Below, piece after piece: positions 1 through 64,000 of a stretch of 64,000 nt of DNA. The DNA comes from Sideroxyarcus sp. GTDB taxonomy: Bacteria; Pseudomonadota; Gammaproteobacteria; Burkholderiales; Gallionellaceae. A program made the translations under genes and the position numbers. The notes below the pieces were generated by a model. It saw nothing but the letters and a program-made list of their open reading frames with translations. It made no database searches and had not been told where the DNA came from. How positions within the stretch are numbered: the stretch's first letter is position 1; the number at the start of each line of letters is the position of its first letter. The stretch is from NCBI GenBank assembly GCA_030651895.1, contig JAUSBR010000010.1, forward strand, positions 186,001 to 250,000. Reading direction: 5' to 3'.

Positions 1-1401
1 GCAGCAGAAGCCAGACATATACTCGAAGCCAAACAGACCATCGCCGCACAGAAAACAGCAGCGGCCGAGCAGGCACGCACCGCCTATGAGGCGGCAGCCG
101 AACAGAAAGCACTCGCCGAACAACGCATGAACGCGGCCAAAGAAGCGGGCGAAAAAGCGCGCGCCGATGCCGAGGCGGCCCGAGTCGCCAAGATCGTGGC
201 AGCGCAAGAAGCAGCAGCGGCAAAAGCATTGGCCAAAGAACAGGCAAGGCAGCGCGCTGAAGAAGCCGCTGCCGCCAAGCTCGCCGAGGCAGAAGCGAAG
301 AAGAAAGCGGCAGAGGAAGCCGCCGCATACAAGAAAGCCGTGGCCGACGCGAAGAAAAAGGCCGCAGAAGAAGCCGCCGCTCTGAAGCAAGCCGAAGCCG
401 AGGCCAGAAAGCTCGCCGCGCAGCAAGCCGCAGAAGCCAAACAAGCCGCGGCGGAAGCTAAGCGACAGGCAGCAGCAGAAGCGGCAGCACAGAAGAAGGC
501 GGAAGCCGAGGCGAAGAAGCTGGCTGCCGAACAAGCCGCAGCAGCGAAAAAGGCAGAAGCAGAAGCTAGGAAACAAGCCGCAGCAGAAGCTACCGCATTG
601 AAAAAAGCCGAGGCCGAAGCGCGCAAACAGGCTGCGCTGGAAGCGGCAGCTGCGAAGAAGGCTGAAGCAGAAGCGAAGAAGAGAGCTGCAGAAGAAGCCG
701 CTGCCGCGAAGAAAGCCGAAGCCGAAGCGAAGAAGAGGGCAGCGGAAGAAGCCGCTGCCACCAAGAAGGCCGAAGCCGAAGCGAAAAAACAGGCCGCTGC
801 AGAAGCAGCTGCATTGAAAAAAGCGCAAGCCGAAGCCAAAAAAGCCGAGGCGGAAGCTCAGAAGCAGGCCGCAGCGGAAGCGGCCGCATTGGCCAAAGCC
901 GAAGCTGCCGCCCGCAAGCTGGCAGCACAACAAGCTGCTGCAGAAAAGAAGGCGCAAGCCGAGGCCATGAAACAAGCCGCACTGGAAGCTGCCGCCCTCA
1001 AAAAGGCTGAAGCCGAAGCGCGCAAGCTCGCAGCCCAGCAACTCGCCGCCGAGAAGAAAGCGGAAGCCGAAGCCAGAAAACAGGCAGCGCTAGAAGAGGC
1101 CGCGATCAGGAAGGCCGAAGCCGAAGCCAAAAAGATCGCCGCGCAGGAAGCGGCCGCGGAAAGAAAGCTGGCCGCTGAACAAGCCAGACTGGCCGCACAG
1201 GAACTGGCCGCCGCCAGAAAAGCGGAAGCCGAGGCACGCAAAGCGGCAGCGGCACAGGCGAAGCAGATCAAACAGGAAGAGGCCGCAGCGCGCAAAGCCG
1301 CGGCAGCGCTAAAGAAGGCAGAAGCCGAAGCCAGAAAAGCCGCACTGACTCCGCCCGAACCGGTCTGGCCGTTCCCCGAGGAAGAAGCCAACCCGGTTTG
1401 A
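1..1401 (+). CDS. TolA-like Ala/Lys/Glu-rich coiled-coil protein, 5' end missing
   Basis: The frame is open from the first base to the TGA at 1399-1401, so the gene begins before the window; the first ATG inside is at 127. Nearly the whole product is made of short alternating Ala-rich and charged blocks (KKAEAEA, KQAAAEA, RKLAAQQ types), which predicts one very long alpha-helix or coiled coil. The last ~15 residues differ (PPEPVWPFPEEEANPV) and are Pro/Glu rich. The composition resembles the middle domain of TolA or other periplasm-spanning or cytoplasmic filament proteins, but no membrane anchor or TolA C-terminal domain is visible, so function is not assigned. The codons for the repeats vary, so the repeat is at protein level rather than a recent DNA tandem repeat. 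Confidence 0.7.
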   Translation, partial: AAEARHILEAKQTIAAQKTAAAEQARTAYEAAAEQKALAEQRMNAAKEAGEKARADAEAARVAKIVAAQEAAAAKALAKEQARQRAEEAAAAKLAEAEAKKKAAEEAAAYKKAVADAKKKAAEEAAALKQAEAEARKLAAQQAAEAKQAAAEAKRQAAAEAAAQKKAEAEAKKLAAEQAAAAKKAEAEARKQAAAEATALKKAEAEARKQAALEAAAAKKAEAEAKKRAAEEAAAAKKAEAEAKKRAAEEAAATKKAEAEAKKQAAAEAAALKKAQAEAKKAEAEAQKQAAAEAAALAKAEAAARKLAAQQAAAEKKAQAEAMKQAALEAAALKKAEAEARKLAAQQLAAEKKAEAEARKQAALEEAAIRKAEAEAKKIAAQEAAAERKLAAEQARLAAQELAAARKAEAEARKAAAAQAKQIKQEEAAARKAAAALKKAEAEARKAALTPPEPVWPFPEEEANPV

Positions 1402-1425
1402 TTCTTGCGGGGAACGCGGATTAAA

Positions 1426-1470
1426 CGCCCTGCACAACAGGGCGGGGAGGAGGCGGGCTGTGAACCCGCC
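1426..1470. terminator. two GC-rich hairpins between convergent genes
   Basis: Positions 1426-1432 and 1438-1444 form a 7-bp stem (CGCCCTG/CAGGGCG). Positions 452-457 of the same kilobase (1452-1457) pair with 1465-1470 (GGCGGG/CCCGCC). They lie between a plus-strand gene ending at 1401 and a minus-strand gene ending at 1476, the expected place for a shared terminator, but there is no clear T run. Confidence 0.4.
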
Positions 1471-1475
1471 CCTAT

Positions 1476-2348
1476 TCAGGAATAGTCGATATCCTGCTCG
1501 CTGCCCGCATACTGATCCTGCAGTTCGGTGAGCACGGTCTTGATCCTGGTTTTGCCAAGTATCTTCTTGATGATCGTGCCCCTGAGATCTTCCATGCGTT
1601 CGCGCAGCAGGGGTTGAAACTCGGGCGGGATCTTTTTCAGGAACTCGTTCCAGTTGGCCTCGACATCGGGCCGCGCTTCGCGGGCACGGTTGATCAGGTT
1701 CTCGATCTCCCTTTGTCCCGTGCGCGCGACGATCCGTCCATCTCCCGCTAGCGCGAAGATCACGGCAAGAGAGATCACCGCATTCGCATCAAGCTCGGCG
1801 TCTTTTACGGGACCGTTGGAATTTTTCTTGCGTAACCATTTTGCGCAATCGATGATCTTCTGGTTGCGCTTCCGGTCCAGCAATTCATTCTGGAAGACGG
1901 CATCCCCCGACCATGTCGAAACGGGATCGGCGCTGCATATCTCCATGAAGATCGCCTTGAGGTTGCGCTGCTGGATGAATGCATCGTTGTCGAAATCTGA
2001 AACATAGGCCGCATAGGGCAGGGCGGACAATTCCTTGATATGGCGGAACCCCATCTGGAACACATATTCGGCACCGTGCTGCAGCAGAAAAGAAAGTCTG
2101 GCCTCATTGCTGTCGGCAACACCGGCTTGGCTGATGGCCAGCGAGATGCAGCCGACCGACAGGTGGAAAGCTTCGAGCATCCCGTCTGCGGTCCTGTCAT
2201 TGGTGAACTTCTTCGCCACCAGCACCGTGATGCCGCTGAGCTCATGAAAAAGCGTGGCGGCTGCCTCCTGATTTTCCGCGCGCAGGGCGAGCGCCTCCAG
2301 CGCTTGCACTAGCTGGGGCGGGCGGGCGGTGTAACTGGTGATGTTCAT
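1476..2348 (-). CDS. hypothetical protein, last gene of the J-domain operon
   Basis: A 290-residue soluble protein with no signal peptide or membrane segment and no family that I recognise. It is largely helical in appearance, with a charged C-terminus ending in an acidic tail (QDIDYS). Its ATG shares one base with the stop codon of the upstream gene (TAATG arrangement), which indicates translational coupling, and it is the last of four minus-strand genes beginning with a J-domain protein. The context suggests a role with that co-chaperone, but nothing in the sequence shows what it does. Confidence 0.65.
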   Translation of the reverse strand: MNITSYTARPPQLVQALEALALRAENQEAAATLFHELSGITVLVAKKFTNDRTADGMLEAFHLSVGCISLAISQAGVADSNEARLSFLLQHGAEYVFQMGFRHIKELSALPYAAYVSDFDNDAFIQQRNLKAIFMEICSADPVSTWSGDAVFQNELLDRKRNQKIIDCAKWLRKKNSNGPVKDAELDANAVISLAVIFALAGDGRIVARTGQREIENLINRAREARPDVEANWNEFLKKIPPEFQPLLRERMEDLRGTIIKKILGKTRIKTVLTELQDQYAGSEQDIDYS

Positions 2349-3157
2349 TACGAGAAGATATCCTCGCCCAGGCTCGGTCGACCGCCGGCTTTGGTCTGGC
2401 TGGCCGCCTTGCTCGGCACTTGCTTGCGCAGGCGCAGCAACAATTCCTTGGTCGTGCGGCCCATCGCATACTCATGCTCGCGATCTTCTTCGTCTTCATG
2501 ATCGTCGCCGGTATCGTGTTCATCCGATCCCGCGTGCAATTCATTCTCGCCGGGTTTCCAATCGGGGAAGATCTCGAACAGCACACGGTCCCAGGCTTCT
2601 TCGTTGCTGCGGGCGATCTCCAGCGCGAGCGGGATCACGTCGTGATCCGAAGTCGTCTGGGCACTTCGGTGAGCACCGAGATTATGGATATCGTTCGCGA
2701 TCTCGATGATCTCTTCGGCTGCGGTCGAGAACAGCACCGCAAAAGCCGTCGTGCCCCAGTCGGTCGCCAGCGCCTCGTGCAGCAGCTCCGCACGGCGCTC
2801 TTCATCGTCAGCGGAAAACACCACGCCGTGGATGTGCGCGAACAGCGATTCGGCCAACACTTCCGGCTCGTCCTCGATCCAGTCTTCGTCCCAGGTGGCG
2901 GCGAAGTAGGCCAGACTCTCGGCCCAGGCCTTGGGCGGGATGAGCATGGTCGCCAGCGACATCTTGCCGCCGTCGAAGGCGGACAAGTGCAGCGAAGCGA
3001 CATGCGGCTCCAGCGTGTTCAGCACCTCGACCACAGCGAGATCGCCGAACTTCTCGGCCGTTTCGCTGATGGCTTCTTCCGCATGCTTGGTCGAGCCGGC
3101 CAGAACCAGCTCGGTGACTTGTTGCCGGATAGCGGGAAGATTGGACTTGTCAGACAT
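2348..3157 (-). CDS. hypothetical protein with acidic linker
   Basis: The reading frame stays open further upstream, but that part only shadows the preceding gene. The ATG at 3157 is preceded by GGAG at a six-base spacing, giving 269 residues (MSDKSNLPAIRQQ...). The first ~200 residues look like a helical repeat fold; a strongly acidic Asp/Glu/His stretch (GSDEHDTGDDHEDEEDREHE) follows and then a basic tail. It overlaps the upstream gene by eight bases and the downstream one by one, so all three are one translation unit. The product is cytoplasmic and unrecognised. Acidic linkers recur in this operon, since the upstream protein has one as well. Confidence 0.65.
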   Translation of the reverse strand: MSDKSNLPAIRQQVTELVLAGSTKHAEEAISETAEKFGDLAVVEVLNTLEPHVASLHLSAFDGGKMSLATMLIPPKAWAESLAYFAATWDEDWIEDEPEVLAESLFAHIHGVVFSADDEERRAELLHEALATDWGTTAFAVLFSTAAEEIIEIANDIHNLGAHRSAQTTSDHDVIPLALEIARSNEEAWDRVLFEIFPDWKPGENELHAGSDEHDTGDDHEDEEDREHEYAMGRTTKELLLRLRKQVPSKAASQTKAGGRPSLGEDIFS

Positions 3158-3671
3158 TTTCATCTCCGCGCGTGTCGAACAGATGCTCGATGTTTTCTCC
3201 GTGCGAGCCTTGCTCATCGTCATCCTCGGCATTGTTTTCCTTGTCTTCCTCTTCCTGCAGGGCATCGAGAGAATGATCCTCGTCCGTCCAGCGCTTCGGA
3301 TTCTTGAACAGGAAAGCGGTGATGATCGCCTTGCGCGCCAGTTCCGGATCGGTTTCAAACACGGTAGCCAGCGCATCGCCCGAGGCGACATTGCTGCATG
3401 ACACCATCTTCAATACTTTCGCGGCATCGCCGTTGTCATATTGGCCGCTTTCTGCCATCAGACCCGCTACATCATCAAAAACCAGATGATTGGCCAGGGC
3501 GAAGCTCAGCAGATTCACATCGCCGACTTCAAAGCCGCTGGCGAATTCGTCGATCAGTGCATCGATGACGCGGTCATAGTTCCTTTTGTCGGGCGGCTCG
3601 CCCAGCGTGTCCTCGATCTGGATACCCAGTTCGCGCGATTGGTACATGAATTCAGGATGGATGGTTTTCAT
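3150..3671 (-). CDS. hypothetical protein with acidic C-terminus
   Basis: 173 residues from the ATG at 3671 (MKTIHPEFMYQSRELG...). The frame runs upstream to 3746 but that part overlaps the J-domain gene and lacks a ribosome site. The N-terminal ~120 residues are helical; the end is acidic (EEEDKENNAEDDDEQGS) and resembles the linker of the next protein. It lies 20 bp after the J-domain gene and overlaps the following gene by eight bases. Family not recognised. Confidence 0.6.
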   Translation of the reverse strand: MKTIHPEFMYQSRELGIQIEDTLGEPPDKRNYDRVIDALIDEFASGFEVGDVNLLSFALANHLVFDDVAGLMAESGQYDNGDAAKVLKMVSCSNVASGDALATVFETDPELARKAIITAFLFKNPKRWTDEDHSLDALQEEEDKENNAEDDDEQGSHGENIEHLFDTRGDENV

Positions 3672-3691
3672 AATATGGGTCTTCAAGTTGA

Positions 3692-3991
3692 TTAACGGTC
3701 TTGTTGCGGAAGCTCGATCCCGCAACGATTGAAGAGTGAGCGCCACAGACTCTGCGCTTCATTCTCGGGATCGATGATGATGCGGTTGTTCAGGCTGTAG
3801 TTGTATTCAGCGCGCTTCTGCGGATCGGAAAGCAGCTCATACGCCTTCTTGATGGCGTTGAAGCGAACTTCAGCGCTGGAGTGGGGATTCCGGTCCGGGT
3901 GGTGGCGCATAGCAAGTGCGCGATATGCCTTCTTGATGTCTTCGGTCGAAGCGGTCGGCGCGACGCCAAGAATTGTGTATGGATTTTCCAA
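3692..3991 (-). CDS. short J-domain (DnaJ-like) protein
   Basis: A 99-residue protein whose first ~65 residues are a J domain: [14 protein letters not shown], then the HPD signature in RHHPDRN and the helix-III/IV stretch [20 protein letters not shown] domains stimulate the ATPase of DnaK/Hsp70. There is no G/F region or zinc domain, so this is a small J-only co-chaperone, not DnaJ itself. The start is a TTG at 3991, chosen because a perfect AGGAGG sits five bases upstream and the J domain begins right there; upstream ATGs would add an unrelated basic leader. It heads an operon of three unrecognised genes and may target DnaK to their products. Confidence 0.8.
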
Positions 3992-4199
3992 AGAAGCCTC
4001 CTGCGGGCGCGCGATTTTACACGCTTGTAACTGGTTGGGGGCAGATATCCCCCAAGGAAGAAGCCGAAGCTGGCCCGGTTTGAATTCCGACTGGTGGCAC
4101 CAATCAAATAACCAGCACAACAAGGCGTTTCTTTTAGCATCAATGCGTTGCAGGAAAGAGCTTCAAAACTGACTTACAAATGATGATGCGGACTAAGCG

Positions 4200-4253
4200 A
4201 AGGTCTATATCTTTTGGTATATATGCGAGGAGGGGCATTGCTGCTAATCTCCG
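4200..4253 (+). repeat. dispersed intergenic repeat, copy 1
   Basis: Matches copies at 6365-6420 and 12877-12932 almost base for base, and a diverged copy at 7380-7432. It contains CTATAT...ATATAT with an 8-base loop, then GAGGAGGGG, then TTGCTGCTAATCTCCG. It lies directly upstream of a lipoprotein gene. An open frame runs through it, but the gene start downstream is better supported. Confidence 0.8.
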
Positions 4254-4300
4254 CACGGAATGTGAACTACCCCTGTCTTTTACTAATTACCAAAGGAAAT

Positions 4301-4888
4301 ATGATGCTGAGAATCGCGCTGCTCGTTTTATTCCTCGCTGGCTGCAATAGCGCCAAGCTTGTCCAGGTTCCTAAAGATGACCAACAATCATATGAAAAAT
4401 ATTCACTGCCTGTAGTCGCCAGCAGCACAGAGGCCGTCGTCTATATCGTGCACCTTCAAGATGGGCAAATCGTACCGAAAAAGGCACCGGAATACAGATG
4501 GGTCAGAAACGTACAAATCGGCGATTCAAAGGTTCTCAGCTCCGCCCCCGGAGAACACTCGATCTTCAAAATCAAACCAGGTTCCCACAAGATCAAGGTT
4601 ACTGGCATTTGCGGCAGAGCAGACAGCACTGTTATGCCTCCAAAAGGTTCTGATATCAGCCCTGATATGCCCGGCTGGACAATACAAACCACATACTTCG
4701 GAAACGTCTTCATGGGCACCCCGGACGATGTGCTATTCGAGCCCGGCAAGACCTATATCTATTCAATGTCGCCGACTTGCTATTTAAATCGACATTCCGG
4801 AGATCTCGTATTTTTGCTTGGCATGCGCTTGAGAGATGACCCGAATGCAAACTACCTGGTGTACAAAACAAAGTCGGTAGGTAACTGA
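4301..4888 (+). CDS. putative lipoprotein
   Basis: 195 residues from the first of two consecutive ATGs, preceded by AAAGGAAAT. The N-terminus is a short lipoprotein signal, MMLRIALLVLFLAGC, with lipobox LAGC, so the mature protein should start with a lipidated Cys and sit in the outer or inner membrane facing the periplasm. The rest looks like a beta-rich domain of the DUF2846/carboxypeptidase-like kind (GEHSIFKIKPGSHKIKVTG, FEPGKTYIY), a pattern common in small envelope lipoproteins. Function unknown. A second lipoprotein gene follows after 67 bp, probably in the same transcript. Confidence 0.75.
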   Translation: MMLRIALLVLFLAGCNSAKLVQVPKDDQQSYEKYSLPVVASSTEAVVYIVHLQDGQIVPKKAPEYRWVRNVQIGDSKVLSSAPGEHSIFKIKPGSHKIKVTGICGRADSTVMPPKGSDISPDMPGWTIQTTYFGNVFMGTPDDVLFEPGKTYIYSMSPTCYLNRHSGDLVFLLGMRLRDDPNANYLVYKTKSVGN

Positions 4889-4955
4889 AAGGAGCGTCGT
4901 GTTCGGCCTTGTGCCCCCTTATCCGCAAAAGTGAAAACTTATTTAAGGAGATGAC

Positions 4956-5552
4956 ATGTTGAAACGGTTGGCAGTTGTACTTTGTCTCGCGATCCTTACT
5001 GGCTGTAGCACAACTAGTGTCGGATTGAAATATGGGGTGTCGGCGGGTGATAAGCCCGGCAAGTACGAAGTTCCTGTTTTGCCCGTCTCTGTCGGAGTTT
5101 TCACCGACAAGCGGCATGATTCGCCTACATGGCTTGGAGCGGTGCGCGGCGGCTTCGGCAACCCGCTCAAGACGCTTGAATCATCACAGCCTGTTTCCAA
5201 CGTCATACAGACTGCCTATATTGATGCGCTCAAGGCAAAGGGTGTGACAATCGATGCGGCTGCACCGCTGCAGATATCCGGTACCATCCTTGATCTCAAT
5301 TGCACACAAATGGCACACAGAGAAGCGACCGCCATGATTGAAGTCACAGTGGCTGAACAAAGCACCGGGAAGATACGGCTTACCCAAAAATATTCAGCCA
5401 AGAACATAAACGATTCCGGTACGGCTCGTGGTGTGTTCGCCTCAGTGGAAGACCTGCGGCTCATTCTGGAAAAGACCATGCGAGAAGTGGTCGACAAGAC
5501 CTTGGCTGATTCGGCATTCATCGCAGCCTTGTCGCAGTCATCCGTCAACTGA
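4956..5552 (+). CDS. YajG-like lipoprotein
   Basis: 198 residues with AAGGAG six bases before the ATG. MLKRLAVVLCLAILTGC is a lipoprotein signal peptide with lipobox LTGC. The mature part has the look of the YajG/DUF4136 type of small periplasmic lipoproteins: a beta-strand carrying VSVGVFTDKR, then SNVIQTAYIDALKAKGV, then a second half with LDLNCTQMAHREATAMIEVTV. Nothing catalytic is visible. It follows another lipoprotein gene and ends at a strong terminator. Confidence 0.75.
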   Translation: MLKRLAVVLCLAILTGCSTTSVGLKYGVSAGDKPGKYEVPVLPVSVGVFTDKRHDSPTWLGAVRGGFGNPLKTLESSQPVSNVIQTAYIDALKAKGVTIDAAAPLQISGTILDLNCTQMAHREATAMIEVTVAEQSTGKIRLTQKYSAKNINDSGTARGVFASVEDLRLILEKTMREVVDKTLADSAFIAALSQSSVN

Positions 5553-5578
5553 CCATAGAGACTTATTTGTTGCAGTTG

Positions 5579-5611
5579 AATAAGGCAGGTTCGAAACGAA
5601 CCTGCCTTATT
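5579..5611 (+). terminator. Rho-independent terminator
   Basis: A perfect 15-bp stem (5579-5593 with 5597-5611, AATAAGGCAGGTTCG and its complement) with a 3-base AAA loop followed by TTTC. It ends the two-lipoprotein transcript. Confidence 0.9.
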
Positions 5612-5642
5612 TTCATTTGCGCAGGCCAATAGCATCCACACT

Positions 5643-5661
5643 CCTTTGCTGCTAATCTCCG
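5643..5661 (+). repeat. partial copy of the dispersed intergenic repeat
   Basis: CCTTTGCTGCTAATCTCCG matches only the 3' part of the repeat at 4200-4253. It lies upstream of the thermonuclease gene, as the full copies lie upstream of other genes. Confidence 0.5.
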
Positions 5662-5752
5662 CCCCATAAGTTGTCATAACAAGCTGGGTTGTACGGGGGA
5701 GACCGAAGAACATTTCGAACTCGACACCTTGGTTTCGCCGGGGAGATAAGGT

Positions 5753-6319
5753 GTGGAAGATCGAAATATAGGGACTGCCCCTGCGGGCAGGGCTTGGCCT
5801 GCATCAAATGATTTCGCTTGTCGTGTCCGCTTCATACCGCTGCTCGCCGCACTTCTGTTCGCCGCGCCGTCCGGCGCAGACACCCTGCAAGGCCGCGTCG
5901 TCGCCGTCACCGATGGTGACACCGTCAAAGTGCTGGATGCCTCAAACACCCAGTGGAAGATCCGCCTGATGGGCATCGATGCCCCCGAAAAGAAGCAAGC
6001 CTTCGGTGCCCGCTCCAAAGCCAACCTTTCCGATCTCGTCTTCGGCAAGACCGTCACCGTCGAATACTCCAAGACGGATAGGTACGGCCGCACCGTCGGC
6101 AAGATCCTCGTCAACGGCGTCGACGCCAACCTGGAGCAGGTCAAAGCCGGCATGGCCTGGCATTACAAGAAGTATGCGAAGGAACAACCCTTCGCAGACC
6201 GCGAGACCTATGCCGAGGCAGAAGAGCGGTCCCGAGCAGCACAGCGCGGACTTTGGCACGATGCCGAGTCTGTGCCGCCCTGGGACTGGCGCAAGTCAAA
6301 GAAGCGCAATAACAACTAG
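5753..6319 (+). CDS. secreted thermonuclease (SNase-like)
   Basis: 188 residues. A hydrophobic segment (FIPLLAALLFAAPSGADT) ending in an Ala-rich cleavage site follows a ~25-residue leader, so the protein is probably exported. The SNase fold follows: LQGRVVAVTDGDTVKVLD, IRLMGIDAPEKKQAFG with the catalytic Arg, Asp and Glu, and DRYGRTVGKI with the second catalytic Arg. The C-terminus RGLWHDAESVPPWDWRK is the usual end of bacterial SNases. It should cleave DNA and RNA phosphodiesters with calcium. The GTG at 5753 is the only initiator before the signal peptide in this frame, but the leader is long, so the start is uncertain. Confidence 0.9.
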   Translation: MEDRNIGTAPAGRAWPASNDFACRVRFIPLLAALLFAAPSGADTLQGRVVAVTDGDTVKVLDASNTQWKIRLMGIDAPEKKQAFGARSKANLSDLVFGKTVTVEYSKTDRYGRTVGKILVNGVDANLEQVKAGMAWHYKKYAKEQPFADRETYAEAEERSRAAQRGLWHDAESVPPWDWRKSKKRNNN

Positions 6320-6347
6320 CCCTTCGCCCTGAGCCTGTCGAAGGGCT
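6318..6347. repeat. REP-like palindrome at the nuclease stop codon
   Basis: AGCCCTTCG (6318-6326) pairs with CGAAGGGCT (6339-6347) around CCCTGAGCCTGT. The same CCCTTCGACAGGCTCAGGGCGAA element recurs inverted near 18798-18821. Such motifs are common extragenic palindromes in Betaproteobacteria. It may also serve as a terminator. Confidence 0.65.
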
Positions 6348-6364
6348 TCGCCACACCCATATAA

Positions 6365-6420
6365 AAAGGTCTATATCTTTTGGCATATAGGCGAGGAGGG
6401 GTATTGCTGCTAGTCTTCGG
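6365..6420 (+). repeat. dispersed intergenic repeat, copy 2
   Basis: AAGGTCTATATCTTTTGGCA opens the copy; CTATAT and ATATAG form a 6-bp stem with loop CTTTTGGC, followed by GGCGAGGAGGGG and TTGCTGCTAGTCTTCGG. It lies upstream of the CPBP protease gene. Confidence 0.85.
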
Positions 6421-6617
6421 CGCAGTTGGGGGGCGATGCAACTGGGGAATTTTTCCAAACCCGATCCCATTGTTCAGGTAATAAAAGTATTTCGCGCCTG
6501 GCCTTGTTCATTCACATCAGGATTTACCAAGAAATGTAAAATCATATCAGCACTGTACAGAACGAGAGCAAGGCTCTAACCAATTGGGGCGCTTTTGGAA
6601 CGATCATATGGGGGCTG

Positions 6618-7298
6618 GTGATCTCCTCTATTTTTGTCACCTTGCAAATCATTACGATAATCGCTTCTGCATTGAGAAGTGAACAAGTTCTTTCTGAAGA
6701 GCAGCTTCGCGAATTTCTCATATCTTCCGAAGATGATGGGAGCATCATTGCTGCAACCACCCTTGTCACCACAGTGATCTGCTGTGCGCTCATTGCAGTC
6801 ATCATCAAACTCAAGCGCGGCACCAGATTGACTGATTACCTCGCCATCAGGACAGTTCCTTTGAAGACAGCGCTGTTTTGGCTGGCTGGATTCTCCTTAT
6901 TCATCGCAGCCAGTGATGCCCTGACATATTTTCTTGGTCGTCCGATCGTCCCTCCTTTTATGACAGCAACGTACGGGTCGGCAAATCCCGTTTGGCTTTT
7001 TTGGATCGCTTTGGTCATTGCCGCCCCGCTGTTTGAAGAAACCTTCTTTCGCGGTTTCCTGTTCAAAGGATTGGCCTCAAGCAGCATTGGCGCCATCGGG
7101 GCGATCGTTCTGACCGCATTTTTCTGGGCAATAATCCATACTCAATACGACACATACAACATTGCGACAATTTTCTGTATCGGGTTGATATTTGGAGCGG
7201 CGCGCATGCATACAGGCTCGCTATTGATGCCGTTGGTATTGCACGCCTTCTCGAACGTTGTGAGTACCGCGGAAGTCGCTTTCCTGAAATTGAGTTAA
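6618..7298 (+). CDS. CPBP-family intramembrane metalloprotease
   Basis: 226 residues from a GTG at 6618, with about seven hydrophobic helices. All three CPBP (Abi/CAAX-type) motifs are present: EETFFRGFLF (EExxxR), FFWAIIHTQY (FxxxH) and the third in LVLHAFSN. These residues bind the metal and cleave substrates within the membrane; bacterial members act in processing or in protection from peptides. The frame is open upstream to 6540 and would complete the first membrane helix (NWGAFGTIIWGLV), so the real start may be upstream with an unusual codon; the only in-frame ATG there, at 6534, is followed at once by a TAA. Confidence 0.85.
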   Translation: MISSIFVTLQIITIIASALRSEQVLSEEQLREFLISSEDDGSIIAATTLVTTVICCALIAVIIKLKRGTRLTDYLAIRTVPLKTALFWLAGFSLFIAASDALTYFLGRPIVPPFMTATYGSANPVWLFWIALVIAAPLFEETFFRGFLFKGLASSSIGAIGAIVLTAFFWAIIHTQYDTYNIATIFCIGLIFGAARMHTGSLLMPLVLHAFSNVVSTAEVAFLKLS

Positions 7299-7379
7299 CG
7301 AGCATGGTGATGTGCGAGTACGAGAAAGTATGGCAAACCCGCCCACATTGATTCTCCAAGCGGGTCCCTGAAAAAGGCA

Positions 7380-7432
7380 AAGTATCTATTTTGTGAGGTA
7401 GCACGGCAGAGGTATTGCTGCTAGGCTTCGGA
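7380..7432 (+). repeat. dispersed intergenic repeat, diverged copy 3
   Basis: The 3' half (GGTATTGCTGCTAGGCTTCGG) matches the other copies closely. The 5' half is diverged (AAAGTATCTATTTTGTGAGG) and has lost the CTATAT/ATATAG stem. It lies upstream of a GGDEF gene. Confidence 0.65.
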
Positions 7433-7518
7433 GCGGCAAGTCGTGTGAGACGGGGGCTGGTCGGGTAATATTTTGAAACCAACGCCCCGAATCCGAATGC
7501 ATCGCCAATATCGCATCG

Positions 7519-8667
7519 ATGGGAATGAACAACCAACCGCAATCCGAGTTGCAGCAACTTCGCGACCAGCTTCAATCGCTGATGGATGCGGCCCGTCTGA
7601 ACGAAAAGAAGTGGCGCCGGCTGGATCAGTTTGAAAAACAACTGATCGCCACGCGCACTTTGCCCGATCTCATCCGTTTGGTACTCGAAGACTACAAGAC
7701 GGCCTGCGAGACCGACGTGGTCACCCTGGTGCTATGCGATCCCGAATACGAGATCAGGCGCATCCTGGAAAGAGCGCAACCGGACTGTGCCGAAATCCCC
7801 GGCCTGGTGCTGCTGGAAAAGCTGCCGCCGCATGATGCCGAGCCCGCCCCTTATCTTGGCCCCTTCGACGCCGAAATGGGACGCGCCATTTTTGATCCCT
7901 GGCCCGTTGCCTGCCGTTCGATGCTGCTGCTGCCGCTGATGCGCCAGGGCGAACAGGTTGGTAGCCTCAACATGGCCAGCAGCACAGTAGATAGATTCTC
8001 TGCCGACAGCAGCACCGACTTTGTCGAACGGCTCGCCAACATATTCTCGATCTGTCTGGAAAACGCGCTCAACCATGAACGCCTCAACCTGATCGGCCTG
8101 ACTGATCCGCTCACCGGCATCTTCAACCGGCGCTATCTCGAGACCCGCTGTCAGGAGGAGATCGCGAACGTGCGGCGCTACCGTACTCCGTTGTGCGCCA
8201 TGTTCCTCGACATCGACAAATTCAAGCGCATCAACGACACCTACGGCCACATCATGGGTGACGAAGTATTGCGCACGGTCGCAAGCCTGATCAAATCGGA
8301 GTTGCGCAGCAACGACGTGCTGGCGCGTTATGGCGGTGAAGAATTCGTCGTGCTGTTGCCGCAGACCGGGCAGCACCATGCCTGCGAGATCGCCGAGCGC
8401 ATCCGCAGCACCATTGCCGCACAGCCTTTCCGCATCGACGGGCGCAACGAACTGCAGGTCACCATCTCGATCGGCGTTTCCCAGGCTGCCGCAGAACCCG
8501 AAGGTTCGGACCTGGACATCGCCCACAAGCTGCTTGTCACGGCCGACGAAGCCTTATACATGGCCAAGGAGACCGGGCGTAACAAAGTCGTCAGCGAGCA
8601 GACTCGACCCCCAACGGTCGTGGCGAAGCGCAGCCTCATCAAAATGCTGGGCTTCGGTTCGGTGTGA
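7519..8667 (+). CDS. GAF-like/DUF484 - GGDEF diguanylate cyclase
   Basis: 382 residues. A coiled-coil start (QLQQLRDQLQSLMDAARLNEKKWRRLDQFEK) is followed by a GAF/DUF484-like sensor of ~130 residues with LLLPLMRQGEQVGSLNMAS, and then a GGDEF domain beginning LTDPLTGIFNRRYLETR. The active loop is YGGEEF, a functional variant, and the metal/substrate residues in FLDIDKFKRINDTYGH are present, so it should make c-di-GMP from two GTP. No membrane segment is visible, so it is cytoplasmic. The ATG at 7519 lacks a strong ribosome site; a second in-frame ATG is two codons on. Confidence 0.88.
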   Translation: MGMNNQPQSELQQLRDQLQSLMDAARLNEKKWRRLDQFEKQLIATRTLPDLIRLVLEDYKTACETDVVTLVLCDPEYEIRRILERAQPDCAEIPGLVLLEKLPPHDAEPAPYLGPFDAEMGRAIFDPWPVACRSMLLLPLMRQGEQVGSLNMASSTVDRFSADSSTDFVERLANIFSICLENALNHERLNLIGLTDPLTGIFNRRYLETRCQEEIANVRRYRTPLCAMFLDIDKFKRINDTYGHIMGDEVLRTVASLIKSELRSNDVLARYGGEEFVVLLPQTGQHHACEIAERIRSTIAAQPFRIDGRNELQVTISIGVSQAAAEPEGSDLDIAHKLLVTADEALYMAKETGRNKVVSEQTRPPTVVAKRSLIKMLGFGSV

Positions 8668-8747
8668 TCGAAATGCGCTTTCGACAACTTGGCAAGCGAA
8701 GGTCTATTTTGTATTGTTAACTCGCGAATGAAGCCAGGAGACCAACC

Positions 8748-9446
8748 ATGAACACACTACTCATCACCGGCGCCAACCGCGGCATCGGTCTGGAATTCTG
8801 CAGGCAATATGCTGCTGCAGGCTGGCGCGTGTTGGCCTGTTGCCGCGATCCCGGCAAGGCCGCCGCGCTCAACAAACTGGCGGCACAGTATCCCGACCTG
8901 ATACAGGTCCAAGCCCTCGACGTCACCAGCCATGTGCAGATCGGGCAACTGGCGCGCGCACTTACCAATGAGTCGATAGACCTGCTCATCAACAATGCAG
9001 GCGTCTATCCGGAGTCAGACAAACGCGGCTTCGGCCAGACAGACTATATCGAATGGATGGCCGCATTCAACATCAACACCATGGCCCCGCTCAAGATGGT
9101 CGAATCGTTCGTCCAGCAGATCGCGCGCAGCAAACTCAAACTCATCGTCACCATCACCAGCCAGATGGGCAGCGTCGACGACAACGGCAGCGGCGGCAGC
9201 TACCTGTATCGCAGCAGCAAAGCCGCCGCCAACATGGTCGTCAAAAGCTTGGCCATTGACCTCAAAGACAAAGGCATCACCTCCGTCGCCTTCAACCCCG
9301 GCTGGGTCAAGACCGACATGGGCGGCCCCAACGCCATGATCGCGGTCGAGCAAAGCGTGAGCGACATGCGAAAAGTCATAGCCGGCCTCACCCCGGCGGA
9401 CACCGGCAAATTCATCGGTAATGACGGGCTGGTGATTCCCTGGTGA
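8748..9446 (+). CDS. short-chain dehydrogenase/reductase (SDR)
   Basis: 232 residues preceded by AGGAG. The N-terminal Rossmann motif TGANRGIGLEF binds NAD(P), NNAGVY is the structural NNAG motif, and YRSSK carries the catalytic Tyr and Lys. The C-terminus (NPGWVKTDMGGPNA) is typical of the SniffER/C-factor branch of classical SDRs. The substrate is unknown. The last 162 bp (9285-9446) are repeated at 11791-11952 on the other side of the next gene. Confidence 0.88.
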   Translation: MNTLLITGANRGIGLEFCRQYAAAGWRVLACCRDPGKAAALNKLAAQYPDLIQVQALDVTSHVQIGQLARALTNESIDLLINNAGVYPESDKRGFGQTDYIEWMAAFNINTMAPLKMVESFVQQIARSKLKLIVTITSQMGSVDDNGSGGSYLYRSSKAAANMVVKSLAIDLKDKGITSVAFNPGWVKTDMGGPNAMIAVEQSVSDMRKVIAGLTPADTGKFIGNDGLVIPW

Positions 9447-9525
9447 TGGGTGCGCAGAAGGGGAAGGAGCATATAATCCGCCCCAAGGCGATAGCCAAAG
9501 CAGGCGTTACTGTAAGAGAAAACAA

Positions 9526-11778
9526 GTGGCAGACCAAACGATTGCAAAAATAGAACGAGACATCGAGGCCGAGCAGGTCAAAGCCTACTTCAGGGATGTG
9601 AACACCCTCAATCTGGCAGGAGCGGTGGTCTTTTCGCTTTTGGTGTTTGCAGTGCACGAACACATTCCCCGATGGACCTGGTTGCCGGCCCTGATATGTA
9701 TCTACCTGATCACGGGCTACCGTATCCACATTTTCCGCCAGTATCGCAGGGCCCCAGACTCACGCAGCTCAGGACAATGGAGCAAGACTCAAACTCTGAG
9801 CACCGCAGCCGCCGGCGTATGCTGGGGAGCGGCGAATACGGCGATGCTGGCCAATCTTCCCGAGGACTACCGGCCTTATGTATTGACGGTCGCCACTGTC
9901 GTGGCGGCGACTTCCTCCTCGGAGGGCTTCTCGCTAAAAAATCCTCCTCGCTTCTTCATTCTCACCAGCATCCTCCCGATCGCGATATGGCTCCTGACGC
10001 TCGGAGACTGGACGTACGGTCTGCTTGCACTGATGCTGTTCGTATTCATTGTGGTCATGCAACCCATTATCAACACGAAAAACAGTGTGTTCGTCGAGAC
10101 GCAACGCCTGCGCTTCCGCAATGAGTATCTGGCCAATGAACTGAAAGAGAGTGAACTGCAATACCGCACGCTGGCTGATTCCGGGCAGGCTCTGATATGG
10201 ACCTCCGGCAAGGACAAGTTGTGTGATTACTTCAACAAGGTCTGGCTTGGCTTTACCGGACGCAGCTTGCAGCAGGAGATGGGGAACGGTTGGGTCGAAG
10301 GCGTCCATCCGGATGATCTACAGCACTGCATGGATGTTTATGAGTCGTCATTCGATGCTCGTAAGAGCTTCGGCAAGGACTATCGACTGCGCCGGCATGA
10401 CGGCGAATATCGCTGGCTGCGCGACGAAGGATGCCCGCGTTATAACAGCGATGGCGAGTTCATTGGCTACATCGGATATTGCATTGATGTCACAGATCGC
10501 AAGACGGCGGAGAACGCCCTGAAAGAAAGCGAAGAGAAACTGCGCGGTCTTTTTGAACTCTCACCACTCGGCATCGCCCTGACCGACATGAGCGGTCGAT
10601 ACATCGAATTCAACGAAGCCTTCCGCGCCATCTGTGGTTATCCGGCCGAAGAACTCAAAGCGCTGGACTATTGGACACTGACGCCAGAGGAATATGCACA
10701 ACAGGAAGCTGAACAACTGGAATCATTAGCCAAAAATGGAAGTTACGGCCCCTACATCAAGGAATATCGACAGAAGGACGGGAGCAGGATTCCGATCCAG
10801 TTGAATGGAACACTGCTGCATGGAAAAGACGGACAGCAATACATCTGGTCAATCGTTGAAAACATCACCATCCGGAATCGAATCGATGAAAGCCTCAGGG
10901 TCACTGCCAGCGTATTCAGCAACAGCCAGGAAGCGATCCTGATCTCCGACGCTGACAATAACATTGTGGACGTCAACCCGGCGTTCAGCAAAATCACCGG
11001 TTATGACCGCGAGGAAGTCATAGGAAAAAATCCGAGGCTGCTGAGTTCAAGGCGTCAGGACAGCAAATTCTATTCTTCGATGTGGCAACAGCTGACCAGC
11101 GCGGGTAGCTGGCGCGGCGAGATATGGAATCGACGCAAATCGGGCGAAGTCTATGCGGAGCAGCTTTCAGTCTCGGTCATCTATGACAATCACGGCAAGG
11201 CGCTGCGTTATGTCGCCGTGTTTTCTGACATCAGCCATATCAAGGAACATGAGGCAGAACTGAGCCGCTTTGCCTACTACGATACGCTCACCGGCATACC
11301 CAACCGGGTGCTGCTGGCAGACCGCATGAAACAGGCGATCGCCCAGACAGCGCGCGAGAAAAACATGATGGCGGTCTGCTATCTTGATCTTGATGGCTTC
11401 AAACTCATCAACGACAACCTGGGCCATGATGCAGGCGACCAGGTGTTGATCGAAGTGGCCAAACGCATCGAAGACACCGTGCGGGGCGGCGATACCGTCG
11501 CCCGGATAGGCGGGGATGAGTTTGTAGTACTACTGCTGGGGTTGAACGGACAAGACGAGTGCATCATCACGCTTCAACGCCTGCTTGCTGCCATAGCGCA
11601 GCCGATCTTCTTCAGGGAAGAAACCATCACTCTGGGTGCAAGCATTGGCGTCAGCATGTATCCGATAAACAGCTCGGATTCGGAAAGGTTGCTCAAGTAC
11701 GCCGACCAGGCCATGTATGCTGCAAAAAAGAGTGGAAAGAACAGATACCGTTTTTATAACCCGGTGTCCGTTTCGTAA
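9526..11778 (+). CDS. membrane PAS-PAS-PAS-GGDEF diguanylate cyclase
   Basis: 750 residues from a GTG at 9526. The first ~190 residues hold about five to six membrane helices (NLAGAVVFSLLVFAVH, WLPALICIYLITG, LTSILPIAIWLLTLG, LLALMLFVFIVVMQ). Three PAS/PAC units follow (about 205-330, 335-455, 460-580), each ending in a PAC-like stretch such as YIGYCIDVTDRK. The GGDEF domain starts YYDTLTGIPNRVLL and has an intact IGGDEF loop. It should be a membrane-bound sensor that makes c-di-GMP. The gene lies between the SDR gene and a duplicate of the SDR 3' end, which suggests that it was inserted, or that the SDR segment was duplicated around it. Confidence 0.88.
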   Translation: MADQTIAKIERDIEAEQVKAYFRDVNTLNLAGAVVFSLLVFAVHEHIPRWTWLPALICIYLITGYRIHIFRQYRRAPDSRSSGQWSKTQTLSTAAAGVCWGAANTAMLANLPEDYRPYVLTVATVVAATSSSEGFSLKNPPRFFILTSILPIAIWLLTLGDWTYGLLALMLFVFIVVMQPIINTKNSVFVETQRLRFRNEYLANELKESELQYRTLADSGQALIWTSGKDKLCDYFNKVWLGFTGRSLQQEMGNGWVEGVHPDDLQHCMDVYESSFDARKSFGKDYRLRRHDGEYRWLRDEGCPRYNSDGEFIGYIGYCIDVTDRKTAENALKESEEKLRGLFELSPLGIALTDMSGRYIEFNEAFRAICGYPAEELKALDYWTLTPEEYAQQEAEQLESLAKNGSYGPYIKEYRQKDGSRIPIQLNGTLLHGKDGQQYIWSIVENITIRNRIDESLRVTASVFSNSQEAILISDADNNIVDVNPAFSKITGYDREEVIGKNPRLLSSRRQDSKFYSSMWQQLTSAGSWRGEIWNRRKSGEVYAEQLSVSVIYDNHGKALRYVAVFSDISHIKEHEAELSRFAYYDTLTGIPNRVLLADRMKQAIAQTAREKNMMAVCYLDLDGFKLINDNLGHDAGDQVLIEVAKRIEDTVRGGDTVARIGGDEFVVLLLGLNGQDECIITLQRLLAAIAQPIFFREETITLGASIGVSMYPINSSDSERLLKYADQAMYAAKKSGKNRYRFYNPVSVS

Positions 11779-11790
11779 GTCTTCGTGTTC

Positions 11791-11952
11791 GTGGCCTTCA
11801 ACCCCGGCTGGGTCAAGACCGACATGGGCGGCCCCAACGCCATGATCACGGTCGAGCAAAGCGTGAGCGACATGCGCCAAGTCATCTCCGGCCTCACCCC
11901 GGCGGACACGGGCAAATTCATCGGCAATGACGGGCTGGTGATCCCCTGGTGA
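11791..11952 (+). pseudogene. duplicated 3' end of the SDR gene
   Basis: These 162 bp repeat 9285-9446 with nine differences, several of them at third codon positions, and keep the frame to the TGA. The encoded 53 residues start at VAFNPGWVKTDMGG and end DGLVIPW, as in the SDR. There is no start codon or Rossmann part, so it is a fragment. The rest of 11779-12090 shows no gene. Confidence 0.92.
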
Positions 11953-12090
11953 TACCCGCAGCGAACGATTAATAGAAGCCCGCAGCATCTGCACTGCCTA
12001 TGTGGGCGAACGCACGGTTCAGCGTGTCGGCTTATGGGATAAAAACAGCCGTAGCATATTCTTTGCAATTCACAACCAGAAGGACCCGCC

Positions 12091-12531
12091 ATGATCAAAC
12101 TCAAATTGCCACGTTTAGGTGACACCAGCGTCGAATTCGAAGCAGACAGCGTAATCAATTTCCCGGACGGACTCCCCGGTTTTGAGACATGCCACAGATT
12201 CAAACTGTTTCATGAAGAAGGAAAGCCAAGCATCAACTGGCTGCAATCGCTGGACAAACCCGAAGTGATGTTCTCCCTGAGAGATCCCGCACTGCTAAAT
12301 ATCTCGTACGATGTGAGCTTGTCCGATGCCGATGAAAAACTGCTTGAAAGCGCACCCGGTGATGAGCTTCTGATGGCGTTGATCGTGTACAAAGATGGCA
12401 AGGCAGAGAACAAAACCGCCGCCGTCCAGGCCCACATGCTCGCCCCGATCATCCTCAATGTCAGCAAACGGCGAGGAATGCAGAAAGTACTGAAAAACAT
12501 CGATGCACAGGTAGTGTTCAGCGGCACCTGA
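12091..12531 (+). CDS. fliW: FliW-like flagellar assembly factor / CsrA antagonist
   Basis: 146 residues. The FliW signature is near the start: VINFPDGLPGFETCHRF, then INWLQSLDKPEVMFSLRDP. In species where it has been studied, FliW binds flagellin and also binds the translational regulator CsrA and blocks it, coupling flagellin levels to translation. No csrA or flagellin gene lies next to it here. It is followed by a DUF2188 gene and a terminator, possibly in one transcript. Identification rests on family motifs. Confidence 0.85.
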   Translation: MIKLKLPRLGDTSVEFEADSVINFPDGLPGFETCHRFKLFHEEGKPSINWLQSLDKPEVMFSLRDPALLNISYDVSLSDADEKLLESAPGDELLMALIVYKDGKAENKTAAVQAHMLAPIILNVSKRRGMQKVLKNIDAQVVFSGT

Positions 12532-12584
12532 GATATCGGCAGGATCATTCAGCCGCTCACCCGGCCCAACAGGAGATAACCATC

Positions 12585-12791
12585 ATGACCAGCAAAAAGA
12601 TATTTGTCGAACAGCGCGCCCAAGGCGATTTCGCCGTCAGACGTCCCAACTCGGAGCGGGCCAGCGATGTGCTGCCCACACAGGCAGAAGCCATCACCAG
12701 GGCAAAAGAACTGTCCAATGGCGGGGCGCCCATCGTCGAACGCGTTCGCAATACAGCGGGCGGCAAACCGGACCAGTGGCGCAAAGCCTAG
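12585..12791 (+). CDS. DUF2188-family small protein
   Basis: 68 residues with AGGAG upstream. FVEQRAQGDFAVRRPNSERASDVLPTQAEAITRAKELSNGG fits DUF2188, a small basic domain in which a W/F-containing strand pair is followed by a helix. The family has no established function. The gene ends just before a terminator. Confidence 0.75.
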   Translation: MTSKKIFVEQRAQGDFAVRRPNSERASDVLPTQAEAITRAKELSNGGAPIVERVRNTAGGKPDQWRKA

Positions 12792-12818
12792 CCACCTAGC
12801 CTCTAGCTGCACACATTG

Positions 12819-12841
12819 ACTGCCCTTCGGGGCAGTTTTTG
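12819..12841 (+). terminator. Rho-independent terminator
   Basis: ACTGCCC - TTCG - GGGCAGT followed by TTTTTG. The UUCG tetraloop and T run are classic. Confidence 0.92.
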
Positions 12842-12876
12842 TTTTTGGGGGAAGGATTGATGCTTGCGGTGGCGGG

Positions 12877-12932
12877 GAAGGTCTATATCTTTTGGCATAT
12901 AGGCGAGGAGGGGATTTGCTGCTAGGCTTCGG
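12877..12932 (+). repeat. dispersed intergenic repeat, copy 4
   Basis: Nearly identical to 6365-6420, including the CTATAT/ATATAG stem and the TTTGCTGCTAGGCTTCGG end. It marks the left edge of the AT-rich defence-like cluster. Confidence 0.85.
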
Positions 12933-13027
12933 TGCGTTGGGATGTGGGGCGTAGAAAAATATTTCAAACCAGCCCCTTTAGTTCCCTTATGGCTTCAAAT
13001 CTCTAACTTAAGCAATGGGGATAATGT

Positions 13028-13621
13028 ATGTCCGGTCAAGACCTTCCAACAAAACTTAAAACTTTTGACAGTTCACGCCTTGTGGTTTGGCTAGCTTGGA
13101 TACTATCCATAGCAGGGTGCATTGTCCTGTTTGTGTATCTTACGTATATTCGTGCGTTTGGAAAATTTGGATTCAGCGAAAGTCAAGACGTATGGGGTCA
13201 ATTCGGCGATTTCACAGGAGGGACATTAAGTCCAATTCTGAGTTTCTTATCATTAATTGCTCTTGTATTGACCCTTACTCTTCAAAGTCGACAGCTAGAT
13301 ATTACGCAGGCAACACATGAAAACTCGAAAGCGGAGTTGGAAGCAACACGAGACGAGCTAAGACGGTCTGCTGACGCGCAACGCCAAACTGCCACTGCCC
13401 TTGAAGAGCAGGCGAAACATGCAATTATTTCTGCAAAGCTATCTGCGTTGCGTGCGGCGCTGGATGTTACAAGTGAAACGTTGCGACAAATGCAATCTGT
13501 TGGTGGGTATTCCGGTTCACCTAATATTCATCAGAGTCTTATTGCTCGTAAGGAGACTCTAGCAGGAGAGATTTTGAAAATCACTGACAATCTCTGTGGT
13601 AATCGGACAGAAACGCAATAA
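13028..13621 (+). CDS. PutAbiC-like membrane protein (putative abortive infection)
   Basis: 197 residues. Two membrane helices (about 20-42 WLAWILSIAGCIVLFVYLTYI and 68-85 LSPILSFLSLIALVLTLTL) frame the signature WGQFGDFTGGTLSPILSFLSLIAL, which is the hallmark of the family annotated as putative phage abortive infection protein. A coiled coil follows (LQSRQLDITQATHENSKAEL...). The cytoplasmic C-terminus is helical. In related proteins a role in phage resistance is proposed rather than proven. The gene is AT-richer than the flanks and precedes a methylase gene by 74 bp on the same strand. Confidence 0.75.
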   Translation: MSGQDLPTKLKTFDSSRLVVWLAWILSIAGCIVLFVYLTYIRAFGKFGFSESQDVWGQFGDFTGGTLSPILSFLSLIALVLTLTLQSRQLDITQATHENSKAELEATRDELRRSADAQRQTATALEEQAKHAIISAKLSALRAALDVTSETLRQMQSVGGYSGSPNIHQSLIARKETLAGEILKITDNLCGNRTETQ

Positions 13622-13695
13622 CAGACATTAGTTTGAATTTGAAGTTGAACCCTTCAATTGGGATTGAGCGGCAAAGAATTACATAAAGAGTTTAG

Positions 13696-14538
13696 ATGAC
13701 AAATATTCAGAATACGCAATTACTGTCAGATGCCATTACAGCCGTTACACCTTTCCTTAAGTGGGCTGGCGGTAAGCGCTGGTTGGCCCCGTCAATTCAA
13801 GAACAAATTGGCAATGTATCAGGGCGATATATAGAACCCTTTCTTGGTAGCGGCGCCGTCTTCTTTTCCTTGCATCCAAAATCCGCTCTATTGAATGATG
13901 CAAACACGGATTTGATCGACACCTATAAAGCACTGAAGCAAGATTACAAAGCTGTTCTGAAGCATTTGGCACACCATCAACGGCATCACTCAAAAGAGTA
14001 CTACTATCAGACTCGTGACTATGCGCCACGTTGCCTCTTTCGGCGTGCAGCGAAGTTCATATATCTGAACCGCACATGTTGGAACGGTCTTTATCGAGTA
14101 AACCTTAAAGGCGTTTTTAATGTCCCAGTCGGCACCAAGTCAACAGTATTGCTCTCCAGCGACAATTGGCCACAAGTTTCAGCATTACTTCAAAATGCCA
14201 AGCTTTCTTCTGGGGATTTTGAAAGCATTATTGATCAAGCAAAAAAGGGGGATTTAATCTTCGCTGATCCCCCCTACACGGTTAAGCATAATTTCAACGG
14301 TTTTATCAAGTACAACGAAGCATTGTTTTCTTGGGCTGATCAAGAGCGCTTGAGCTTGGCACTAGTCCGTGCCAAGGATAGAGGTGCAGATGTTATTGCG
14401 ACAAACGCGAATCATAAATCCGTACGAGAGTTATATCAGGACTCATTTGCATTGCATACAATTGAACGAAGCAGTGTGTTGAGTGGGGACCCAAAATTCA
14501 GAGGGCGATTTCAAGAGCTACTAATTCTTGCAAGATAG
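13696..14538 (+). CDS. Dam/DpnM-type DNA adenine N6-methylase (class D12)
   Basis: 280 residues. FLKWAGGKRWL near residue 20 is the SAM-binding motif of D12 methylases, and FADPPYTVKHN is the catalytic DPPY motif. FIYLNRTCWNGLYRVN and GRFQELLI complete the family pattern. It should methylate the N6 of adenine, often in GATC, but the site cannot be read from sequence. No restriction endonuclease lies next to it; the partners downstream are a membrane protein and a DGQHR protein. AT-rich codon use suggests acquisition. Confidence 0.93.
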   Translation: MTNIQNTQLLSDAITAVTPFLKWAGGKRWLAPSIQEQIGNVSGRYIEPFLGSGAVFFSLHPKSALLNDANTDLIDTYKALKQDYKAVLKHLAHHQRHHSKEYYYQTRDYAPRCLFRRAAKFIYLNRTCWNGLYRVNLKGVFNVPVGTKSTVLLSSDNWPQVSALLQNAKLSSGDFESIIDQAKKGDLIFADPPYTVKHNFNGFIKYNEALFSWADQERLSLALVRAKDRGADVIATNANHKSVRELYQDSFALHTIERSSVLSGDPKFRGRFQELLILAR

Positions 14539-14546
14539 GGGATGTG

Positions 14547-15098
14547 ATGGATTTGATCAAACGTGTATGGGAACTCCCGTTTAATTCGGAGCCGTGGCGC
14601 GCAGGGTATATCTGGTTTGCGTTAAATGTTATCTCAAGCTTACTGCCACTATGGGGAACCATTTTATTGTTGTCCCTTTTTAGCAAGGATGTTTCCCTTT
14701 ACGGAATGTTAAAGAACGGTGAGTTTGTTCTCTATACGGCCGCATTCTCGGGTGGTGCTCTGTACGTAATACGTCGCGACATTTTTATTAGTAGAAATGT
14801 TTCAAATGCGCTGCTAATTTCGTTACTCCTGATTAGCTCGATCATCTTTGTTGCGATTACCGTTTCATCAGTTAATGATCAAGGCGGAACATCGCATATA
14901 AATGAAACCTTTCTAACTTTGTCCAGCGTTCTTGTCTTTTCATTATCCGTCGTATTTTGTTTATTTGTCACTGTGGCTGATGCAGCAGGATTCGGAATAG
15001 ATATACCCGATGCCCTGAAAAAGGATGAAAAGAAGCTTGGCTCCGATTTCGATCGGCTATTGGCAGAAGCCGGTCATAAAGGAGATGGACATGAGTAA
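14547..15098 (+). CDS. four-helix membrane protein of unknown function
   Basis: 183 residues from an ATG five bases after AGGGG. Four hydrophobic segments can be seen: WFALNVISSLLPLWGTILLLSL, FVLYTAAFSGGALYVI, ALLISLLLISSIIFVAITVSS and LVFSLSVVFCLFVTVADAA. The last ~30 residues are charged and cytoplasmic-looking. It starts eight bases after the methylase stop and overlaps the next gene by eight bases, so the three genes are one translation unit. The placement suggests a membrane effector of a defence module, but no motif confirms it. Confidence 0.75.
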   Translation: MDLIKRVWELPFNSEPWRAGYIWFALNVISSLLPLWGTILLLSLFSKDVSLYGMLKNGEFVLYTAAFSGGALYVIRRDIFISRNVSNALLISLLLISSIIFVAITVSSVNDQGGTSHINETFLTLSSVLVFSLSVVFCLFVTVADAAGFGIDIPDALKKDEKKLGSDFDRLLAEAGHKGDGHE

Positions 15099-16218
15099 GA
15101 TCATCGTGCCTATTTTGGAAGTCAAGCAACCTGTAGGCAGCTTCTATTTAGGCGTCATTGAGGCTCGTGATCTTGTGGCTATTTCGTTTTCTGATATTAG
15201 AAGAACGGATGGACGTGATCTTGAACGTTATATAGGTATTCAGCGTGATTTATCTGAAGGTCGTGTAAGTGAAATAAAGAAATATGTGAAGAATGTTGAT
15301 GCCTGCTTTCCTACAGGAATTATTTTAGCCATCTCAAACGAACATGTTGAGTTAACGACAACAACTGAGGGGTTTCCGGCGCTAGCAGTTAATCGAGCGA
15401 GTGACATAGCAAAAATTATCGATGGGCAACATCGAATTGCTGGATTCGAGGGTTTTGAAGGAGAGCCATTTTATCTTAACGTGACAATTTTCATTGATAT
15501 GGAGCTTGAGGACCAAGCAATGATATTTGCCACGATTAATTTGAAACAAACTAAAGTGACAAAATCACTTGCTAGTGATCTCTATGAGTTCGCCGAGGCG
15601 CGAAGCCCGCAAAAAACGGGGCACAACATTGCACGACTAATGAATTTCAAGCAGGGCAGCCCACTTAAGCACTTCATAAAAATATTAGGGAAATCGACAG
15701 GGCAGGAGTTGGAATCAATTACTCAGTCTACATTTGTAGATAGGCTAATGAAGCTTATCTCCAGAGAGCCTATGCAGGACAAAGATCTAATTAAGCGTAA
15801 GCGCACCCCGGCGCGTGCCATAAGTGTTGATGAGCAACGAAAGCTGCTGTTCAGAAATTTATTTATTGATGAAAAAGATGCTCAAATAACAATGGTGCTT
15901 TGGGAGTATTTCAGCGCAGTCAAGGAGCGTTGGCCCGTCGCATGGGTAGACAGGAGTAAAGGGGCAATATTGGGCAGATCCACTGGCTTTGCAGCGTTGC
16001 TTCGGCTCTTGCCAGAAGTTGTGGTTAGGATCACGGCGAGCCCATTGGATCGTGATTCGTCCATTATTGATAAAGGTGAATTCTTGGCAATTCTCAATCT
16101 CATCAGAATTAATGATGATGAATTTGTATCAATAAAATACCTGCCAGGTTCAAGCGGCGAGGGCAAACTGTTTACTGATATGCTGAGCTATATTGAGGGT
16201 AAGCCGAAGAGATGGTAG
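15091..16218 (+). CDS. DGQHR-domain protein (DndB/DpdB-like)
   Basis: 375 residues from the ATG at 15091, with GGAG six bases upstream. The DGQHR motif (KIIDGQHRIAGFEGF) is at about residue 110, followed by the family pattern MIFATINLKQTKVTKSL. DGQHR proteins include DndB of the phosphorothioation system and DpdB of the 7-deazaguanine DNA modification system; some act as DNA-binding regulators. No other dnd or dpd gene is present. Coupled to a Dam-type methylase and a membrane protein, it probably regulates or executes part of the same module. Confidence 0.85.
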   Translation: MSKIIVPILEVKQPVGSFYLGVIEARDLVAISFSDIRRTDGRDLERYIGIQRDLSEGRVSEIKKYVKNVDACFPTGIILAISNEHVELTTTTEGFPALAVNRASDIAKIIDGQHRIAGFEGFEGEPFYLNVTIFIDMELEDQAMIFATINLKQTKVTKSLASDLYEFAEARSPQKTGHNIARLMNFKQGSPLKHFIKILGKSTGQELESITQSTFVDRLMKLISREPMQDKDLIKRKRTPARAISVDEQRKLLFRNLFIDEKDAQITMVLWEYFSAVKERWPVAWVDRSKGAILGRSTGFAALLRLLPEVVVRITASPLDRDSSIIDKGEFLAILNLIRINDDEFVSIKYLPGSSGEGKLFTDMLSYIEGKPKRW

Positions 16219-16310
16219 AGGTGATCGATATTGATTTGCCTGATCCGAGCATTTATTGAGCTTGAGTCTTTTTTCCATCTTGGCATAATCTGCTCCCGTT
16301 AATTCCACCC

Positions 16311-16337
16311 ATAGCCCTCGCATTTGCGAGGGCTATT
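16311..16337. terminator. terminator hairpin before tex
   Basis: ATAGCCCTCGC - ATTT - GCGAGGGCTAT, an 11-bp perfect stem followed by TTAATT. It separates the AT-rich cluster from tex. Confidence 0.75.
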
Positions 16338-16358
16338 TAATTCAACAAATCGAGAACC

Positions 16359-18722
16359 ATGCTCCCATCAATCGAACAACGCCTTGCCGCCGAGATCGCG
16401 GCCAAACCTGCTCAAATCGCTGCTGCCATTGCCTTGCTGGACGAGGGGGCGACGGTGCCTTTTATCTCGCGCTATCGCAAAGAGGCGACGGGCGGGTTGG
16501 ACGATATTCAATTGCGTTTGCTGGAAGAGCGGCTGCGTTATCTGCGCGAACTGGAAGAGCGGCGTGCGGCCATCATTGCCTCGATCACCGAGCAGGGCAA
16601 GATGACGCCGGAGTTGTTGAAGGCGGTCTCGCTGGCCACCGACAAGACGCATCTGGAAGATCTGTATCTGCCCTACAAGCCCAAGCGCCGCACCAAGGCG
16701 CAGATCGCGCTGGAGGCGGGGCTGGAGCCGTTGGCGGATGCGCTGCTGGCGAATCCGACGCTGAATCCGGAAGAAGAGGCGGCCAAGTATCTGCGCGAGC
16801 CTTTCACCAGCGAGGCGGGCGATGCCAACCCCGGCGTGGCGGATACCAAGGCGGCGCTGGATGGCGCGCGGCAGATATTGATGGAACGCTTTGCCGAAGA
16901 TGCGGGCCTGCTGCAATCGCTGCGCGAATATGTGCAGGCGCACGGCGTGGTGCAATCCAAAGTACTGGAAGGCAAGAACGACGCGGCGGAAAAGTACGCC
17001 GACTATTTCGATTATTCCGAATCCATCAACACCATTCCTTCGCACCGCGCGCTGGCGGTGTTCCGCGGCCGCCGCGAAGAGATGCTGGATGTGCAGCTGC
17101 GTCTGGATACGGAAGAAGAGAAGCCCACCTGGGCCTCGCCGCACAATCCGTGCGAGGCGCGCATCGCCGCACGTTTCAACATCAAGGACATGAACCGTCC
17201 CGCCGACCGCTGGCTGCTGGACACCGTGCGCTGGACCTGGCGCGTGAAGATGTTCATGCATCTGGAGACCGAGCTGATGGGTGCGCTGCGCAGCAAGGCC
17301 GACACCGAAGCCATCAACGTGTTCGCACTCAACCTGAAAGCGCTGCTGCTGGCCGCACCCGCCGGGCCGCGCGTGACCATGGGGCTGGACCCCGGCATCC
17401 GCACCGGTGTGAAAGTGGCGGTGGTGGACGAGACCGGCAAAGTTGTGGATACCGCCACCATCTATCCGCACCAGCCGCGCAATGATTGGGACGGCTCCTT
17501 GCACACGCTGTCGCAGTTGGCCGAGAAGCACCGCGTGACGGTGATCTCCATCGGCAACGGCACGGCCTCGCGCGAGACGGACAAGCTGGCGCGCGATCTC
17601 ATCAAACTGCGTCCCGAATTGAACATGACCAGCATCGTTGTTTCCGAAGCGGGGGCATCGGTGTATTCCGCTTCCGAATTCGCCTCGCGCGAACTGCCGG
17701 AGCTGGATGTCTCGCTGCGCGGTGCGGTGTCCATCGCGCGCCGCCTGCAAGACCCGCTGGCCGAGCTGGTGAAGATCGATCCCAAGTCCATCGGCGTGGG
17801 CCAATACCAGCACGACGTGAGCCAGTTCCAGTTGGCGCGTTCGCTGGATGCGGTGGTGGAAGATTGCGTGAACGCCGTGGGCGTGGATGTGAACACGGCA
17901 TCGGTGCCTTTGCTGGCGCGCGTTTCCGGTTTGAGCAGCAGCGTGGCGCAGGCCATCGTTAACCAGCGCGACCTGAAAGGCAGGTTCAACAGCCGCGCCG
18001 AACTGCGCGAAGTGCCGCGCCTGGGCGACAAGACTTTTGAACAGGCGGCGGGCTTCTTGCGCATCATGGACGGCAACGATCCGCTCGATGCTTCGGCTGT
18101 CCACCCCGAATCGTATCCGCTGGTGCAAAAGATCCTCGCCGACATCAAGCAGGAGATCAAAGGCGTGATCGGCAACGGCGCACTGCTGCGCGCGCTCAAT
18201 CCTTCCAAGTACGCGAACGAGCAGTTCGGCATCCCCACCATCACCGACATCCTCAAGGAACTGGAAAAGCCCGGCCGCGACCCGCGCCCTGAGTTCACCA
18301 CCGCGACTTTCAAGGAAGGCGTGGAAGAACTGAAAGACCTGGAACCCGGCATGATCCTCGAAGGCGTGGTGACCAACGTCGCCGCGTTCGGCGCGTTCGT
18401 GGATATCGGCGTGCATCAGGATGGACTGGTACACATCTCCGCACTCGCCGACAAATTCGTCAAAGACCCGCACACCGTGGTGAAGGCGGGGCAGGTGGTG
18501 AAGGTGAAAGTGCTGGAGGTGGATGTGAAGCGCAAACGCATCGCACTGACCATGCGCTTGACGGATGCGGCGCCGCAGGCAGGCGGTAAGGCGGAGGTGA
18601 AGCATGAGCCGCGTGAGCGGAGCACTCAGGGAAAGCCTGCGCCTAAACCTGTGAGCCGTGCGCCGGCGCAACCTGCAATGGGTGGGGCGATGGCGGCGGC
18701 GTTTGCGAAGTTGAAGGGTTAA
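16359..18722 (+). CDS. tex: Tex transcription accessory protein (S1 RNA-binding)
   Basis: 787 residues, the usual length for Tex. The N-terminal part ([45 protein letters not shown]) is highly typical. A YqgF/RuvX-like nuclease-fold domain follows ([17 protein letters not shown] at about residue 341), then helix-hairpin-helix repeats ([17 protein letters not shown]) and a C-terminal S1 domain ([31 protein letters not shown]). The basic Ala/Pro-rich tail ends at the stop. Tex binds nucleic acid and affects transcription termination and virulence gene expression. The gene stands alone. Confidence 0.96.
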
Positions 18723-18797
18723 GCAAATCAATCATCCGTTCGTGTTGAGCTTGTCGAAACATGACGGATTCAGTCCATAGGCCTGAGCGCCGTTCAA

Positions 18798-18952
18798 CCC
18801 TTCGACAGGCTCAGGGCGAACGGGGTTGTGGGGCCGTGCACGGTCGAAGGGGAAGGCGAACGGGTTTTTGGTTTTGTAGGGTGGGCACGTGTTTGGTGCC
18901 CACGCTGAAAAATCCTCGACCGCGTGGGCACATAAATCGTGCCCACCCTACA
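18798..18952. repeat. REP-like motif and large nested palindrome
   Basis: 18798-18821 carries CCCTTCGACAGGCTCAGGGC, the mirror of the element at 6318-6347. At 18875-18889 and 18938-18952 a perfect 15-bp inverted repeat (TGTAGGGTGGGCACG) encloses a second inverted repeat (GTGCCCACGC at 18896-18905 with GCGTGGGCAC at 18922-18931). The whole could extrude as a cruciform or fold as RNA. The interval 18723-19034 has no gene. Confidence 0.7.
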
Positions 18953-18965
18953 TGCAGATAACAAG

Positions 18966-18993
18966 AAAAAGGCCAGATCGCTCTGGCCATTTT
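18966..18993. terminator. bidirectional terminator
   Basis: AAAAAGGCCAGA - TCGC - TCTGGCCATTTTT. A-run and T-run on the two sides allow termination in both directions; the gene it serves is most likely the minus-strand one ending at 19035. Confidence 0.85.
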
Positions 18994-19034
18994 TATTGCT
19001 TCGGATTCAAACCTCGCCGAATGCGGCGGGTTGC

Positions 19035-19406
19035 TTATTGGTTCGTGGTGTTGGTGATCTTTTCGAACTCGACGGTGGATACCTGGTTGATGTTCAGGTA
19101 TTCGTCGGTGACATCCTTCTCCAAAAGGACGGCATTGTCGCGGCACCATTTGCGCCAGGCGGCGCGGCCGAGTTTGGCGCTGCCGGGCAGGCCGACCAGA
19201 TAGTAGGTCTTGCCGCTGCGCGTGATGGCGGTCATGGTTTCCAGATCGAAGGATTGTATCGGGCTTGAGGCGCGGCCCAGGTTGTTGGTGATGTCGTGGC
19301 CATAGACATGGCGACTGAGGACTCCGTCCTTGGACGCGATTTCCATCACGCGCCAGCGGCGCAGTGAGACGTTCCCGGATTCGTTCGCGACATTCTCTGA
19401 CGACAT
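19035..19406 (-). CDS. hypothetical protein, paralogue of 32977-33354
   Basis: 123 residues from an ATG with GGAG six bases upstream (MSSENVANESGN...). It is cytoplasmic and shares the core RWRVMExxSxDGxxSRH, TRSGKTYxLVGxPGxxxLGxAAWxKWC with the gene at the far end of the pel operon. The fold and function are unknown. Both copies are minus-strand and bracket the pel locus. The end of the gene is a strong terminator. No membrane segment or signal peptide is seen. Confidence 0.75.
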   Translation of the reverse strand: MSSENVANESGNVSLRRWRVMEIASKDGVLSRHVYGHDITNNLGRASSPIQSFDLETMTAITRSGKTYYLVGLPGSAKLGRAAWRKWCRDNAVLLEKDVTDEYLNINQVSTVEFEKITNTTNQ

Positions 19407-19687
19407 TGCCTGCTCCATTAATGCTTTAGCTCAAGTGCCGCGCACGATACGCCCTCGGATAGAGTGGGTCAATGCGATGGCGATGCTCTGAGCAGCGCGG
19501 ACAGGGCAAGCCTGCCCGAGTCTGTGGGAGCGATTGTAGCGGTGTTCGCACAGTTGAAAGCTTGAGTCCGCTACTGCGGATAACCGGGTAGTCGAAGATC
19601 AGTCAGTCCCTGTCCGCATCCGGACATATTCCCCTCAATTCCACCCTTAAACCCTCGGATACCGGGCTTTCTGGCCCTTCAGGGGGA

Positions 19688-19703
19688 TGGCACGCAGGTT
19701 GCT
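19688..19703 (+). promoter_or_regulatory. sigma-54 (RpoN) promoter of the pel operon
   Basis: TGGCACGCAGGTTGCT matches the -24/-12 consensus TGGCACG-N4-TTGCW with no mismatch; GG lies at 19689-19690 and GC at 19701-19702. Transcription should begin near 19714, about 60 bp before the first ATG. A sigma-54 promoter needs an enhancer-binding ATPase; no binding site is assigned here. The overlapping TATAAT (19709-19714) has no good -35 partner. The remainder of 19407-19776 holds no gene. Confidence 0.85.
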
Positions 19704-19718
19704 AATATTATAATGTGC

Positions 19719-19737
19719 GCCGATTCTATAAATCGGC
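19719..19737 (+). other. hairpin in the pel 5' untranslated region
   Basis: GCCGATT - CTATA - AATCGGC. It begins about five bases after the predicted transcription start and lies ~40 bp before the first ATG, so it would be near the 5' end of the mRNA. It could protect the transcript from decay. No T run follows. Confidence 0.5.
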
Positions 19738-19776
19738 TTGCGGCTTTAGTAACCACTTTATAAAGGATGGATTGTA

Positions 19777-20700
19777 ATGACTCAGATGCGGGTGCTGGTA
19801 ACAGGTGGTGCGGGTTTCATCGGTTCACATAGTGTAGATGCGATACTGGCACACGGCGCCCATGTCACCGTGTTCGACAGTTTCATCACCGGCAAGCGCG
19901 AAAATCTGCCGCAGCATGCCAACCTGCAGGTGGTCGAGGGTGACATCCGCGATCAGGCGGCGGTGGACAAGGTGCTGCAGGGCATCACCCATGTGCTGCA
20001 TCTGGCGGCGCAGGTCTCGGTCCCGGCTTCGGTGATCGATCCGCTCGGATCCAGCCAGAACAACATCGACGGTTTTCTCAATGTGCTGGATGGCGCGCGT
20101 CGTGCGGGGGTTAAGCGTTTCGTCTATGCTTCCAGCGCGGCGGTGTACGGTGCGCCCGAACAGGTGCCGCTGAACGAATCTTCCCCGGTCATGCCGCTGT
20201 CGCCCTATGGTCTGGAGAAGTACATCAACGACCAGTATGCCGCACTGTTCCGCTCGCTCTACAGCCTCTCTTCGCTCGGTATGCGTTACTTCAACGCCTA
20301 CGGACCACGCCAGGACCCGAAATCGCCTTATGCGGGCGTGATCAGCCGTTTCGCGGCGGCACTGGCGAACGACGAGAACATGCGCGTGTTCGGCGACGGC
20401 GGGCAGACGCGCGATTACATCTTCGTGAAGGATGTCGCGCAACTGAATCTGCGCGCGCTGTTGAGCGACGGTGTCGGTGTGTGCAATATCGGCACCGGCC
20501 ACAGCGTGACCCTGCTCGAACTGATTGCCACGCTGGCCGAATGTGCCGGGCGTGAAGCGAAGATCCGCCATGAGGCCCCCGCGCAGGGCGATATCCGCCA
20601 TTCCAGCGTGACGCCGGAGCGGATGCATCAACTTCTGTCACCACCGGCGATGACTTCGCTATCCGAGGGCTTGCGGCAACTTCTCGCTTCCCCGGTGTGA
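19777..20700 (+). CDS. pelX: PelX-like UDP-sugar 4-epimerase
   Basis: 307 residues, an extended SDR. GGAGFIGS near residue 10 binds NAD, SSAAVYG holds the catalytic Ser and SPYGLEKY the Tyr and Lys. The sequence is closer to WbpP/GalE-type UDP-sugar C4-epimerases than to dehydratases. In Pseudomonas protegens a pel-linked epimerase, PelX, interconverts UDP-GlcNAc and UDP-GalNAc, and the Pel polymer is rich in GalNAc; this gene sits directly before pelA and its stop overlaps the pelA start (GTGA), so the same job is likely. The first gene of the operon; AAGGA lies ten bases before the ATG. Confidence 0.85.
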   Translation: MTQMRVLVTGGAGFIGSHSVDAILAHGAHVTVFDSFITGKRENLPQHANLQVVEGDIRDQAAVDKVLQGITHVLHLAAQVSVPASVIDPLGSSQNNIDGFLNVLDGARRAGVKRFVYASSAAVYGAPEQVPLNESSPVMPLSPYGLEKYINDQYAALFRSLYSLSSLGMRYFNAYGPRQDPKSPYAGVISRFAAALANDENMRVFGDGGQTRDYIFVKDVAQLNLRALLSDGVGVCNIGTGHSVTLLELIATLAECAGREAKIRHEAPAQGDIRHSSVTPERMHQLLSPPAMTSLSEGLRQLLASPV

Positions 20701-23492
20701 CTGGTTTGATCTCCCGGATCGCCGTGCTCTTCTGGCTGCTGGTTTCTTCCGCAGCCGCGGAGACCAGCATCGCCATGTATTACGGCACGAACCCGCCCTG
20801 GGACGAGTTGCGCGCGTTCGATGTGGTGGTGGTGGAACCTTCCAATGTGCCCGACCCGAAAATCCACAGCGACGACAAGTCGGCTCTGTTTGCCTACGTG
20901 GCTGTTGGCGAGGCTTCGCCCGAGCGCGCTTACCTGAAAGATATGCCGGAGGCATGGAAGCTGGGCGAGAACAACGACTGGGGCAGCATCGTCATCGACC
21001 AATCGCAGCCGAAGTGGCCCGCGTTCTTCGTCGAGCAGATCATCAAGCCATTGTGGGATGCGGGCTATCGCGGTTTCTTCCTCGATACGCTCGATTCCTA
21101 TCAACTCGTCGCCAAGACCGATGCCGAGCGCGCGAAGCAGGAAGCGGGAATGGCCGCGGCGCTGCGCGCGCTGAAGAAGCGTTATCCGCAGGCGCGACTG
21201 ATCTTCAATCGCGGTTTCGAGATATTGCCGCAGGTGCATGATCTGGCCTTCGCGGTGGCGGCCGAATCGTTGTTCCAGGGCTGGGATCAGGCGAAGCAGC
21301 AATACCGTTCCGTGCCGGCCAACGACCGCGAATGGCTGCTGGGACAACTCAATCGTGTGAAGCAGGAGTACAAGCTGCCGGTGCTGGCCATCGACTACGT
21401 CGCGCCAGGGCAGCGCGCTGTGGCGCGCGAGACGGCGGCGAAGATCCGCAAACTGGGATTCATCCCGTGGGTGACGAACCCCAAGCTGGACATGCTCGGC
21501 GTTGGCGAGATCGAGGTGATGCCGCGCAAGGTGCTGATGGTGCATAACACCGCCGACAGCCAGTTCGAGCTGATCTCGGCCAGTGTGTTCAATTACGCGA
21601 CCATGCCGTTGAACTATCTGGGCTACAGCACGCAATATCTGGATGCTCGCCAGCCGCTGCCGGACGCTATCCTCACCGGCCGCTATGCCGGGATCGTGGT
21701 CTGGCTGGATGCGCCTTCGGGCAAGCAGGGCGGGATGCTGGCGACCTGGTTGAAGAGGCAGATCGATGCCGGTGTGCCGGTGGTCATATTGGGCGAGGGC
21801 GAGTTCCTGTTCGCGCGCAGCGAGGCGAAACAGCTCGGCCTGCAATATGCCTCGGCGAGCGAGGAACGTTCCAACCTGCGTATCGCGCAGCGCGATCCGA
21901 TGATCGGCTACGAGGCGCAACCGGTCTTCGATCGCTCGGCGTTCTTTCCCCTGCGCGCGCAGGGCGGCAAGGCGCTGCTCACGCTGGCGAACGACAAGGG
22001 GGTGACGCAGGAGGCGGTCGCGCTGACCCCGTGGGGCGGTTATGCACTCAACCCGCATGTGCTGGTCGATCTGCCGGACATCGGCGACAGCAAGCTTCCG
22101 CACAATGCGGGCAAGAACATCCGCTGGGTGTTCAATCCGATCGAGTTCCTGCGCCGCGGGCTCAAGCTGCCGGAGATGCCGGTGCCGGACGTGAGTACCG
22201 AAAGCGGTCGGCGCCTGTTGATGGTGCATATGGATGGCGACGCGTTCCTCAGCCGCGGCGAGTTCCCGGGGACGCCCTATGCGGGTCAGGTGCTGTACGA
22301 CCAGATACTGAAGAAATACACCTTGCCGTCGACCATCTCCATCATTCAGGGCGAGATCGGACCGGACGGCATGTATCCGGAACAGTCAGCCGCACTGGAG
22401 AAGATCGCGCGCCAGATCTTTGCGCTGCCGCATGTGGAGATGGCCAGCCATTCTTTTTCGCACCCGTTCTTCTGGCGCCATGCGGTCAACAATCCCGACG
22501 ACGACGGGTATCACCTGGCGATCCCGAACTATTCTTTCGATCTGCAAAAAGAGATCCCCGGCACCATCGAATACATCGAATCCAAACTGGCCCCGCCGGG
22601 CAAGAAGATGAAGGTGTTCCTCTGGACCGGCGATTGCGAACCCGGCGAGGATGCGGTCGGGCTGGCCTACCGCAGCGGTGTCATGAGCATGAACGGCGGC
22701 GACACCACGATGACCCGCAGTTATCCGACCCTGACGCTGGTCGCGCCGCTGGGCGTGCCCAAGGGCAGATACTTCCAGGTCTATGCACCGAACCAGAACG
22801 AGAATGTCTATACCAACGACTGGACCGGGCCGTTCTACGGCTATGAGCGCGTCATCGAGACGTTCGAGATGACCGATGTGCCGTATCGCCTGAAGCCGAT
22901 CGATATCTATTACCACACCTATTCCGCGAGCAAGCCGTCTTCGTTGCGGGCGCTGGACAAAGTCTACAAATGGGCACTGGCGCAGGAGACGACTCCCGTC
23001 TACGCCTCCGACTATGTGCGCAAGGTGCTGGACTTCAACAGCATGGTGGTGGCGCGCACGCCCGACGGTTTCCTGGTGCGCGGCGGCGGCGATCTGCGCC
23101 AGTTGCGCGCGCCACTGACGCTCGGCCAGCCGGCTGTCGGGGAGAGTGTCGCCCTGGCCGGATTCAATCGCCATCGCGACAACCAATATCTGCATGTCAG
23201 CGACGGCGAGGCGCGCATCCGCTTCCGCAAATCGGCTGCTGCCGCGCCTTATCTGGTCTCGGCCAATGCCCGCATCACGCGCATGACGACGTCCGCTGCG
23301 GCGGATGGCAAGTCGATGAGCCTTGCGCTGCAGGGCCGGGTACCGCTGCGATTCGCGCTGGCGCTGGGCGCGCGCTGCACGGTGCGCGCCGACGGCCATG
23401 CCCTCAAACCGGACACGACCCGCAATCAAGTGGGCTATTTTTCCACGCAGACACATGCAATCGACGACTTACGAATTCACTGCCCGAAGTAA
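20697..23492 (+). CDS. pelA: PelA glycoside hydrolase and deacetylase
   Basis: 931 residues (the P. aeruginosa protein is 948). A GTG start overlaps the epimerase stop. A signal peptide (ISRIAVLFWLLVSSAAA) sends it to the periplasm. Residues ~20-270 are the GH114-type hydrolase (IAMYYGTNPPWDELRAFDVVVVEP; FFLDTLDSY). The later polysaccharide deacetylase domain has its metal ligands visible: D513 and D515 in VHMDGDAF, H585 and H589 in ASHSFSHPF, a constant offset of 15 from the published P. aeruginosa residues. It partly deacetylates Pel and can cleave it. A C-terminal beta domain follows. Confidence 0.95.
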   Translation: MTGLISRIAVLFWLLVSSAAAETSIAMYYGTNPPWDELRAFDVVVVEPSNVPDPKIHSDDKSALFAYVAVGEASPERAYLKDMPEAWKLGENNDWGSIVIDQSQPKWPAFFVEQIIKPLWDAGYRGFFLDTLDSYQLVAKTDAERAKQEAGMAAALRALKKRYPQARLIFNRGFEILPQVHDLAFAVAAESLFQGWDQAKQQYRSVPANDREWLLGQLNRVKQEYKLPVLAIDYVAPGQRAVARETAAKIRKLGFIPWVTNPKLDMLGVGEIEVMPRKVLMVHNTADSQFELISASVFNYATMPLNYLGYSTQYLDARQPLPDAILTGRYAGIVVWLDAPSGKQGGMLATWLKRQIDAGVPVVILGEGEFLFARSEAKQLGLQYASASEERSNLRIAQRDPMIGYEAQPVFDRSAFFPLRAQGGKALLTLANDKGVTQEAVALTPWGGYALNPHVLVDLPDIGDSKLPHNAGKNIRWVFNPIEFLRRGLKLPEMPVPDVSTESGRRLLMVHMDGDAFLSRGEFPGTPYAGQVLYDQILKKYTLPSTISIIQGEIGPDGMYPEQSAALEKIARQIFALPHVEMASHSFSHPFFWRHAVNNPDDDGYHLAIPNYSFDLQKEIPGTIEYIESKLAPPGKKMKVFLWTGDCEPGEDAVGLAYRSGVMSMNGGDTTMTRSYPTLTLVAPLGVPKGRYFQVYAPNQNENVYTNDWTGPFYGYERVIETFEMTDVPYRLKPIDIYYHTYSASKPSSLRALDKVYKWALAQETTPVYASDYVRKVLDFNSMVVARTPDGFLVRGGGDLRQLRAPLTLGQPAVGESVALAGFNRHRDNQYLHVSDGEARIRFRKSAAAAPYLVSANARITRMTTSAAADGKSMSLALQGRVPLRFALALGARCTVRADGHALKPDTTRNQVGYFSTQTHAIDDLRIHCPK

Positions 23493-26400
23493 AGCCGGGA
23501 TCGAGCGCCCGAAACTGATGTCCGGGTGGACGCTGGCAGGCTTTGCCGTGCTGGTGCTGATCCCGCTGGTGATGATCTTTCCGAAGCAATCGTTGCTGCG
23601 GCAGGCATCGCAGCAACGGCTGGGCGATCCGCTGACGGTGAGCTATCTCGGCAACCTCTTGCGCGCGGAGCCGGGCAATATCGAATTGCGCCTGCTGCTG
23701 GCCGAGCACAAGACCCATCTTGGCGATACCGAAGGCGTCGCCGAACTGATCCAGCCCGCGCTGGAAAGTGCCGATCCCACCCGGCAAGCCAACGGTCTGC
23801 TGGCGGAGTACAAACTGGTGCTTGCGCTGCTGGCGAAGGAGAATCGGTACAGCGCGCAATACCGTAGCCTGCTCTCCCGCGCTACAGAGATATTCGTGCG
23901 ACTCTCGAACAAGCCATGGTCATTGCCGACCCTGGTGTATCTGGCCGGACAGGCGGACCGCTTGCAGGAACGCGGCGTTTCGGTGCTGTTGTACCGCGCC
24001 ATCGAGGATGCTTCAAGATCGGTGTCGGTGGACTGGCTGGCTGCGGCGGCGGCGCGTTCGCTTGCCAAGGGTGAACACGGGCTGGCAGCGCATCTGTATT
24101 TTCTGGCGCGACACCGGGAATACACGATCTCCGGCCAGCGCGCCTATCTGTTGGCCGGTATCCGTGCGCTGATGTGGGGGGGCTTCTACGACAGGGCCAT
24201 GCAGGCCATCGATCAGCATGTGGGAAATCTCGAACACGATGACGAGACGTTGTACTCGCTGGTACGGGTTGCACGGGAAGCGAACGACCAGGAGCGCGCC
24301 ATACGTTACACCAAACGCCTGCTGCATCTCTCCTGGCTGGGCGAGGTCTGGGCCTGGGTCAGGGATGTCGATCTGCGTCTGCTCGGTATCGCCGATGCGG
24401 AGGCGGAAGAACAGCAGGAAATCCCGGTCGAGAAGATCCGCGCTTACGATCCGCGAACCTATCAGCTCGCCTACGATGTCTTCATGTCCAACAGCAAGCT
24501 CGAAGATGCGTTCCGCGTCGCCGAAGCCGCAGTGCGCCAGTCGCCGAAGGAGAAGATCTGGCACAAGCGTCTGGCGGAGTTGGCCGAATGGCTGGGGCGG
24601 CCCGAGATCGCGTTGCGCGAATGGAAGTGGCTGCTCAAACGGGACGGCAGCCGCACCGCACTGCTCGCGGTGTTGCGCTTGGCACCCATGCTCAACGATT
24701 ACGACGCATTGCTGGACGGCTGGAAAAGCCTGGCGGTCTCGCAGGATCCGGATGATGTGCAGAGCGAGAACATGGTCTCCCTGTTCGAGCAGACCGGAAG
24801 GCATCGCGAAGGCTCCCGCTATTTTGAGGAGCGCTATGCCGCCAATCACCGCGCCGCACATCTGGAGATCGCTGCACGGCTGGCCGAACATGGCGGCGAT
24901 GACGACCGCGCGCGCCGCCTGTATTTCCGTTTGCTCGATCGCCACGGTGCGAACGCCGACCTGACGATCAAGATCGTCAACATCTATCTGCGCAAAGGCG
25001 AATACCAGAAAGCCTACGATCTGCTGCAAAAAAACCGGAGTCATGCCGGAGAAAAGGATTCCGACTACTGGAAGGCGCTGGCCGATCTGGCCTGGCAGTT
25101 GCAACAGGACAGCGATGCCCTGAACAGTTACCGCCATCTGTCGGATACGGGCAAGCTGGCGCGGGAAGACATCGTCCGGCTGATCTATCTGCTGGGCGAT
25201 TCGAAGCAGGAAGAAAAAGCGGCCCTGGCGGAACTCGCCTACCGCCGCTTCGACGATCGCGACATGCTGTTGCGGGCGCTGGAGATCTACGCGGCAAGGG
25301 GTGATATGGCGGCGCAGAGACGCCTGTTCGAAAACGTGGCGGCCCGCGGCAACGTGGACTTGTCCGGCACGCCCCGTTACTACCTGCTGCGCGCAGAGTA
25401 CCAGCAGGCGAACGGAGATTTCGCCGCCGCCCGCGCCGATTACCGCCGCGCGGTCGCCATCTCGCCGGACGATCCGGTCACCGTCAACGGCATCATGTGG
25501 TTCCTCATCGACGGTCACGACGAAGCAGGGCTGCGCGAAATGATCGCGCTGATCGTGGCACGCGGCGAACAGAACGAGCCGGCCTATTGGGGGGTGCTTG
25601 CCGCTGCCTATCAGGTGATCGGCCAGCCGACGCGTGCGGTGGCCTATTACACCCGGCTGCTCAAACAGGAGAAGCAGGATTTCCTGTGGCTGGTGAATTA
25701 CGCCGATGCGCTGCAACAGGCGAGGCAGGAAGGGTTGGCGGATCGCGTGCGCCAGCAGGCATGGCAGCAACTGAAAGTGCGCCTGTCGGACAAACCGCTG
25801 GCGTTGCCGTTCCCGCCCGACATGCTGGCGGCGGCACGTCTGTCGATGATGAACCATCCGGGAGATCCCGCGCTGGCGCTGGTGCGCTCGGTGCTGCGGC
25901 AGGACAGGCTGGTCGAGAGGAATGCTGCGACAGACCTCGCCACCAGCGAACTGGTGCTGGGCTGGTCGGTTTCCACCGAGCGTTCGCCAGGTGCCAAGGC
26001 CTGGTTGTGGCAACGTTACGGACGATCCCTCAAACGTCCGCTCTGGGCCGAGGCATCGGTGGCACTGGCGGACGAAGACCGCACCACGCTCGACGGTCTG
26101 GTGGCCACTCAGGCCGACGGCCTTTCCGGACCGGTGTTGCGTGATGCGCTGAAAACGCTGGGGCGGACGGGGGAGGCGCGCGCCGTGGCGTACGCGGAAC
26201 TGGAGAACGATCCGGAAAGCGCGACAGCGCATGCGCACCTGACCGAAGATGCGCTGGCCGCCGCGAGTTTTGTCGATGCCGGGATGCGCCAGGCGCTATT
26301 GGGCAGTCTGCATCAGTTCGAACGCTACCTGCGTCTCGACATGCCGCTCGACCACGACACCCGCATCGCGGTCGAATATGCGCGTACCGGACAATCTGAT

Positions 26401-27141
26401 GATGACACCTCCGAATTCGCCACGGTGCCACCCCGGGTGACCGTCGGGGGAATCGCCCTGAAGCACCGCGGCAAGCGTGGTGATACCGAACTCGCCGTGC
26501 GCCGCCGCAACGAACTCAGCCACACTACCGAAGCTGAATTGAAACATTCCACGGATATTCTGAGCCGTAGCACATTGCAGTTCGGGGTCGAATTCCACAC
26601 GGCAGCCACGGATTCCAGCCTGCTGCGGGAGCTCGCCATGCGCAACCGGGTCAGCACTGCGCTGCTGTATTCCATCAGCAAGCGCGATCATCTGTATGTG
26701 GATCCCGGTTGGGCGCGTTATTACATGCACGGCGGCGAATATCTGGGCAGCGGGAAGAACCTTGCCTGGGAACTGGGGCACCGCTTCCGCACGGAATATC
26801 CGGACTGGAAGGTGCGGCTGATCGGCGCCCATACACGCTTCGCGCCGATTGCCGCAGCCCCCATCGAGTTGCCGGCTGACTCCAACCTCTACGGCGCCTG
26901 TCTGGGTGTCGGTGAAGCGCGCAGGCTGAGCTATGCCCGCATGTGGTTACCCTATCTGGATTACTGCTACACCTATAACGATGTCAGCGGCAGCGGCTAT
27001 AATGCCGGGCTTGGATTGGCAGGTCCGGTCGTCGGTGCAGATCAGCTTTCGCTGAATTATGGACTGGAGCGGGGAGGGGTCGACTCTCTCTTCTCCCGCA
27101 GTTACGAACTGGAATTGAACTACCGCTATTATTTCGATTGA
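23455..27141 (+). CDS. pelB: PelB outer-membrane export porin with TPR domain
   Basis: 1228 residues from the ATG at 23455, which overlaps the end of pelA by 38 bp; an ATG at 23518 is another candidate. The N-terminus has one membrane segment (LAGFAVLVLIPLVMIF), followed by a long periplasmic array of TPR helices (about 60-900) and a C-terminal beta-barrel ending in LELNYRYYFD with a terminal aromatic residue. PelB guides the polymer across the periplasm and forms the outer-membrane pore, working with PelA and PelC. P. aeruginosa PelB has 1193 residues. Confidence 0.93.
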   Translation: MQSTTYEFTARSKAGIERPKLMSGWTLAGFAVLVLIPLVMIFPKQSLLRQASQQRLGDPLTVSYLGNLLRAEPGNIELRLLLAEHKTHLGDTEGVAELIQPALESADPTRQANGLLAEYKLVLALLAKENRYSAQYRSLLSRATEIFVRLSNKPWSLPTLVYLAGQADRLQERGVSVLLYRAIEDASRSVSVDWLAAAAARSLAKGEHGLAAHLYFLARHREYTISGQRAYLLAGIRALMWGGFYDRAMQAIDQHVGNLEHDDETLYSLVRVAREANDQERAIRYTKRLLHLSWLGEVWAWVRDVDLRLLGIADAEAEEQQEIPVEKIRAYDPRTYQLAYDVFMSNSKLEDAFRVAEAAVRQSPKEKIWHKRLAELAEWLGRPEIALREWKWLLKRDGSRTALLAVLRLAPMLNDYDALLDGWKSLAVSQDPDDVQSENMVSLFEQTGRHREGSRYFEERYAANHRAAHLEIAARLAEHGGDDDRARRLYFRLLDRHGANADLTIKIVNIYLRKGEYQKAYDLLQKNRSHAGEKDSDYWKALADLAWQLQQDSDALNSYRHLSDTGKLAREDIVRLIYLLGDSKQEEKAALAELAYRRFDDRDMLLRALEIYAARGDMAAQRRLFENVAARGNVDLSGTPRYYLLRAEYQQANGDFAAARADYRRAVAISPDDPVTVNGIMWFLIDGHDEAGLREMIALIVARGEQNEPAYWGVLAAAYQVIGQPTRAVAYYTRLLKQEKQDFLWLVNYADALQQARQEGLADRVRQQAWQQLKVRLSDKPLALPFPPDMLAAARLSMMNHPGDPALALVRSVLRQDRLVERNAATDLATSELVLGWSVSTERSPGAKAWLWQRYGRSLKRPLWAEASVALADEDRTTLDGLVATQADGLSGPVLRDALKTLGRTGEARAVAYAELENDPESATAHAHLTEDALAAASFVDAGMRQALLGSLHQFERYLRLDMPLDHDTRIAVEYARTGQSDDDTSEFATVPPRVTVGGIALKHRGKRGDTELAVRRRNELSHTTEAELKHSTDILSRSTLQFGVEFHTAATDSSLLRELAMRNRVSTALLYSISKRDHLYVDPGWARYYMHGGEYLGSGKNLAWELGHRFRTEYPDWKVRLIGAHTRFAPIAAAPIELPADSNLYGACLGVGEARRLSYARMWLPYLDYCYTYNDVSGSGYNAGLGLAGPVVGADQLSLNYGLERGGVDSLFSRSYELELNYRYYFD

Positions 27142-27169
27142 TTATTGCCATCCACGCAAAGGGAACAAA

Positions 27170-27697
27170 ATGAAGACCATCAGAATCGGCATCCTGCTTC
27201 TAGTCGCGGCACTATCATCCTGCGCGGTCATGGATCGCGCTTCCACAGGCAAGTCGCTTGAGCGCAATGTAAAGTGGGCCTTGCTGCCCATCGTCAACCA
27301 TACCGATGTGCCCCAGGCAGGATTGCGCGCCGAGACTATCGCCGAGGTGCTGTTGCGCAGCCGCGAGATCGCCAACCTGCACCACTACCCGGCGACGCTC
27401 AATCGTGACAGTCTGTTCGAGCCGGCAGAGCGCAAGGCGGTGGCCGATGCACTGAGCTGGGCGCGCGAGCAGGGCGTTCGCTACGCGGTGACCGGTGCCG
27501 TGGACGAGTGGCATTACAAGGTGGGCATCGACGGTGAACCTGCGGTCGGCATGACACTGCAGGTGATCGACCTCAAGAACGGCGACAGCGTGGTATGGAC
27601 CGCGGCAGGCAGCAAGACCGGCTGGAGCCGCGACGCGCTGAGCGCGGTCGCCCAGAAACTGATCGGAGAAATGCTGGACGATATCCCGTTGCAGTGA
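27170..27697 (+). CDS. pelC: PelC outer-membrane lipoprotein
   Basis: 175 residues with a lipoprotein signal, MKTIRIGILLLVAALSSC (lipobox LSSC). P. aeruginosa PelC, of 172 residues, forms a twelve-subunit ring at the periplasmic face of the outer membrane around the PelB pore. The sequence KWALLPIVNHTDVPQAG and the C-terminal helix match the family. The gene begins 28 bp after pelB and ends eight bases before pelD. Confidence 0.9.
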   Translation: MKTIRIGILLLVAALSSCAVMDRASTGKSLERNVKWALLPIVNHTDVPQAGLRAETIAEVLLRSREIANLHHYPATLNRDSLFEPAERKAVADALSWAREQGVRYAVTGAVDEWHYKVGIDGEPAVGMTLQVIDLKNGDSVVWTAAGSKTGWSRDALSAVAQKLIGEMLDDIPLQ

Positions 27698-27704
27698 TCG
27701 CCAA

Positions 27705-29051
27705 TTGGACCCTAGAACCCTGTTACATGCTGCGCTGGCGCGACTGAACGTCACGCTGGCCCCGGTCCGTTCCAACCGCTTGATGTGGCTGGAAGTGGTG
27801 GTCATCTCGCTCGGCGCCATCGCGGTGGGCATGTTCTTCCAGCGCGACAACCCGTTCCAGGTTGGCAGCGAATTCCACTGGATATGGCTGGCCCCCGTGC
27901 TGATCGCGCTGCGCTACGGCGTGGTGCCGGGCGTCGTCTCCTCGCTCATCCTGATCGCCGCATGGAAGCTGATCCTCCTGCTGGGGGGGCAGCAGGAGAA
28001 CTTTCCGGAACAGTTCTTCCTCGGCGGGCTTATCCTCACCATGATCTGCGGCGAATTCAGCGCGGCCTGGTCTTCGCGTCTGCGCCGTGCGGAAGAGACC
28101 AACCGCTATCTCGACGAGCGTCTCGCGCGCATCACTTCGCGTCACCTGTTGCTGCGACTTTCGCATGACCGCATGGAGCAGGAGATACTGACCAAGCCGG
28201 TCACTTTGCGCGACGCGCTGAACGGAGTGCGCCAGCTGACGGCCGAGCAGACAAAGGATCGCATGCCGGCTTCTGGCAGGCTGCTGCAGATGCTCACGCA
28301 ATATTGCCAACTGGAGTCCGCGGCGATCTTCATCCCCGGCAAGGATGGCTGTTACGAGCGGGCCAGCCAGATCGGCTCGCCGCCGGATCTGTCGGCGGAA
28401 GATCCTTTGCTGCAACACGCGATCGAGAACCGATCGCTGGCGCATCTGCAACTCAAGGGCTTGGGGGATAACGAACTGCCTTCGCCGTTCCTGGTGGTGG
28501 TGCCCATCCTGAACAGCGAGCAAGTGTCGCTGGGTGTGCTTGCGATCGATCGCATGCCGTTCCTCGCGGTGAACGAAGAGAACCTGCAGATGCTTTCGGT
28601 GATGCTCGGCTACTACGCCAATTGCGTCAGCGAAGCCGAAGGCGTGCGGATCATCCGGGACACCTTCCCGTCCGCACCGATGGATTTTGCCGCCGAACTC
28701 CACAAACTGCTCATGTTGCAGCGCGGGTACGGGATCAACAGCCATATCGTCGCGCTGCCGTTCGGGAACGATGAGGCGGGACGGCAGGCCATCGCCCAGA
28801 TCACCCGTATCCGGCGCGGACTCGATATCTCCTGGCTGTTGCCAGTCGGCGATCGCACTTTGCTGATCAACCTGATGCCGCTGGCCACAGAGGCTTCGGT
28901 GGAGGGGTATCTGATCCGCATCGAGACCATCCTGATGGAATACATGGGGGATGGCTACGACCAGTGGCGCCTGGCGCCGCAGCGCATCAGCTTCGCGGAA
29001 GCGGATCCGGTGGTCTCGCTGCAGCGCATCATCGCGGAGCGTCATGATTAA
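27705..29051 (+). CDS. pelD: PelD c-di-GMP receptor
   Basis: 448 residues from a TTG at 27705 (no better start lies nearby). Four membrane helices in the first ~130 residues (LEVVVISLGAIAVGMFF; IWLAPVLIALRYGVVPGVVSSLILIAAW; LGGLILTMICGEF) are followed by a coiled segment, a GAF domain (about 170-320) and a degenerate GGDEF domain. The c-di-GMP inhibitory site is kept: R371-G-L-D374, corresponding to R367/D370 of P. aeruginosa. Binding of c-di-GMP switches on Pel synthesis after translation. It overlaps pelE by eight bases. Confidence 0.95.
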   Translation: MDPRTLLHAALARLNVTLAPVRSNRLMWLEVVVISLGAIAVGMFFQRDNPFQVGSEFHWIWLAPVLIALRYGVVPGVVSSLILIAAWKLILLLGGQQENFPEQFFLGGLILTMICGEFSAAWSSRLRRAEETNRYLDERLARITSRHLLLRLSHDRMEQEILTKPVTLRDALNGVRQLTAEQTKDRMPASGRLLQMLTQYCQLESAAIFIPGKDGCYERASQIGSPPDLSAEDPLLQHAIENRSLAHLQLKGLGDNELPSPFLVVVPILNSEQVSLGVLAIDRMPFLAVNEENLQMLSVMLGYYANCVSEAEGVRIIRDTFPSAPMDFAAELHKLLMLQRGYGINSHIVALPFGNDEAGRQAIAQITRIRRGLDISWLLPVGDRTLLINLMPLATEASVEGYLIRIETILMEYMGDGYDQWRLAPQRISFAEADPVVSLQRIIAERHD

Positions 29052-30060
29052 GTACATCCTGATCGCCATGGCGCTGGCACTCGAAGCATCCGGGGTCGGT
29101 GCGGTTTCGCATTTTGGCGGTGCCGGCTGGCTCTCGCCGTTGTTCCTGCTGTTGCATGCGGCTGCCAGTGCTTTGCTGGCCGTGGCCGGTTGGCACTTCC
29201 TGCCGCGGGATTTCCGCAAGCCGCGTGTCGCAGTGTTGTTTCTGCTATTCAACTTCGCCTTCTTCGTGCCGGTGCTTGGCATCGCCGGCATGCTGTTCGC
29301 GGTCGTGGTTGCCTCGATCCGCCGCAGGGAAGTGATCATCCAGCCTTTCGCCACGGTGAAGCTGCCCGAGTTCGTGCTGTCGTTGCGCGATACGGAAATG
29401 AAATACAGCCAGGGCGGTATCAAATCCCGCCTGACGCAGACATCCATCCCGACGCCGCAACGCCTGCAATCGCTGCTTGCCTTGCAGGGTATGCCGCCGC
29501 GCATCTCAAGCCCGTTGTTGCAGGATATGCTGGGCGACTCTTCAGATGACATCCGCCTGGTGGCTTACGGCCTGCTCGACAACAGGGAACAGAAGATCAC
29601 CGCTCAGATACATCGCGAACTGGTCAGTCTCAGGGATACCGAGAATCCGGAGATGAAACTGATGGGACTGCGGCATCTGGCCGAACTCTACTGGGAGATG
29701 ATCTACGCCGGACTGGCGCAGGGTGACCTGCGCACCCATGCATTGACTCAGGCACTGCAATATGCCGACAGCGCGCTGGAGCTGACGCCGCAGGATGCCG
29801 GTTTGCTGTTGCTCAAGGGACGTATCCTGCACGAACTGAAACGGCACGAAGAAGCGACGGTGGTGTTGAACGCCGCGATAAAGCAGGGGCTGCCCGAATC
29901 GCGCGTGCTGCCTTATATCGTCGAGATCGCCTTTGTCCGCCGTGATTTCGCCACCGTGCAGCGTCTGCTGGAACGCCTGTCCCAATCGCAGCTCACGCCG
30001 ATCATGCAGAACGCGATCCGTTTCTGGGTGCAGCCGGAACACAAGGAGAGCGCGACATGA
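29044..30060 (+). CDS. pelE: PelE inner-membrane TPR protein
   Basis: 338 residues from the ATG at 29044 inside the pelD stop (the longer frame starting at 28951 is in pelD). Two to three membrane helices begin the protein (ILIAMALALEASGVGAV; PLFLLLHAAASALLAVAGW; VLFLLFNFAFFVPVLGIAGMLFAVVV), and TPR helices fill residues ~190-335 (QYADSALELTPQDAGLLLLKGRILHELKRHEEA). PelD, E and G form the inner-membrane complex that recruits PelF. The size matches the P. aeruginosa protein (~330). The stop overlaps pelF (ATGA). Confidence 0.9.
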   Translation: MIKYILIAMALALEASGVGAVSHFGGAGWLSPLFLLLHAAASALLAVAGWHFLPRDFRKPRVAVLFLLFNFAFFVPVLGIAGMLFAVVVASIRRREVIIQPFATVKLPEFVLSLRDTEMKYSQGGIKSRLTQTSIPTPQRLQSLLALQGMPPRISSPLLQDMLGDSSDDIRLVAYGLLDNREQKITAQIHRELVSLRDTENPEMKLMGLRHLAELYWEMIYAGLAQGDLRTHALTQALQYADSALELTPQDAGLLLLKGRILHELKRHEEATVVLNAAIKQGLPESRVLPYIVEIAFVRRDFATVQRLLERLSQSQLTPIMQNAIRFWVQPEHKESAT

Positions 30061-31577
30061 CGTTCCCGCGCGCCGAGCGTGCCGATATCGGCCTGTTGCT
30101 GGAAGGGACCTTTCCTTATGTCTCGGGTGGTGTGTCGAGCTGGGTCAACCAGATCATCCGTGGCTTTCCGCAATATACCTTTGCGCTGGTGTTCATCGGC
30201 AGCCGCAAAGAGGATTATGGCGAACCGAAATATGCATTGCCGGATAACGTCGTTCATCTGGAGGTGCATTATCTCTACAACGAGCACGAGATCCCGCAGA
30301 TACGCCCCAAGCTCGGTGATGCCAGGGTGTTTGGCAATATCAAGCACATGCATGAATGTTTCCGCCACCCCGAGACTCACACCGACGGCAAGGAGACTTT
30401 TCGCGAGTTGATCCCGGAGCTTTCTCCGCACGGCAAGGCCGGACTGGACACCTTCCTGTATAGCCAGGAGGCGTGGGGCTTCATCAAAGAGAAATATCAG
30501 CAACATTGCTCAGATCCCTCATTCGTCGATTATTTCTGGACGGTGCGTTCCATGCACGCGCCGGTGTGGATGCTGGCCGAGATCGCCGAGAACTTTATTC
30601 CGGTGAAGGCTTACCACACGGTGTCGACCGGATATGCCGGACTGCTGGGGGCGCTGCTCAAGGAGAAGAACAAGCGACCGCTGATCCTTTCCGAGCACGG
30701 CATCTATACCAAAGAGCGCAAGATCGACCTGTTCCAGGCGCAATGGGTGAAGGACAACCGCAACATCTTCCAGCGCGATCCGACCGAGATCAGTTATTTC
30801 CGCCAACTGTGGATCCGTTTCTTCCAGCAGCTCGGCACGCGCTGCTACGACAGCTCGGACCACATCGTCGCGCTGTTCGAGACGAACCGCCTGCGCCAGG
30901 TGGAAGACGGTGCACCGGCTGAACGCACCTGCAATATTCCCAACGGCGTCAACGTGCCGCGTTTCGCCGCGCTGCGGGCGCTGCGCGCACCGTCGCCGCC
31001 GCCAATCCTGTGCCTGATCGGGCGCGTGGTACCGATCAAGGACATCAAAACCTACATCCGCGCCATGCGCATCATCGCCAACCGTATGCCGGAGGCGCAG
31101 GGCTGGATCGCCGGGCCCGAGGATGAAGATCCGGACTATGTGCAGGAGTGCAAGGATCTGGTCGATGGCTTGGGGCTCAACGATAACGTGAAGTTCCTCG
31201 GCTTCCAGCAGATGACGGAACTGCTGCCCAAGGTCGGGCTGGGTATCCTGAGTTCGATCAGCGAGGGGCTGCCGCTGGTGCTGCTGGAAGGTTTCGCTGC
31301 GGGTGTACCTGCCGTCAGTACGGATGTCGGCTCCTGCCGACAATTGCTGTACGGCCTGGACGAGGAGGATCAGGCGCTGGGCGCGGCCGGGCGCATCGTG
31401 GGTATCGCCGATCCGCAGGCGCTGGCAGAGGCCGCACTGGAGTTGTTGGGCGACGAGGCTGTCTGGCGCGCAGCCAGCGAAGCGGGCATCCGGCGCGTCG
31501 AGACCTACTACACGCAGGAGCGGATGTTCGACAGTTATCGCGCCATCTACGAGAAAGCCTTGTCATGGCAGGCATAG
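30057..31577 (+). CDS. pelF: PelF glycosyltransferase (GT4)
   Basis: 506 residues, close to the P. aeruginosa enzyme. It is a soluble GT-B glycosyltransferase: the N-terminal signature IGLLLEGTFPYVSGGVSSWV is distinctive of PelF, and the C-terminal donor domain carries LCLIGRVVPIKDIKTYIRAM and ISEGLPLVLLEGFAAGVPAVSTD with the EGxPxxxxE pattern of retaining GT4 enzymes. It polymerises the Pel chain from UDP-activated amino sugars at the cytosolic face of the membrane with PelDEG. The gene overlaps pelE by four bases and pelG by 13. Confidence 0.95.
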   Translation: MTFPRAERADIGLLLEGTFPYVSGGVSSWVNQIIRGFPQYTFALVFIGSRKEDYGEPKYALPDNVVHLEVHYLYNEHEIPQIRPKLGDARVFGNIKHMHECFRHPETHTDGKETFRELIPELSPHGKAGLDTFLYSQEAWGFIKEKYQQHCSDPSFVDYFWTVRSMHAPVWMLAEIAENFIPVKAYHTVSTGYAGLLGALLKEKNKRPLILSEHGIYTKERKIDLFQAQWVKDNRNIFQRDPTEISYFRQLWIRFFQQLGTRCYDSSDHIVALFETNRLRQVEDGAPAERTCNIPNGVNVPRFAALRALRAPSPPPILCLIGRVVPIKDIKTYIRAMRIIANRMPEAQGWIAGPEDEDPDYVQECKDLVDGLGLNDNVKFLGFQQMTELLPKVGLGILSSISEGLPLVLLEGFAAGVPAVSTDVGSCRQLLYGLDEEDQALGAAGRIVGIADPQALAEAALELLGDEAVWRAASEAGIRRVETYYTQERMFDSYRAIYEKALSWQA

Positions 31578-32938
31578 GCTTCGAACTGCGCAAACTGCTG
31601 CAGAAGGACAGCTACTTCGGCCTGTTCCAGGCTTACACCTATGCGGGCATCATCAGCTCGGGCCCGTGGGTGCTTTCCATCATCGGCATCCTGTTCGTGG
31701 GCTTCATCAGTCTGGGCGTGGTGTATCCGCGTATGCAGATCGTGCAGTTCCAGGTGTCGGTGACTTACCTGATCATGAGTTCGTTGATCCTGACTGGCTT
31801 CATCCAGCTCGGCTTCACCCGCTTCATCGCGGACAGTCTGTTCCGCAAGCTCGACAAGCAGGTGTTGTCCAATTTTGGCGGTGTGTTGCTGCTGGTCACC
31901 ACTGTCGGCGGTGTGTTCGGCATGGCGGCGATCTACCTTTTCTTTCACGGGGTGAGCCTGCAATACCGCTTACTGATGCTTTCCTGTTTCGTCATGTTGT
32001 GCGCGATCTGGGTGGCGACGATCTTCATGTCGGGGATGAAGCAATACAAGGAGATCGTGGTGCTGTTCGCGATCGGCTATTCCGTCACCGTGGCGGGCGC
32101 GGTGCTGCTGCGCGGCTACGGTCTGGAAGGGCTGTTGCTCGGTTTCGGGATCGGCCATTTCGTGCTGCTGTTCGGCATGATCATCATGATCCTGCGTGCC
32201 TTCCCGATGGAGGGCACGGTCGTGTCGTTCGAGTACTTGCGCCCGGGGGCGATGTACACCAGCCTGATCTGGGCGGGCTTCCTCTACAACATGGCGGTGT
32301 GGGCGGACAAGCTGATGTTCTGGTACTACCCAGATACCAGCCAGCTCATCATCGGTCCGCTGCGCGCCTCGCTGATCTACGACCTGCCGATCTTTCTCGC
32401 CTATCTTGCGATCATTCCCGGCATGGCGGTGTTTCTGGTGCGCATCGAGACGGACTTCGTCGAATATTACGAGAAGTTCTACGATGCGGTGCGCGAGGGC
32501 GGCTCGCTCGATCACATCATGAACATGCGCGACAACATGCTGTTCACTGTGCAGCAGGGGTTGTTCGAGATCGTCAAGATCCAGGCCATCACGGTGTTGC
32601 TGGTGTTCGTGCTTGGAGAGCGGTTGCTCGACTGGCTGGGTATCTCCAGCCTCTACTTGCCGTTGCTGTATGTCGATGTAGTGGCTGCGGGTTTGCAGGT
32701 CGTACTGCTGGGCATACTGAATGTCTTTTTCTATCTCGACAAGCGCCGCATCGTTGTCTGGCTCTGCGTGCTGTTCCTCATCGCCAACGTATCACTGACC
32801 TCATTGAGTCTGTATCTCGGCGCAAGTTATTACGGCTACGGTTTTGCGCTGTCCTTGCTGATCACGGTGCTGGTAGGCATGCACCTGTTGTCGCGTAAAC
32901 TGGACTTGCTGGAATACGAGACCTTCATGCTGCAGTGA
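31565..32938 (+). CDS. pelG: PelG membrane transporter (MOP superfamily)
   Basis: 457 residues with about 12 membrane helices, as in P. aeruginosa (456). The start MAGIGFELRKLLQKDSYFGL is typical of PelG. Members of the superfamily move polysaccharide across the inner membrane; PelG is the presumed exit channel for the Pel chain made by PelF. Last gene of the operon, followed by an inverted repeat. Confidence 0.95.
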   Translation: MAGIGFELRKLLQKDSYFGLFQAYTYAGIISSGPWVLSIIGILFVGFISLGVVYPRMQIVQFQVSVTYLIMSSLILTGFIQLGFTRFIADSLFRKLDKQVLSNFGGVLLLVTTVGGVFGMAAIYLFFHGVSLQYRLLMLSCFVMLCAIWVATIFMSGMKQYKEIVVLFAIGYSVTVAGAVLLRGYGLEGLLLGFGIGHFVLLFGMIIMILRAFPMEGTVVSFEYLRPGAMYTSLIWAGFLYNMAVWADKLMFWYYPDTSQLIIGPLRASLIYDLPIFLAYLAIIPGMAVFLVRIETDFVEYYEKFYDAVREGGSLDHIMNMRDNMLFTVQQGLFEIVKIQAITVLLVFVLGERLLDWLGISSLYLPLLYVDVVAAGLQVVLLGILNVFFYLDKRRIVVWLCVLFLIANVSLTSLSLYLGASYYGYGFALSLLITVLVGMHLLSRKLDLLEYETFMLQ

Positions 32939-32951
32939 ATTGAACTGCAGC
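32929..32951. terminator. inverted repeat at the pelG stop codon
   Basis: GCTGCAGT - GAATTGA - ACTGCAGC spans the pelG TGA. There is no T run, so it may stabilise the mRNA rather than terminate it. Confidence 0.4.
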
Positions 32952-32976
32952 GAGTGCCGGAAAACAGAGGGGATGA

Positions 32977-33354
32977 TCAGCCGGTGGCGAGGATGCCGAG
33001 GCGTTTGAATGTGATCGTCGAGTCCGCTTTCAAATCGGTTTTCAGGTACTCGCCGGTCACGTCCACTTCCGCGAAGATGTTGTTGTCCTTGCACCATTTC
33101 TGCCATGCGGCCTCGCCGAGGCGGGTGTTGCCCGGCTCACCGACCAGAGCATAAGTCTTTCCGCTGCGCGTCTTGACAGTCATGGCGACGGGATCGAATT
33201 CCTGGATGGCACTGGTCGAGCTGCCCAGCTTGCCGGTGGGATCCTGTCCGCAAGCATGGCGGCTGCGGGCACCATCTGACGAGACGGCCTCCATCACGCG
33301 CCAGCGGTGCAGCAGCTTGGTGGAGTTGGGTGGAATGGTGATCTTTGACTGCAT
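32977..33354 (-). CDS. hypothetical protein, paralogue of 19035-19406
   Basis: 125 residues (MQSKITIPPNSTKLLHRWRVMEAV...). The core RWRVMExxSxDG, TRSGKTYxLVGxPG, LGxAAWxKWCxDN is shared with the gene on the other side of the pel operon; the N-termini and the last ~25 residues differ. A TTG two codons upstream (33360) is also possible. The product is small and cytoplasmic with no known family. It converges with pelG. Confidence 0.72.
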   Translation of the reverse strand: MQSKITIPPNSTKLLHRWRVMEAVSSDGARSRHACGQDPTGKLGSSTSAIQEFDPVAMTVKTRSGKTYALVGEPGNTRLGEAAWQKWCKDNNIFAEVDVTGEYLKTDLKADSTITFKRLGILATG

Positions 33355-33488
33355 TGCCAAGTCAATCGGAACTGGATATCAGGTGCCGCGCACGATACCC
33401 CCTTCAAATTGAAGGGTCAATGCGAAAGCAGCCGTGTTGCGGTTTTTCCACAGGCGACCGGTCCCGTCTGCCGGAAACGCCCCCTGCC

Positions 33489-36400
33489 TTATCTCAGCAC
33501 CACCCGGTTCCGCCCGTCCGCCTTGGCCCGGTATAGCGCCATGTCGGCGCGTGCCATGATGCTGTCGGCCGCGGAGTCTCCGGCTTCGAACATCGCGATG
33601 CCGATGCTGATCGTGAAGGGAACGGTGCCTTGTCCACTCTGTGCGGGGGTATCCGCCACGTTGCTGCGGAAGCGCTCGGCGAACAGCTTGGCGCCTTCCG
33701 CGTCGGTGCCCGGCAGTAATATCCCGAATTCCTCACCGCCCAGCCGCCCGAGCAGGTCGACGCGGCGCAGGCGCTGTTTGGTCAGTTCGGTGAAATGCTG
33801 CAGCACGAAGTCGCCGGTGGCATGGCCGTAGGTGTCGTTGACGCTCTTGAAGTGATCGATGTCCACCATCAGGAAGGCGGCCGGTTGCTTGAAGCGGATG
33901 AAGTGCGCCAGTTCCGTCTCCATCTGTTCGATGAAATGGCGCCGGTTGGCCACGCCGGTGAGCGGATCTGTTGTCGCCAGGCGTATCAGTTCTTGTTCCA
34001 TCTCCTTGCGCTGCGCGATGTCCTGGAACACTGCTTCGACGCCGATGATCTGGCCGTTCTCGTGCATCGGTGTCACGGTCAATTGCACCGGGAATATCTC
34101 GCCGTTCTTGCGGATGAAGGCATCCTCGACGCCGCGCCGTATCCCGTCGCGCAGGGTCTGGCTGATCGGGCATTCTTCCGCAGGGTAGGGCGTCCCGTCC
34201 TTGTGATGGTGGTGGAAGACGACATGCTGGTTCTTGCCCAGCACTTCTTCTTTGCTGAAGCCGAGGATGGCCAGCGCGGCGGGATTGATGAAGGTGCAGC
34301 TTCCCTCGCGGTCCACGCCGTAGATGCCTTCACCGGCGGAATTGAGCAGCAACTCGTTCCATTGCGAGAGGCGGGCGATCTCGGATTCCGCCTGCTTGCG
34401 GCCGCTGATATCCATGGCGGTGCCCGCCACGCGCACAGCACGGCCGTCGGCAGAGCGCTCGACCGCCATGCCACGCGCGAGTATCCAGACCCAATGGCCA
34501 TCCTTGTGCTGCATGCGCAGTTCGGTCTCGATGTAGGGCGTCTCGCCCTTGAGATGCCGGATCATGACGGTGCGGGCCCCCTCGATATCTTCGGGGCGTA
34601 TCAATCCGGCCATCGTCGAGGTACGCGGGGGCAGTTCATGTGCCTGATAGCCCAGCAGCCTGGTCCAGCCTTCACCGAAGAACACGGTGTCGCTCGGAAT
34701 ATGCCAATCGGTCATGGCAAGGTCAGACCCTTTCAGCGCCAGTGCCAGCCGCTGTTCTGCCTCGCGCCGGCGGGTGACATCGCGGGTGACGCCGAGCAGG
34801 TGGGTGATCTTGCCTTCGGCATTGCGCAATGGTGCGGCATGGGTCTCCAGCCAGCGCCGTGTACCCTGTTTGCCCTGTACCTCGAACTCCAGTACGCCGG
34901 TCTCGCCCCTGAAGACCCGATAGGAAAGGTTCTTGAACGGGATGCGATGTTCCGGCATCACGAAATCGACCAGGCCACGTTCGTTCACCTCCTCGATGCT
35001 GTGTGTCTCGAGCATCTGCAGTCCGGCCGTGTTCATCTGCAGCAACTGGCCGTCGGCGCCGATCACCTTGACGCATTCCGGCTCGTTCTCGAGGATGGTG
35101 GTGAGGAAGTTCTTCTGTTCCTGCAAAGCGAACTCCGCGTGTTTGCGCTCCGTGATATCGATGAATGCCCACAGCGACTCCCCGGTCTCGGGGTCGAGTG
35201 TCGCGCCGCTGATATCCATCCAGATATTGCTGCCGTCCTTGCGCACATGCTCGGTCTGCGAGCGATAGATATTTCCGGATGCAAGGATGGGGTAGGCGGC
35301 GGCACCGAGCGCCAGATAGGCGTCCTCGCTGGAGTAGGTCCGGCTGGTGGGTGTGCCGACGAGTTCGCCCGATGCATAACCGAGCATCCTTTCGAAGGCC
35401 GAATTGGCCCAGACGATCTTGCGGTCCTTCACGGTCACGATGCCGATCAGGTCGCTCTCGAGTATGGTTTTCTGTTCGGCCAGCAGGTGTTCCATGCGCA
35501 AATGGTCGAGATGGCGCTCGGTGATGTCTGCGGCATACACGACCACCGAATCGACATTGCCGTCGCTGTCGGGGACCGGGTAGTAATTGAGTGAATAGAA
35601 ACGGTCGTTGCGCTGGTCTTCCGTATGCTTTTCCTTGCCGGAACGGAACACTTCGGCCATGTCTGCGCGGCGGCTGGCTGCCACTTCCGCGGGGAAGTAG
35701 TCGAAGGCGTTGCGGCCTATCATGTCCTGAGATCTTTCTTTGACGCGCTGGGCTCCGATCTCATTGATGGCGAGGATGATGCCGTTCCTGTCCACATGGA
35801 ACACGCTTTCGGTCGTCGCATTCAGAATCGCTGAAAGCTGATCTTTGCTTTGTTTGAGCGCCTGCTCGGACTGTTTGCGTTCGGTGATATCCACGTCCAT
35901 GCAGACGAATATGGGATCTGTCTTGCCGGATATCGAGAAGAGTGTGGAGTCGATGATGCGTTTTTTGCCGTCGCGGCGGGTGATCTCCGAATCGGACAGT
36001 TGCTGCGGGTTACCGGTCTCTGCGACCAGTGCCAACTTGGCGGAAAAATTCCGCGCCTGTTCCGGTGTGTGGATGAGTCGATCGAGCGTCTTGCCGAGCG
36101 CTTCGGCAGATGACCAGCCGAAAGTCGTCTCCGAGGCCGGATTCCAGTAGAGGACCCGCCCGGCGCGGTCATACCACTGCACGGCCACATCGGGCGTGTT
36201 TTCCAGTGTGGCCAGCAGGCGGCCCTGTTCCGATTCGATCTTCGTTTGCGCATGCACCAATGCACGCAACGATCTGGCGAAAGCAAGGAAGGGGAGAAGG
36301 ATCAGCAGGCCGATCACCAGGAACGTCAGCCGCAACAAGCCGGCATTATCTGCCCGGACAGGCCAGCCGCCGCGCGGGGCTGCAGCAATCTGCCAGGTGC

Positions 36401-37199
36401 CGTTGGGCAATGCGATATCCGCGAGTACAGGGTCGGCATCGAACAGTTCGGCGCGGCCGAAGAAGACAGCGCCTTGGCTGCCCTTGCCGTCCTTGCCGCG
36501 GATGGCGATCTCAAGCGGGAGATCTGGATCATTGAGCCCGCTCTTGAGATACAAGTGATCGGCATCGATCACGGCGGAGATCAGACCCCAGAATCGTTTC
36601 TTGCCTTGCTGGTCTTCGATGAAGACCGGGATGCGGCCGATGATGCCGTTGCCGCCCTGTACCAACTGCAGCGGTCCGGCCAGTATCATTTGTCCGGTGG
36701 TGCGAGCCTGGTTAGCGGTCTCGAACTGGCTGGGGGTCTTTCTGAAGTCGAGTCCGATCGCCTTCTCGTTCCCGGCCAGGGGATACATCATGCGCATCAC
36801 CATGTCCGGTGCAGCGCCGATGTTGCGCAGGTTGGAACCGCCGTCGAACAGGGGTTTGGCGGCACGCGCGAATTCTTGTTGGGATATCTGCGGGCGGGAT
36901 GCGATGAGGCTGACCAGTCCCTTCACCAGTTGAACGTCGCCGCGCAGATTGATTTCGAGGCGGCTGCGGATATGCCCCAGTTGGTTTTCCGCATCGGCGC
37001 GTCTGGTGGCGAAGAAGTGCTCATCGTTCAGCCGCTCGCCATAGGAGGCGGCCAGCACGAGACCACAGAGCAGCAGCACGATGGTCAGATAGACCCATCT
37101 CTCCTTCGAACTCAGTTCGAGCCGCCGGAGCAAAGGGATGCGACTCTCGGTGAAGCTGTCGTTCACGTTTCGGGCTGGTGCATGAAGCGATTCAGGCAT
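33489..37199 (-). CDS. CHASE - multi-PAS - GGDEF diguanylate cyclase
   Basis: 1236 residues. A membrane helix (WVYLTIVLLLCGLVLAASYG, ~35-54) precedes a periplasmic CHASE sensor (about 75-260: NLRNIGAAPDMVMRMMYPLAGNEKAIGLDF, ILAGPLQLVQGG) and a second membrane helix (LTFLVIGLLILLPFLAFA, ~290). About six PAS/PAC units follow (roughly 320-1060) and then GGDEF (DPLTGVANRRHF; LGGEEFGILLP). The active loop and the FLMVDIDHFKSVNDTYGH metal site are intact, so it should make c-di-GMP in response to external and internal signals. Its position just after pelG makes it a possible supplier of the c-di-GMP that PelD senses. Confidence 0.9.
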   Translation of the reverse strand: MPESLHAPARNVNDSFTESRIPLLRRLELSSKERWVYLTIVLLLCGLVLAASYGERLNDEHFFATRRADAENQLGHIRSRLEINLRGDVQLVKGLVSLIASRPQISQQEFARAAKPLFDGGSNLRNIGAAPDMVMRMMYPLAGNEKAIGLDFRKTPSQFETANQARTTGQMILAGPLQLVQGGNGIIGRIPVFIEDQQGKKRFWGLISAVIDADHLYLKSGLNDPDLPLEIAIRGKDGKGSQGAVFFGRAELFDADPVLADIALPNGTWQIAAAPRGGWPVRADNAGLLRLTFLVIGLLILLPFLAFARSLRALVHAQTKIESEQGRLLATLENTPDVAVQWYDRAGRVLYWNPASETTFGWSSAEALGKTLDRLIHTPEQARNFSAKLALVAETGNPQQLSDSEITRRDGKKRIIDSTLFSISGKTDPIFVCMDVDITERKQSEQALKQSKDQLSAILNATTESVFHVDRNGIILAINEIGAQRVKERSQDMIGRNAFDYFPAEVAASRRADMAEVFRSGKEKHTEDQRNDRFYSLNYYPVPDSDGNVDSVVVYAADITERHLDHLRMEHLLAEQKTILESDLIGIVTVKDRKIVWANSAFERMLGYASGELVGTPTSRTYSSEDAYLALGAAAYPILASGNIYRSQTEHVRKDGSNIWMDISGATLDPETGESLWAFIDITERKHAEFALQEQKNFLTTILENEPECVKVIGADGQLLQMNTAGLQMLETHSIEEVNERGLVDFVMPEHRIPFKNLSYRVFRGETGVLEFEVQGKQGTRRWLETHAAPLRNAEGKITHLLGVTRDVTRRREAEQRLALALKGSDLAMTDWHIPSDTVFFGEGWTRLLGYQAHELPPRTSTMAGLIRPEDIEGARTVMIRHLKGETPYIETELRMQHKDGHWVWILARGMAVERSADGRAVRVAGTAMDISGRKQAESEIARLSQWNELLLNSAGEGIYGVDREGSCTFINPAALAILGFSKEEVLGKNQHVVFHHHHKDGTPYPAEECPISQTLRDGIRRGVEDAFIRKNGEIFPVQLTVTPMHENGQIIGVEAVFQDIAQRKEMEQELIRLATTDPLTGVANRRHFIEQMETELAHFIRFKQPAAFLMVDIDHFKSVNDTYGHATGDFVLQHFTELTKQRLRRVDLLGRLGGEEFGILLPGTDAEGAKLFAERFRSNVADTPAQSGQGTVPFTISIGIAMFEAGDSAADSIMARADMALYRAKADGRNRVVLR

Positions 37200-37325
37200 G
37201 ACGTATCGGTGCCGTATACTGGTCTGATGCTATTGTAGCGCCAGTTGCCCGACAGCTATAGCCACTTCACTGCCATAGCCACAGCATCCGGCAGGCTATA
37301 TATCCCTTCCGCGCCTGGGCTGTTC

Positions 37326-40019
37326 TCACAGCACCTTGCTGACCTTCATCACCGCCGGGTCATCCTCGCTGGTCTTGCTGGTGAAGCCTAGACGGCTCAT
37401 CAGTTTGAGCATGCGGTGATTGTTGTTGAGCACTTCGCCCTCGATGACCGAGAGCCCCTTGGAGCGCGCGGCTTCCATCAGCGAGACCATGAGTTTCTGT
37501 CCCAGTCCCTTGCCCGCCACATTGTCGGCGATCACCAGCGCGAACTCGCAGGTGTCGCCGTCGGGGTTGATGGCGTAACGCGCGACGCCCAGCTCGACCT
37601 CGACGCCTTCCGTCTCGCACACGGCGACCAGCGCCATCTCGCGGCTGTAGTCGATCTGCGTGAGCCTTGCCAGCATGTCTTCGGTCAATTCCTGCACGCT
37701 GTTCATGAAGCGGAAGTACTTCGATTCGTCGGACAGGTCATGTACGAACTTCTTTACCAGCGCGGCATCTTCGGGACGGATGGGACGGATGGTGATGTCG
37801 GTGCCGTCGGCCAGTTGCCATTCGTAAACGAGGTGGGTGGGGTAGGGATAGATGGCCATGTGCGCGTAGCGGTCGGCGCTGGGCTGGCGATATTCGACCA
37901 CCACGCGCGCGTCGGCGGCGAGCGCGCCGTTCTCGTCGAGGATGAGCGGGTTGATATCCATCTCCTTGAGCAGTGGCAGTTCGCACACCATCTCGGACAC
38001 GCGCAGCAGCACGTCTTCCAGCGCCTCGATATTGGCGGGCAGCATGTTGCGGAAATGGCCGAGCATGTGCGAGATGTGGGTGCCGTCGATGAGGTCCTTG
38101 ACCAGGAAGTGGTTGAGCGGTGGCAACGCCACAGCGCGGTCACCCATGATCTCGACGGCGGTGCCGCCCGCACCGAAGGTGATCACCGGACCGAACACCG
38201 GATCGGTGGTGACGCCGATCATCAGTTCGCGCCCGTTCGGTTTGACGATCATCGGCTCGATGGAGATGCCGTCCATCTTGGCATTGGGACGGTTGTGCTG
38301 CACGTTGTCGATGATGTGCTGGTAGGCGGCGCGCACCTCGTGGGCGTTGTTGAGGTTGAGCACGACGCCGCCGGCATCGGTCTTGTGGGTGATGTCGGGC
38401 GAGTTGATCTTCATCGCCACCGGGAATCCGAGCTGCTGCGCGATGAGCAGCGCTTCGTTGGGCGAGTGCGCGACCATGGTGCGTGCGACCGGTATGTTGA
38501 AGGCGGACAGCAGTGCCTTGGATTCCATCTCGGTGAGCACCTTGCGGTGTTCCTGCATCGCGCCTTCGATGATCATGCGCGCGCTCTCCACATCCGGCTG
38601 GACATGGTGCTGCGACAGCGGGCCGGGCATCTGCATCAGCAGTTTCTGGCTGCGGTGATAGGCGTACAGGTGCGAGAACACTTCGACCGCGGGTTCCGGC
38701 GTGCGGAAGTGCGGCAGATGCGCCTTGGTGAAGGCATCGCGCGAGGTGGCGACTTGGGTCTCGCCCATCCAGCAGGCCAGCAGCGGTTTGCTGCGGCTGC
38801 TCTTGTTGCTCTTGGCAAGGTCAATGATCACCTGCGCCGATTCCAGCGGCTTGGTCATTGCCTGCGGTGTGAGGATGGCGAGTACGCCGTCGACGTTCTC
38901 GTCGTCCAGACAGGCTTTGACGGCGTGGTAGTAGCGGTCTGCCTGCGCGTCGCCGATGATGTCAACCGGGTTGCAGTGCGGCCAGTTCATCGGCAGATGC
39001 TGGTTAAGGTCTTCGACGGTCTTGTCGGAGAGCGTAGCCATGACCAGCCCCAGGTCGGAAGCGCGGTCGGCCGCCATCACGCCGGGGCCGCCACCGTTGG
39101 TGACGAGGGCGAGGCGGTTGCCGACCGGATGGAAACCGAACGACAGCGCGCGTGCGGCGGTGAACAATTGTGTGACGGTCTGCACGCGCACCACGCCGAC
39201 GCGGCTGAAGGCGGCATCGAACACGTCGTCCGCGCCGACCAGCGAGGCGGTGTGCGACATCGCGGCCTTGGAGCCGGCGGGGTGACGGCCGACCTTGACC
39301 AGGATGACCGGCTTGATGCGCGCGGCAGCGCGCAACGCGCTCATGAAGCTGCGCGCGTTGCGGATGCCCTCGATGTACATAAGGATGCTGTGGGTATTCG
39401 GGTCGGAGACGAGGTAGTCGAGAATCTCGCCGAAATCGACATCGGTGGAAGAACCCATGGATACCACACTGGAAAAACCGACGTCGTTGCGTGTGGCCCA
39501 GTCGAGGATGGCGGTGCACAGCGCGCCGGATTGCGAGACGAGGGCGATGTTGCCGACATCGGCGGCGCCCTTGTTGAAGGTGGCATTGAGCCCGATGGAG
39601 GGGCGCATGAGGCCGAGACAGTTGGGGCCGATCAGGCGGATGTTGTAACGGCGCGCATTCTCCAGCAGTTGGCGTTCCAGTGCGGCACCTTCCGCGCCGA
39701 TCTCGCCGAAACCGGCGGTGATGATGACCGCCGCCTTGACGCCGTGCAGCCCGCATTCCTCGATGATGCCGGGCACGGTCTGGGGCGGGGTGGCGATGAC
39801 CACCAATTCGACCGGCTGGCCGATCTCGGCGATGGTGGCATAGGCGCGCTGGCCCTGGACTTCCTTGTTCTTGGCGTTGATGGGGTAGAGGCTGCCTTTG
39901 AAACCGCCCTGCAGCATGTTCTGAAAGACGATCTGGCCGACCGAGTCGGGGCGGTCGCTGGCGCCGAACACAGCGACCGATTTGGGTGCAAACAGGGGAT
40001 TGAGATAGTGCTTGCCCAT
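37326..40019 (-). CDS. Pat-type protein lysine acetyltransferase (NDP-forming acyl-CoA synthetase - GNAT)
   Basis: 897 residues with the order CoA-binding domain (LFAPKSVAVFGASDRPDSVGQIVF), succinyl-CoA-ligase-like domains (LIGPNCLGLMRP; NGGGPGVMAAD), ATP-grasp-like domain (SKALLSAFNIPVARTMVAHS; GGVVLNLNNAHEV) and a C-terminal GNAT acetyltransferase (about 735-890: IRPIRPEDAALVKKFVHDLSDESKYFRF, VADNVAGKGLGQKLMVSLMEAA). This is the layout of YfiQ/Pat, which acetylates acetyl-CoA synthetase and other proteins. It is divergent to a deacetylase-family gene 65 bp away. Confidence 0.93.
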   Translation of the reverse strand: MGKHYLNPLFAPKSVAVFGASDRPDSVGQIVFQNMLQGGFKGSLYPINAKNKEVQGQRAYATIAEIGQPVELVVIATPPQTVPGIIEECGLHGVKAAVIITAGFGEIGAEGAALERQLLENARRYNIRLIGPNCLGLMRPSIGLNATFNKGAADVGNIALVSQSGALCTAILDWATRNDVGFSSVVSMGSSTDVDFGEILDYLVSDPNTHSILMYIEGIRNARSFMSALRAAARIKPVILVKVGRHPAGSKAAMSHTASLVGADDVFDAAFSRVGVVRVQTVTQLFTAARALSFGFHPVGNRLALVTNGGGPGVMAADRASDLGLVMATLSDKTVEDLNQHLPMNWPHCNPVDIIGDAQADRYYHAVKACLDDENVDGVLAILTPQAMTKPLESAQVIIDLAKSNKSSRSKPLLACWMGETQVATSRDAFTKAHLPHFRTPEPAVEVFSHLYAYHRSQKLLMQMPGPLSQHHVQPDVESARMIIEGAMQEHRKVLTEMESKALLSAFNIPVARTMVAHSPNEALLIAQQLGFPVAMKINSPDITHKTDAGGVVLNLNNAHEVRAAYQHIIDNVQHNRPNAKMDGISIEPMIVKPNGRELMIGVTTDPVFGPVITFGAGGTAVEIMGDRAVALPPLNHFLVKDLIDGTHISHMLGHFRNMLPANIEALEDVLLRVSEMVCELPLLKEMDINPLILDENGALAADARVVVEYRQPSADRYAHMAIYPYPTHLVYEWQLADGTDITIRPIRPEDAALVKKFVHDLSDESKYFRFMNSVQELTEDMLARLTQIDYSREMALVAVCETEGVEVELGVARYAINPDGDTCEFALVIADNVAGKGLGQKLMVSLMEAARSKGLSVIEGEVLNNNHRMLKLMSRLGFTSKTSEDDPAVMKVSKVL

Positions 40020-40084
40020 GATTTTTCGCTTTCAGTTGTGGATTCGTTGGGTATGATAGCACCGTCGCATTACATTAAGATGCC

Positions 40085-41008
40085 ATGCAGACCGCATACA
40101 TTACTCATCCGCTATGTCTTAAGCACGACATGGGCCCGCACCATCCGGAGTGCCCAGCGCGCATCCATGCGATCGAGGATCAACTCATCGCTTCGGGCCT
40201 GTTCGGCTATCTGCAACATCACGATGCGCCCGAAGTGACGCGCGAACAATTGTTGCGCGTCCACGACGCCGCCTACATCGATTCCATCGAGGCTGCGGCG
40301 CCGCATCAGGGTTCGGTCGAGCTCGACGGCGACACCACCATGAACCCGTTCACCTATCCGGCCGCACTGCGCGCGGCGGGTGCAGCGGTGCTGGCGGTGG
40401 ATCTGGTGATGGGGCAAAAGGTCGAGAACGCCTTCTGCAACGTCCGCCCGCCCGGTCACCATGCCGAAAGGGCGCTGGCCGGCGGGTTCTGCATCTTCAA
40501 CAACATCGCCGTCGCGGCAAGGCATGCGCTGGCGGTGCACGGCCTGAGCCGGGTGGCGATCGCCGATTTCGACGTGCACCACGGCAACGGCACCGAGCAC
40601 GTTTTTCACGACGATCCGCGCGTGATGCTGTGCTCGACTTTCCAGCACCCGTTCTATCCTTTCGGCGGTGCCGACAGCGGCAACGACCATATCATCAACG
40701 TGCCGCTGAAAGCCGGCGACGGCAGCGAAAAGTTCCGCGAGGCGGTGACCGGGCAATGGCTGCCGGCGCTGGAGCGGTTCAAGCCGGAACTGTTGCTGAT
40801 CTCGGCCGGGTTCGACGCGCACCGCGAGGATGACATGTCCATGATCCGGCTGGTCGATGGGGATTTTGCATGGGTCACCGAGCAACTGAAAGAAGTCGCG
40901 TACAAGCATTGCCAGCGCCGCATCGTCTCGATGCTGGAAGGCGGCTACGAACTGCACGCGCTGGGACGCAGTGCGATGGCGCATATCAAGGTGCTGAGCG
41001 GGTTATAG
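40085..41008 (+). CDS. histone-deacetylase-family protein (AcuC/HDAC-like)
   Basis: 307 residues. Class II HDAC motifs: HPECPARIHAI at the start, RPPGHHAE (active-site His pair), ADFDVHHGNGTEH (zinc-ligand Asp and His) and LLISAGFDAHREDD. The family removes acetyl groups from lysines or acetylpolyamines; in bacteria AcuC reverses acetylation of acetyl-CoA synthetase. The divergent neighbour is a Pat-type acetyltransferase, so the two may be the writer and eraser of the same mark. The ATG at 40085 is close to the edge of the 65-bp promoter region. Confidence 0.93.
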   Translation: MQTAYITHPLCLKHDMGPHHPECPARIHAIEDQLIASGLFGYLQHHDAPEVTREQLLRVHDAAYIDSIEAAAPHQGSVELDGDTTMNPFTYPAALRAAGAAVLAVDLVMGQKVENAFCNVRPPGHHAERALAGGFCIFNNIAVAARHALAVHGLSRVAIADFDVHHGNGTEHVFHDDPRVMLCSTFQHPFYPFGGADSGNDHIINVPLKAGDGSEKFREAVTGQWLPALERFKPELLLISAGFDAHREDDMSMIRLVDGDFAWVTEQLKEVAYKHCQRRIVSMLEGGYELHALGRSAMAHIKVLSGL

Positions 41009-41078
41009 TCTGTTCCGTCGAGCCGGGCGGAAACGGACGTGGTAGAGTTCAATCCCGTTCGAACAGTTGGGGAATTCT

Positions 41079-42884
41079 ATGGAACGTACCCTGTTGTTGG
41101 TTGATGATGAGAAGGATGTCGGCGCAGCACTGGAACGTCTGCTCAGGGGCGACGGCTACACTATTTTGCACGCCAACAGCGGCAGGGAAGGCCTGGAGAT
41201 ACTGGCGCAGCACGAGGTCGGCGTCGTTGTATCAGACCAGCGCATGCCCGGGATGACCGGGATCGAGTTTCTCACCGAAGTAAAAGCCCTCTACCCGCAC
41301 ACGATACGCATGGTGCTGACCGGCTATGCCGACCTCGACACCGTGAAGGAAGCCATCAATCGCGGTGCCATCTACAAATTCCTGACCAAGCCGTGGGACA
41401 ACGACACCTTGCGCGGTGATGTGATGGAGGCCTTCGGGCGTTTCGAACTGGCACAACAGCGAGCCGGCCTGCTGCAACAGATCCAGTCCGCCAACGAACT
41501 GCTGGCCGAACTCAATATCGAACTGGCTGCGGCGATGGAACGCAAGGACAGCCAGATCGACCATGCTGTCCACCATGACCACCTGACCAACCTGCCCAAC
41601 CGCCTGCTGTTCCTGGACCGCCTCGACCAGGAGCTGACCCGCGCGCATCGCGACAACCATATGGCGGCAGTCCTGATGATCGACCTGGATCACTTCAAGC
41701 AGGTCAACGATTCCTTCGGTTTCCACATCGGCGACGAGGTGCTGAAGCTGGCGTCCGAAAGACTGGTTGGACTGATGCGTGCCTGCGACACCATCGCGCG
41801 TATCGCCGGCGACAAGTTCGGCATCGTGCTGACCGGTGTGAAGGACTCGCGCTACGCTGGCGAAGTGGCGCAGAAGATCCTCGATTCGTTTGCGCAGGAG
41901 CCGTTCGTGGTCGAGGGCAACGAATTCTTCATCACGCTCTGCCTGGGGATCAGCGTCTATCCGGTCGACGGGCTGAATACGGCGACCTTGCTGAACAATG
42001 CCGATGCGGCGATGTACCACGCCAAGAAAGACGGTCGCCATCATTTCCTGTATTACGCGGGGCAGATGAATGCCAGCGCCTGGCAGCGGCTGAAGCTGGA
42101 GAGCGAGTTGCGCCGCGCGCTGACCCAGAAAGAGTTCGTGCTCCACTATCAACCCAAGGTCGACATGGCCGACGGCAGGATCGTCGGCATGGAGGCCTTG
42201 CTGCGCTGGCAGAGTCCGGAGCGGGGCCTGGTGGCGCCGGGCGAATTCATCCCCCTGCTGGAAGAGACCAGTTTGATCCTGCCGGTGGGGGAATGGGCAT
42301 TGCGTGAAGCTTGCAGGCAGGCGCGCGCGTGGCGTTCCGCCGGTTTTACCGATATCCGCATCGCGGTCAACCTGTCGGTGATGCAGCTAAAGCAGCCGGA
42401 TTTCGTCGGCATGGTGCTGGGCATCCTGCAAGAGCACGGTCTGGATCCGGCGCTGAAGATGATCGAATTGGAACTGACCGAAAGCATGCTGATGGACAAC
42501 GTGCAGGGAACGATAGAGACCCTGCAGAAACTGCACGACGCGGGCATCCAGTTCTCGATCGACGATTTCGGCACCGGCTATTCGAGCCTGAGCTATCTCA
42601 AACGCTTCCCCATCAGCAGCCTCAAGATCGACCAGTCCTTTGTGCGGGATCTGTCCACCGATCCGAACGACGAGGCTATCGTTGCGGCGGTCATCGCACT
42701 GGGCCATAGCCTCGGCTTGAGGGTCATCGCTGAAGGGGTGGAGACCGAGGACCAGCAGGACAAACTGCGCGCCAAGGGTTGCAACGAGATGCAGGGATTT
42801 CTGTTCAGTCGCGCTGTGCCGGCCGCCGCGATGACCGAGTTGCTACAGAAGAACGCTCGTCCTTCTTCTCTACAGGCGGAATGA
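41079..42884 (+). CDS. REC-GGDEF-EAL response regulator, probable c-di-GMP phosphodiesterase
   Basis: 601 residues from the ATG at 41079 (GGGG upstream). The REC domain (LLLVDDEKDV, phospho-acceptor in VVSDQRMPGM, LTKPWD) is followed by a GGDEF domain whose active loop has become AGDKF, so cyclase activity is doubtful, and by an EAL domain with EALLRW, ELTESMLMD, SIDDFGTGYSSLSYLK and KIDQSFVRD, all intact. The likely net activity is hydrolysis of c-di-GMP under control of phosphorylation. First gene of a six-gene operon; its stop overlaps the next gene's start. Confidence 0.93.
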   Translation: MERTLLLVDDEKDVGAALERLLRGDGYTILHANSGREGLEILAQHEVGVVVSDQRMPGMTGIEFLTEVKALYPHTIRMVLTGYADLDTVKEAINRGAIYKFLTKPWDNDTLRGDVMEAFGRFELAQQRAGLLQQIQSANELLAELNIELAAAMERKDSQIDHAVHHDHLTNLPNRLLFLDRLDQELTRAHRDNHMAAVLMIDLDHFKQVNDSFGFHIGDEVLKLASERLVGLMRACDTIARIAGDKFGIVLTGVKDSRYAGEVAQKILDSFAQEPFVVEGNEFFITLCLGISVYPVDGLNTATLLNNADAAMYHAKKDGRHHFLYYAGQMNASAWQRLKLESELRRALTQKEFVLHYQPKVDMADGRIVGMEALLRWQSPERGLVAPGEFIPLLEETSLILPVGEWALREACRQARAWRSAGFTDIRIAVNLSVMQLKQPDFVGMVLGILQEHGLDPALKMIELELTESMLMDNVQGTIETLQKLHDAGIQFSIDDFGTGYSSLSYLKRFPISSLKIDQSFVRDLSTDPNDEAIVAAVIALGHSLGLRVIAEGVETEDQQDKLRAKGCNEMQGFLFSRAVPAAAMTELLQKNARPSSLQAE

Positions 42885-43693
42885 TGGAACGCACTTTGCT
42901 GCTGGTCGACGACGAGGAGAACATCACCTCCGCGCTGGTGCGGTTGCTGCGCCGCGACGGATATCGCATCCTGCGCGCTAACAGCGGTACCGAAGGCCTG
43001 GACTTGCTGTCGCAGAACGAGGTCGGTGTGATCATCTCGGACCAGCGCATGCCCGGCATGACCGGGGTCGAGTTCCTCGGCAAGGTGCGCGAGCAATTCC
43101 CCGACACCGTGCGCATCGTCTTGAGCGGTTACACCGAGCTCAATTCGGTGACCGATGCGATCAACCGCGGCGCGGTCTACAAATTCTTCACCAAACCCTG
43201 GGATGACGATCTGTTGCGCGCCAATGTGGAAGAGGCATTCCTGCGTTACGAGATGAAGATGGAAAACCAGCGCCTGACGCGGGAATTGCAAAAGGCTAAT
43301 GAGGAATTGCAGAACATCAACCGTCAGCTTGAACAGCGCGTGGAGGAGAAAACCCGGGAAGTGATGCACAATCTGAACATCCTCAAGGTGTCGCAGGAAG
43401 TGCTGGAGGGCTTGCCGGTGGCGGTGGTCGGTGTGGGTGACGACGGTTTGGTCGCTGTTGCGAATCGCAGAGCGCGACAGTTGTTCTACCCGGAAGGATC
43501 TGGCCTGTTGCTGGGAGAGGCTGCCGCCGCCGTTTTGCCGCAGCAATTGATGATATGCATGAGTAACTTGTCCCATGAGTGCCAGCACAGCACTTTGGGG
43601 GATGGCCGGCAAGTCCGCTGCTGGTGTTATCCGATGGGCGAGAATTCATTCTCGAAGGGTTTGGTCATGGTCATTGATGTCGATGCAAGTTGA
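42884..43693 (+). CDS. REC - coiled coil - PAS-like response regulator
   Basis: 269 residues. The REC domain is a close relative of the one in the preceding gene (LLLVDDEENITSALVRLLRRDGYRIL, ISDQRMPGMTG). A coiled coil (about 125-165) and a PAS-like or CheW-like C-terminal part (VLEGLPVAVVGVGDDGLVAVANRRAR) follow. There is no output enzyme. It overlaps the EAL stop by one base (TGATG); a second ATG three bases upstream is possible. Confidence 0.85.
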   Translation: MERTLLLVDDEENITSALVRLLRRDGYRILRANSGTEGLDLLSQNEVGVIISDQRMPGMTGVEFLGKVREQFPDTVRIVLSGYTELNSVTDAINRGAVYKFFTKPWDDDLLRANVEEAFLRYEMKMENQRLTRELQKANEELQNINRQLEQRVEEKTREVMHNLNILKVSQEVLEGLPVAVVGVGDDGLVAVANRRARQLFYPEGSGLLLGEAAAAVLPQQLMICMSNLSHECQHSTLGDGRQVRCWCYPMGENSFSKGLVMVIDVDAS

Positions 43694-43717
43694 AGCGCAT
43701 ATATAAGTACACGGGAC

Positions 43718-44542
43718 ATGATGGATAAAAGCACCATTCTCGACAGACTGCATCAACTTCCCGCCATGCCACTGGTGGTGCAGGAAGTAATGTCCAGTTT
43801 TAGGGATGAGAACACGGGCAGCTCCGAGTTGGCGCACAAGATCGCCTTCGATCAGGGATTGAGCGCGCGCGTGTTGCGGGTGGCGAATTCTTCCTTTTAC
43901 GGCTTGTCGCGCGAGGTCGGCACTATCCAGGAAGCTGTGATGGTGCTGGGCTTCGACTGTGTCCGTTCTCTGGTTCTGTCGGCGGGTTTTGTGCGAGCTT
44001 TCACCGCAACATCTGAGGGATTGTTCGATCGTCACGAGTTCTGGGTGCGCAGTTTCCGTATCGCGACCTATACCGAGGCACTGGCGAATTGTACCGGCGG
44101 AGAGCGGCAACTTGCCTTCACCTCGGGCATGTTTTACGACATCGGCCAACTGGTGTTCGATGTTTGTATCCCTGAGCAGTTCGCCGAGATATTGAAGCGG
44201 CAGAAAGAAACCGGGGATCGCCTTGTCATAGTGGAACGCGACGTGCTCGGTTTCGATCATGCCGTGATCGGGGGCGATATGGCGAAACGCTGGAACTTCC
44301 CGCCCAAGCTGGAGCAGGTCATCCGCTATTGGCGCTCGCCGGAAAGGGAACCATACGAACTGGTTGGCGGCATGGTGTACATCGCGGTGCTGCTCGATGA
44401 AGGCCTGCGCGGCGACGAATTGATGCAGCAGATCCCGGAAAAACTGCGCGACCGTTTAAATCTTGATTGGCCGGCCATCGAAGCGGGATTGCCGGAGGGT
44501 GAACAACTGGATGCAGTGGCGAACCTGTTGGTGACGGAATGA
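43718..44542 (+). CDS. HDOD-domain protein
   Basis: 274 residues covered by one HDOD domain: LHQLPAMPLVVQEVMSSF, KIAFDQGLSARVLRVANSSFYGL, IQEAVMVLGFDCVRSLVLS. HDOD is related to HD phosphohydrolases but usually lacks metal ligands and serves as a signalling module in c-di-GMP pathways. It sits between two REC genes in the same operon. Confidence 0.9.
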   Translation: MMDKSTILDRLHQLPAMPLVVQEVMSSFRDENTGSSELAHKIAFDQGLSARVLRVANSSFYGLSREVGTIQEAVMVLGFDCVRSLVLSAGFVRAFTATSEGLFDRHEFWVRSFRIATYTEALANCTGGERQLAFTSGMFYDIGQLVFDVCIPEQFAEILKRQKETGDRLVIVERDVLGFDHAVIGGDMAKRWNFPPKLEQVIRYWRSPEREPYELVGGMVYIAVLLDEGLRGDELMQQIPEKLRDRLNLDWPAIEAGLPEGEQLDAVANLLVTE

Positions 44543-44558
44543 ATGAAAGGAAGAATAG

Positions 44559-45875
44559 ATGAATGAACTGCTGGGAGCGACGCCAGCCGCTGCGACTTTG
44601 CTGTTCGTCGATGACGAAGCCAATGTGTTGTCGTCGCTGAAGCGATTGTTCCGTCCCTATGGCTATCGCATCCTGACGGCGGAAGGCGGTGCGCAGGCGT
44701 TGGAGATCATGGAGCGTGAAAGCATCGATCTGGTGATCTCGGACATGCGTATGCCCCAGATGAACGGCGCCCAGTTCCTGGAGCAGGTGAATTTGCGCTG
44801 GCCGGAGACGATACGCATCCTGCTCACCGGCTATGCCGAGCTTGAAGCCACCGTCGATGCGATCAACAAGGGACATATCTACCGCTATCTCGCCAAGCCC
44901 TGGGAAGACAATGACATCGTGCTGTCCATCCAGCATGCGCTGCGCCAGAAAGAATTGGAACAGGCGAATCGCGGACTGGAAGAACTGACGCGCAAGCAGA
45001 ACGAGGAACTCAAGGACCTGAACGCCAATCTGGAACAGAAGGTCAAGGCGCGCACCGAGGAGCTGCGCCAGACCATGGGTTTCCTCGAGGTTGCCCACGA
45101 AAAACTGAAGAAGGGCTTTATCACTTCCATCCGGGTTTTTTCAAACCTGATCGAGTTGCGGGAAGGGGCGATGGCCGGCCATTCGCACCGGGTTGCCGAA
45201 CTGTCGCGGGCGATCGCGATGCAGATGGGGCTGAGCGAGCCGGAGATACAGGATGTGTTCCTCGCCGCGCTGTTACATGACGTGGGCAAGATCGGCTTGC
45301 CGGATTACCTGCTGGAGAAACCCTACGCCAGCCTGACCGGTCTGGAACGTGCCCAGGTGAGCAGACATCCGATCAAGGGGCAGATGGCGCTGACGGCGCT
45401 GGAGCAATTGCAGGGTGCGGCAAAACTTATCCGCAGCCATCACGAACACTTCGACGGCCTGGGCTTTCCGGACGGCTTGCATGCACTTGAGATCCCGCAG
45501 GGGGCGCGCATCATCGCGCTGGCCAACGAATATGATGGTGTCCAGTTGGGTGTCCTGCTGAACAAGCGGCTGAAACAGTCGGATGCCGTGTTGTTCATCC
45601 AGGAAGGCAGGGGCAAGCGCTATGATCCCGCCGTGGTGGATGCCTTCATGAAAGTGATGGGCGCTAGTGGGACGGCACAAGCCGTTCAGGAGAACGCCGT
45701 CAGTCTGAGCCAGGCCCGACCCGGCATGGTGCTGTCACGCGACCTGATGAGCAGCCACGGTGAACTGCTGTTGTCGAAAGACTATGTGCTGGACAAGACG
45801 CTGATCGACCAGATCCGGGGCTTTGAGCATTCCGGCGGCGGCGATCTGGTCATGTATGTGTACGCCAATAAGTGA
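44559..45875 (+). CDS. REC-HD-GYP response regulator (RpfG-like)
   Basis: 438 residues. REC (LLFVDDEANVLSSLKRLFRPYGY; VISDMRMPQMNG), a coiled coil (about 130-185) and an HD-GYP domain (about 195-350) with LLHDVGKIGLPD and HHEHFDGLGFPDGL, in which the GYP triplet is GFP. Metal-binding His/Asp residues are kept, so it probably breaks down c-di-GMP. A ~75-residue tail follows. The operon thus holds two phosphodiesterases of different families. Confidence 0.92.
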   Translation: MNELLGATPAAATLLFVDDEANVLSSLKRLFRPYGYRILTAEGGAQALEIMERESIDLVISDMRMPQMNGAQFLEQVNLRWPETIRILLTGYAELEATVDAINKGHIYRYLAKPWEDNDIVLSIQHALRQKELEQANRGLEELTRKQNEELKDLNANLEQKVKARTEELRQTMGFLEVAHEKLKKGFITSIRVFSNLIELREGAMAGHSHRVAELSRAIAMQMGLSEPEIQDVFLAALLHDVGKIGLPDYLLEKPYASLTGLERAQVSRHPIKGQMALTALEQLQGAAKLIRSHHEHFDGLGFPDGLHALEIPQGARIIALANEYDGVQLGVLLNKRLKQSDAVLFIQEGRGKRYDPAVVDAFMKVMGASGTAQAVQENAVSLSQARPGMVLSRDLMSSHGELLLSKDYVLDKTLIDQIRGFEHSGGGDLVMYVYANK

Positions 45876-45892
45876 CAGGTCGGGGGATTAAT

Positions 45893-46972
45893 ATGCACCG
45901 CCTGCTCGAGCGTCAGATCAAACACCATCTCGAAGGACAGCGCTCTGCCGAGATGGAGGCCTTTCTCGCCGCGGTGGATGCCGCCTACGTCAGTGCAGAC
46001 AAGGATCGCCTGCTGATAGAGCGTTCGCTCAAATTGATGTCGAAGGAACTGACCGAGGCCAACAGCGGCTTGCGCAAGGAGTTGCTCGAACGCAAGCGTA
46101 CCGAGGATGCCTTGAATAAGGAGAAGGCCGAACAACAGAAGCTGATCCATAAGCTGGAAGATGTTCATAGCCAGTTGCTGCAATCCGAGAAGATGGCCTC
46201 TATCGGCCAACTCGCGGCGGGCGTGGCGCACGAGATCAATAATCCCATCGGCTATGTCTACTCCAATCTTGGAGCTTTGGAGGACTATGTACAGAAGGCC
46301 TTCTGCATGATTTCGGCCTATGAAGAAGCGGAAGCCAGCATCACTGATCCCGATCTGCTGGATAGATTGCGGCAAGCGAAGAAGGAATGCGACATCGAAT
46401 TCCTGAAGAGCGATCTGCCCGCGCTGATGAGGGAGTCCAAGGACGGCATCACGCGAGTGAAGAAGATCGTGCAGAACCTGAAGGATTTTTCGCACGCGGA
46501 CGTATCGGATGAATGGCGTTACGCCGATCTGCACCAGGGGCTGGACAGCACGCTGACCATCGTCAACAACGAGATCAAATACAAGGCCGAGGTGGTGAAG
46601 GAATATGGTGCTCTGCCGGAAGTGGAATGTCTGCCATCTCAACTCAACCAGGTGTTCATGAATCTGCTGGTGAATGCAGCGCAGGCCATCGACGAGAAGG
46701 GCGTGATCACGGTTCGCACCGGACTTCAGGGCGATGAGGTTTGGGTCGATATCCTGGATAACGGCAAAGGCATCGCTCCCGAGCATATCCAGAAAGTGTT
46801 CGACCCATTCTTTACGACGAAACCGGTGGGCAAGGGGACAGGCCTTGGATTATCACTGTCGTACGGTATCGTGCAGAAGCATCACGGCCGCATGGAAGTA
46901 CAAAGCGAGTTGGGCAAGGGGACGATGTTCCGGGTGTGGCTGCCGGTGAATCAGGCACAGAAAGCGAGTTGA
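45893..46972 (+). CDS. soluble histidine kinase
   Basis: 359 residues from the ATG at 45893 (a GTG at 45872 is less likely; GGGGG precedes the ATG). A coiled coil of ~80 residues leads to the phospho-acceptor helix (LLQSEKMASIGQLAAGVAHEINNPIGY), an inserted helical stretch, and HATPase_c with N, G1 and G2 boxes (VFMNLLVNAAQAI, DILDNGKGIAPEH, GKGTGLGLSLSYGIV). It has no sensor domain or membrane segment. It closely resembles the next protein's kinase half. Confidence 0.9.
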   Translation: MHRLLERQIKHHLEGQRSAEMEAFLAAVDAAYVSADKDRLLIERSLKLMSKELTEANSGLRKELLERKRTEDALNKEKAEQQKLIHKLEDVHSQLLQSEKMASIGQLAAGVAHEINNPIGYVYSNLGALEDYVQKAFCMISAYEEAEASITDPDLLDRLRQAKKECDIEFLKSDLPALMRESKDGITRVKKIVQNLKDFSHADVSDEWRYADLHQGLDSTLTIVNNEIKYKAEVVKEYGALPEVECLPSQLNQVFMNLLVNAAQAIDEKGVITVRTGLQGDEVWVDILDNGKGIAPEHIQKVFDPFFTTKPVGKGTGLGLSLSYGIVQKHHGRMEVQSELGKGTMFRVWLPVNQAQKAS

Positions 46973-46976
46973 GACG

Positions 46977-48473
46977 ATGTCAGAAGAACGATTCGAAGCT
47001 TTCAGTTGGGATAATAAATTCAACACTGGCGTGGCGGTGGTGGACGAGCAGCATCACCGCCTGGTGGATCTGATCAACCAGCTCGGCGCGATCAGCGCCA
47101 AGCAGTCCACTCTGGATGAACTGGGCGGGATACTCACCGAACTGGCCAACTACACGGTCTACCACTTCAAAACAGAAGAAGATCTGATGAAGCAGCTCAA
47201 GATCGATGCCGCCCACCAACTGGCACACCTCAAGGCGCACAAACATTTCACCGAGCAGGTCGGAGTCGCCGCGAAGATACTGATGGGCGGCGGTGATGTG
47301 AACAACCAGATCGTGGTGCCGTTGCTGAAGTACCTGACCAACTGGCTGGTGCAGCACATCCTGGGGGCGGATACGCGCATGGGCAAGGAGATCCTGGCGC
47401 TGCAGGCAGGAGAAAGCCACGAAGAAGCCGTGAAGAAGGCCAATGCCTTCATGACCCAGTCGGCGAACGTACTGATGGACGCGCTGAATGAGATGTACGG
47501 CAAGCTCGGCGACAAGACGCTGGAGGTCATCCAGAAGAACCAGGATCTGGAGGCGCTCAATGCCGAACTGGAAGCCCGCGTGCAAAGGCGCACCGCCACG
47601 ATAGAACAGGCCAATCATCAGTTGCAGGCCAACAACGAGGAACTGAAACAACTCAACGAAAAACTGGAATCGGCGCATACCCAGTTGCTGCAATCGGAGA
47701 AGATGGCTTCCATAGGTCAGCTTGCGGCGGGTGTGGCGCACGAGATCAACAATCCGGTCGGCTTCGTCAATTCCAACCTTGGCACGCTGGGCAAGTACAT
47801 GACCAACCTGTTCGAGGTCATCAAGTCCTATGAGGCCGCAGAAGCCAGGGTAGGTGGTGGTATCTGCCCCGAAGTCGCCGAGATGAAGAAGAAGGTCGAT
47901 TTTGGCTACCTGGTGGAAGACATCCCCAGTCTGCTGAAAGAGTCGCAGGACGGTCTCGCGCGGGTGAAACGCATCGTGCAGGACCTGAAGGACTTCTCCC
48001 ATGTCGACGAATCCAATTGGCAGCACGCCAATCTGGAGCAGGGCATGGACAGCACGCTCAACGTTGTAGCCAACGAGATCAAGTACAAGGCCAAGGTGGT
48101 CAAGGAATATGCCGGTATACCCGACGTGGAGTGCATGCCGTCACAGATCAACCAGGTGTTCATGAACATGCTGGTGAATGCGGCACAGGCGATCGAGAAG
48201 GACGGCACCATCACCGTGCGCAGCGGCACCGGCGGCGACGAGGTGTGGGTGGAGGTTGAAGATACCGGCAAGGGCATCTCGCCCGAGCACCTCAACCGAA
48301 TCTTCGATCCCTTCTTCACCACCAAGCCGGTGGGCAAGGGTACCGGGCTGGGTCTATCGCTTTCTTATGGCATCGTGCAGAAGCACAGCGGCCGCATCGA
48401 GGTGAAGAGCGTGGTGGGCAAGGGTTCCACATTCAGGGTGTGGCTGCCGCTGAAGCATGTCGCGAAGGAATGA
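46977..48473 (+). CDS. bacteriohemerythrin - histidine kinase fusion
   Basis: 498 residues. Residues ~1-140 are a hemerythrin domain with the diiron ligands visible in VVDEQHHRL, YHFKTEEDLM, AHLKAHKHF and LVQHILGADTRMG. A helical linker (about 150-230) joins it to a histidine kinase (LLQSEKMASIGQLAAGVAHEINNPVGF; VFMNMLVNAAQAI; GKGTGLGLSLSYGIV). Hemerythrin binds oxygen at a diiron centre, so this kinase may pass on oxygen or redox state to the REC proteins of the operon. It starts four bases after the previous gene. Confidence 0.93.
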   Translation: MSEERFEAFSWDNKFNTGVAVVDEQHHRLVDLINQLGAISAKQSTLDELGGILTELANYTVYHFKTEEDLMKQLKIDAAHQLAHLKAHKHFTEQVGVAAKILMGGGDVNNQIVVPLLKYLTNWLVQHILGADTRMGKEILALQAGESHEEAVKKANAFMTQSANVLMDALNEMYGKLGDKTLEVIQKNQDLEALNAELEARVQRRTATIEQANHQLQANNEELKQLNEKLESAHTQLLQSEKMASIGQLAAGVAHEINNPVGFVNSNLGTLGKYMTNLFEVIKSYEAAEARVGGGICPEVAEMKKKVDFGYLVEDIPSLLKESQDGLARVKRIVQDLKDFSHVDESNWQHANLEQGMDSTLNVVANEIKYKAKVVKEYAGIPDVECMPSQINQVFMNMLVNAAQAIEKDGTITVRSGTGGDEVWVEVEDTGKGISPEHLNRIFDPFFTTKPVGKGTGLGLSLSYGIVQKHSGRIEVKSVVGKGSTFRVWLPLKHVAKE

Positions 48474-48493
48474 TTGCTTAGTGGTGCCGGTCT

Positions 48494-49813
48494 TCACTCA
48501 TCCTGTTCGGAGGCGACCTTTAGTACTACCAGCACCTTGTCCACCCGGTTCTTGTCCATGTCCATCACTTCGAAACGGTATCCGGCCGCTTCAATGTAAT
48601 CGGCGGCTTTGGGGATATGCCCAAGAACATGCATCACGAATCCGCCGAGGGTGTTGAACGCGTTCTCCTCTTCGCCGGGCAGTTTTTCGTCTGTATTCAG
48701 TACATCTTTCAGGCGCTCGACAGTCACGCTGCCGTCGATCAGCCACGAGCCGTCTTCGCGAACTACAACATCCTGCTCTTCGTGGATGTCGGACGAGGGT
48801 AATTCGCCGACGATGGAAGTCAGCACGTCCGTGAGCGTGACGAGGCCTTGCAGTTCTCCATACTCATCCACGATCAGCGCGCATTGCTGGCGCGATTTGC
48901 GGAAGTTCTCCAGCAGATGCGTGGTGGTGACCCCTTCCGGCACAAATAGGGGAGGGCGTAGCGACTGCTCGACCGCGATCGGCTTGCCCGAAAGGGCGTC
49001 CTTGAGCAGATCCGATGTGCGCAATATTCCCACGATGTGGTCCAGCCCGTCCCGGCAGACGACCACGCGGGTGTATGGACTCTCCGCGATGCGGTCGCGG
49101 ATCACGGCCTCGGGTTCGTCCAGATCTAGCACATAGATCTCGTTGCGGTGCGTCATGATCGCCCCGATGCGTTGCTCGTCCAGGCGCAACACATTGGAGA
49201 CGATAGCCTGTTCACTCTCGTGGAATACCCCCGCTTCGGAACCCTGTTCCATCAGCACCTTGATCTCTTCATCGGTAACCGGCGGTTCCTCTAGGCGGAC
49301 TGCACCCATCATGCGCAGCAGGGAACTGGAAGACGCCGACAGCAACCAGACCGCCGGGCGCGTGAGTCGCGACAGCAAGTTCATCGGGGCGGCGATCAAT
49401 GAGGCGGTCTTCTCCGGGGCCAGCAAGCCCAACTGCTTGGGAACGAGTTCGCCGATCACGACAGAGAAGTAGGTCAGGCCGGCGACAACCAGGGTCATCG
49501 CTATCCCTCTGGCATAAGGCTCCAGCAGCGGGAATCCGGCAACCCACACGGTCAGGGGATCGGCAAGCGCGGTCTCGCCGATGGCGCCGCTCAGAATCCC
49601 TACCGAGGTGATTCCCACCTGTACTGTGGAGAGAAAGGTGGATGGCTCATTGCTTAAGGCGAGAGCTGATTGCGCTCCGGGACTGTCTTCATCAGCGAGT
49701 TTTTGCAGTCGCGCCTTGCGCGCAGACACGACGGCGATCTCCGACATCGCCAAAAAACCGTTAAGCAGGATCAAAAACAGAAGTAATACTATATCCACTG
49801 CGTAGCCGCCCAT
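48494..49813 (-). CDS. CorC/HlyC (CNNM) family transporter-like protein
   Basis: 439 residues. The N-terminal DUF21 domain has about four membrane helices (VDIVLLLFLILLNGFLAMSEIAVVSARKARL, LSGAIGETALA, GIAMTLVVAGLTYFSVVIGELVPK), followed by a CBS pair (MTHRNEIYVLDLDEP ... YTRVVVCRDGLDHIVGILRTSDL; CALIVDEYGELQGLVTLTDVL) and a CorC_HlyC domain. These proteins are linked to magnesium and cobalt efflux. It converges with the signalling operon. Confidence 0.92.
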   Translation of the reverse strand: MGGYAVDIVLLLFLILLNGFLAMSEIAVVSARKARLQKLADEDSPGAQSALALSNEPSTFLSTVQVGITSVGILSGAIGETALADPLTVWVAGFPLLEPYARGIAMTLVVAGLTYFSVVIGELVPKQLGLLAPEKTASLIAAPMNLLSRLTRPAVWLLSASSSSLLRMMGAVRLEEPPVTDEEIKVLMEQGSEAGVFHESEQAIVSNVLRLDEQRIGAIMTHRNEIYVLDLDEPEAVIRDRIAESPYTRVVVCRDGLDHIVGILRTSDLLKDALSGKPIAVEQSLRPPLFVPEGVTTTHLLENFRKSRQQCALIVDEYGELQGLVTLTDVLTSIVGELPSSDIHEEQDVVVREDGSWLIDGSVTVERLKDVLNTDEKLPGEEENAFNTLGGFVMHVLGHIPKAADYIEAAGYRFEVMDMDKNRVDKVLVVLKVASEQDE

Positions 49814-49944
49814 CGCCGTTTGGCGTGCGAACCTGGATTGAAAGGATTGCTGATTCTAACACCGGGTCTGCTTTGCCCAAAACCGATACGGGGATCACGG
49901 TTGAGATGAGATCATCGCCGGCGCGAACTCTAGGCACAAATGAA

Positions 49945-49977
49945 AAGACCTCCTTATGGCATAAGGAGGTCTTGAAT
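49945..49977 (-). terminator. terminator of the tRNA-Ala/tRNA-Glu transcript
   Basis: AAGACCTCCTTAT - 3-base loop - ATAAGGAGGTCTT, a perfect 13-bp stem at 49945-49973. On the minus strand a TTTT run follows, just beyond the tRNA-Glu 3' end. Confidence 0.88.
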
Positions 49978-49978
49978 T

Positions 49979-50054
49979 TGGCGTCCCCTACGAGATTCGA
50001 ACTCGTGTTATCGCCGTGAAAGGGCGGTGTCCTAGGCCTCTAGACGAAGGGGAC
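49979..50054 (-). tRNA. tRNA-Glu (anticodon TTC)
   Basis: A full cloverleaf on the minus strand: acceptor GTCCCCT/AGGGGAC, anticodon stem CGCCC/GGGCG around CTTTCAC with anticodon TTC, T arm GTTCGAATC, encoded CCA. Its synthetase gene gltX lies 150 bp away. Confidence 0.97.
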
Positions 50055-50074
50055 TGCGGTGCTACTGTTCTTTT

Positions 50075-50150
<76 letters not shown>

Positions 50151-50206
50151 GGGGTGCCCCGAAAAGAGCGCGCATTATAGTGATGGCACCCAACCTTGTA
50201 AAGCAG

Positions 50207-51613
50207 TCAGGCAGTTTTTTTCGCCAGATTCTTTTCGATGCGCTCCAGCACCATCTCGCGAGGGAACAATGTCACCAGAGCATCCACAGAAGGTGTCTGG
50301 GTTTGTCCGGTGAGCATCACGCGCAGAGGCATGGCCAGCTTGGGCATCTTCAGTCCGTGCTTGGCGATGACTTCCTTTATGGCCGCGCTGATCGCAGAGG
50401 TTTCCCACGTGACTGTTCTGAGCACCTCGATGAAGTCGCGCAGGGCAGGGATGGCCTCAGCGGATAGCTGTGCTTCGAGCAGGGCCGCATCGGGCTGCAT
50501 ATCTATATAGAATACTTCAGCGGCATCGGCCAGTTCGTTCAGGGTGGCGACGCGTTCCTTATATAGGCCGGCGATGGCGCTCAGGTCCGGCGCGGATCCA
50601 ACTTTGATGCCGCGCTTTTCCAGACGAGGGCGAACCATCGCTGCCAGTTCGGCATTTCCGGTCTGCTTGAGGTAATGATTGTTCAGCCAGTTCAGCTTCT
50701 CGGTGTTGAACTGGGCGGCAGAGGGCGTGATGTGGTCCAGGTCGAACCATTCGCAGAACTGCGCGACCGAGAATACCTCGGCATCACCGTGCGACCAACC
50801 GAGACGGGCGAGGTAATTGATGACCGCTTCGGGCAGATAGCCGTCCTCGTCGTATTGCATGACGCTGACCGCGCCGTGGCGCTTGGACAGCTTGGTGCCG
50901 TCGTCGCCGAGGATCATCGACAGGTGGGCATAGCTCGGCACGGTCGCACCAAGCGCCTTGAGGATGTTGATCTGGCGCGGGGTGTTGTTGACGTGGTCGT
51001 CGCCGCGGATGACCTGGGTGATGCCCATGTCCAGATCGTCCACCACCACGCAGAAGTTGTAGGTCGGCGTGCCATCCGAGCGGGCGATGATGAGGTCGTC
51101 GAGTTCGGTGTTGCTGAATTCAATCTGGCCCTTGACCATGTCCTTCCAAGATACGACGCCCTCGGTAGGGTTCTTGAAGCGCACCACGGGTTTGATATCG
51201 GTAGGGACGGGCGGCAGGGTCTTGCCGGTTTCGGGACGCCAGGTGCCGTCATAACGCGGTTTTTCACCACGGGCACGCTGGGCTTCGCGCATGGCGTCCA
51301 GCTCGGCCGGCGAGGTATAGCAGTAATAGGCCTGACCGGCCGCCAGCATCTGCTGGATGACTTCTTTATAGCGCGGCATGCGCTGCATCTGGTAGAACGG
51401 ACCTTCGTCGTAATTCAGCTTGAGCCAGTTCATGCCGTCCAGAATCGCCTGAACTGCCTCCGGCGTAGAACGCTCCACATCGGTGTCTTCGATGCGCAGG
51501 ATGAAAGTGCCGCCGTGTTTACGCGCATAGGCCCAGGAGAACAAAGCGGTGCGTGCGCCGCCGATGTGCAGGTAGCCGGTGGGACTGGGAGCGAATCGAG
51601 TGCGGACGGTCAT
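50207..51613 (-). CDS. gltX: glutamyl-tRNA synthetase
   Basis: 468 residues, the usual size. [20 protein letters not shown] carries the HIGH motif (HIGG) and [12 protein letters not shown] the KMSKS-type loop. [17 protein letters not shown] and the C-terminal anticodon-binding half match the family. It charges tRNA-Glu with glutamate. It lies upstream of the tRNA-Ala/tRNA-Glu pair on the same strand. Confidence 0.98.
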
Positions 51614-51730
51614 GTTGCTTTCCTGAAGGTTTGGCTTGAAATGAAGGCGCGCATTCTACGACAGAAGGATATGCCCGATAAAGAAATTGACCCAAACGCG
51701 AAGGCTATGATTAAATGCGCGCCCTCGACC

Positions 51731-51805
51731 GGGCGGTTAGCTCAGCGGTAGAGCACTGCCTTCACACGGCAGGGGTCACTGGTTCGAACCCAGTACCGCC
51801 CACCA
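51731..51805 (+). tRNA. tRNA-Val (anticodon CAC), likely island attachment site
   Basis: Acceptor GGGCGGT/ACCGCCC, D arm GCTCAGCGGTAGAGC, anticodon stem CTGCC/GGCAG around TTCACAC (anticodon CAC), T arm GGTTCGAACC, discriminator A and encoded CCA. The island with the Tn7-like genes begins right after it. Confidence 0.97.
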
Positions 51806-52283
51806 GAACATGAAAGGCCTGCAGTGATCCGGCGGTGTTCACAAAGCTGGGGATATCAAAAATATATAACCCATTGATTTTTGATGAGTAGCGCCAGATT
51901 CTTCCCCAGCGTTGCGAAAACAGGCGCTTTCGCAAACTTGGTGAGATTTCAACAGCCGGCATTTTCACTGTTTTTTCCACTACATGTCGCGTCATCGGAC
52001 AAAAAGCTTCTCTCCCATCCAAACCCGTTCTAAGAGCTCTATCAGCTACTCAACGAAAAGCCAGTTGGGGCGGCAGCGGAGCGTCCCGCAACAGCGGGCT
52101 TTAGTTGCGCCTCCGGTAGCCGAAATCGCACCAGCAGTTCAATAAAATTGCACCAATAGTTCATAAAATCATTGGGTTATAGACTTTTTGCTTTGAGTGC
52201 GATATGGTCCGTCACATCAATTGTGCGCTTTGATTCCTAGGGTATATGCGCTCAATGTTTGTAATAGACGGGAGGTCGGACTC
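51806..52283. other. AT-rich spacer between tRNA-Val and tnsA with candidate transposon-end sequences
   Basis: No convincing gene: the minus-strand frame through 51762-52022 runs into the tRNA. TGTCGC at 51985-51990 could be a Tn7-type terminus (TGT...). Then two direct repeats with 22-base period begin at 52126 (TCGCACCAGCAGTTCA) and 52148 (TTGCACCAATAGTTCA), with a weaker third at 52105. 22-bp repeats are the spacing of TnsB sites in Tn7. The bases before 51985 (CTACA) do not recur at the right-hand candidates. Confidence 0.45.
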
Positions 52284-52988
52284 ATGGATCTTGAAGTCGA
52301 GGCATTGCTATTCAAAAGGCCTTCCAGCCAGCAGCGGAAGAACTTCAAATCGACCCTTTTTGTCGAGAGATCAACAAAGCTCAAAAGGGAGGTCTGGATC
52401 TATTCGCTCCTAGCGCATCTTATTTGGATTGAGCTCGAAGCAGATCCTCATGTCCTTGAATACAACGAAGCACCAAGACCCATACCAATCCCAATCGACA
52501 ACAGAATACTGGAGCATCAGTTCAGGTTCGCGGTTAGACGCGATGATGGGACAGTTCAGGTGATCGTAACAAAGAGCAATCACCAAACAAGCAACGAAGA
52601 TGTCGTCTCCGATCCTCTGCCGGAAAGCCGTGAGCTCCAGGCTATTCGTGCTTGGTCGCAATCCCAAGGCGTTGAATGCCGCTATCTGACAACAGAGAGC
52701 TTCGCGGGAATGGGGCCTAAACTCGCCAATTTTCGGAAGATGCTAAAGTTTATTGAGACGGCTAGCGGGAGTCACCTCCCACACGAGGATGAGACGATTC
52801 AGAACACAATAAGGCTCTTGGCGCCTGTTCAAATAAGGCGTGTGCTTCAAAGTCTTGCTCAGTTTGAAGAAACAAAAGTAATAGCTGTAATCGCCAGGAA
52901 CATTCTGAATGGGCACTACTCTGCCGCGATTGACAGGCGTGAGTTCGATGGCTTGTTGGTCATTAACTTCGAAGATAAAAAATCATGA
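52284..52988 (+). CDS. TnsA-like protein, active site apparently altered
   Basis: 234 residues from the ATG at 52284, with GGAGG upstream; the frame extends further but without support. TnsA is the PD-(D/E)xK nuclease that cuts the 5' strands during Tn7 transposition. STKLKREVWIYSLL and EADPHVLEYNEAPRPIPI match the TnsA N-terminal pattern, and K97 in VQVIVTK occupies the usual catalytic lysine place. The catalytic Asp of the usual PDF motif is replaced (EHQFRF, Q79), and the residue two before K97 is V. The C-terminal part should bind TnsC. The stop overlaps the tnsB start (ATGA). Identification rests on order as much as on sequence. Confidence 0.75.
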   Translation: MDLEVEALLFKRPSSQQRKNFKSTLFVERSTKLKREVWIYSLLAHLIWIELEADPHVLEYNEAPRPIPIPIDNRILEHQFRFAVRRDDGTVQVIVTKSNHQTSNEDVVSDPLPESRELQAIRAWSQSQGVECRYLTTESFAGMGPKLANFRKMLKFIETASGSHLPHEDETIQNTIRLLAPVQIRRVLQSLAQFEETKVIAVIARNILNGHYSAAIDRREFDGLLVINFEDKKS

Positions 52989-54895
52989 CGTCGGGACTCG
53001 GATACCGAAACAGGAGTTCAATTGCTATCTCAATAGAGGATTGGGTGGGTATTGATGAGAATGCGATGTCGGAAGCGGATGCTGTTAAATTTCAAAAGAG
53101 GAAAGAAGCAATCAGTCTTTATGTCCGGGGGTTCAAAATCAATGAGATTGCGGGGAAAACTCAGGTTAAGCCAAAGGAACTCTATCGATTTCTCAATCGT
53201 TGCGAGGCTCCAAATGCCGATGGTCGCAGGAATGGCTGGCGCGGCATCATTCCTCGGAACCGCATAGCTGCGGCCAGGCCCGTCGGAGGGGGCGACTCTG
53301 ATCGCATAGGACACGCAAACCAATTTACACAATTTCTGATCGCGAATCCTGAAATCAAGAAACAGCTTGAGTCCTTGGCAATTTGCGGTCGACTAACTGG
53401 CGAGAAGGGCCCGAAGCGGAATCTCACTGTAAAGCGCATCAAAGACGAGATGATACGTGAGTGTCGGCGAATCGGACTCACCGTTGCTGACTATCCTCTA
53501 AGTGTTTCAAGCCAGGCGTATGGTGCAATACGACGTTTTGTTGCAAAAGTAAGAGGGGAAATATCGAACAAAAATGCCGCTGTCGGAGGGATTTCGATTC
53601 TGCCCCCTGTTACTCACTGCTACCAACGACTTGAAGCAGATGGGCATTGGAAGGACCTTGAATGCACGGTGGAGCTTCCATCTCCAACAGGCCGGGGCGT
53701 CTACTATTTACCGATAGAGCGATTATGGTTGATTCCGGTCTTGGAATCGCAGAGTACCGCTGCTCTAGGCTATTCAATCGCGTATGGAGCCAACTACAGC
53801 GGAGGAGATCTCATACGCGGAGTTCGATCGGCGACTTTGCCCTGGATTCCAATGGAGCTTACAGCCAAGGGGCTTAGATATTGCAAAAATGGTGGATTTC
53901 CAAGTGGCTTAGATGAACAACTGGCTTACATCTGTTCGGACGAAATTCTTCTGGACAATCACAAGGGCCATCTCAGCGCCTTCGCGATATCACAGATCCA
54001 TCGTACCTTAGGTGCGACTCCGGTCTATGGTGCGATTGACAACCCAAACGCCAGAGCCTGTGCTGAAGGATTTTTCTCACTGCTTGAGGAGATGGTCTTC
54101 CATACCTTGCCCAACTCAACGGGTAGTACGCCGAGAAACAGGGATGTAAAAGATCCGATGGGTAATGCAATTAAGTATCGGATAACCGACCAACACGTTC
54201 ATGAAATCGCAGAAGTTGCATTGTCACGCTATAACGCGGGGTGTCCCCCCGGCTCCAGCTTGACGAGAGTTGAGATTCTTCAGCGATATGTGCGCGATCC
54301 AAGGAGCCTCGTAAGGCGAATCCCCAACGATGAACGTGAGCGGATTCAGCTTTATGACCTGGAGCTCGAGCTTAAGATCAAAGGAAATGCCGAAAAAGGA
54401 ATTCGCCCTCATGTGTATTACTTGGAATCGCGTTATACGAATCCAGTTATTGCATCGTCGTACTCCTTGATCGGAAAAAAACTAAGGGCATATGGTCACA
54501 GCGGTGACATCAGAACCTTTGAGACTTTCTTTGAAAGTGGCGCATCGGCGGGCGCGGTGATCTGTGAAAGGCGATTCCGAGGTACACCTCATAGCGCACT
54601 CACCAGAAGGCACTCAAATGCGAGCCGCAGAGTCGGAAGTCATTCGCAAAATTCAATGGGCGATGATATCGCCGGATATAGAGATTCTCTAGTTGGCAAG
54701 GCGCAGACATCAAAGCCTGCTGCAACAGAATTGGCCAGGCTTAATGCTGAATCCAGGGAGAACAAAAGAAGAATGAAAGACCTTGGGAGGTCTGACCAAA
54801 ACGATATGAATGCACCGGATCCAAAGAAGGATTCAGGAAAGAAGATCGGTAGTCAGTGGACAGACAAATTGTCGAAATTGGGTACTCAATATTAG
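52985..54895 (+). CDS. TnsB-like DDE transposase
   Basis: 636 residues. An N-terminal helix-turn-helix part (about 25-75: VKFQKRKEAISLYVRGFKINEIAGKTQVKPKELYRFL) recognises the ends. The rve/DDE core has D219 in RLEADGHW, D324 in ILLDNHKGHLS and E361 in CAEGFFSLLEE, with 36 residues between the second Asp and the Glu. A Mu-type C-terminal beta domain and a basic, Ser-rich tail (about 540-636), which in Tn7 contacts TnsC, follow. The triad is intact, so it should cut 3' ends and join strands. DNHKGH in place of DNG marks a distinct subfamily. Confidence 0.9.
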   Translation: MTSGLGYRNRSSIAISIEDWVGIDENAMSEADAVKFQKRKEAISLYVRGFKINEIAGKTQVKPKELYRFLNRCEAPNADGRRNGWRGIIPRNRIAAARPVGGGDSDRIGHANQFTQFLIANPEIKKQLESLAICGRLTGEKGPKRNLTVKRIKDEMIRECRRIGLTVADYPLSVSSQAYGAIRRFVAKVRGEISNKNAAVGGISILPPVTHCYQRLEADGHWKDLECTVELPSPTGRGVYYLPIERLWLIPVLESQSTAALGYSIAYGANYSGGDLIRGVRSATLPWIPMELTAKGLRYCKNGGFPSGLDEQLAYICSDEILLDNHKGHLSAFAISQIHRTLGATPVYGAIDNPNARACAEGFFSLLEEMVFHTLPNSTGSTPRNRDVKDPMGNAIKYRITDQHVHEIAEVALSRYNAGCPPGSSLTRVEILQRYVRDPRSLVRRIPNDERERIQLYDLELELKIKGNAEKGIRPHVYYLESRYTNPVIASSYSLIGKKLRAYGHSGDIRTFETFFESGASAGAVICERRFRGTPHSALTRRHSNASRRVGSHSQNSMGDDIAGYRDSLVGKAQTSKPAATELARLNAESRENKRRMKDLGRSDQNDMNAPDPKKDSGKKIGSQWTDKLSKLGTQY

Positions 54896-54915
54896 TGGTA
54901 CGCGGAGGGCACGGC

Positions 54916-55869
54916 ATGGAACAACCTCAAATGTACGATTCGGCGGACGGAGTCCCATTCCGACGCAAGATGCGCATAAAGACGCCTCCTGTGACCGAAG
55001 CATGTGAAAGAGTGCTGGAGGCGTTCAGTACGGGTTGTGGGAGCAGCATGCTAGTAGGGCGGCCAAGACTCGGTAAGACGTTTGCCGCACGATGGATCTG
55101 TCAGTCCATCAAGGAACTAATGGGGCCTCTCTATTGGTATGAGGTCTCTTTCGAAAAGCCGACTCGCCCATCCGAGAGCGGTTTCTTTGCGATGTTGCTT
55201 AAGAGTGTTGACCACAAGTACTTGAAATCCCGGCGTCCCAGAGACCTTCGCGATCGCATTGGAGAATTCATGATCGAGCGTGCAAGTGAATCTCCTTCTG
55301 GGACCGTGATACTAATGCTTGATGAAGCTCAAAACCTGACTGACATACATTGGACCTGGCTTGCTGAGCTCAGCAATACGGTCGATAAGGCGGGATATTC
55401 GCTATTTACACTTTCGACTGGTCAAAAGACGCTCTATGTGACGCGAAATTCCTTGCAAGAATTAGCATCAGATCGTGACAACGATTTTATCATTGGAAGA
55501 TTCTTCCTAGATATGAATAATTTTCGGGGGCTGCGAACAGAGGAGGACTTAAGGCTAACCTACCGAGAGTACGATAATACGAAACTTGACACTTCGAAAG
55601 GAATTTCGTGGGTTGAGAGCGCCTTGCCGATAGCCTACAGAGCCGGATGGAGACTCGAAAATCTCTCAAGTCAATTTTGGAGCGCATATTGTGAAGTTTG
55701 GAAGAGGGCGGGCCGAAACGATAGCATCGAAATACCGATGACCTATTTCGACTTGCTTGTCCGGCAGATTCTCGGTGACTCTGCAACATTCAATGTTGAA
55801 GAACCTGCAATAGGCTTTGAGCAAGCAACTGAGATGATTGCACGTAGTCAGTTTGCGAAGTCCATCTAG
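54916..55869 (+). CDS. TnsC-like AAA+ ATPase
   Basis: 317 residues from the ATG at 54916, preceded by GGAGGG; the frame runs on to 54856 inside tnsB. Walker A is GRPRLGKT (residues 48-55) and Walker B VILMLDEAQN (D136, E137). TnsC forms ATP-dependent filaments on DNA and links the target selector TniQ/TnsD to the TnsAB transposase. Spacing to tnsB is 20 bp and to tniQ five bp. Confidence 0.9.
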   Translation: MEQPQMYDSADGVPFRRKMRIKTPPVTEACERVLEAFSTGCGSSMLVGRPRLGKTFAARWICQSIKELMGPLYWYEVSFEKPTRPSESGFFAMLLKSVDHKYLKSRRPRDLRDRIGEFMIERASESPSGTVILMLDEAQNLTDIHWTWLAELSNTVDKAGYSLFTLSTGQKTLYVTRNSLQELASDRDNDFIIGRFFLDMNNFRGLRTEEDLRLTYREYDNTKLDTSKGISWVESALPIAYRAGWRLENLSSQFWSAYCEVWKRAGRNDSIEIPMTYFDLLVRQILGDSATFNVEEPAIGFEQATEMIARSQFAKSI

Positions 55870-55874
55870 GATCA

Positions 55875-57491
55875 TTGCAGTCTAGATTCAACAAAATGGG
55901 ACGTGTAAACCGCAGAGTTGGAAGTATCAGCGAATTCGAATCTTGGTGGTCGATCGGACACAAGTTTGCGTATCTCAATCGCGTGAGTTTCTCGGACTTC
56001 ATTTTTTCGGTGCAACGAGACGAAAAACTTAGAACGGCTGCGCACAACTTTAAGCCCCACCTACTGGATAGCATTGACAAACGGACGGCGGCAGAATTAT
56101 TGGAAGTGCCCCAATCTACACTTGAATATGCATGTGACCGCAAGTACGTGCCTTGGTTTCTTAGCACGTCATCAGCACTTGAGCCCCATTTTCGATACTG
56201 CCCAGAATGCTTGAAGAACGGATTCCATTCTCCTGCACATCAATTGGCATGGTTAAATAAATGCCTAGTGCATGGCTGCACTTTGTTGACGGGATGTCCT
56301 GCTTGCGGAATAAAAATTAGCTATTCGTCTGATAAATATCCTAGTCATCGCGTTGATCGATACCACTGTCCTTGTGGAGAGCCGCTGTGGAGTGAGCTAC
56401 CATCCCCTAATTGGCCAAAACCAATGGAGGACAAAGCATTCAGGACTATCCGCACTTATGTCAACTGGATTAAGACTCTGCGAGGAATTCCTGGGCACGG
56501 CTCAATATCGGCCGCGCTAGAATTCATTGACCAAGAAGGACGAGGCAGGAGTACCATGACGGCGTGGCTCATGGGGTGTATTCGAGCAATATCCGCCCCT
56601 CCTGCCAGCATAGAAGCCGCATTTGTCGATACCATTCATCCATACCACCAACGCCTAGTCTCGTCAGATGTCGACCCTGCACTTATTTGCGCGGCTATTG
56701 AAGAGTTCGGGTATCTAAGGCTTTTAGGAAGCTATCCATACTGGTATGAGCAGAACAATCGGGTTCCGATGATGCTCCCGGTCGTCAAGTCCATTCGAAA
56801 AAGCCTCTGTCGAGGCCACATCGGATGCATTAAGGCTCTACGGACTCTAATGAACGCAAGGGTGCGAAACTGGGCATGTGGAGATGACTTCTACTGCGAG
56901 CATGCAGAGCATCCTTTCAGGTTCGCCAACGTATGGTTGTCACTGCATGATAGTGATAATGAAAGACATATTCGAGCGGCGGCCTTTGCCTTAGCTGACT
57001 CTCTCAGTAGCATGGGGGTGGTTTCCTTTGCGAATAGTACTGATAAGCCGTACAGGAGGCATTGGTCTTCATGTGGTCGAAAGGACTTTATCGGTGACAA
57101 GACATTGCGAGTTGACTTGTGCAAGGCACTGGCCGGTTTGATGGAGCGATTGTGGATTTTCGAGGCATTCAGGAGTGCCTACAATTTGCAGACAGATCCG
57201 ACATTCTGGCAGGAAAATTACAGACAGCCATTTACTTCTGCGAATAAACCTTTCGTACTAGTGGAAGCTGGTTCGGGGAACACTCTTGAAGTATGGATCT
57301 GGCATCGAGGCTCCATCCGGCAAGTGGTGAAGCCCGCCGGTGCAAGGGCGCAGCGCAGACATGCCAGGCTGGTGAAATCGCAAGCTGCACAGGAAGAGGT
57401 GAGAATTCGTGCTGCAGGAAATCCGTTGGACAGACTGCATGACAGTATGGTTTCGAAAATAGGCGCACAAGGATCATGTTTTGATAAATAG
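55875..57491 (+). CDS. TniQ/TnsD-like target-site selector
   Basis: 538 residues from a TTG at 55875 (an ATG seven codons on is the alternative), the size of Tn7 TnsD. The TniQ zinc fingers are complete: YCPECLKNGFHSPAHQLAWL, KCLVHGCTLLTGCPACG and CPCGEPLW. A long C-terminal part (about 200-538) resembles TnsD, which binds a specific attachment site. The tRNA-Val gene upstream of the element is the natural candidate for its target. No cas gene or CRISPR array lies next to it, so guide-RNA targeting is not supported. Confidence 0.88.
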   Translation: MQSRFNKMGRVNRRVGSISEFESWWSIGHKFAYLNRVSFSDFIFSVQRDEKLRTAAHNFKPHLLDSIDKRTAAELLEVPQSTLEYACDRKYVPWFLSTSSALEPHFRYCPECLKNGFHSPAHQLAWLNKCLVHGCTLLTGCPACGIKISYSSDKYPSHRVDRYHCPCGEPLWSELPSPNWPKPMEDKAFRTIRTYVNWIKTLRGIPGHGSISAALEFIDQEGRGRSTMTAWLMGCIRAISAPPASIEAAFVDTIHPYHQRLVSSDVDPALICAAIEEFGYLRLLGSYPYWYEQNNRVPMMLPVVKSIRKSLCRGHIGCIKALRTLMNARVRNWACGDDFYCEHAEHPFRFANVWLSLHDSDNERHIRAAAFALADSLSSMGVVSFANSTDKPYRRHWSSCGRKDFIGDKTLRVDLCKALAGLMERLWIFEAFRSAYNLQTDPTFWQENYRQPFTSANKPFVLVEAGSGNTLEVWIWHRGSIRQVVKPAGARAQRRHARLVKSQAAQEEVRIRAAGNPLDRLHDSMVSKIGAQGSCFDK

Positions 57492-57513
57492 CTGACTGTC
57501 GTAGGTTCGTTAG

Positions 57514-57871
57514 CGTCACGCTTTGACTAATAGAGACACGTTATCAGGAATACAGACCATCATCCTCTGTGAAATTGTCATGGAAGTGAATGAGGCCTTG
57601 GGATGCACTCCAATATCTATACTGGACGCTAATCAAGGTGCCAATGAAGTTTATTATATTAGTCAAACCGTGACGGCCTGAAAAAGAGCGTCTACTGCTT
57701 CCGCTTCGCTTTGACTATTAGTCAAAGCGTGACGCACAAGCATTGAGATGGAGTCCATCATCAATTGTCTTCTAGTGAGACCGTGATGCCCTATTGGGCA
57801 AACCCGACGGGACTTGAGATGACGGCGCCTCAGCCCTCTGTATCAGTTTGACTATTAGTCAAGCCGTGACG
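57514..57871. repeat. family of 19-bp repeats downstream of tniQ
   Basis: CGTCACGCTTTGACTAATA occurs at 57514-57532 (+). Its relatives on the minus strand are at 57657-57675, 57716-57734, 57853-57871 and, diverged (14 of 19), 57770-57788. A further plus copy is at 58397-58415. Two copies are extended into palindromes (CGCTTTGACTA-T-TAGTCAAAGCG at 57708-57730 and TTTGACTATTAGTCAA at 57847-57862). Four same-direction copies spaced 35-65 bp resemble transposase sites; a regulator operator is the alternative. Confidence 0.8.
57580..57681 (+). pseudogene. remnant of a DUF2384 (Xre/MbcA/ParS-type) antitoxin gene
   Basis: The frame MEVNEALGCTPISILDANQG...ANEV is the core of a DUF2384 toxin-binding domain and matches the intact gene at 58456 (NVALGCAPISMLDSAQGVAEV). 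The frame has no upstream domain and ends inside a copy of the 19-bp repeat at 57657. The gene therefore looks truncated. Confidence 0.7.
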
Positions 57872-57955
57872 CCCTGTTATCCTGGACAGGACGACTGATT
57901 CATCTCATTCGTCGGTGCGGCGTAATGACGAGCTGATTGTATCTTTCAAGGAGCT

Positions 57956-58015
57956 ATGAACTTGAAATGTCCAGTATGCGGCGCGGCTGAACTGATCCAC
58001 GTCCGGGAGGACTAG
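57956..58015 (+). pseudogene. remnant of an MqsA/YgiT-type antitoxin N-terminus
   Basis: AAGGAG precedes an ATG coding MNLKCPVCGAAELIHVRED followed by a stop. CPVCGAAELIH is the zinc-finger start of MqsA-type antitoxins; the matching second CxxC and the DNA-binding half are missing. No MqsR-like toxin frame is adjacent. Confidence 0.6.
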
Positions 58016-58107
58016 TCTGTGGAACCAACTTTGCCGCAGCATACATTGCAGCATGCCGATATATAATCATGTTGTTATCGCTACTTCCTACAATTAGGCC
58101 AACCTGA

Positions 58108-58150
58108 TGTCGCAAAATTAGTCCTCCGCTCGCGAACTAATTTTGCGACA
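58108..58150. repeat. perfect 15-bp inverted repeat of transposon-end type
   Basis: TGTCGCAAAATTAGT (58108-58122) and its exact complement (58136-58150) are separated by 13 bp. A related GCGACA lies at 58175-58180 in the same orientation as the right arm. TGTCG...CGACA is the end signature of Tn7/Tn5053-type elements, and TCGCAnnAnnAGTTC also fits the direct repeats at 52126 and 52148. This may be the right end of the element or a junction of two ends. Confidence 0.6.
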
Positions 58151-58396
58151 AATATGCTTGCTGGACGTAAGTCTGCGACAAGGCTGCGAGTGTCGCGTGG
58201 ATCCGCGTTACTTAACTCCACTTCTTTCGGCCACAATTGGGTTTCTGCAATACAGTCCATCGTTTGATCAGAACAACACTAGGATGGGGCCGGTTGTCGG
58301 CCTTATGTGGAGCGCTACAAGCATGAGACGCAGGACAATATGCCATTTGGCCTACATAGCCTATCTGCGCTCATGAGTGGCTGGAATATACACAAG

Positions 58397-58415
58397 CGTC
58401 ACGGTTTGACTAATA
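58397..58415 (+). repeat. sixth copy of the 19-bp repeat
   Basis: CGTCACGGTTTGACTAATA, in the same direction as the copy at 57514 and 41 bp before the first ATG of the DUF2384 membrane protein. The first copy likewise precedes the DUF2384 remnant, so the pair may be an operator or promoter of these genes. Confidence 0.75.
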
Positions 58416-58455
58416 CAGTCCTATCCACCGTGCTAAATTCGCATGGTAGAGTGGC

Positions 58456-58782
58456 ATGCCTTGCCCACTTGGAATGACTCTTATGGTCTCGTACTCAGAT
58501 CAGTTCGCTCGCTTCCTGCCTGTATTGCTCGCAGTCATGATTTTCATCGGCTTGGGTATGCTGGCGATTTGGGCGGCCAAGAGAGAACGGCGAACCGAGC
58601 GAATGGTCAATATCGAGGCAGAAACGGAAAAGATTTTCGGAAGTCAGAGCAAGGCAAGGGGCTGGATGAACCAGAACAATGTGGCACTAGGATGTGCCCC
58701 CATATCTATGCTCGATTCTGCTCAAGGCGTGGCCGAAGTCAGAAAAGTTCTGGCATCTATCTCTCGCGGAGGGCTTGTGTAA
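58456..58782 (+). CDS. membrane-anchored DUF2384 (MbcA/ParS-like) protein
   Basis: 108 residues from the ATG at 58456; ATGs at 58474 and 58483 would shorten it by 6-9 residues. A hydrophobic helix (FLPVLLAVMIFIGLGMLAIWAA, about 18-40) followed by RRTER is a membrane anchor with inside-positive charge. Residues ~62-108 (SKARGWMNQNNVALGCAPIS, LDSAQGVAEVRKVLASI) are the DUF2384 toxin-binding half of Xre/MbcA/ParS antitoxins. The DNA-binding half is absent and no RES/NAD-degrading toxin lies next to it, which is unusual for this family. Confidence 0.7.
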   Translation: MPCPLGMTLMVSYSDQFARFLPVLLAVMIFIGLGMLAIWAAKRERRTERMVNIEAETEKIFGSQSKARGWMNQNNVALGCAPISMLDSAQGVAEVRKVLASISRGGLV

Positions 58783-58856
58783 TTGCCACTGGCTTGCCAT
58801 TCTGTCGAACTAGCAAATCAGTGATGTTGGCATACCGTTATTGCTCCGAGAAGACT

Positions 58857-59051
58857 ATGAAAGATCAAAAGTACAAACTTGAGGATTTGGTGGCGCAGTG
58901 CGATGCAAAAGCCGTAGCACCAGCAGACGATGAATGTGTGCAGGATGCCAAGTGCGACCACGACTGGCAGCCTGATGGACAAACAATGACGGCCGTCAGA
59001 TTTTCCTGCACAAAGTGCCATAAATCCAAACTGAGTGGCCTCGATATATGA
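58857..59051 (+). CDS. small protein: MazE-like tail plus zinc-ribbon
   Basis: 64 residues from an ATG with GAGAAG upstream. MKDQKYKLEDLVAQCDAKAV resembles the toxin-binding tail of MazE/PemI-type antitoxins (YTLEELLAQCDP...). The rest has C33, H35, C51 and C54 in a zinc-ribbon-like pattern (CDHDWQPDGQ..., CTKCHK). The longer frame that begins at 58443 overlaps the preceding gene and is not supported. No toxin is adjacent; it may be a hybrid remnant. Confidence 0.5.
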   Translation: MKDQKYKLEDLVAQCDAKAVAPADDECVQDAKCDHDWQPDGQTMTAVRFSCTKCHKSKLSGLDI

Positions 59052-59204
59052 AGTAGCTTTCGCTGCTTCACCACGACAGTCAGCACAAGTAAACAGAGAC
59101 AGACCTCGGTTTTCGCAATCAACGACCGAAAACCTTGGCCCCTGATTACTCTTTAAGGTATGAGAAATGGTGAGGTGAGCGTGAAAATATTTTTAAAGTG
59201 ATAA

Positions 59205-59771
59205 ATGAGTCGAGCTATCACCATCACACATCAGCTAATTGAGGAGGGTATTTCTGCCCGCGCTCATTTCCAAGTTTGGTGGGCGCTTTGCAACTTGGCC
59301 TTGCCAAAGTACGAATCTACAATGAACAATTTAGGCTATGTTGATTTCTTTCATGCTTCGGATTCTGGACACTACAAGTTGTTTTTCCTGGCGTTGTCGA
59401 AGATTTTTGATCGCGGCGACAGTCGCGTTGCCGGCATTAGCGAACTCAAAAAGGCATTGGAGGCGGAAGGGAAGGTTAACATTGCGCTTAGAATTTCAGA
59501 AGAATTAGAACCCATTGAGCCATTAGTAAAGCGTGTCTTGGCTATTCGAAACAGGACTATTGTACATAACGAGCATTCAATGCCTCGAAGAAAGGTTTAC
59601 AAAGTCAACGGTATCACACCGAATCAAATTCGCCTTGTTATAGATACCGTTTGCGCTACGATTAACCGCGCTGCTCGAGATCAAGGCATTACTAACACTA
59701 TATTTGAGAGTGATCGAATGGAGCGAGCTACGCTTGGCATGCTCGAAAAGCTAGACCGCTGGAATGCATAG
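59205..59771 (+). CDS. HEPN-domain protein (AbiU2-like)
   Basis: 188 residues, fully helical. The R-N-x4-H motif of HEPN nucleases is present (R115-N116 ... H121 in IRNRTIVHNEH). The N-terminal HFQVWWALCNLA and LFFLALSKIFDRG resemble the AbiU2-type family. HEPN proteins of defence and toxin systems cut RNA. It stands in the island with AT-rich codon use, 25 bp before the ankyrin gene, possibly as one operon. No nucleotidyltransferase (MNT) partner is visible. Confidence 0.75.
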   Translation: MSRAITITHQLIEEGISARAHFQVWWALCNLALPKYESTMNNLGYVDFFHASDSGHYKLFFLALSKIFDRGDSRVAGISELKKALEAEGKVNIALRISEELEPIEPLVKRVLAIRNRTIVHNEHSMPRRKVYKVNGITPNQIRLVIDTVCATINRAARDQGITNTIFESDRMERATLGMLEKLDRWNA

Positions 59772-59795
59772 CAATGAACGACATGGGAGAAACCA

Positions 59796-60419
59796 ATGAG
59801 GCAATACAGGATTTTTGAACACCCATCTGGCGAGGTAGAAGTAATAAAGAAAGGTTGGTCTTGGCTAGCTTTTTTCTTTCCGTGGTTATGGGCACTAATA
59901 AATAGGCTTTGGCTTGTTGCTTCGGCCATCTTTATTTTGTCATTCATGACATTTGCCTTTGGCAATCTGATTACGAGAGATGCCCCGCTCATTATCACGC
60001 TTTTTATGAGTCTTTACTTTGGCGCATTTGGTCACGATTGGCTGCGTGGCAGCCTAGAAAAGAAAGGATTTACTTATATGGGCGCGCTGAAAGGTGCCAG
60101 CGCGGCGGAAGTCACGTCTACTTATATTGAGAATGTGTTTCCTGAAAAGTTCGCTATGACACCATTGATGGTTGCGGCTTCAAAGGGCGATATCCAGCAA
60201 GTTATGAAAATTCTTGCTTCTGGTGTGGATGTGAATTCAACAGATAATCGTGGCGCAACTGCGCTGATGTACGCGGCCATAAATGGGCAATTAGAGGTTG
60301 TCAAAACACTATTAGAAGTCGGTGTAAACCCTAGCCTGAAAACTGCACTAGGTTTGACGGCACTTGATTACGCAAAGAGGGGCAATCAAGAAGAAATTGC
60401 ACGACTCTTGGCAGTATGA
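59796..60419 (+). CDS. membrane protein with ankyrin repeats
   Basis: 207 residues. The first ~100 form a DUF2628-like module: EHPSGEVEVIKKGWSWLAFFFPWLWAL, a second helix LVASAIFILSFMTFAFGN and a third. The C-terminal part has three ankyrin-type repeats (TPLMVAASKGDIQQVMKILA, TALMYAAINGQLEVVKTLLE, TALDYAKRGNQEEIARLL). The repeats face the cytoplasm and should bind a protein partner. It follows the HEPN gene closely. Confidence 0.75.
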   Translation: MRQYRIFEHPSGEVEVIKKGWSWLAFFFPWLWALINRLWLVASAIFILSFMTFAFGNLITRDAPLIITLFMSLYFGAFGHDWLRGSLEKKGFTYMGALKGASAAEVTSTYIENVFPEKFAMTPLMVAASKGDIQQVMKILASGVDVNSTDNRGATALMYAAINGQLEVVKTLLEVGVNPSLKTALGLTALDYAKRGNQEEIARLLAV

Positions 60420-60459
60420 CCTGTATCGTTTGATGTGACTTTGACTTGAATATGTGCCG

Positions 60460-61557
60460 CTAATAGACCTGCGTAAGAACAAGACTGTTTAATACTTGCT
60501 GGCATAGCGGCTTAATTCGTTTGAATGCTTCTGATGTTTTGCTTTTTTCGGACTCCGGCCCGCCTGCTTGACAGTGAAGTCCAATTGCCTTTCCGCGAAA
60601 GAACAATTGGTATGTGGTGGCCTCTTGATACAGTTTCGTGCCGGCACGTTCAATGTTTGTTGTGATCTGTAGCCAGTATCCTGTTTGTCCTTCTAGGTTG
60701 AAATTGCCTGAGTCAGCGTAGGTTGATCCACTTGGAACAAGACTTTTGATTTCTCCAGACGAGATTACGTTCACCATATCTTGCCGTGATGGGTTATATC
60801 CTTCCCCATCTCGAATGTCCAAAATTATGAGTTCCAATCCGGTGCCGTTTTCACTTTGCCATTTTTTGACAATATGAGGCCTTTCCCCTTCCTTGGCCAC
60901 CCAAGATCGAGGAACTTGCAAAGTTAGTTTAATACCTTGAGATTTTCCTGTGCCGTCCGAATGGTATCGCTGCCGAAAGCCATCTGTGAATTCACCAACA
61001 GGATTAGTCATATAGTTCACGGCCAGTAGATACTCAAGGACTGGGCTTTCAATTTCCCCTTTTGATCTGCTTTTGACCTGGCCGAGGAAGTTGGCTGCAA
61101 CTTCCTTCGTGATTCGCTGGCGCGCCAATGTTTCTTGGATTTTTGATTGAAGGACGGTAGCAGTTTCCTGGAAAAGGTTTTCGCCTAAACTAAGCCTGAG
61201 TTGTTTTTCTAGCTTGGCTTTGATATCGGGGAATGTGGAGCCAAACTGCGCGCGTGCCAACTCAACGCTCACTGACAATTCAGGATGCTCCGCATTTATT
61301 CGCGACAAAGTAAATTCTTGGCCGAGTACAAAGCCGTAGGCTTGCGCAAGCCCTTTTATTGAAATGGGGTTGAAATTGAGGGCGAAGGTTGTGGAGGGAA
61401 AAGCAGAAAGAACCAGAATAATTAACGACCAACGCTGAAACCTGACTTGTGCTAGGTCAATTACTAGATGACAGAATTTACTCCTCACGCCATCAAGTTC
61501 GCATTCAGCATTGTCCAATGCGTTGCGCTCAATGGCGTTTTGGGTGAGGTAGCTCAT
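60460..61557 (-). CDS. hypothetical exported protein
   Basis: 365 residues. A signal-like helix (WSLIILVLSAFPSTTFA, about 43-59) lies behind a 40-residue N-terminal extension, so the real start may be downstream. The mature part shows no family that I know: an alpha-helical half (LEKQLRLSLGENLFQETATVLQSK) and a beta-rich half (VPRSWVAKEGERPHIVKKWQ; GQTGYWLQITTNIER). Minus strand, opposite to its neighbours. AT-rich. Confidence 0.65.
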   Translation of the reverse strand: MSYLTQNAIERNALDNAECELDGVRSKFCHLVIDLAQVRFQRWSLIILVLSAFPSTTFALNFNPISIKGLAQAYGFVLGQEFTLSRINAEHPELSVSVELARAQFGSTFPDIKAKLEKQLRLSLGENLFQETATVLQSKIQETLARQRITKEVAANFLGQVKSRSKGEIESPVLEYLLAVNYMTNPVGEFTDGFRQRYHSDGTGKSQGIKLTLQVPRSWVAKEGERPHIVKKWQSENGTGLELIILDIRDGEGYNPSRQDMVNVISSGEIKSLVPSGSTYADSGNFNLEGQTGYWLQITTNIERAGTKLYQEATTYQLFFRGKAIGLHCQAGGPESEKSKTSEAFKRIKPLCQQVLNSLVLTQVY

Positions 61558-61642
61558 AGCATCACCCTACCTGCCAACCTATATTTCGTCAATATGCATA
61601 AAGAATGCACCGAAACTTAATTGCTTTTTTCGATTACCTGAA

Positions 61643-61796
61643 TCAACCCAACGCTTTCAGCAACAACTTCGTCGCCCATACAATCATCATCACCGTAAAC
61701 AACTTGCGCAGCAATTCCACCTTCATGCGATGCGCGGCCTTTACGCAGAACGGTGCAGTGAGCACGCTGGCGAGTGCGACCCAAAGTGGCGCGAAT
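61643..61796 (-). pseudogene. C-terminal remnant of a TauE/SafE-type permease
   Basis: On the minus strand the frame codes LWVALASVLTAPFCVKAAHR, MKVELLRKLFTVMM and ATKLLLKALG, the typical end of sulfite/anion exporters of the TauE/SafE family. It stops upstream at a TAA, so at most 50 codons remain. The surrounding 61558-62425 holds nothing else that I can support. Confidence 0.6.
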
Positions 61797-62425
61797 TATC
61801 TGGCTCAGCTACGAAATTAGTTGGACTGACATCAGTGACTGCTTTGGTTCGGGAAGCGGCCCTGGTTTGTGAATCGTTACGATGACCGCTATGGCCGAGT
61901 ATCAGTCACTGACTTACATTCAAAAGGAGCATAAAGCTGCTGAGTAAGAATCTGCTTCTGTGCACTGATGTGCCTCCCCCATCGTTCCATGATGCCCAAA
62001 TGAGTGATGAAATATGCATGAAATAAACTTATACAAACTTATACTCAAAGGTATAACTTCATATAACTCCATGAAACATTGTAAGAATGGCCGTATTTTC
62101 AAACAACTGAAGCAGTGTCCGCTCTGGCCTGCTAACCAGTCCAATTGCATCGCCCTATGAGTGGACTGCTTTGGCCGAACATCCGACCATGCTTGTCAGG
62201 TGAAGTCAGAGCTATTTATACAAATCCTGTAAATTGCCAACCATTCCATTTGCTTGTTATCGTTATTGGATGGACAATGCAACGGTGGCTGATGCGATTT
62301 CTACTCGCGCCTCACGCAGCCTTCACCATCCGCACTGAATCAACCATCCGAAATGACCTGCCGATCTTTGGCTAGGGGATACGGCTTTTCTTTTTTTCTG
62401 GTCGCTCTGACAAAGGAGTCTTGCA
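61797..62425. other. gene-poor stretch
   Basis: Only short frames without ribosome sites or family signatures on either strand. The sequence is AT-rich with no repeat from the families above. Confidence 0.5.
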
Positions 62426-63076
62426 ATGTCTAACAAAACCAACAAATCTTTACTTTCGCCGAAGTTCGCTTTGGCGCTTCAGTTCGCCAACGAAATACAC
62501 AGCACACAGTCCCGCAAGGGTTTGGGAGCGCCTTACATCTCTCACCTGATGGCGGTGAGTGGTCTGGTGATGGAATACGGTGGTAATGAAACACAAGCAA
62601 TTGCGGCGTTGTTGCACGATGCCGCCGAGGACTGCGGTGGACGGCCGATGCTGGAAACCGTGCGCGTCCTTTTCGGTGAGGAAGTGGCCGAGATCGTGGA
62701 AGCCTGTACCGACACCTTTGACAATCCCAAACCAGAATGGCGGCCTCGTAAGGAAGCCTATTTGGAGGCAATGGCCAAGAAGCCAAGTCTAACAAAACTC
62801 GTGTGCTGCGCGGACAAGTTGCACAATATAACCAATACGCTGCGTGACATCAGGATAGCTGGGGCGGCAGCTTGGAAGGAGCGGATGGAGAAAACGGAGA
62901 ACAACACCAGTGCAAAGCAGTGCTGGTATTACCTTGGCTGTCTTGAGGCGCTTTCTGCGGGATGGAGCGATCCAATCTGCGATGAGTTTGCTCGCTCGGT
63001 CATGGTGTTGTGCGAACTAGTGGGCACAACAAAGGATGTATCCAAGGCCCGACAATGGATGGGAGGTGAGGGATGA
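62426..63076 (+). CDS. HD-domain protein, (p)ppGpp-hydrolase-like
   Basis: 216 residues with AAAGGAG seven bases before the ATG. The HD signature set of RelA/SpoT hydrolase domains and small alarmone hydrolases is present: RKGLGAPYISHLMAV, LLHDAAEDCGG (HDxxED), CADKLHNITN (ADKLHN). The protein has no synthetase, TGS or ACT domain. It may hydrolyse (p)ppGpp or a related nucleotide in the cytoplasm. In the island it stands near a HEPN protein and may be part of a stress or defence function. Confidence 0.82.
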   Translation: MSNKTNKSLLSPKFALALQFANEIHSTQSRKGLGAPYISHLMAVSGLVMEYGGNETQAIAALLHDAAEDCGGRPMLETVRVLFGEEVAEIVEACTDTFDNPKPEWRPRKEAYLEAMAKKPSLTKLVCCADKLHNITNTLRDIRIAGAAAWKERMEKTENNTSAKQCWYYLGCLEALSAGWSDPICDEFARSVMVLCELVGTTKDVSKARQWMGGEG

Positions 63077-63129
63077 GCACAGCTCCAATCCCGGAAACAC
63101 AATTCCTACTTGAGAAGGAGAATTGAATC

Positions 63130-63594
63130 GTGTCTATTGTCATTGATCGACAAATTCAAAGACCGTCACCGAAAAACGTCGAAGGGATAGAGCTTGTAGA
63201 AATACCGAAGGACTCGCCTTCGCTTCGTTTGCAAACTCCAACCTATACGAGAGTTGATCCAACCTGGTGGGAGGTTGAGATGGCTGTCGGTTCTTGTCAG
63301 GGGGAAATGGATGGAGGATTCGGTGAGTTTTGTGTCTTGTCAAAAATTGATTCCAACACGTATGTGCAGACTGCCATTTGTCTCGGCGAACCTAATTCCT
63401 GGCGACTAGAGTGGCGAATCACAGAGAAGGACGGGACATACACCCATTTCTTTGCGCGGAATCCATGTGACGACGAAAATGCGGACACATTGGATAGTGT
63501 CGACGATGTTATTCTGGCGTTTAAAGCGTTTTACCAGAACAGGGGGCTGCCTGATTCGTTGATGTGGAAGAAGTATGTCATTTGGGGGGAATAG
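63130..63594 (+). CDS. hypothetical protein
   Basis: 154 residues from a GTG with GAGAAT upstream. Soluble, with no known motif. It contains several aromatic-rich strands (TWWEVEMAVGSCQGEMDGGF; WRLEWRITEKDGTYTHFFAR) and an acidic helix (CDDENADTLDSVDDVILAFKAFY). It follows the HD gene by 53 bp on the same strand and may be cotranscribed. Function unknown. Confidence 0.6.
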   Translation: MSIVIDRQIQRPSPKNVEGIELVEIPKDSPSLRLQTPTYTRVDPTWWEVEMAVGSCQGEMDGGFGEFCVLSKIDSNTYVQTAICLGEPNSWRLEWRITEKDGTYTHFFARNPCDDENADTLDSVDDVILAFKAFYQNRGLPDSLMWKKYVIWGE

Positions 63595-63602
63595 CAAGGC
63601 TT

Positions 63603-63625
63603 CATCTGACAATACCTGTCAGATG
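63603..63625. terminator. inverted repeat after the hypothetical gene
   Basis: CATCTGACA - ATACC - TGTCAGATG, a perfect 9-bp stem eight bases after the stop codon. No T run follows, so its role as terminator is uncertain. The remaining bases to 63898 hold no gene that I can support. Confidence 0.45.
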
Positions 63626-63898
63626 TTCGGCCATAGCCGAAAGCAGAAGTAGCGCACCGTTATCCAGAATTGGAGTCAGCCACAAGTGGCTATCGAGCCT
63701 GAAAAATGGATAGCAAGTTGGCAGAAATTCAAGGCCATTTCATCGAAGTATCCGATGTCGAACTTCGGCTACCACATCGTAGGTTTCGAAGTGCGTGGTA
63801 GGCATGGCGCAGTGTATCTACCAACTCCTGGGTGAACCCGGGGTTGACACAGATGCACAATATACGTTGGAAGGGGGAGTAAGCAGAATCAAGTGATC

Positions 63899-64000
63899 AT
63901 GCAAGAGGCGACCAAAGAGTTCATTCAACATTACCAAATTGACCTTGAGCAGTTACGCAGCATCAAAAGTGAGTTTCAAATTCTTTGCCTCTGGCACAAA
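63899..64000 (+). CDS. start of a gene cut by the window end
   Basis: An ATG at 63899 (or the GTG two codons before) opens a frame of 34 codons, MQEATKEFIQHYQIDLEQLR..., that is still open at 64000. The product start is helical and too short to identify. Confidence 0.4.
   Translation, partial: MQEATKEFIQHYQIDLEQLRSIKSEFQILCLWHK

Follow-up and report, generated by a model that had tools for sequence, protein, structure and literature searches.

A Tn7-like element beside dif with a retained but apparently inactivated TnsA in a Sideroxyarcus genome

Introduction

Tn7-like transposons combine a DDE transposase (TnsB) and an AAA+ ATPase (TnsC) with a TniQ/TnsD selector. In Tn7, the tnsA end faces the target gene, and outermost TGT...ACA bases with a 5-bp target duplication are usual for, though not defining of, Tn7-like transposons. 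Loss of TnsA has been described before: in clades 2 and 3 of the Tn7-like elements of Benler et al. 2021, which include Tn5053, tnsA was lost and tnsR gained, and a replicative route was predicted (PMC8649781). Members of the Tn5053 family, the res site hunters, insert beside a site-specific recombination site with TniQ as the presumed selector and carry a resolvase, their targets being the resolvase res sites of Tn3-type elements (PMC11406308, PMC8649781). The IS1202 family, the dif site hunters, comprises single-gene insertion sequences with a TnsB-like transposase whose copies adjoin dif or pdif in a constant orientation, at 5 bp from the XerC arm (PMC10132070). Targets at tRNA genes are also described, namely a TniQ-targeted tRNA site for PmcCAST and, for CyCAST, insertion 30-33 nt downstream of tRNA-Leu (PMC11406308, PMC10293859), as is TnsF, an inactive tyrosine recombinase serving as target selector (PMC10293859).

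Here, we analyzed a 64,000-nucleotide stretch of a Sideroxyarcus contig ("the window"), from a bacterium belonging to the genus of Sideroxydans WB-IL-08. A first-pass annotation made from the letters alone had recognized a tnsABC-tniQ module beside a tRNA-Val gene and suspected that its TnsA lacked the catalytic Asp. Our best reading, to which we assign a probability of roughly 0.6, is replicative transposition of a dif-directed Tn7-like element with a dead TnsA, followed by resolution at an internal core.

Extent and gene content of the element

The four genes lie where they were first placed (Table 1), with family matches for TnsC and TniQ. The module had been taken to extend from 52126 to 57491; the element in fact runs past that end and past the window, covering 33,936 bp (51831-85766; right end at C16:271766), of which the tnsA-tnsB-tnsC-tniQ core is the left part. 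Its boundaries were set by comparison with empty sites in same-genus genomes (G134, G128, G135), by a 13-bp inverted repeat whose mirror copy lies at 85754-85766 (one copy per orientation in the 54 kb scanned), and by a 7-bp duplication whose right copy directly follows 85766, outside the window. A fuzzy scan (≤3 substitutions) found four TnsB-site-like repeats at the right end (85622-85759) along with those on the left, such that terminal inverted repeats and transposase-site arrays are present at both ends. One further match at 97358, outside the element, resembles chance. Repeats of the GCGTCACG type at 57512-58418 were considered as transposon ends and rejected, because the empty site and the inverted repeat put the ends at 51831 and 85766. 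The outermost bases are GGCGGTGT, with TGT five bases inside the repeat and 7-bp GTGATCC on either side; a 5-bp duplication plus two chance matches would be possible only if the element ends were unequal. A relative, L030, has TGT ends and a 5-bp duplication (ATAAT). The cargo is a defence island with Wadjet, Shango, and a retron-type RT, and the whole element sits between tRNA-Val, 25 bp from its left end, and the host dif, whose XerD-type arm is 34 bp from its right end.

Table 1. Features of the Tn7-like element and its left flank (window coordinates)
Feature	Position	Strand	Basis
tRNA-Val (CAC), left flank of element	51731..51805	+	ARAGORN
Target duplication, left copy GTGATCC (7 bp)	51824..51830	.	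Both junctions read and located
In-window part of Tn7-like element	51831..64000	+	Empty sites in same-genus genomes, terminal inverted repeat
Left terminal inverted repeat GGCGGTGTTCACA	51831..51843	+	Exact 13-bp inverted repeat
Left-end array, TnsB-site-like repeats at 51838, 51901 (inverted), 51929	51838..51946	.	Fuzzy scan
tnsA, TnsA fold, active-site positions A44 / R81 / V95 / K97	52284..52988	+	Alignments, AlphaFold2 model, Foldseek, HMM
tnsB, DDE transposase, D219 D324 E361	52985..54895	+	Sequence, alignment with relatives
tnsC, AAA+ ATPase	54856..55869	+	AAA_22 1.1e-10
tniQ, target-selector family, 538 aa from listed TTG	55875..57491	+	TniQ 1.9e-7 (Pfam); PADLOC TniQ 5.7e-9

A DDE TnsB with an AAA+ TnsC alongside and a TniQ/TnsD selector place the element among Tn7-like transposons, with which it also shares gene order, TnsA fold, and repeat arrays at both ends; it differs in the apparent loss of the TnsA active site, the dif landmark, the 7-bp rather than 5-bp duplication, and an internal recombinase/KfrA pair. 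The TnsB triad is intact and the TnsC motifs are kept, as initially read. Coupling of tnsA to tnsB was likewise upheld by an ATGA overlap, and tnsC may start at the listed GTG or at an in-frame ATG (54916). The TnsB motif DNHKGH had been singled out against the common DNG, which is not the yardstick here, since four of six aligned relatives have DNAKAN. In a TnsB tree built in quick mode and used for grouping only, the window protein sits on a very long branch with no sure place. A single-sequence TnsB search of genome contigs and viral contigs returned no relative; an alignment query did find relatives.

The internal recombinase pair and its core

Just inside the right end, a divergent pair of genes for a tyrosine recombinase (tyrR; Phage_integrase, 5e-17) and a KfrA-like protein (kfrA; KfrA_N, 6.4e-13) flanks a palindromic core, TATTTGACATTA-GAGTAA-TAATGTCAAATA. 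The recombinase is catalytically complete by sequence (R, K, HxxR, H, and Y are present), and a TnsF-like reading of it was rejected on that ground. The core was present in 7 of 13 intergenic stretches examined: similar arms with a different 6-bp spacer lie between tyrR and kfrA in L072, L107, L111, and L113 and upstream of tyrR in L112 and L077, and no core was seen in the stretches of L062, L076, and four Cupriavidus loci, the last having it beyond the element. As expected of a tnsR-type system, a complete site-specific recombinase thus lies inside the element with a predicted recombination core beside its gene, and together the pair and core are apparently a resolution system. In having apparently lost TnsA function while carrying a tyrosine recombinase, the element resembles clades 2 and 3 as described by Benler et al., but it retains a TnsA that lacks its catalytic residues; KfrA, dif, and Xer have no match in the main text of that paper (PMC8649781).

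The arrangement also recalls TnpS/TnpT-rst of Tn4651, with divergent genes for a tyrosine recombinase and a helper and a core in between. The helper here is KfrA-like, however, and showed no similarity (pairwise BLASTP, Expect 2.6) to the pWW0 protein, annotated only as DNA-binding protein, that we take, by topology, to be TnpT. The window recombinase gave a short, weak match to the partner of that protein. We therefore set aside the KfrA-like protein as a TnpT homologue, and with it assignment of the pair to the TnpS/TnpT type.

The pair might instead be cargo, or a plasmid-type system for multimer resolution, with cointegrates resolved by RecA, by XerCD at the adjacent dif, or never. We regard this as possible, at well below even odds, since the pair is also found on plasmids far from TnsB. 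In only 10 of the 27 plasmid records common to both tables (drawn from the best 60 of 63 TnsB and best 60 of 83 KfrA records, at the best place per record) was KfrA ≤20 kb from TnsB, two of these being copies of pHG1; the TnsA-less Cupriavidus elements are flanked by tyrR and kfrA rather than containing them; and, in principle, action of XerCD at a pair of adjacent dif sites would be enough. Against this, the pair lies inside the element, with the core and with kfrA just before the right end, not only in the window but also in pBN2 (L113) and B. aenigmatica (L111). Co-occurrence of dead TnsA with the pair cannot serve as an unbiased statistic, given unequal flanks, a betaproteobacterial query, and plasmids picked for a near pair.

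dif as the shared landmark

The landmark common to the element and its relatives is, as part of our best explanation, probably dif and not tRNA-Val. dif is single copy in 27 of 34 genomes of the genus, the window's own included. In 14 genomes (the window's and 13 others), dif and TnsB share a contig, with dif on the downstream side and the polarity identical in 14/14; such recurrent insertion on one side of dif and in one polarity characterizes a dif hunter. The 13 comprise, among others, 11 with a canonical TnsA and one Bacillota member with a degenerate one. Among Bacillota genomes with a match, dif was on another contig in 5/16. Four TnsA-less plasmid elements (L108, L109, L110, L114) have a dif-like core 34-36 bp from their right ends. 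With the Tn5053 family the element shares a position next to a site-specific recombination site, TniQ as presumed selector, and a predicted resolvase, but Xer-type dif and dif-like cores stand here in place of res sites (PMC11406308, PMC8649781). A TnsB-like transposase and a constant orientation at dif are shared with the single-gene IS1202 members, but the window element is multi-gene and lies by the XerD-type rather than the XerC arm, which places it outside that family (PMC10132070).

The pattern is not uniform across relatives. Near the tentative right ends of L111, L113, L037, L058, and L078, from a Burkholderiales clade with dead TnsA, no dif-like core was found, only 3-mismatch palindromes; a dif search of 26 of 28 Burkholderiales-clade and Nitrospira genomes, irrespective of the TnsB contig, matched in 4/26 (1 mismatch in one, 3 in each of the others); and an inverted-repeat search for ends yielded at best weak candidates in most of 25 Burkholderiales loci. 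In G1414, no tniQ was found in the 251 bp between tnsC and dif.

From the window element alone, dif and tRNA-Val are not separable as landmarks. It is conceivable that the tRNA-Val gene is the target, as tRNA genes are for CAST I-B2 and I-D elements, and that dif is a mere neighbor in this genus: the left end follows the tRNA gene closely, and the tnsA end faces it. We consider this unlikely, as the related element of congener G131 adjoins dif on a contig other than that of tRNA-Val and the 20 kb read there contain no tRNA, and as 11 relatives from the Bacillota, along with G1414, likewise have dif downstream of the element on its contig. The window TniQ resembles the G131 and Cupriavidus proteins over its N-terminal third only, so that a private target for the window element is possible.

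The TnsA-slot protein

The protein in the tnsA position had no credible match in Pfam, where a family-profile check had been proposed, or in NCBIfam or PADLOC, and none by sequence in the PDB; the Pfam models named for tnsA by Benler et al. also miss it (PMC8649781). Its relationship to TnsA was instead recovered from structure, the other check proposed. The four best Foldseek matches of an AlphaFold2 model (pLDDT 88, pTM 0.84) were Tn7 TnsA structures, 1t0f_B (E 1.5e-8), 1t0f_A, 1f1z_A, and 9bw1_M, albeit with a modest fit (TM-scores 0.43-0.62, rmsd 5.6-8.0), and an HMM of 11 canonical relatives scored it at 65.8 bits. Judged by its modeled fold, the 52284-52988 frame encodes a TnsA.

The first-pass annotation was right that the catalytic Asp is gone and that K97 stays in place, but the loss goes further than the single residue it named. 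The aligned residue is R81 in 4/5 alignments and not Q79, and three of the four active-site residues are replaced: the helix Glu by A44, the Asp by R81, and the Glu of E-x-K by V95. One MAFFT alignment (A4, the input to the structure model) aligned E77 with the Asp instead; R81 is preferred because the run from V84 to K97 is gapless. With K97 alone left of a Glu, Asp, Gln/Glu-x-Lys site, the protein is not classed as an active endonuclease; it has apparently kept the fold and lost catalytic activity.

Nor is this an isolated oddity. Among 67 TnsA rows compared, the E-x-K Glu is gone in 53 others, nearly always along with the helix Glu, and degenerate forms occur throughout the relatives: in two from the Bacillota and in a large clade of Burkholderiales. 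By codon comparison, the dead-type tnsA genes of these relatives are under purifying selection (median dN/dS 0.214 over 89 usable of 136 pairs from 33 loci, the pairs not being independent; 0.06-0.44 for TnsB in the same pairs). That the element is a decaying fossil whose TnsA is simply rotting is improbable: no relative of the window TnsA was found at E 1e-5 among 398 other genomes of the order, and its TnsB branch is long, but all four tns genes are open, motifs are kept in TnsB, TnsC, and the recombinase, and selection holds on degenerate TnsAs elsewhere. A nuclease whose active site has shifted (to E77, D87, or D88 with K97), the alternative first entertained, is very unlikely, for although K97 is kept, A4 alone sets E77 at the Asp column, and the hairpin turn holds two acidic residues, both the helix Glu and the E-x-K Glu are gone too, the gapless HMM alignment yields R81 and V95, and E77 precedes strand 82-86 of the predicted secondary structure, out of register with 95-97.

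In the literature, we found neither TniQ-type Tn7 elements at dif nor a conserved dead TnsA in print; loss of TnsA with gain of a resolvase is already published.

Proposed mechanism and significance

Cointegrate formation, which the first-pass annotation had expected, would be the natural outcome for an element with an inactivated TnsA. In replicative transposition of a dif-directed element, TniQ with TnsC would steer insertion to dif, perhaps through sensing an Xer protein on the site. TnsB alone would break and join the 3' strands, and the product would be a cointegrate because TnsA could not cut the 5' strands; TnsA itself would be retained as a structural partner. The recombinase, with its KfrA-like helper, would then act at the internal core to resolve the cointegrate. 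We infer that cointegrates form, that the recombinase is active, and how the target is chosen.

A broader scheme is offered tentatively: a Tn7-like branch may hunt Xer-type sites, both chromosomal dif and dif-like cores of plasmids, with resolution left to the host XerCD or a plasmid recombinase. As every copy would sit within a few dozen bases of a core and always to one side of it, a cointegrate would carry two cores in direct repeat, one per copy, and so could be resolved by XerCD or by a tyrosine recombinase that the plasmid itself encodes. Resolution at adjacent cores would make cut-and-paste cleavage dispensable, and TnsA could therefore be canonical (most Bacillota examined), degenerate (the window, two Bacillota, the Burkholderiales clade), or absent (the Cupriavidus plasmid members).

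If our best reading holds, dif, which ranks among the most conserved sites on bacterial chromosomes and is usually single-copy, would become a further attachment site for TniQ-type transposons, and defence islands would be parked at the replication terminus. The element would provide a natural TnsA kept for structure after loss of its nuclease, with which roles of TnsA besides cutting could be asked about, and a dif-directed transposase would represent a broad, guide-free landing pad. It would also supply a testable reason for the recurrent switch from cut-and-paste to replicative transposition: the target brings its own resolution system.

Element boundaries and cargo

Gene calls reproduced the positions and order of tnsA, tnsB, tnsC, and tniQ given by the first-pass annotation, and the DDE triad of TnsB (D219, D324, E361) was likewise confirmed as intact. 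Comparison with four genomes of the same genus (G134, G135, G128, and G123) exposed the insertion, which lies in the loop of an apparent tRNA-Val terminator hairpin (judged by eye), with three site-like repeats at the left end of the element and four at the right. The cargo at and past the end of the window included a WYL regulator and, by PADLOC models, three defense systems (see table). The TATTAGTCAAASCGTGACG-type repeats beside tniQ were rejected as element ends, these being at 51831 and 85766, and are perhaps operators or relics of a small nested element. Repeats of the form ACTAATTTTG, similar to the TGTCGCAAAATTAGT inverted repeat of the window, were found at the ends of TnsA-less elements in two Cupriavidus loci (L110 and L114).

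Features of the Tn7-like island and of related loci
Feature	Position	Strand	Description
Element	51831-85766		33,936 bp, from same-genus comparison
Terminal inverted repeat	both element ends		13 bp, GGCGGTGTTCACA
Flanking duplication	both sides		GTGATCC, 7 bp, odd length for the Tn7 family
TATTAGTCAAASCGTGACG-type repeats	57512-58418		five or six, both orientations, just right of tniQ
Inverted repeat	58108-58150		TGTCGCAAAATTAGT, perfect, 15 bp, 13-bp loop; resembles ends of another transposon
Small cargo protein	59796-60419		C-terminal half ankyrin repeats; N-terminal half matches NCBIfam Erum7620 family below cut-off
Tyrosine recombinase	83261-84442	minus	between cargo and right end
Palindromic core	84492		TATTTGACATTA-GAGTAA-TAATGTCAAATA, perfect 12-bp arms, 6-bp spacer; between recombinase and KfrA-like genes
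KfrA_N-domain protein	84593-85561	plus	between cargo and right end
dif	85801-85824		ATTTGACATAATATACATTATGCG, 34 bp from right end
Stacked defense island	L021:2844-18206		in cargo, beyond window; Wadjet JetABCD, Shango SngABC, retron-type RT III-A
Tandem TnsA-less elements	L110 (pBB2), 12871-22911		two, between recombinase gene and core/kfrA
Wadjet-type set, G131	L118:48-5563		dif-side element; apparent four-gene set adjoining tnsA (by eye)
Second dif-like site, G131	L119:60-83		two mismatches, contig end
TnsA of G1598	L165:797-1465		distant relative; Cys for helix Glu, S-V-K for E-x-K, Asp kept

A TnsA without most of its catalytic residues

Pfam recognized TnsC and TniQ and left the protein in the TnsA slot unrecognized; its TnsA models (PF08721 and PF08722) missed this protein as well as four Burkholderiales TnsAs tested (L003, L004, L005, and L007). 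These two models, with added CAST alignments, are those that Benler et al. 2021 (PMC8649781) name for tnsA. The frame is nonetheless a TnsA by predicted structure, since the four best PDB matches of its AlphaFold2 model (built on 53 rows; pLDDT 88, pTM 0.84) were Tn7 TnsA chains: 1t0f_B, 1t0f_A, 1f1z_A, and 9bw1_M, the last from the TnsABCD transpososome (E values 1.5e-8 to 4.9e-7, TM-scores 0.43 to 0.62, against an E value of only 0.03 for the fifth PDB match).

Against an HMM built from 11 canonical relatives, the hairpin aligned without gaps, with A44 in place of the helix Glu, R81 in place of the Asp, and V95-x-K97 in place of E-x-K, so that the retained lysine of the first-pass annotation stood. 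Its choice of Q79 as the substituted aspartate was backed by none of five alignments: R81 occupied that position in the HMM alignment and three others, and the fifth (A4) placed the Asp column over E77, a residue that the annotation had named as one that might refute the loss. The secondary structure of the model (strands at 82-86 and 91-96, turn at 87-90) suggests that residue 81, rather than 77, lies opposite 95.

A survey of 87 loci (the window, six plasmid loci, and 80 from a TnsB-alignment search) gave an upstream open reading frame of usable length in 73, of which six were removed as not TnsA, leaving 67 rows including the window. All four residues (E, D, E, K) were present in 11 (eight Bacillota, a Klebsiella plasmid, Nitrospira, and Sideroxydans WB-IL-08), and Lys alone was lost in two Bacillota. 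In the Bacilli loci L034 and L049, Glu and Asp were present and Lys was replaced by Ala (EVAY); these two and L029 each had two TniQ matches. Besides the window, the Glu of E-x-K was gone in 53 of the 67 rows, with the Asp kept in 51 of these 53, the helix Glu in one (L076; a gap in another), and the Lys in one (L033); all but L040 and L103 were assigned to Burkholderiales from the record title or the plasmid host. Judged by its sequence, the window TnsA is among the most extreme of the compared rows, since R81 replaces the Asp that the others nearly always retain. A search of 398 further genomes from the order turned up no relative of it.

A later check revealed two Bacillota TnsAs (G621, L145; G812, L144) in which Asn replaces both Glu and Asp and E-x-K is missing; this loss was apparently separate, and active-site loss is therefore not one event. 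Dead-type tnsA had a median dN/dS of 0.214 (range 0.124 to 0.411; 89 usable of 136 nonindependent pairs drawn from 33 loci), and TnsB values were mostly near 0.1 among the corresponding pairs listed. Because tnsA values are low, TnsA stripped of catalytic residues is preserved in these relatives, a statement that concerns them rather than the window gene itself.

A recombinase and KfrA-like pair within the element

All catalytic residues of the tyrosine recombinase were present. A core comparable to that of the window, with varying spacer, occurred in 7 of 13 intergenic stretches examined (the window, L072, L107, L111, and L113, and upstream of the recombinase gene in L112 and L077) and was not seen in the other six (L062, L076, and four from Cupriavidus). 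In pBN2 (L113) and Burkholderia aenigmatica (L111), the pair was also inside the element, with kfrA adjoining the right end (a weak end match in L111). The KfrA-like helper lacks similarity to the pWW0 DNA-binding protein that we take to be TnpT. In topology, however, the pair equals TnpS/TnpT of Tn4651 as described in PMC7157771, with the core between divergent genes.

TnsA-less elements were found between the two genes in Cupriavidus L108, L109, L110, and L114, a nonrandom sample chosen for closeness of TnsB to KfrA. There a core such as TATAGACATAA-GCGCAG-TTATGTCTAAA followed 34, 36, 34, and 34 bases beyond the right end, respectively, as counted from a shared AACCAA with the duplication unfixed. 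The tandem elements of L110 argue against target immunity. Inspection around the tentative right ends of L111, L113, L037, L058, and L078, all from the Burkholderiales dead-TnsA clade, showed no dif-like core, and L062 had an ambiguous palindrome.

Right ends beside dif

The sequence ATTTGACATAATATACATTATGCG fits the dif consensus. With ≤2 mismatches, it was single copy in 27 of 34 genus genomes (its own included), present twice in G131, and not found in six. G131 carried a related element with canonical TnsA and a TnsB ~28% identical to that of the window. This element lay beside the same right-hand genes and terminated in a pair of 17-bp repeats, the final base of which was 46 bp from dif; tRNA-Val was on another contig.

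Among 24 distinct TnsB-bearing Bacillota genomes (sets of 11 and 14, the second searched with a slightly looser pattern), dif was matched with ≤3 mismatches in 16 and not matched in eight. In 11 of the 16 (G159, G160, G167, G168, G218, G220, G485, G526, G658, G762, and G812, the last with its degenerate TnsA), it was on the TnsB contig, 0.9 to 33.6 kb downstream on the opposite strand with ≤2 mismatches; in five, the best match was on another contig (G162, 1 mismatch; G161 and G621, 2; G158 and G720, 3). For the four of these 11 that came from the first set (G159, G160, G167, and G168), the shared contig was recognized from its length. Matches at three mismatches mean little, because a reversed control pattern (no match in the first set) gave five chance matches in the second and because additional, weaker matches turned up in some genomes. 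End repeats adjoined dif in at least eight of the 11 (by eye), exact ends being fixed in few; L030 combined TGT...ACA termini with a duplication of 5 bp (ATAAT), and the distance from its right end to dif, with the duplication included, was 58 bp. In the more distant proteobacterium G1414, TnsB and TnsC were followed by a repeat array and, in the same polarity, by dif, and no tniQ lay between tnsC and dif; G1598 had no dif match.

With the window and G131, dif-side elements totaled 14 genomes, all of one polarity. TnsA was canonical in 11 of the 13 besides the window and degenerate in G812; in the stretch examined from G1414, Asp and E-x-K were present and the helix Glu was not seen. By chance, a gene would be expected ≤35 kb upstream of dif in <1% of 4-Mb genomes; the binomial value of 6e-20 treats the genomes as more independent than they are, because some are close kin.

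Implications for transposition

IS1202 family members are "dif site hunters" with a single TnsB-like transposase gene that insert 5 bp from the XerC arm (PMC10132070), and Tn5053 elements target plasmid resolution sites (PMC11406308); no TniQ-type transposon at dif was found in the open-licence PMC literature searched. Benler et al. 2021 (PMC8649781) describe Tn7-like clades 2 and 3 that lost tnsA, acquired recombinases of the tyrosine or serine type, and probably transpose by a replicative route, so that the principle is already known; the literature searched yielded no account of a retained TnsA pseudo-nuclease or a KfrA-like partner in such elements. The same paper states that in Tn7 TnsA cuts the 5' strands and TnsB the 3' strands, and that mutation of the TnsA catalytic site abolishes cut-and-paste and not replicative transposition. 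By analogy with these strand roles, and because catalytic residues are lost here, the window element would be expected to yield cointegrates, for which the internal recombinase and KfrA-like pair is the candidate resolver. A second might come from the target itself: each copy would bring dif next to its right end, so a cointegrate would contain a directly repeated pair of dif sites. That such a pair may serve as a free second resolver is our own idea, and it is the novel case.
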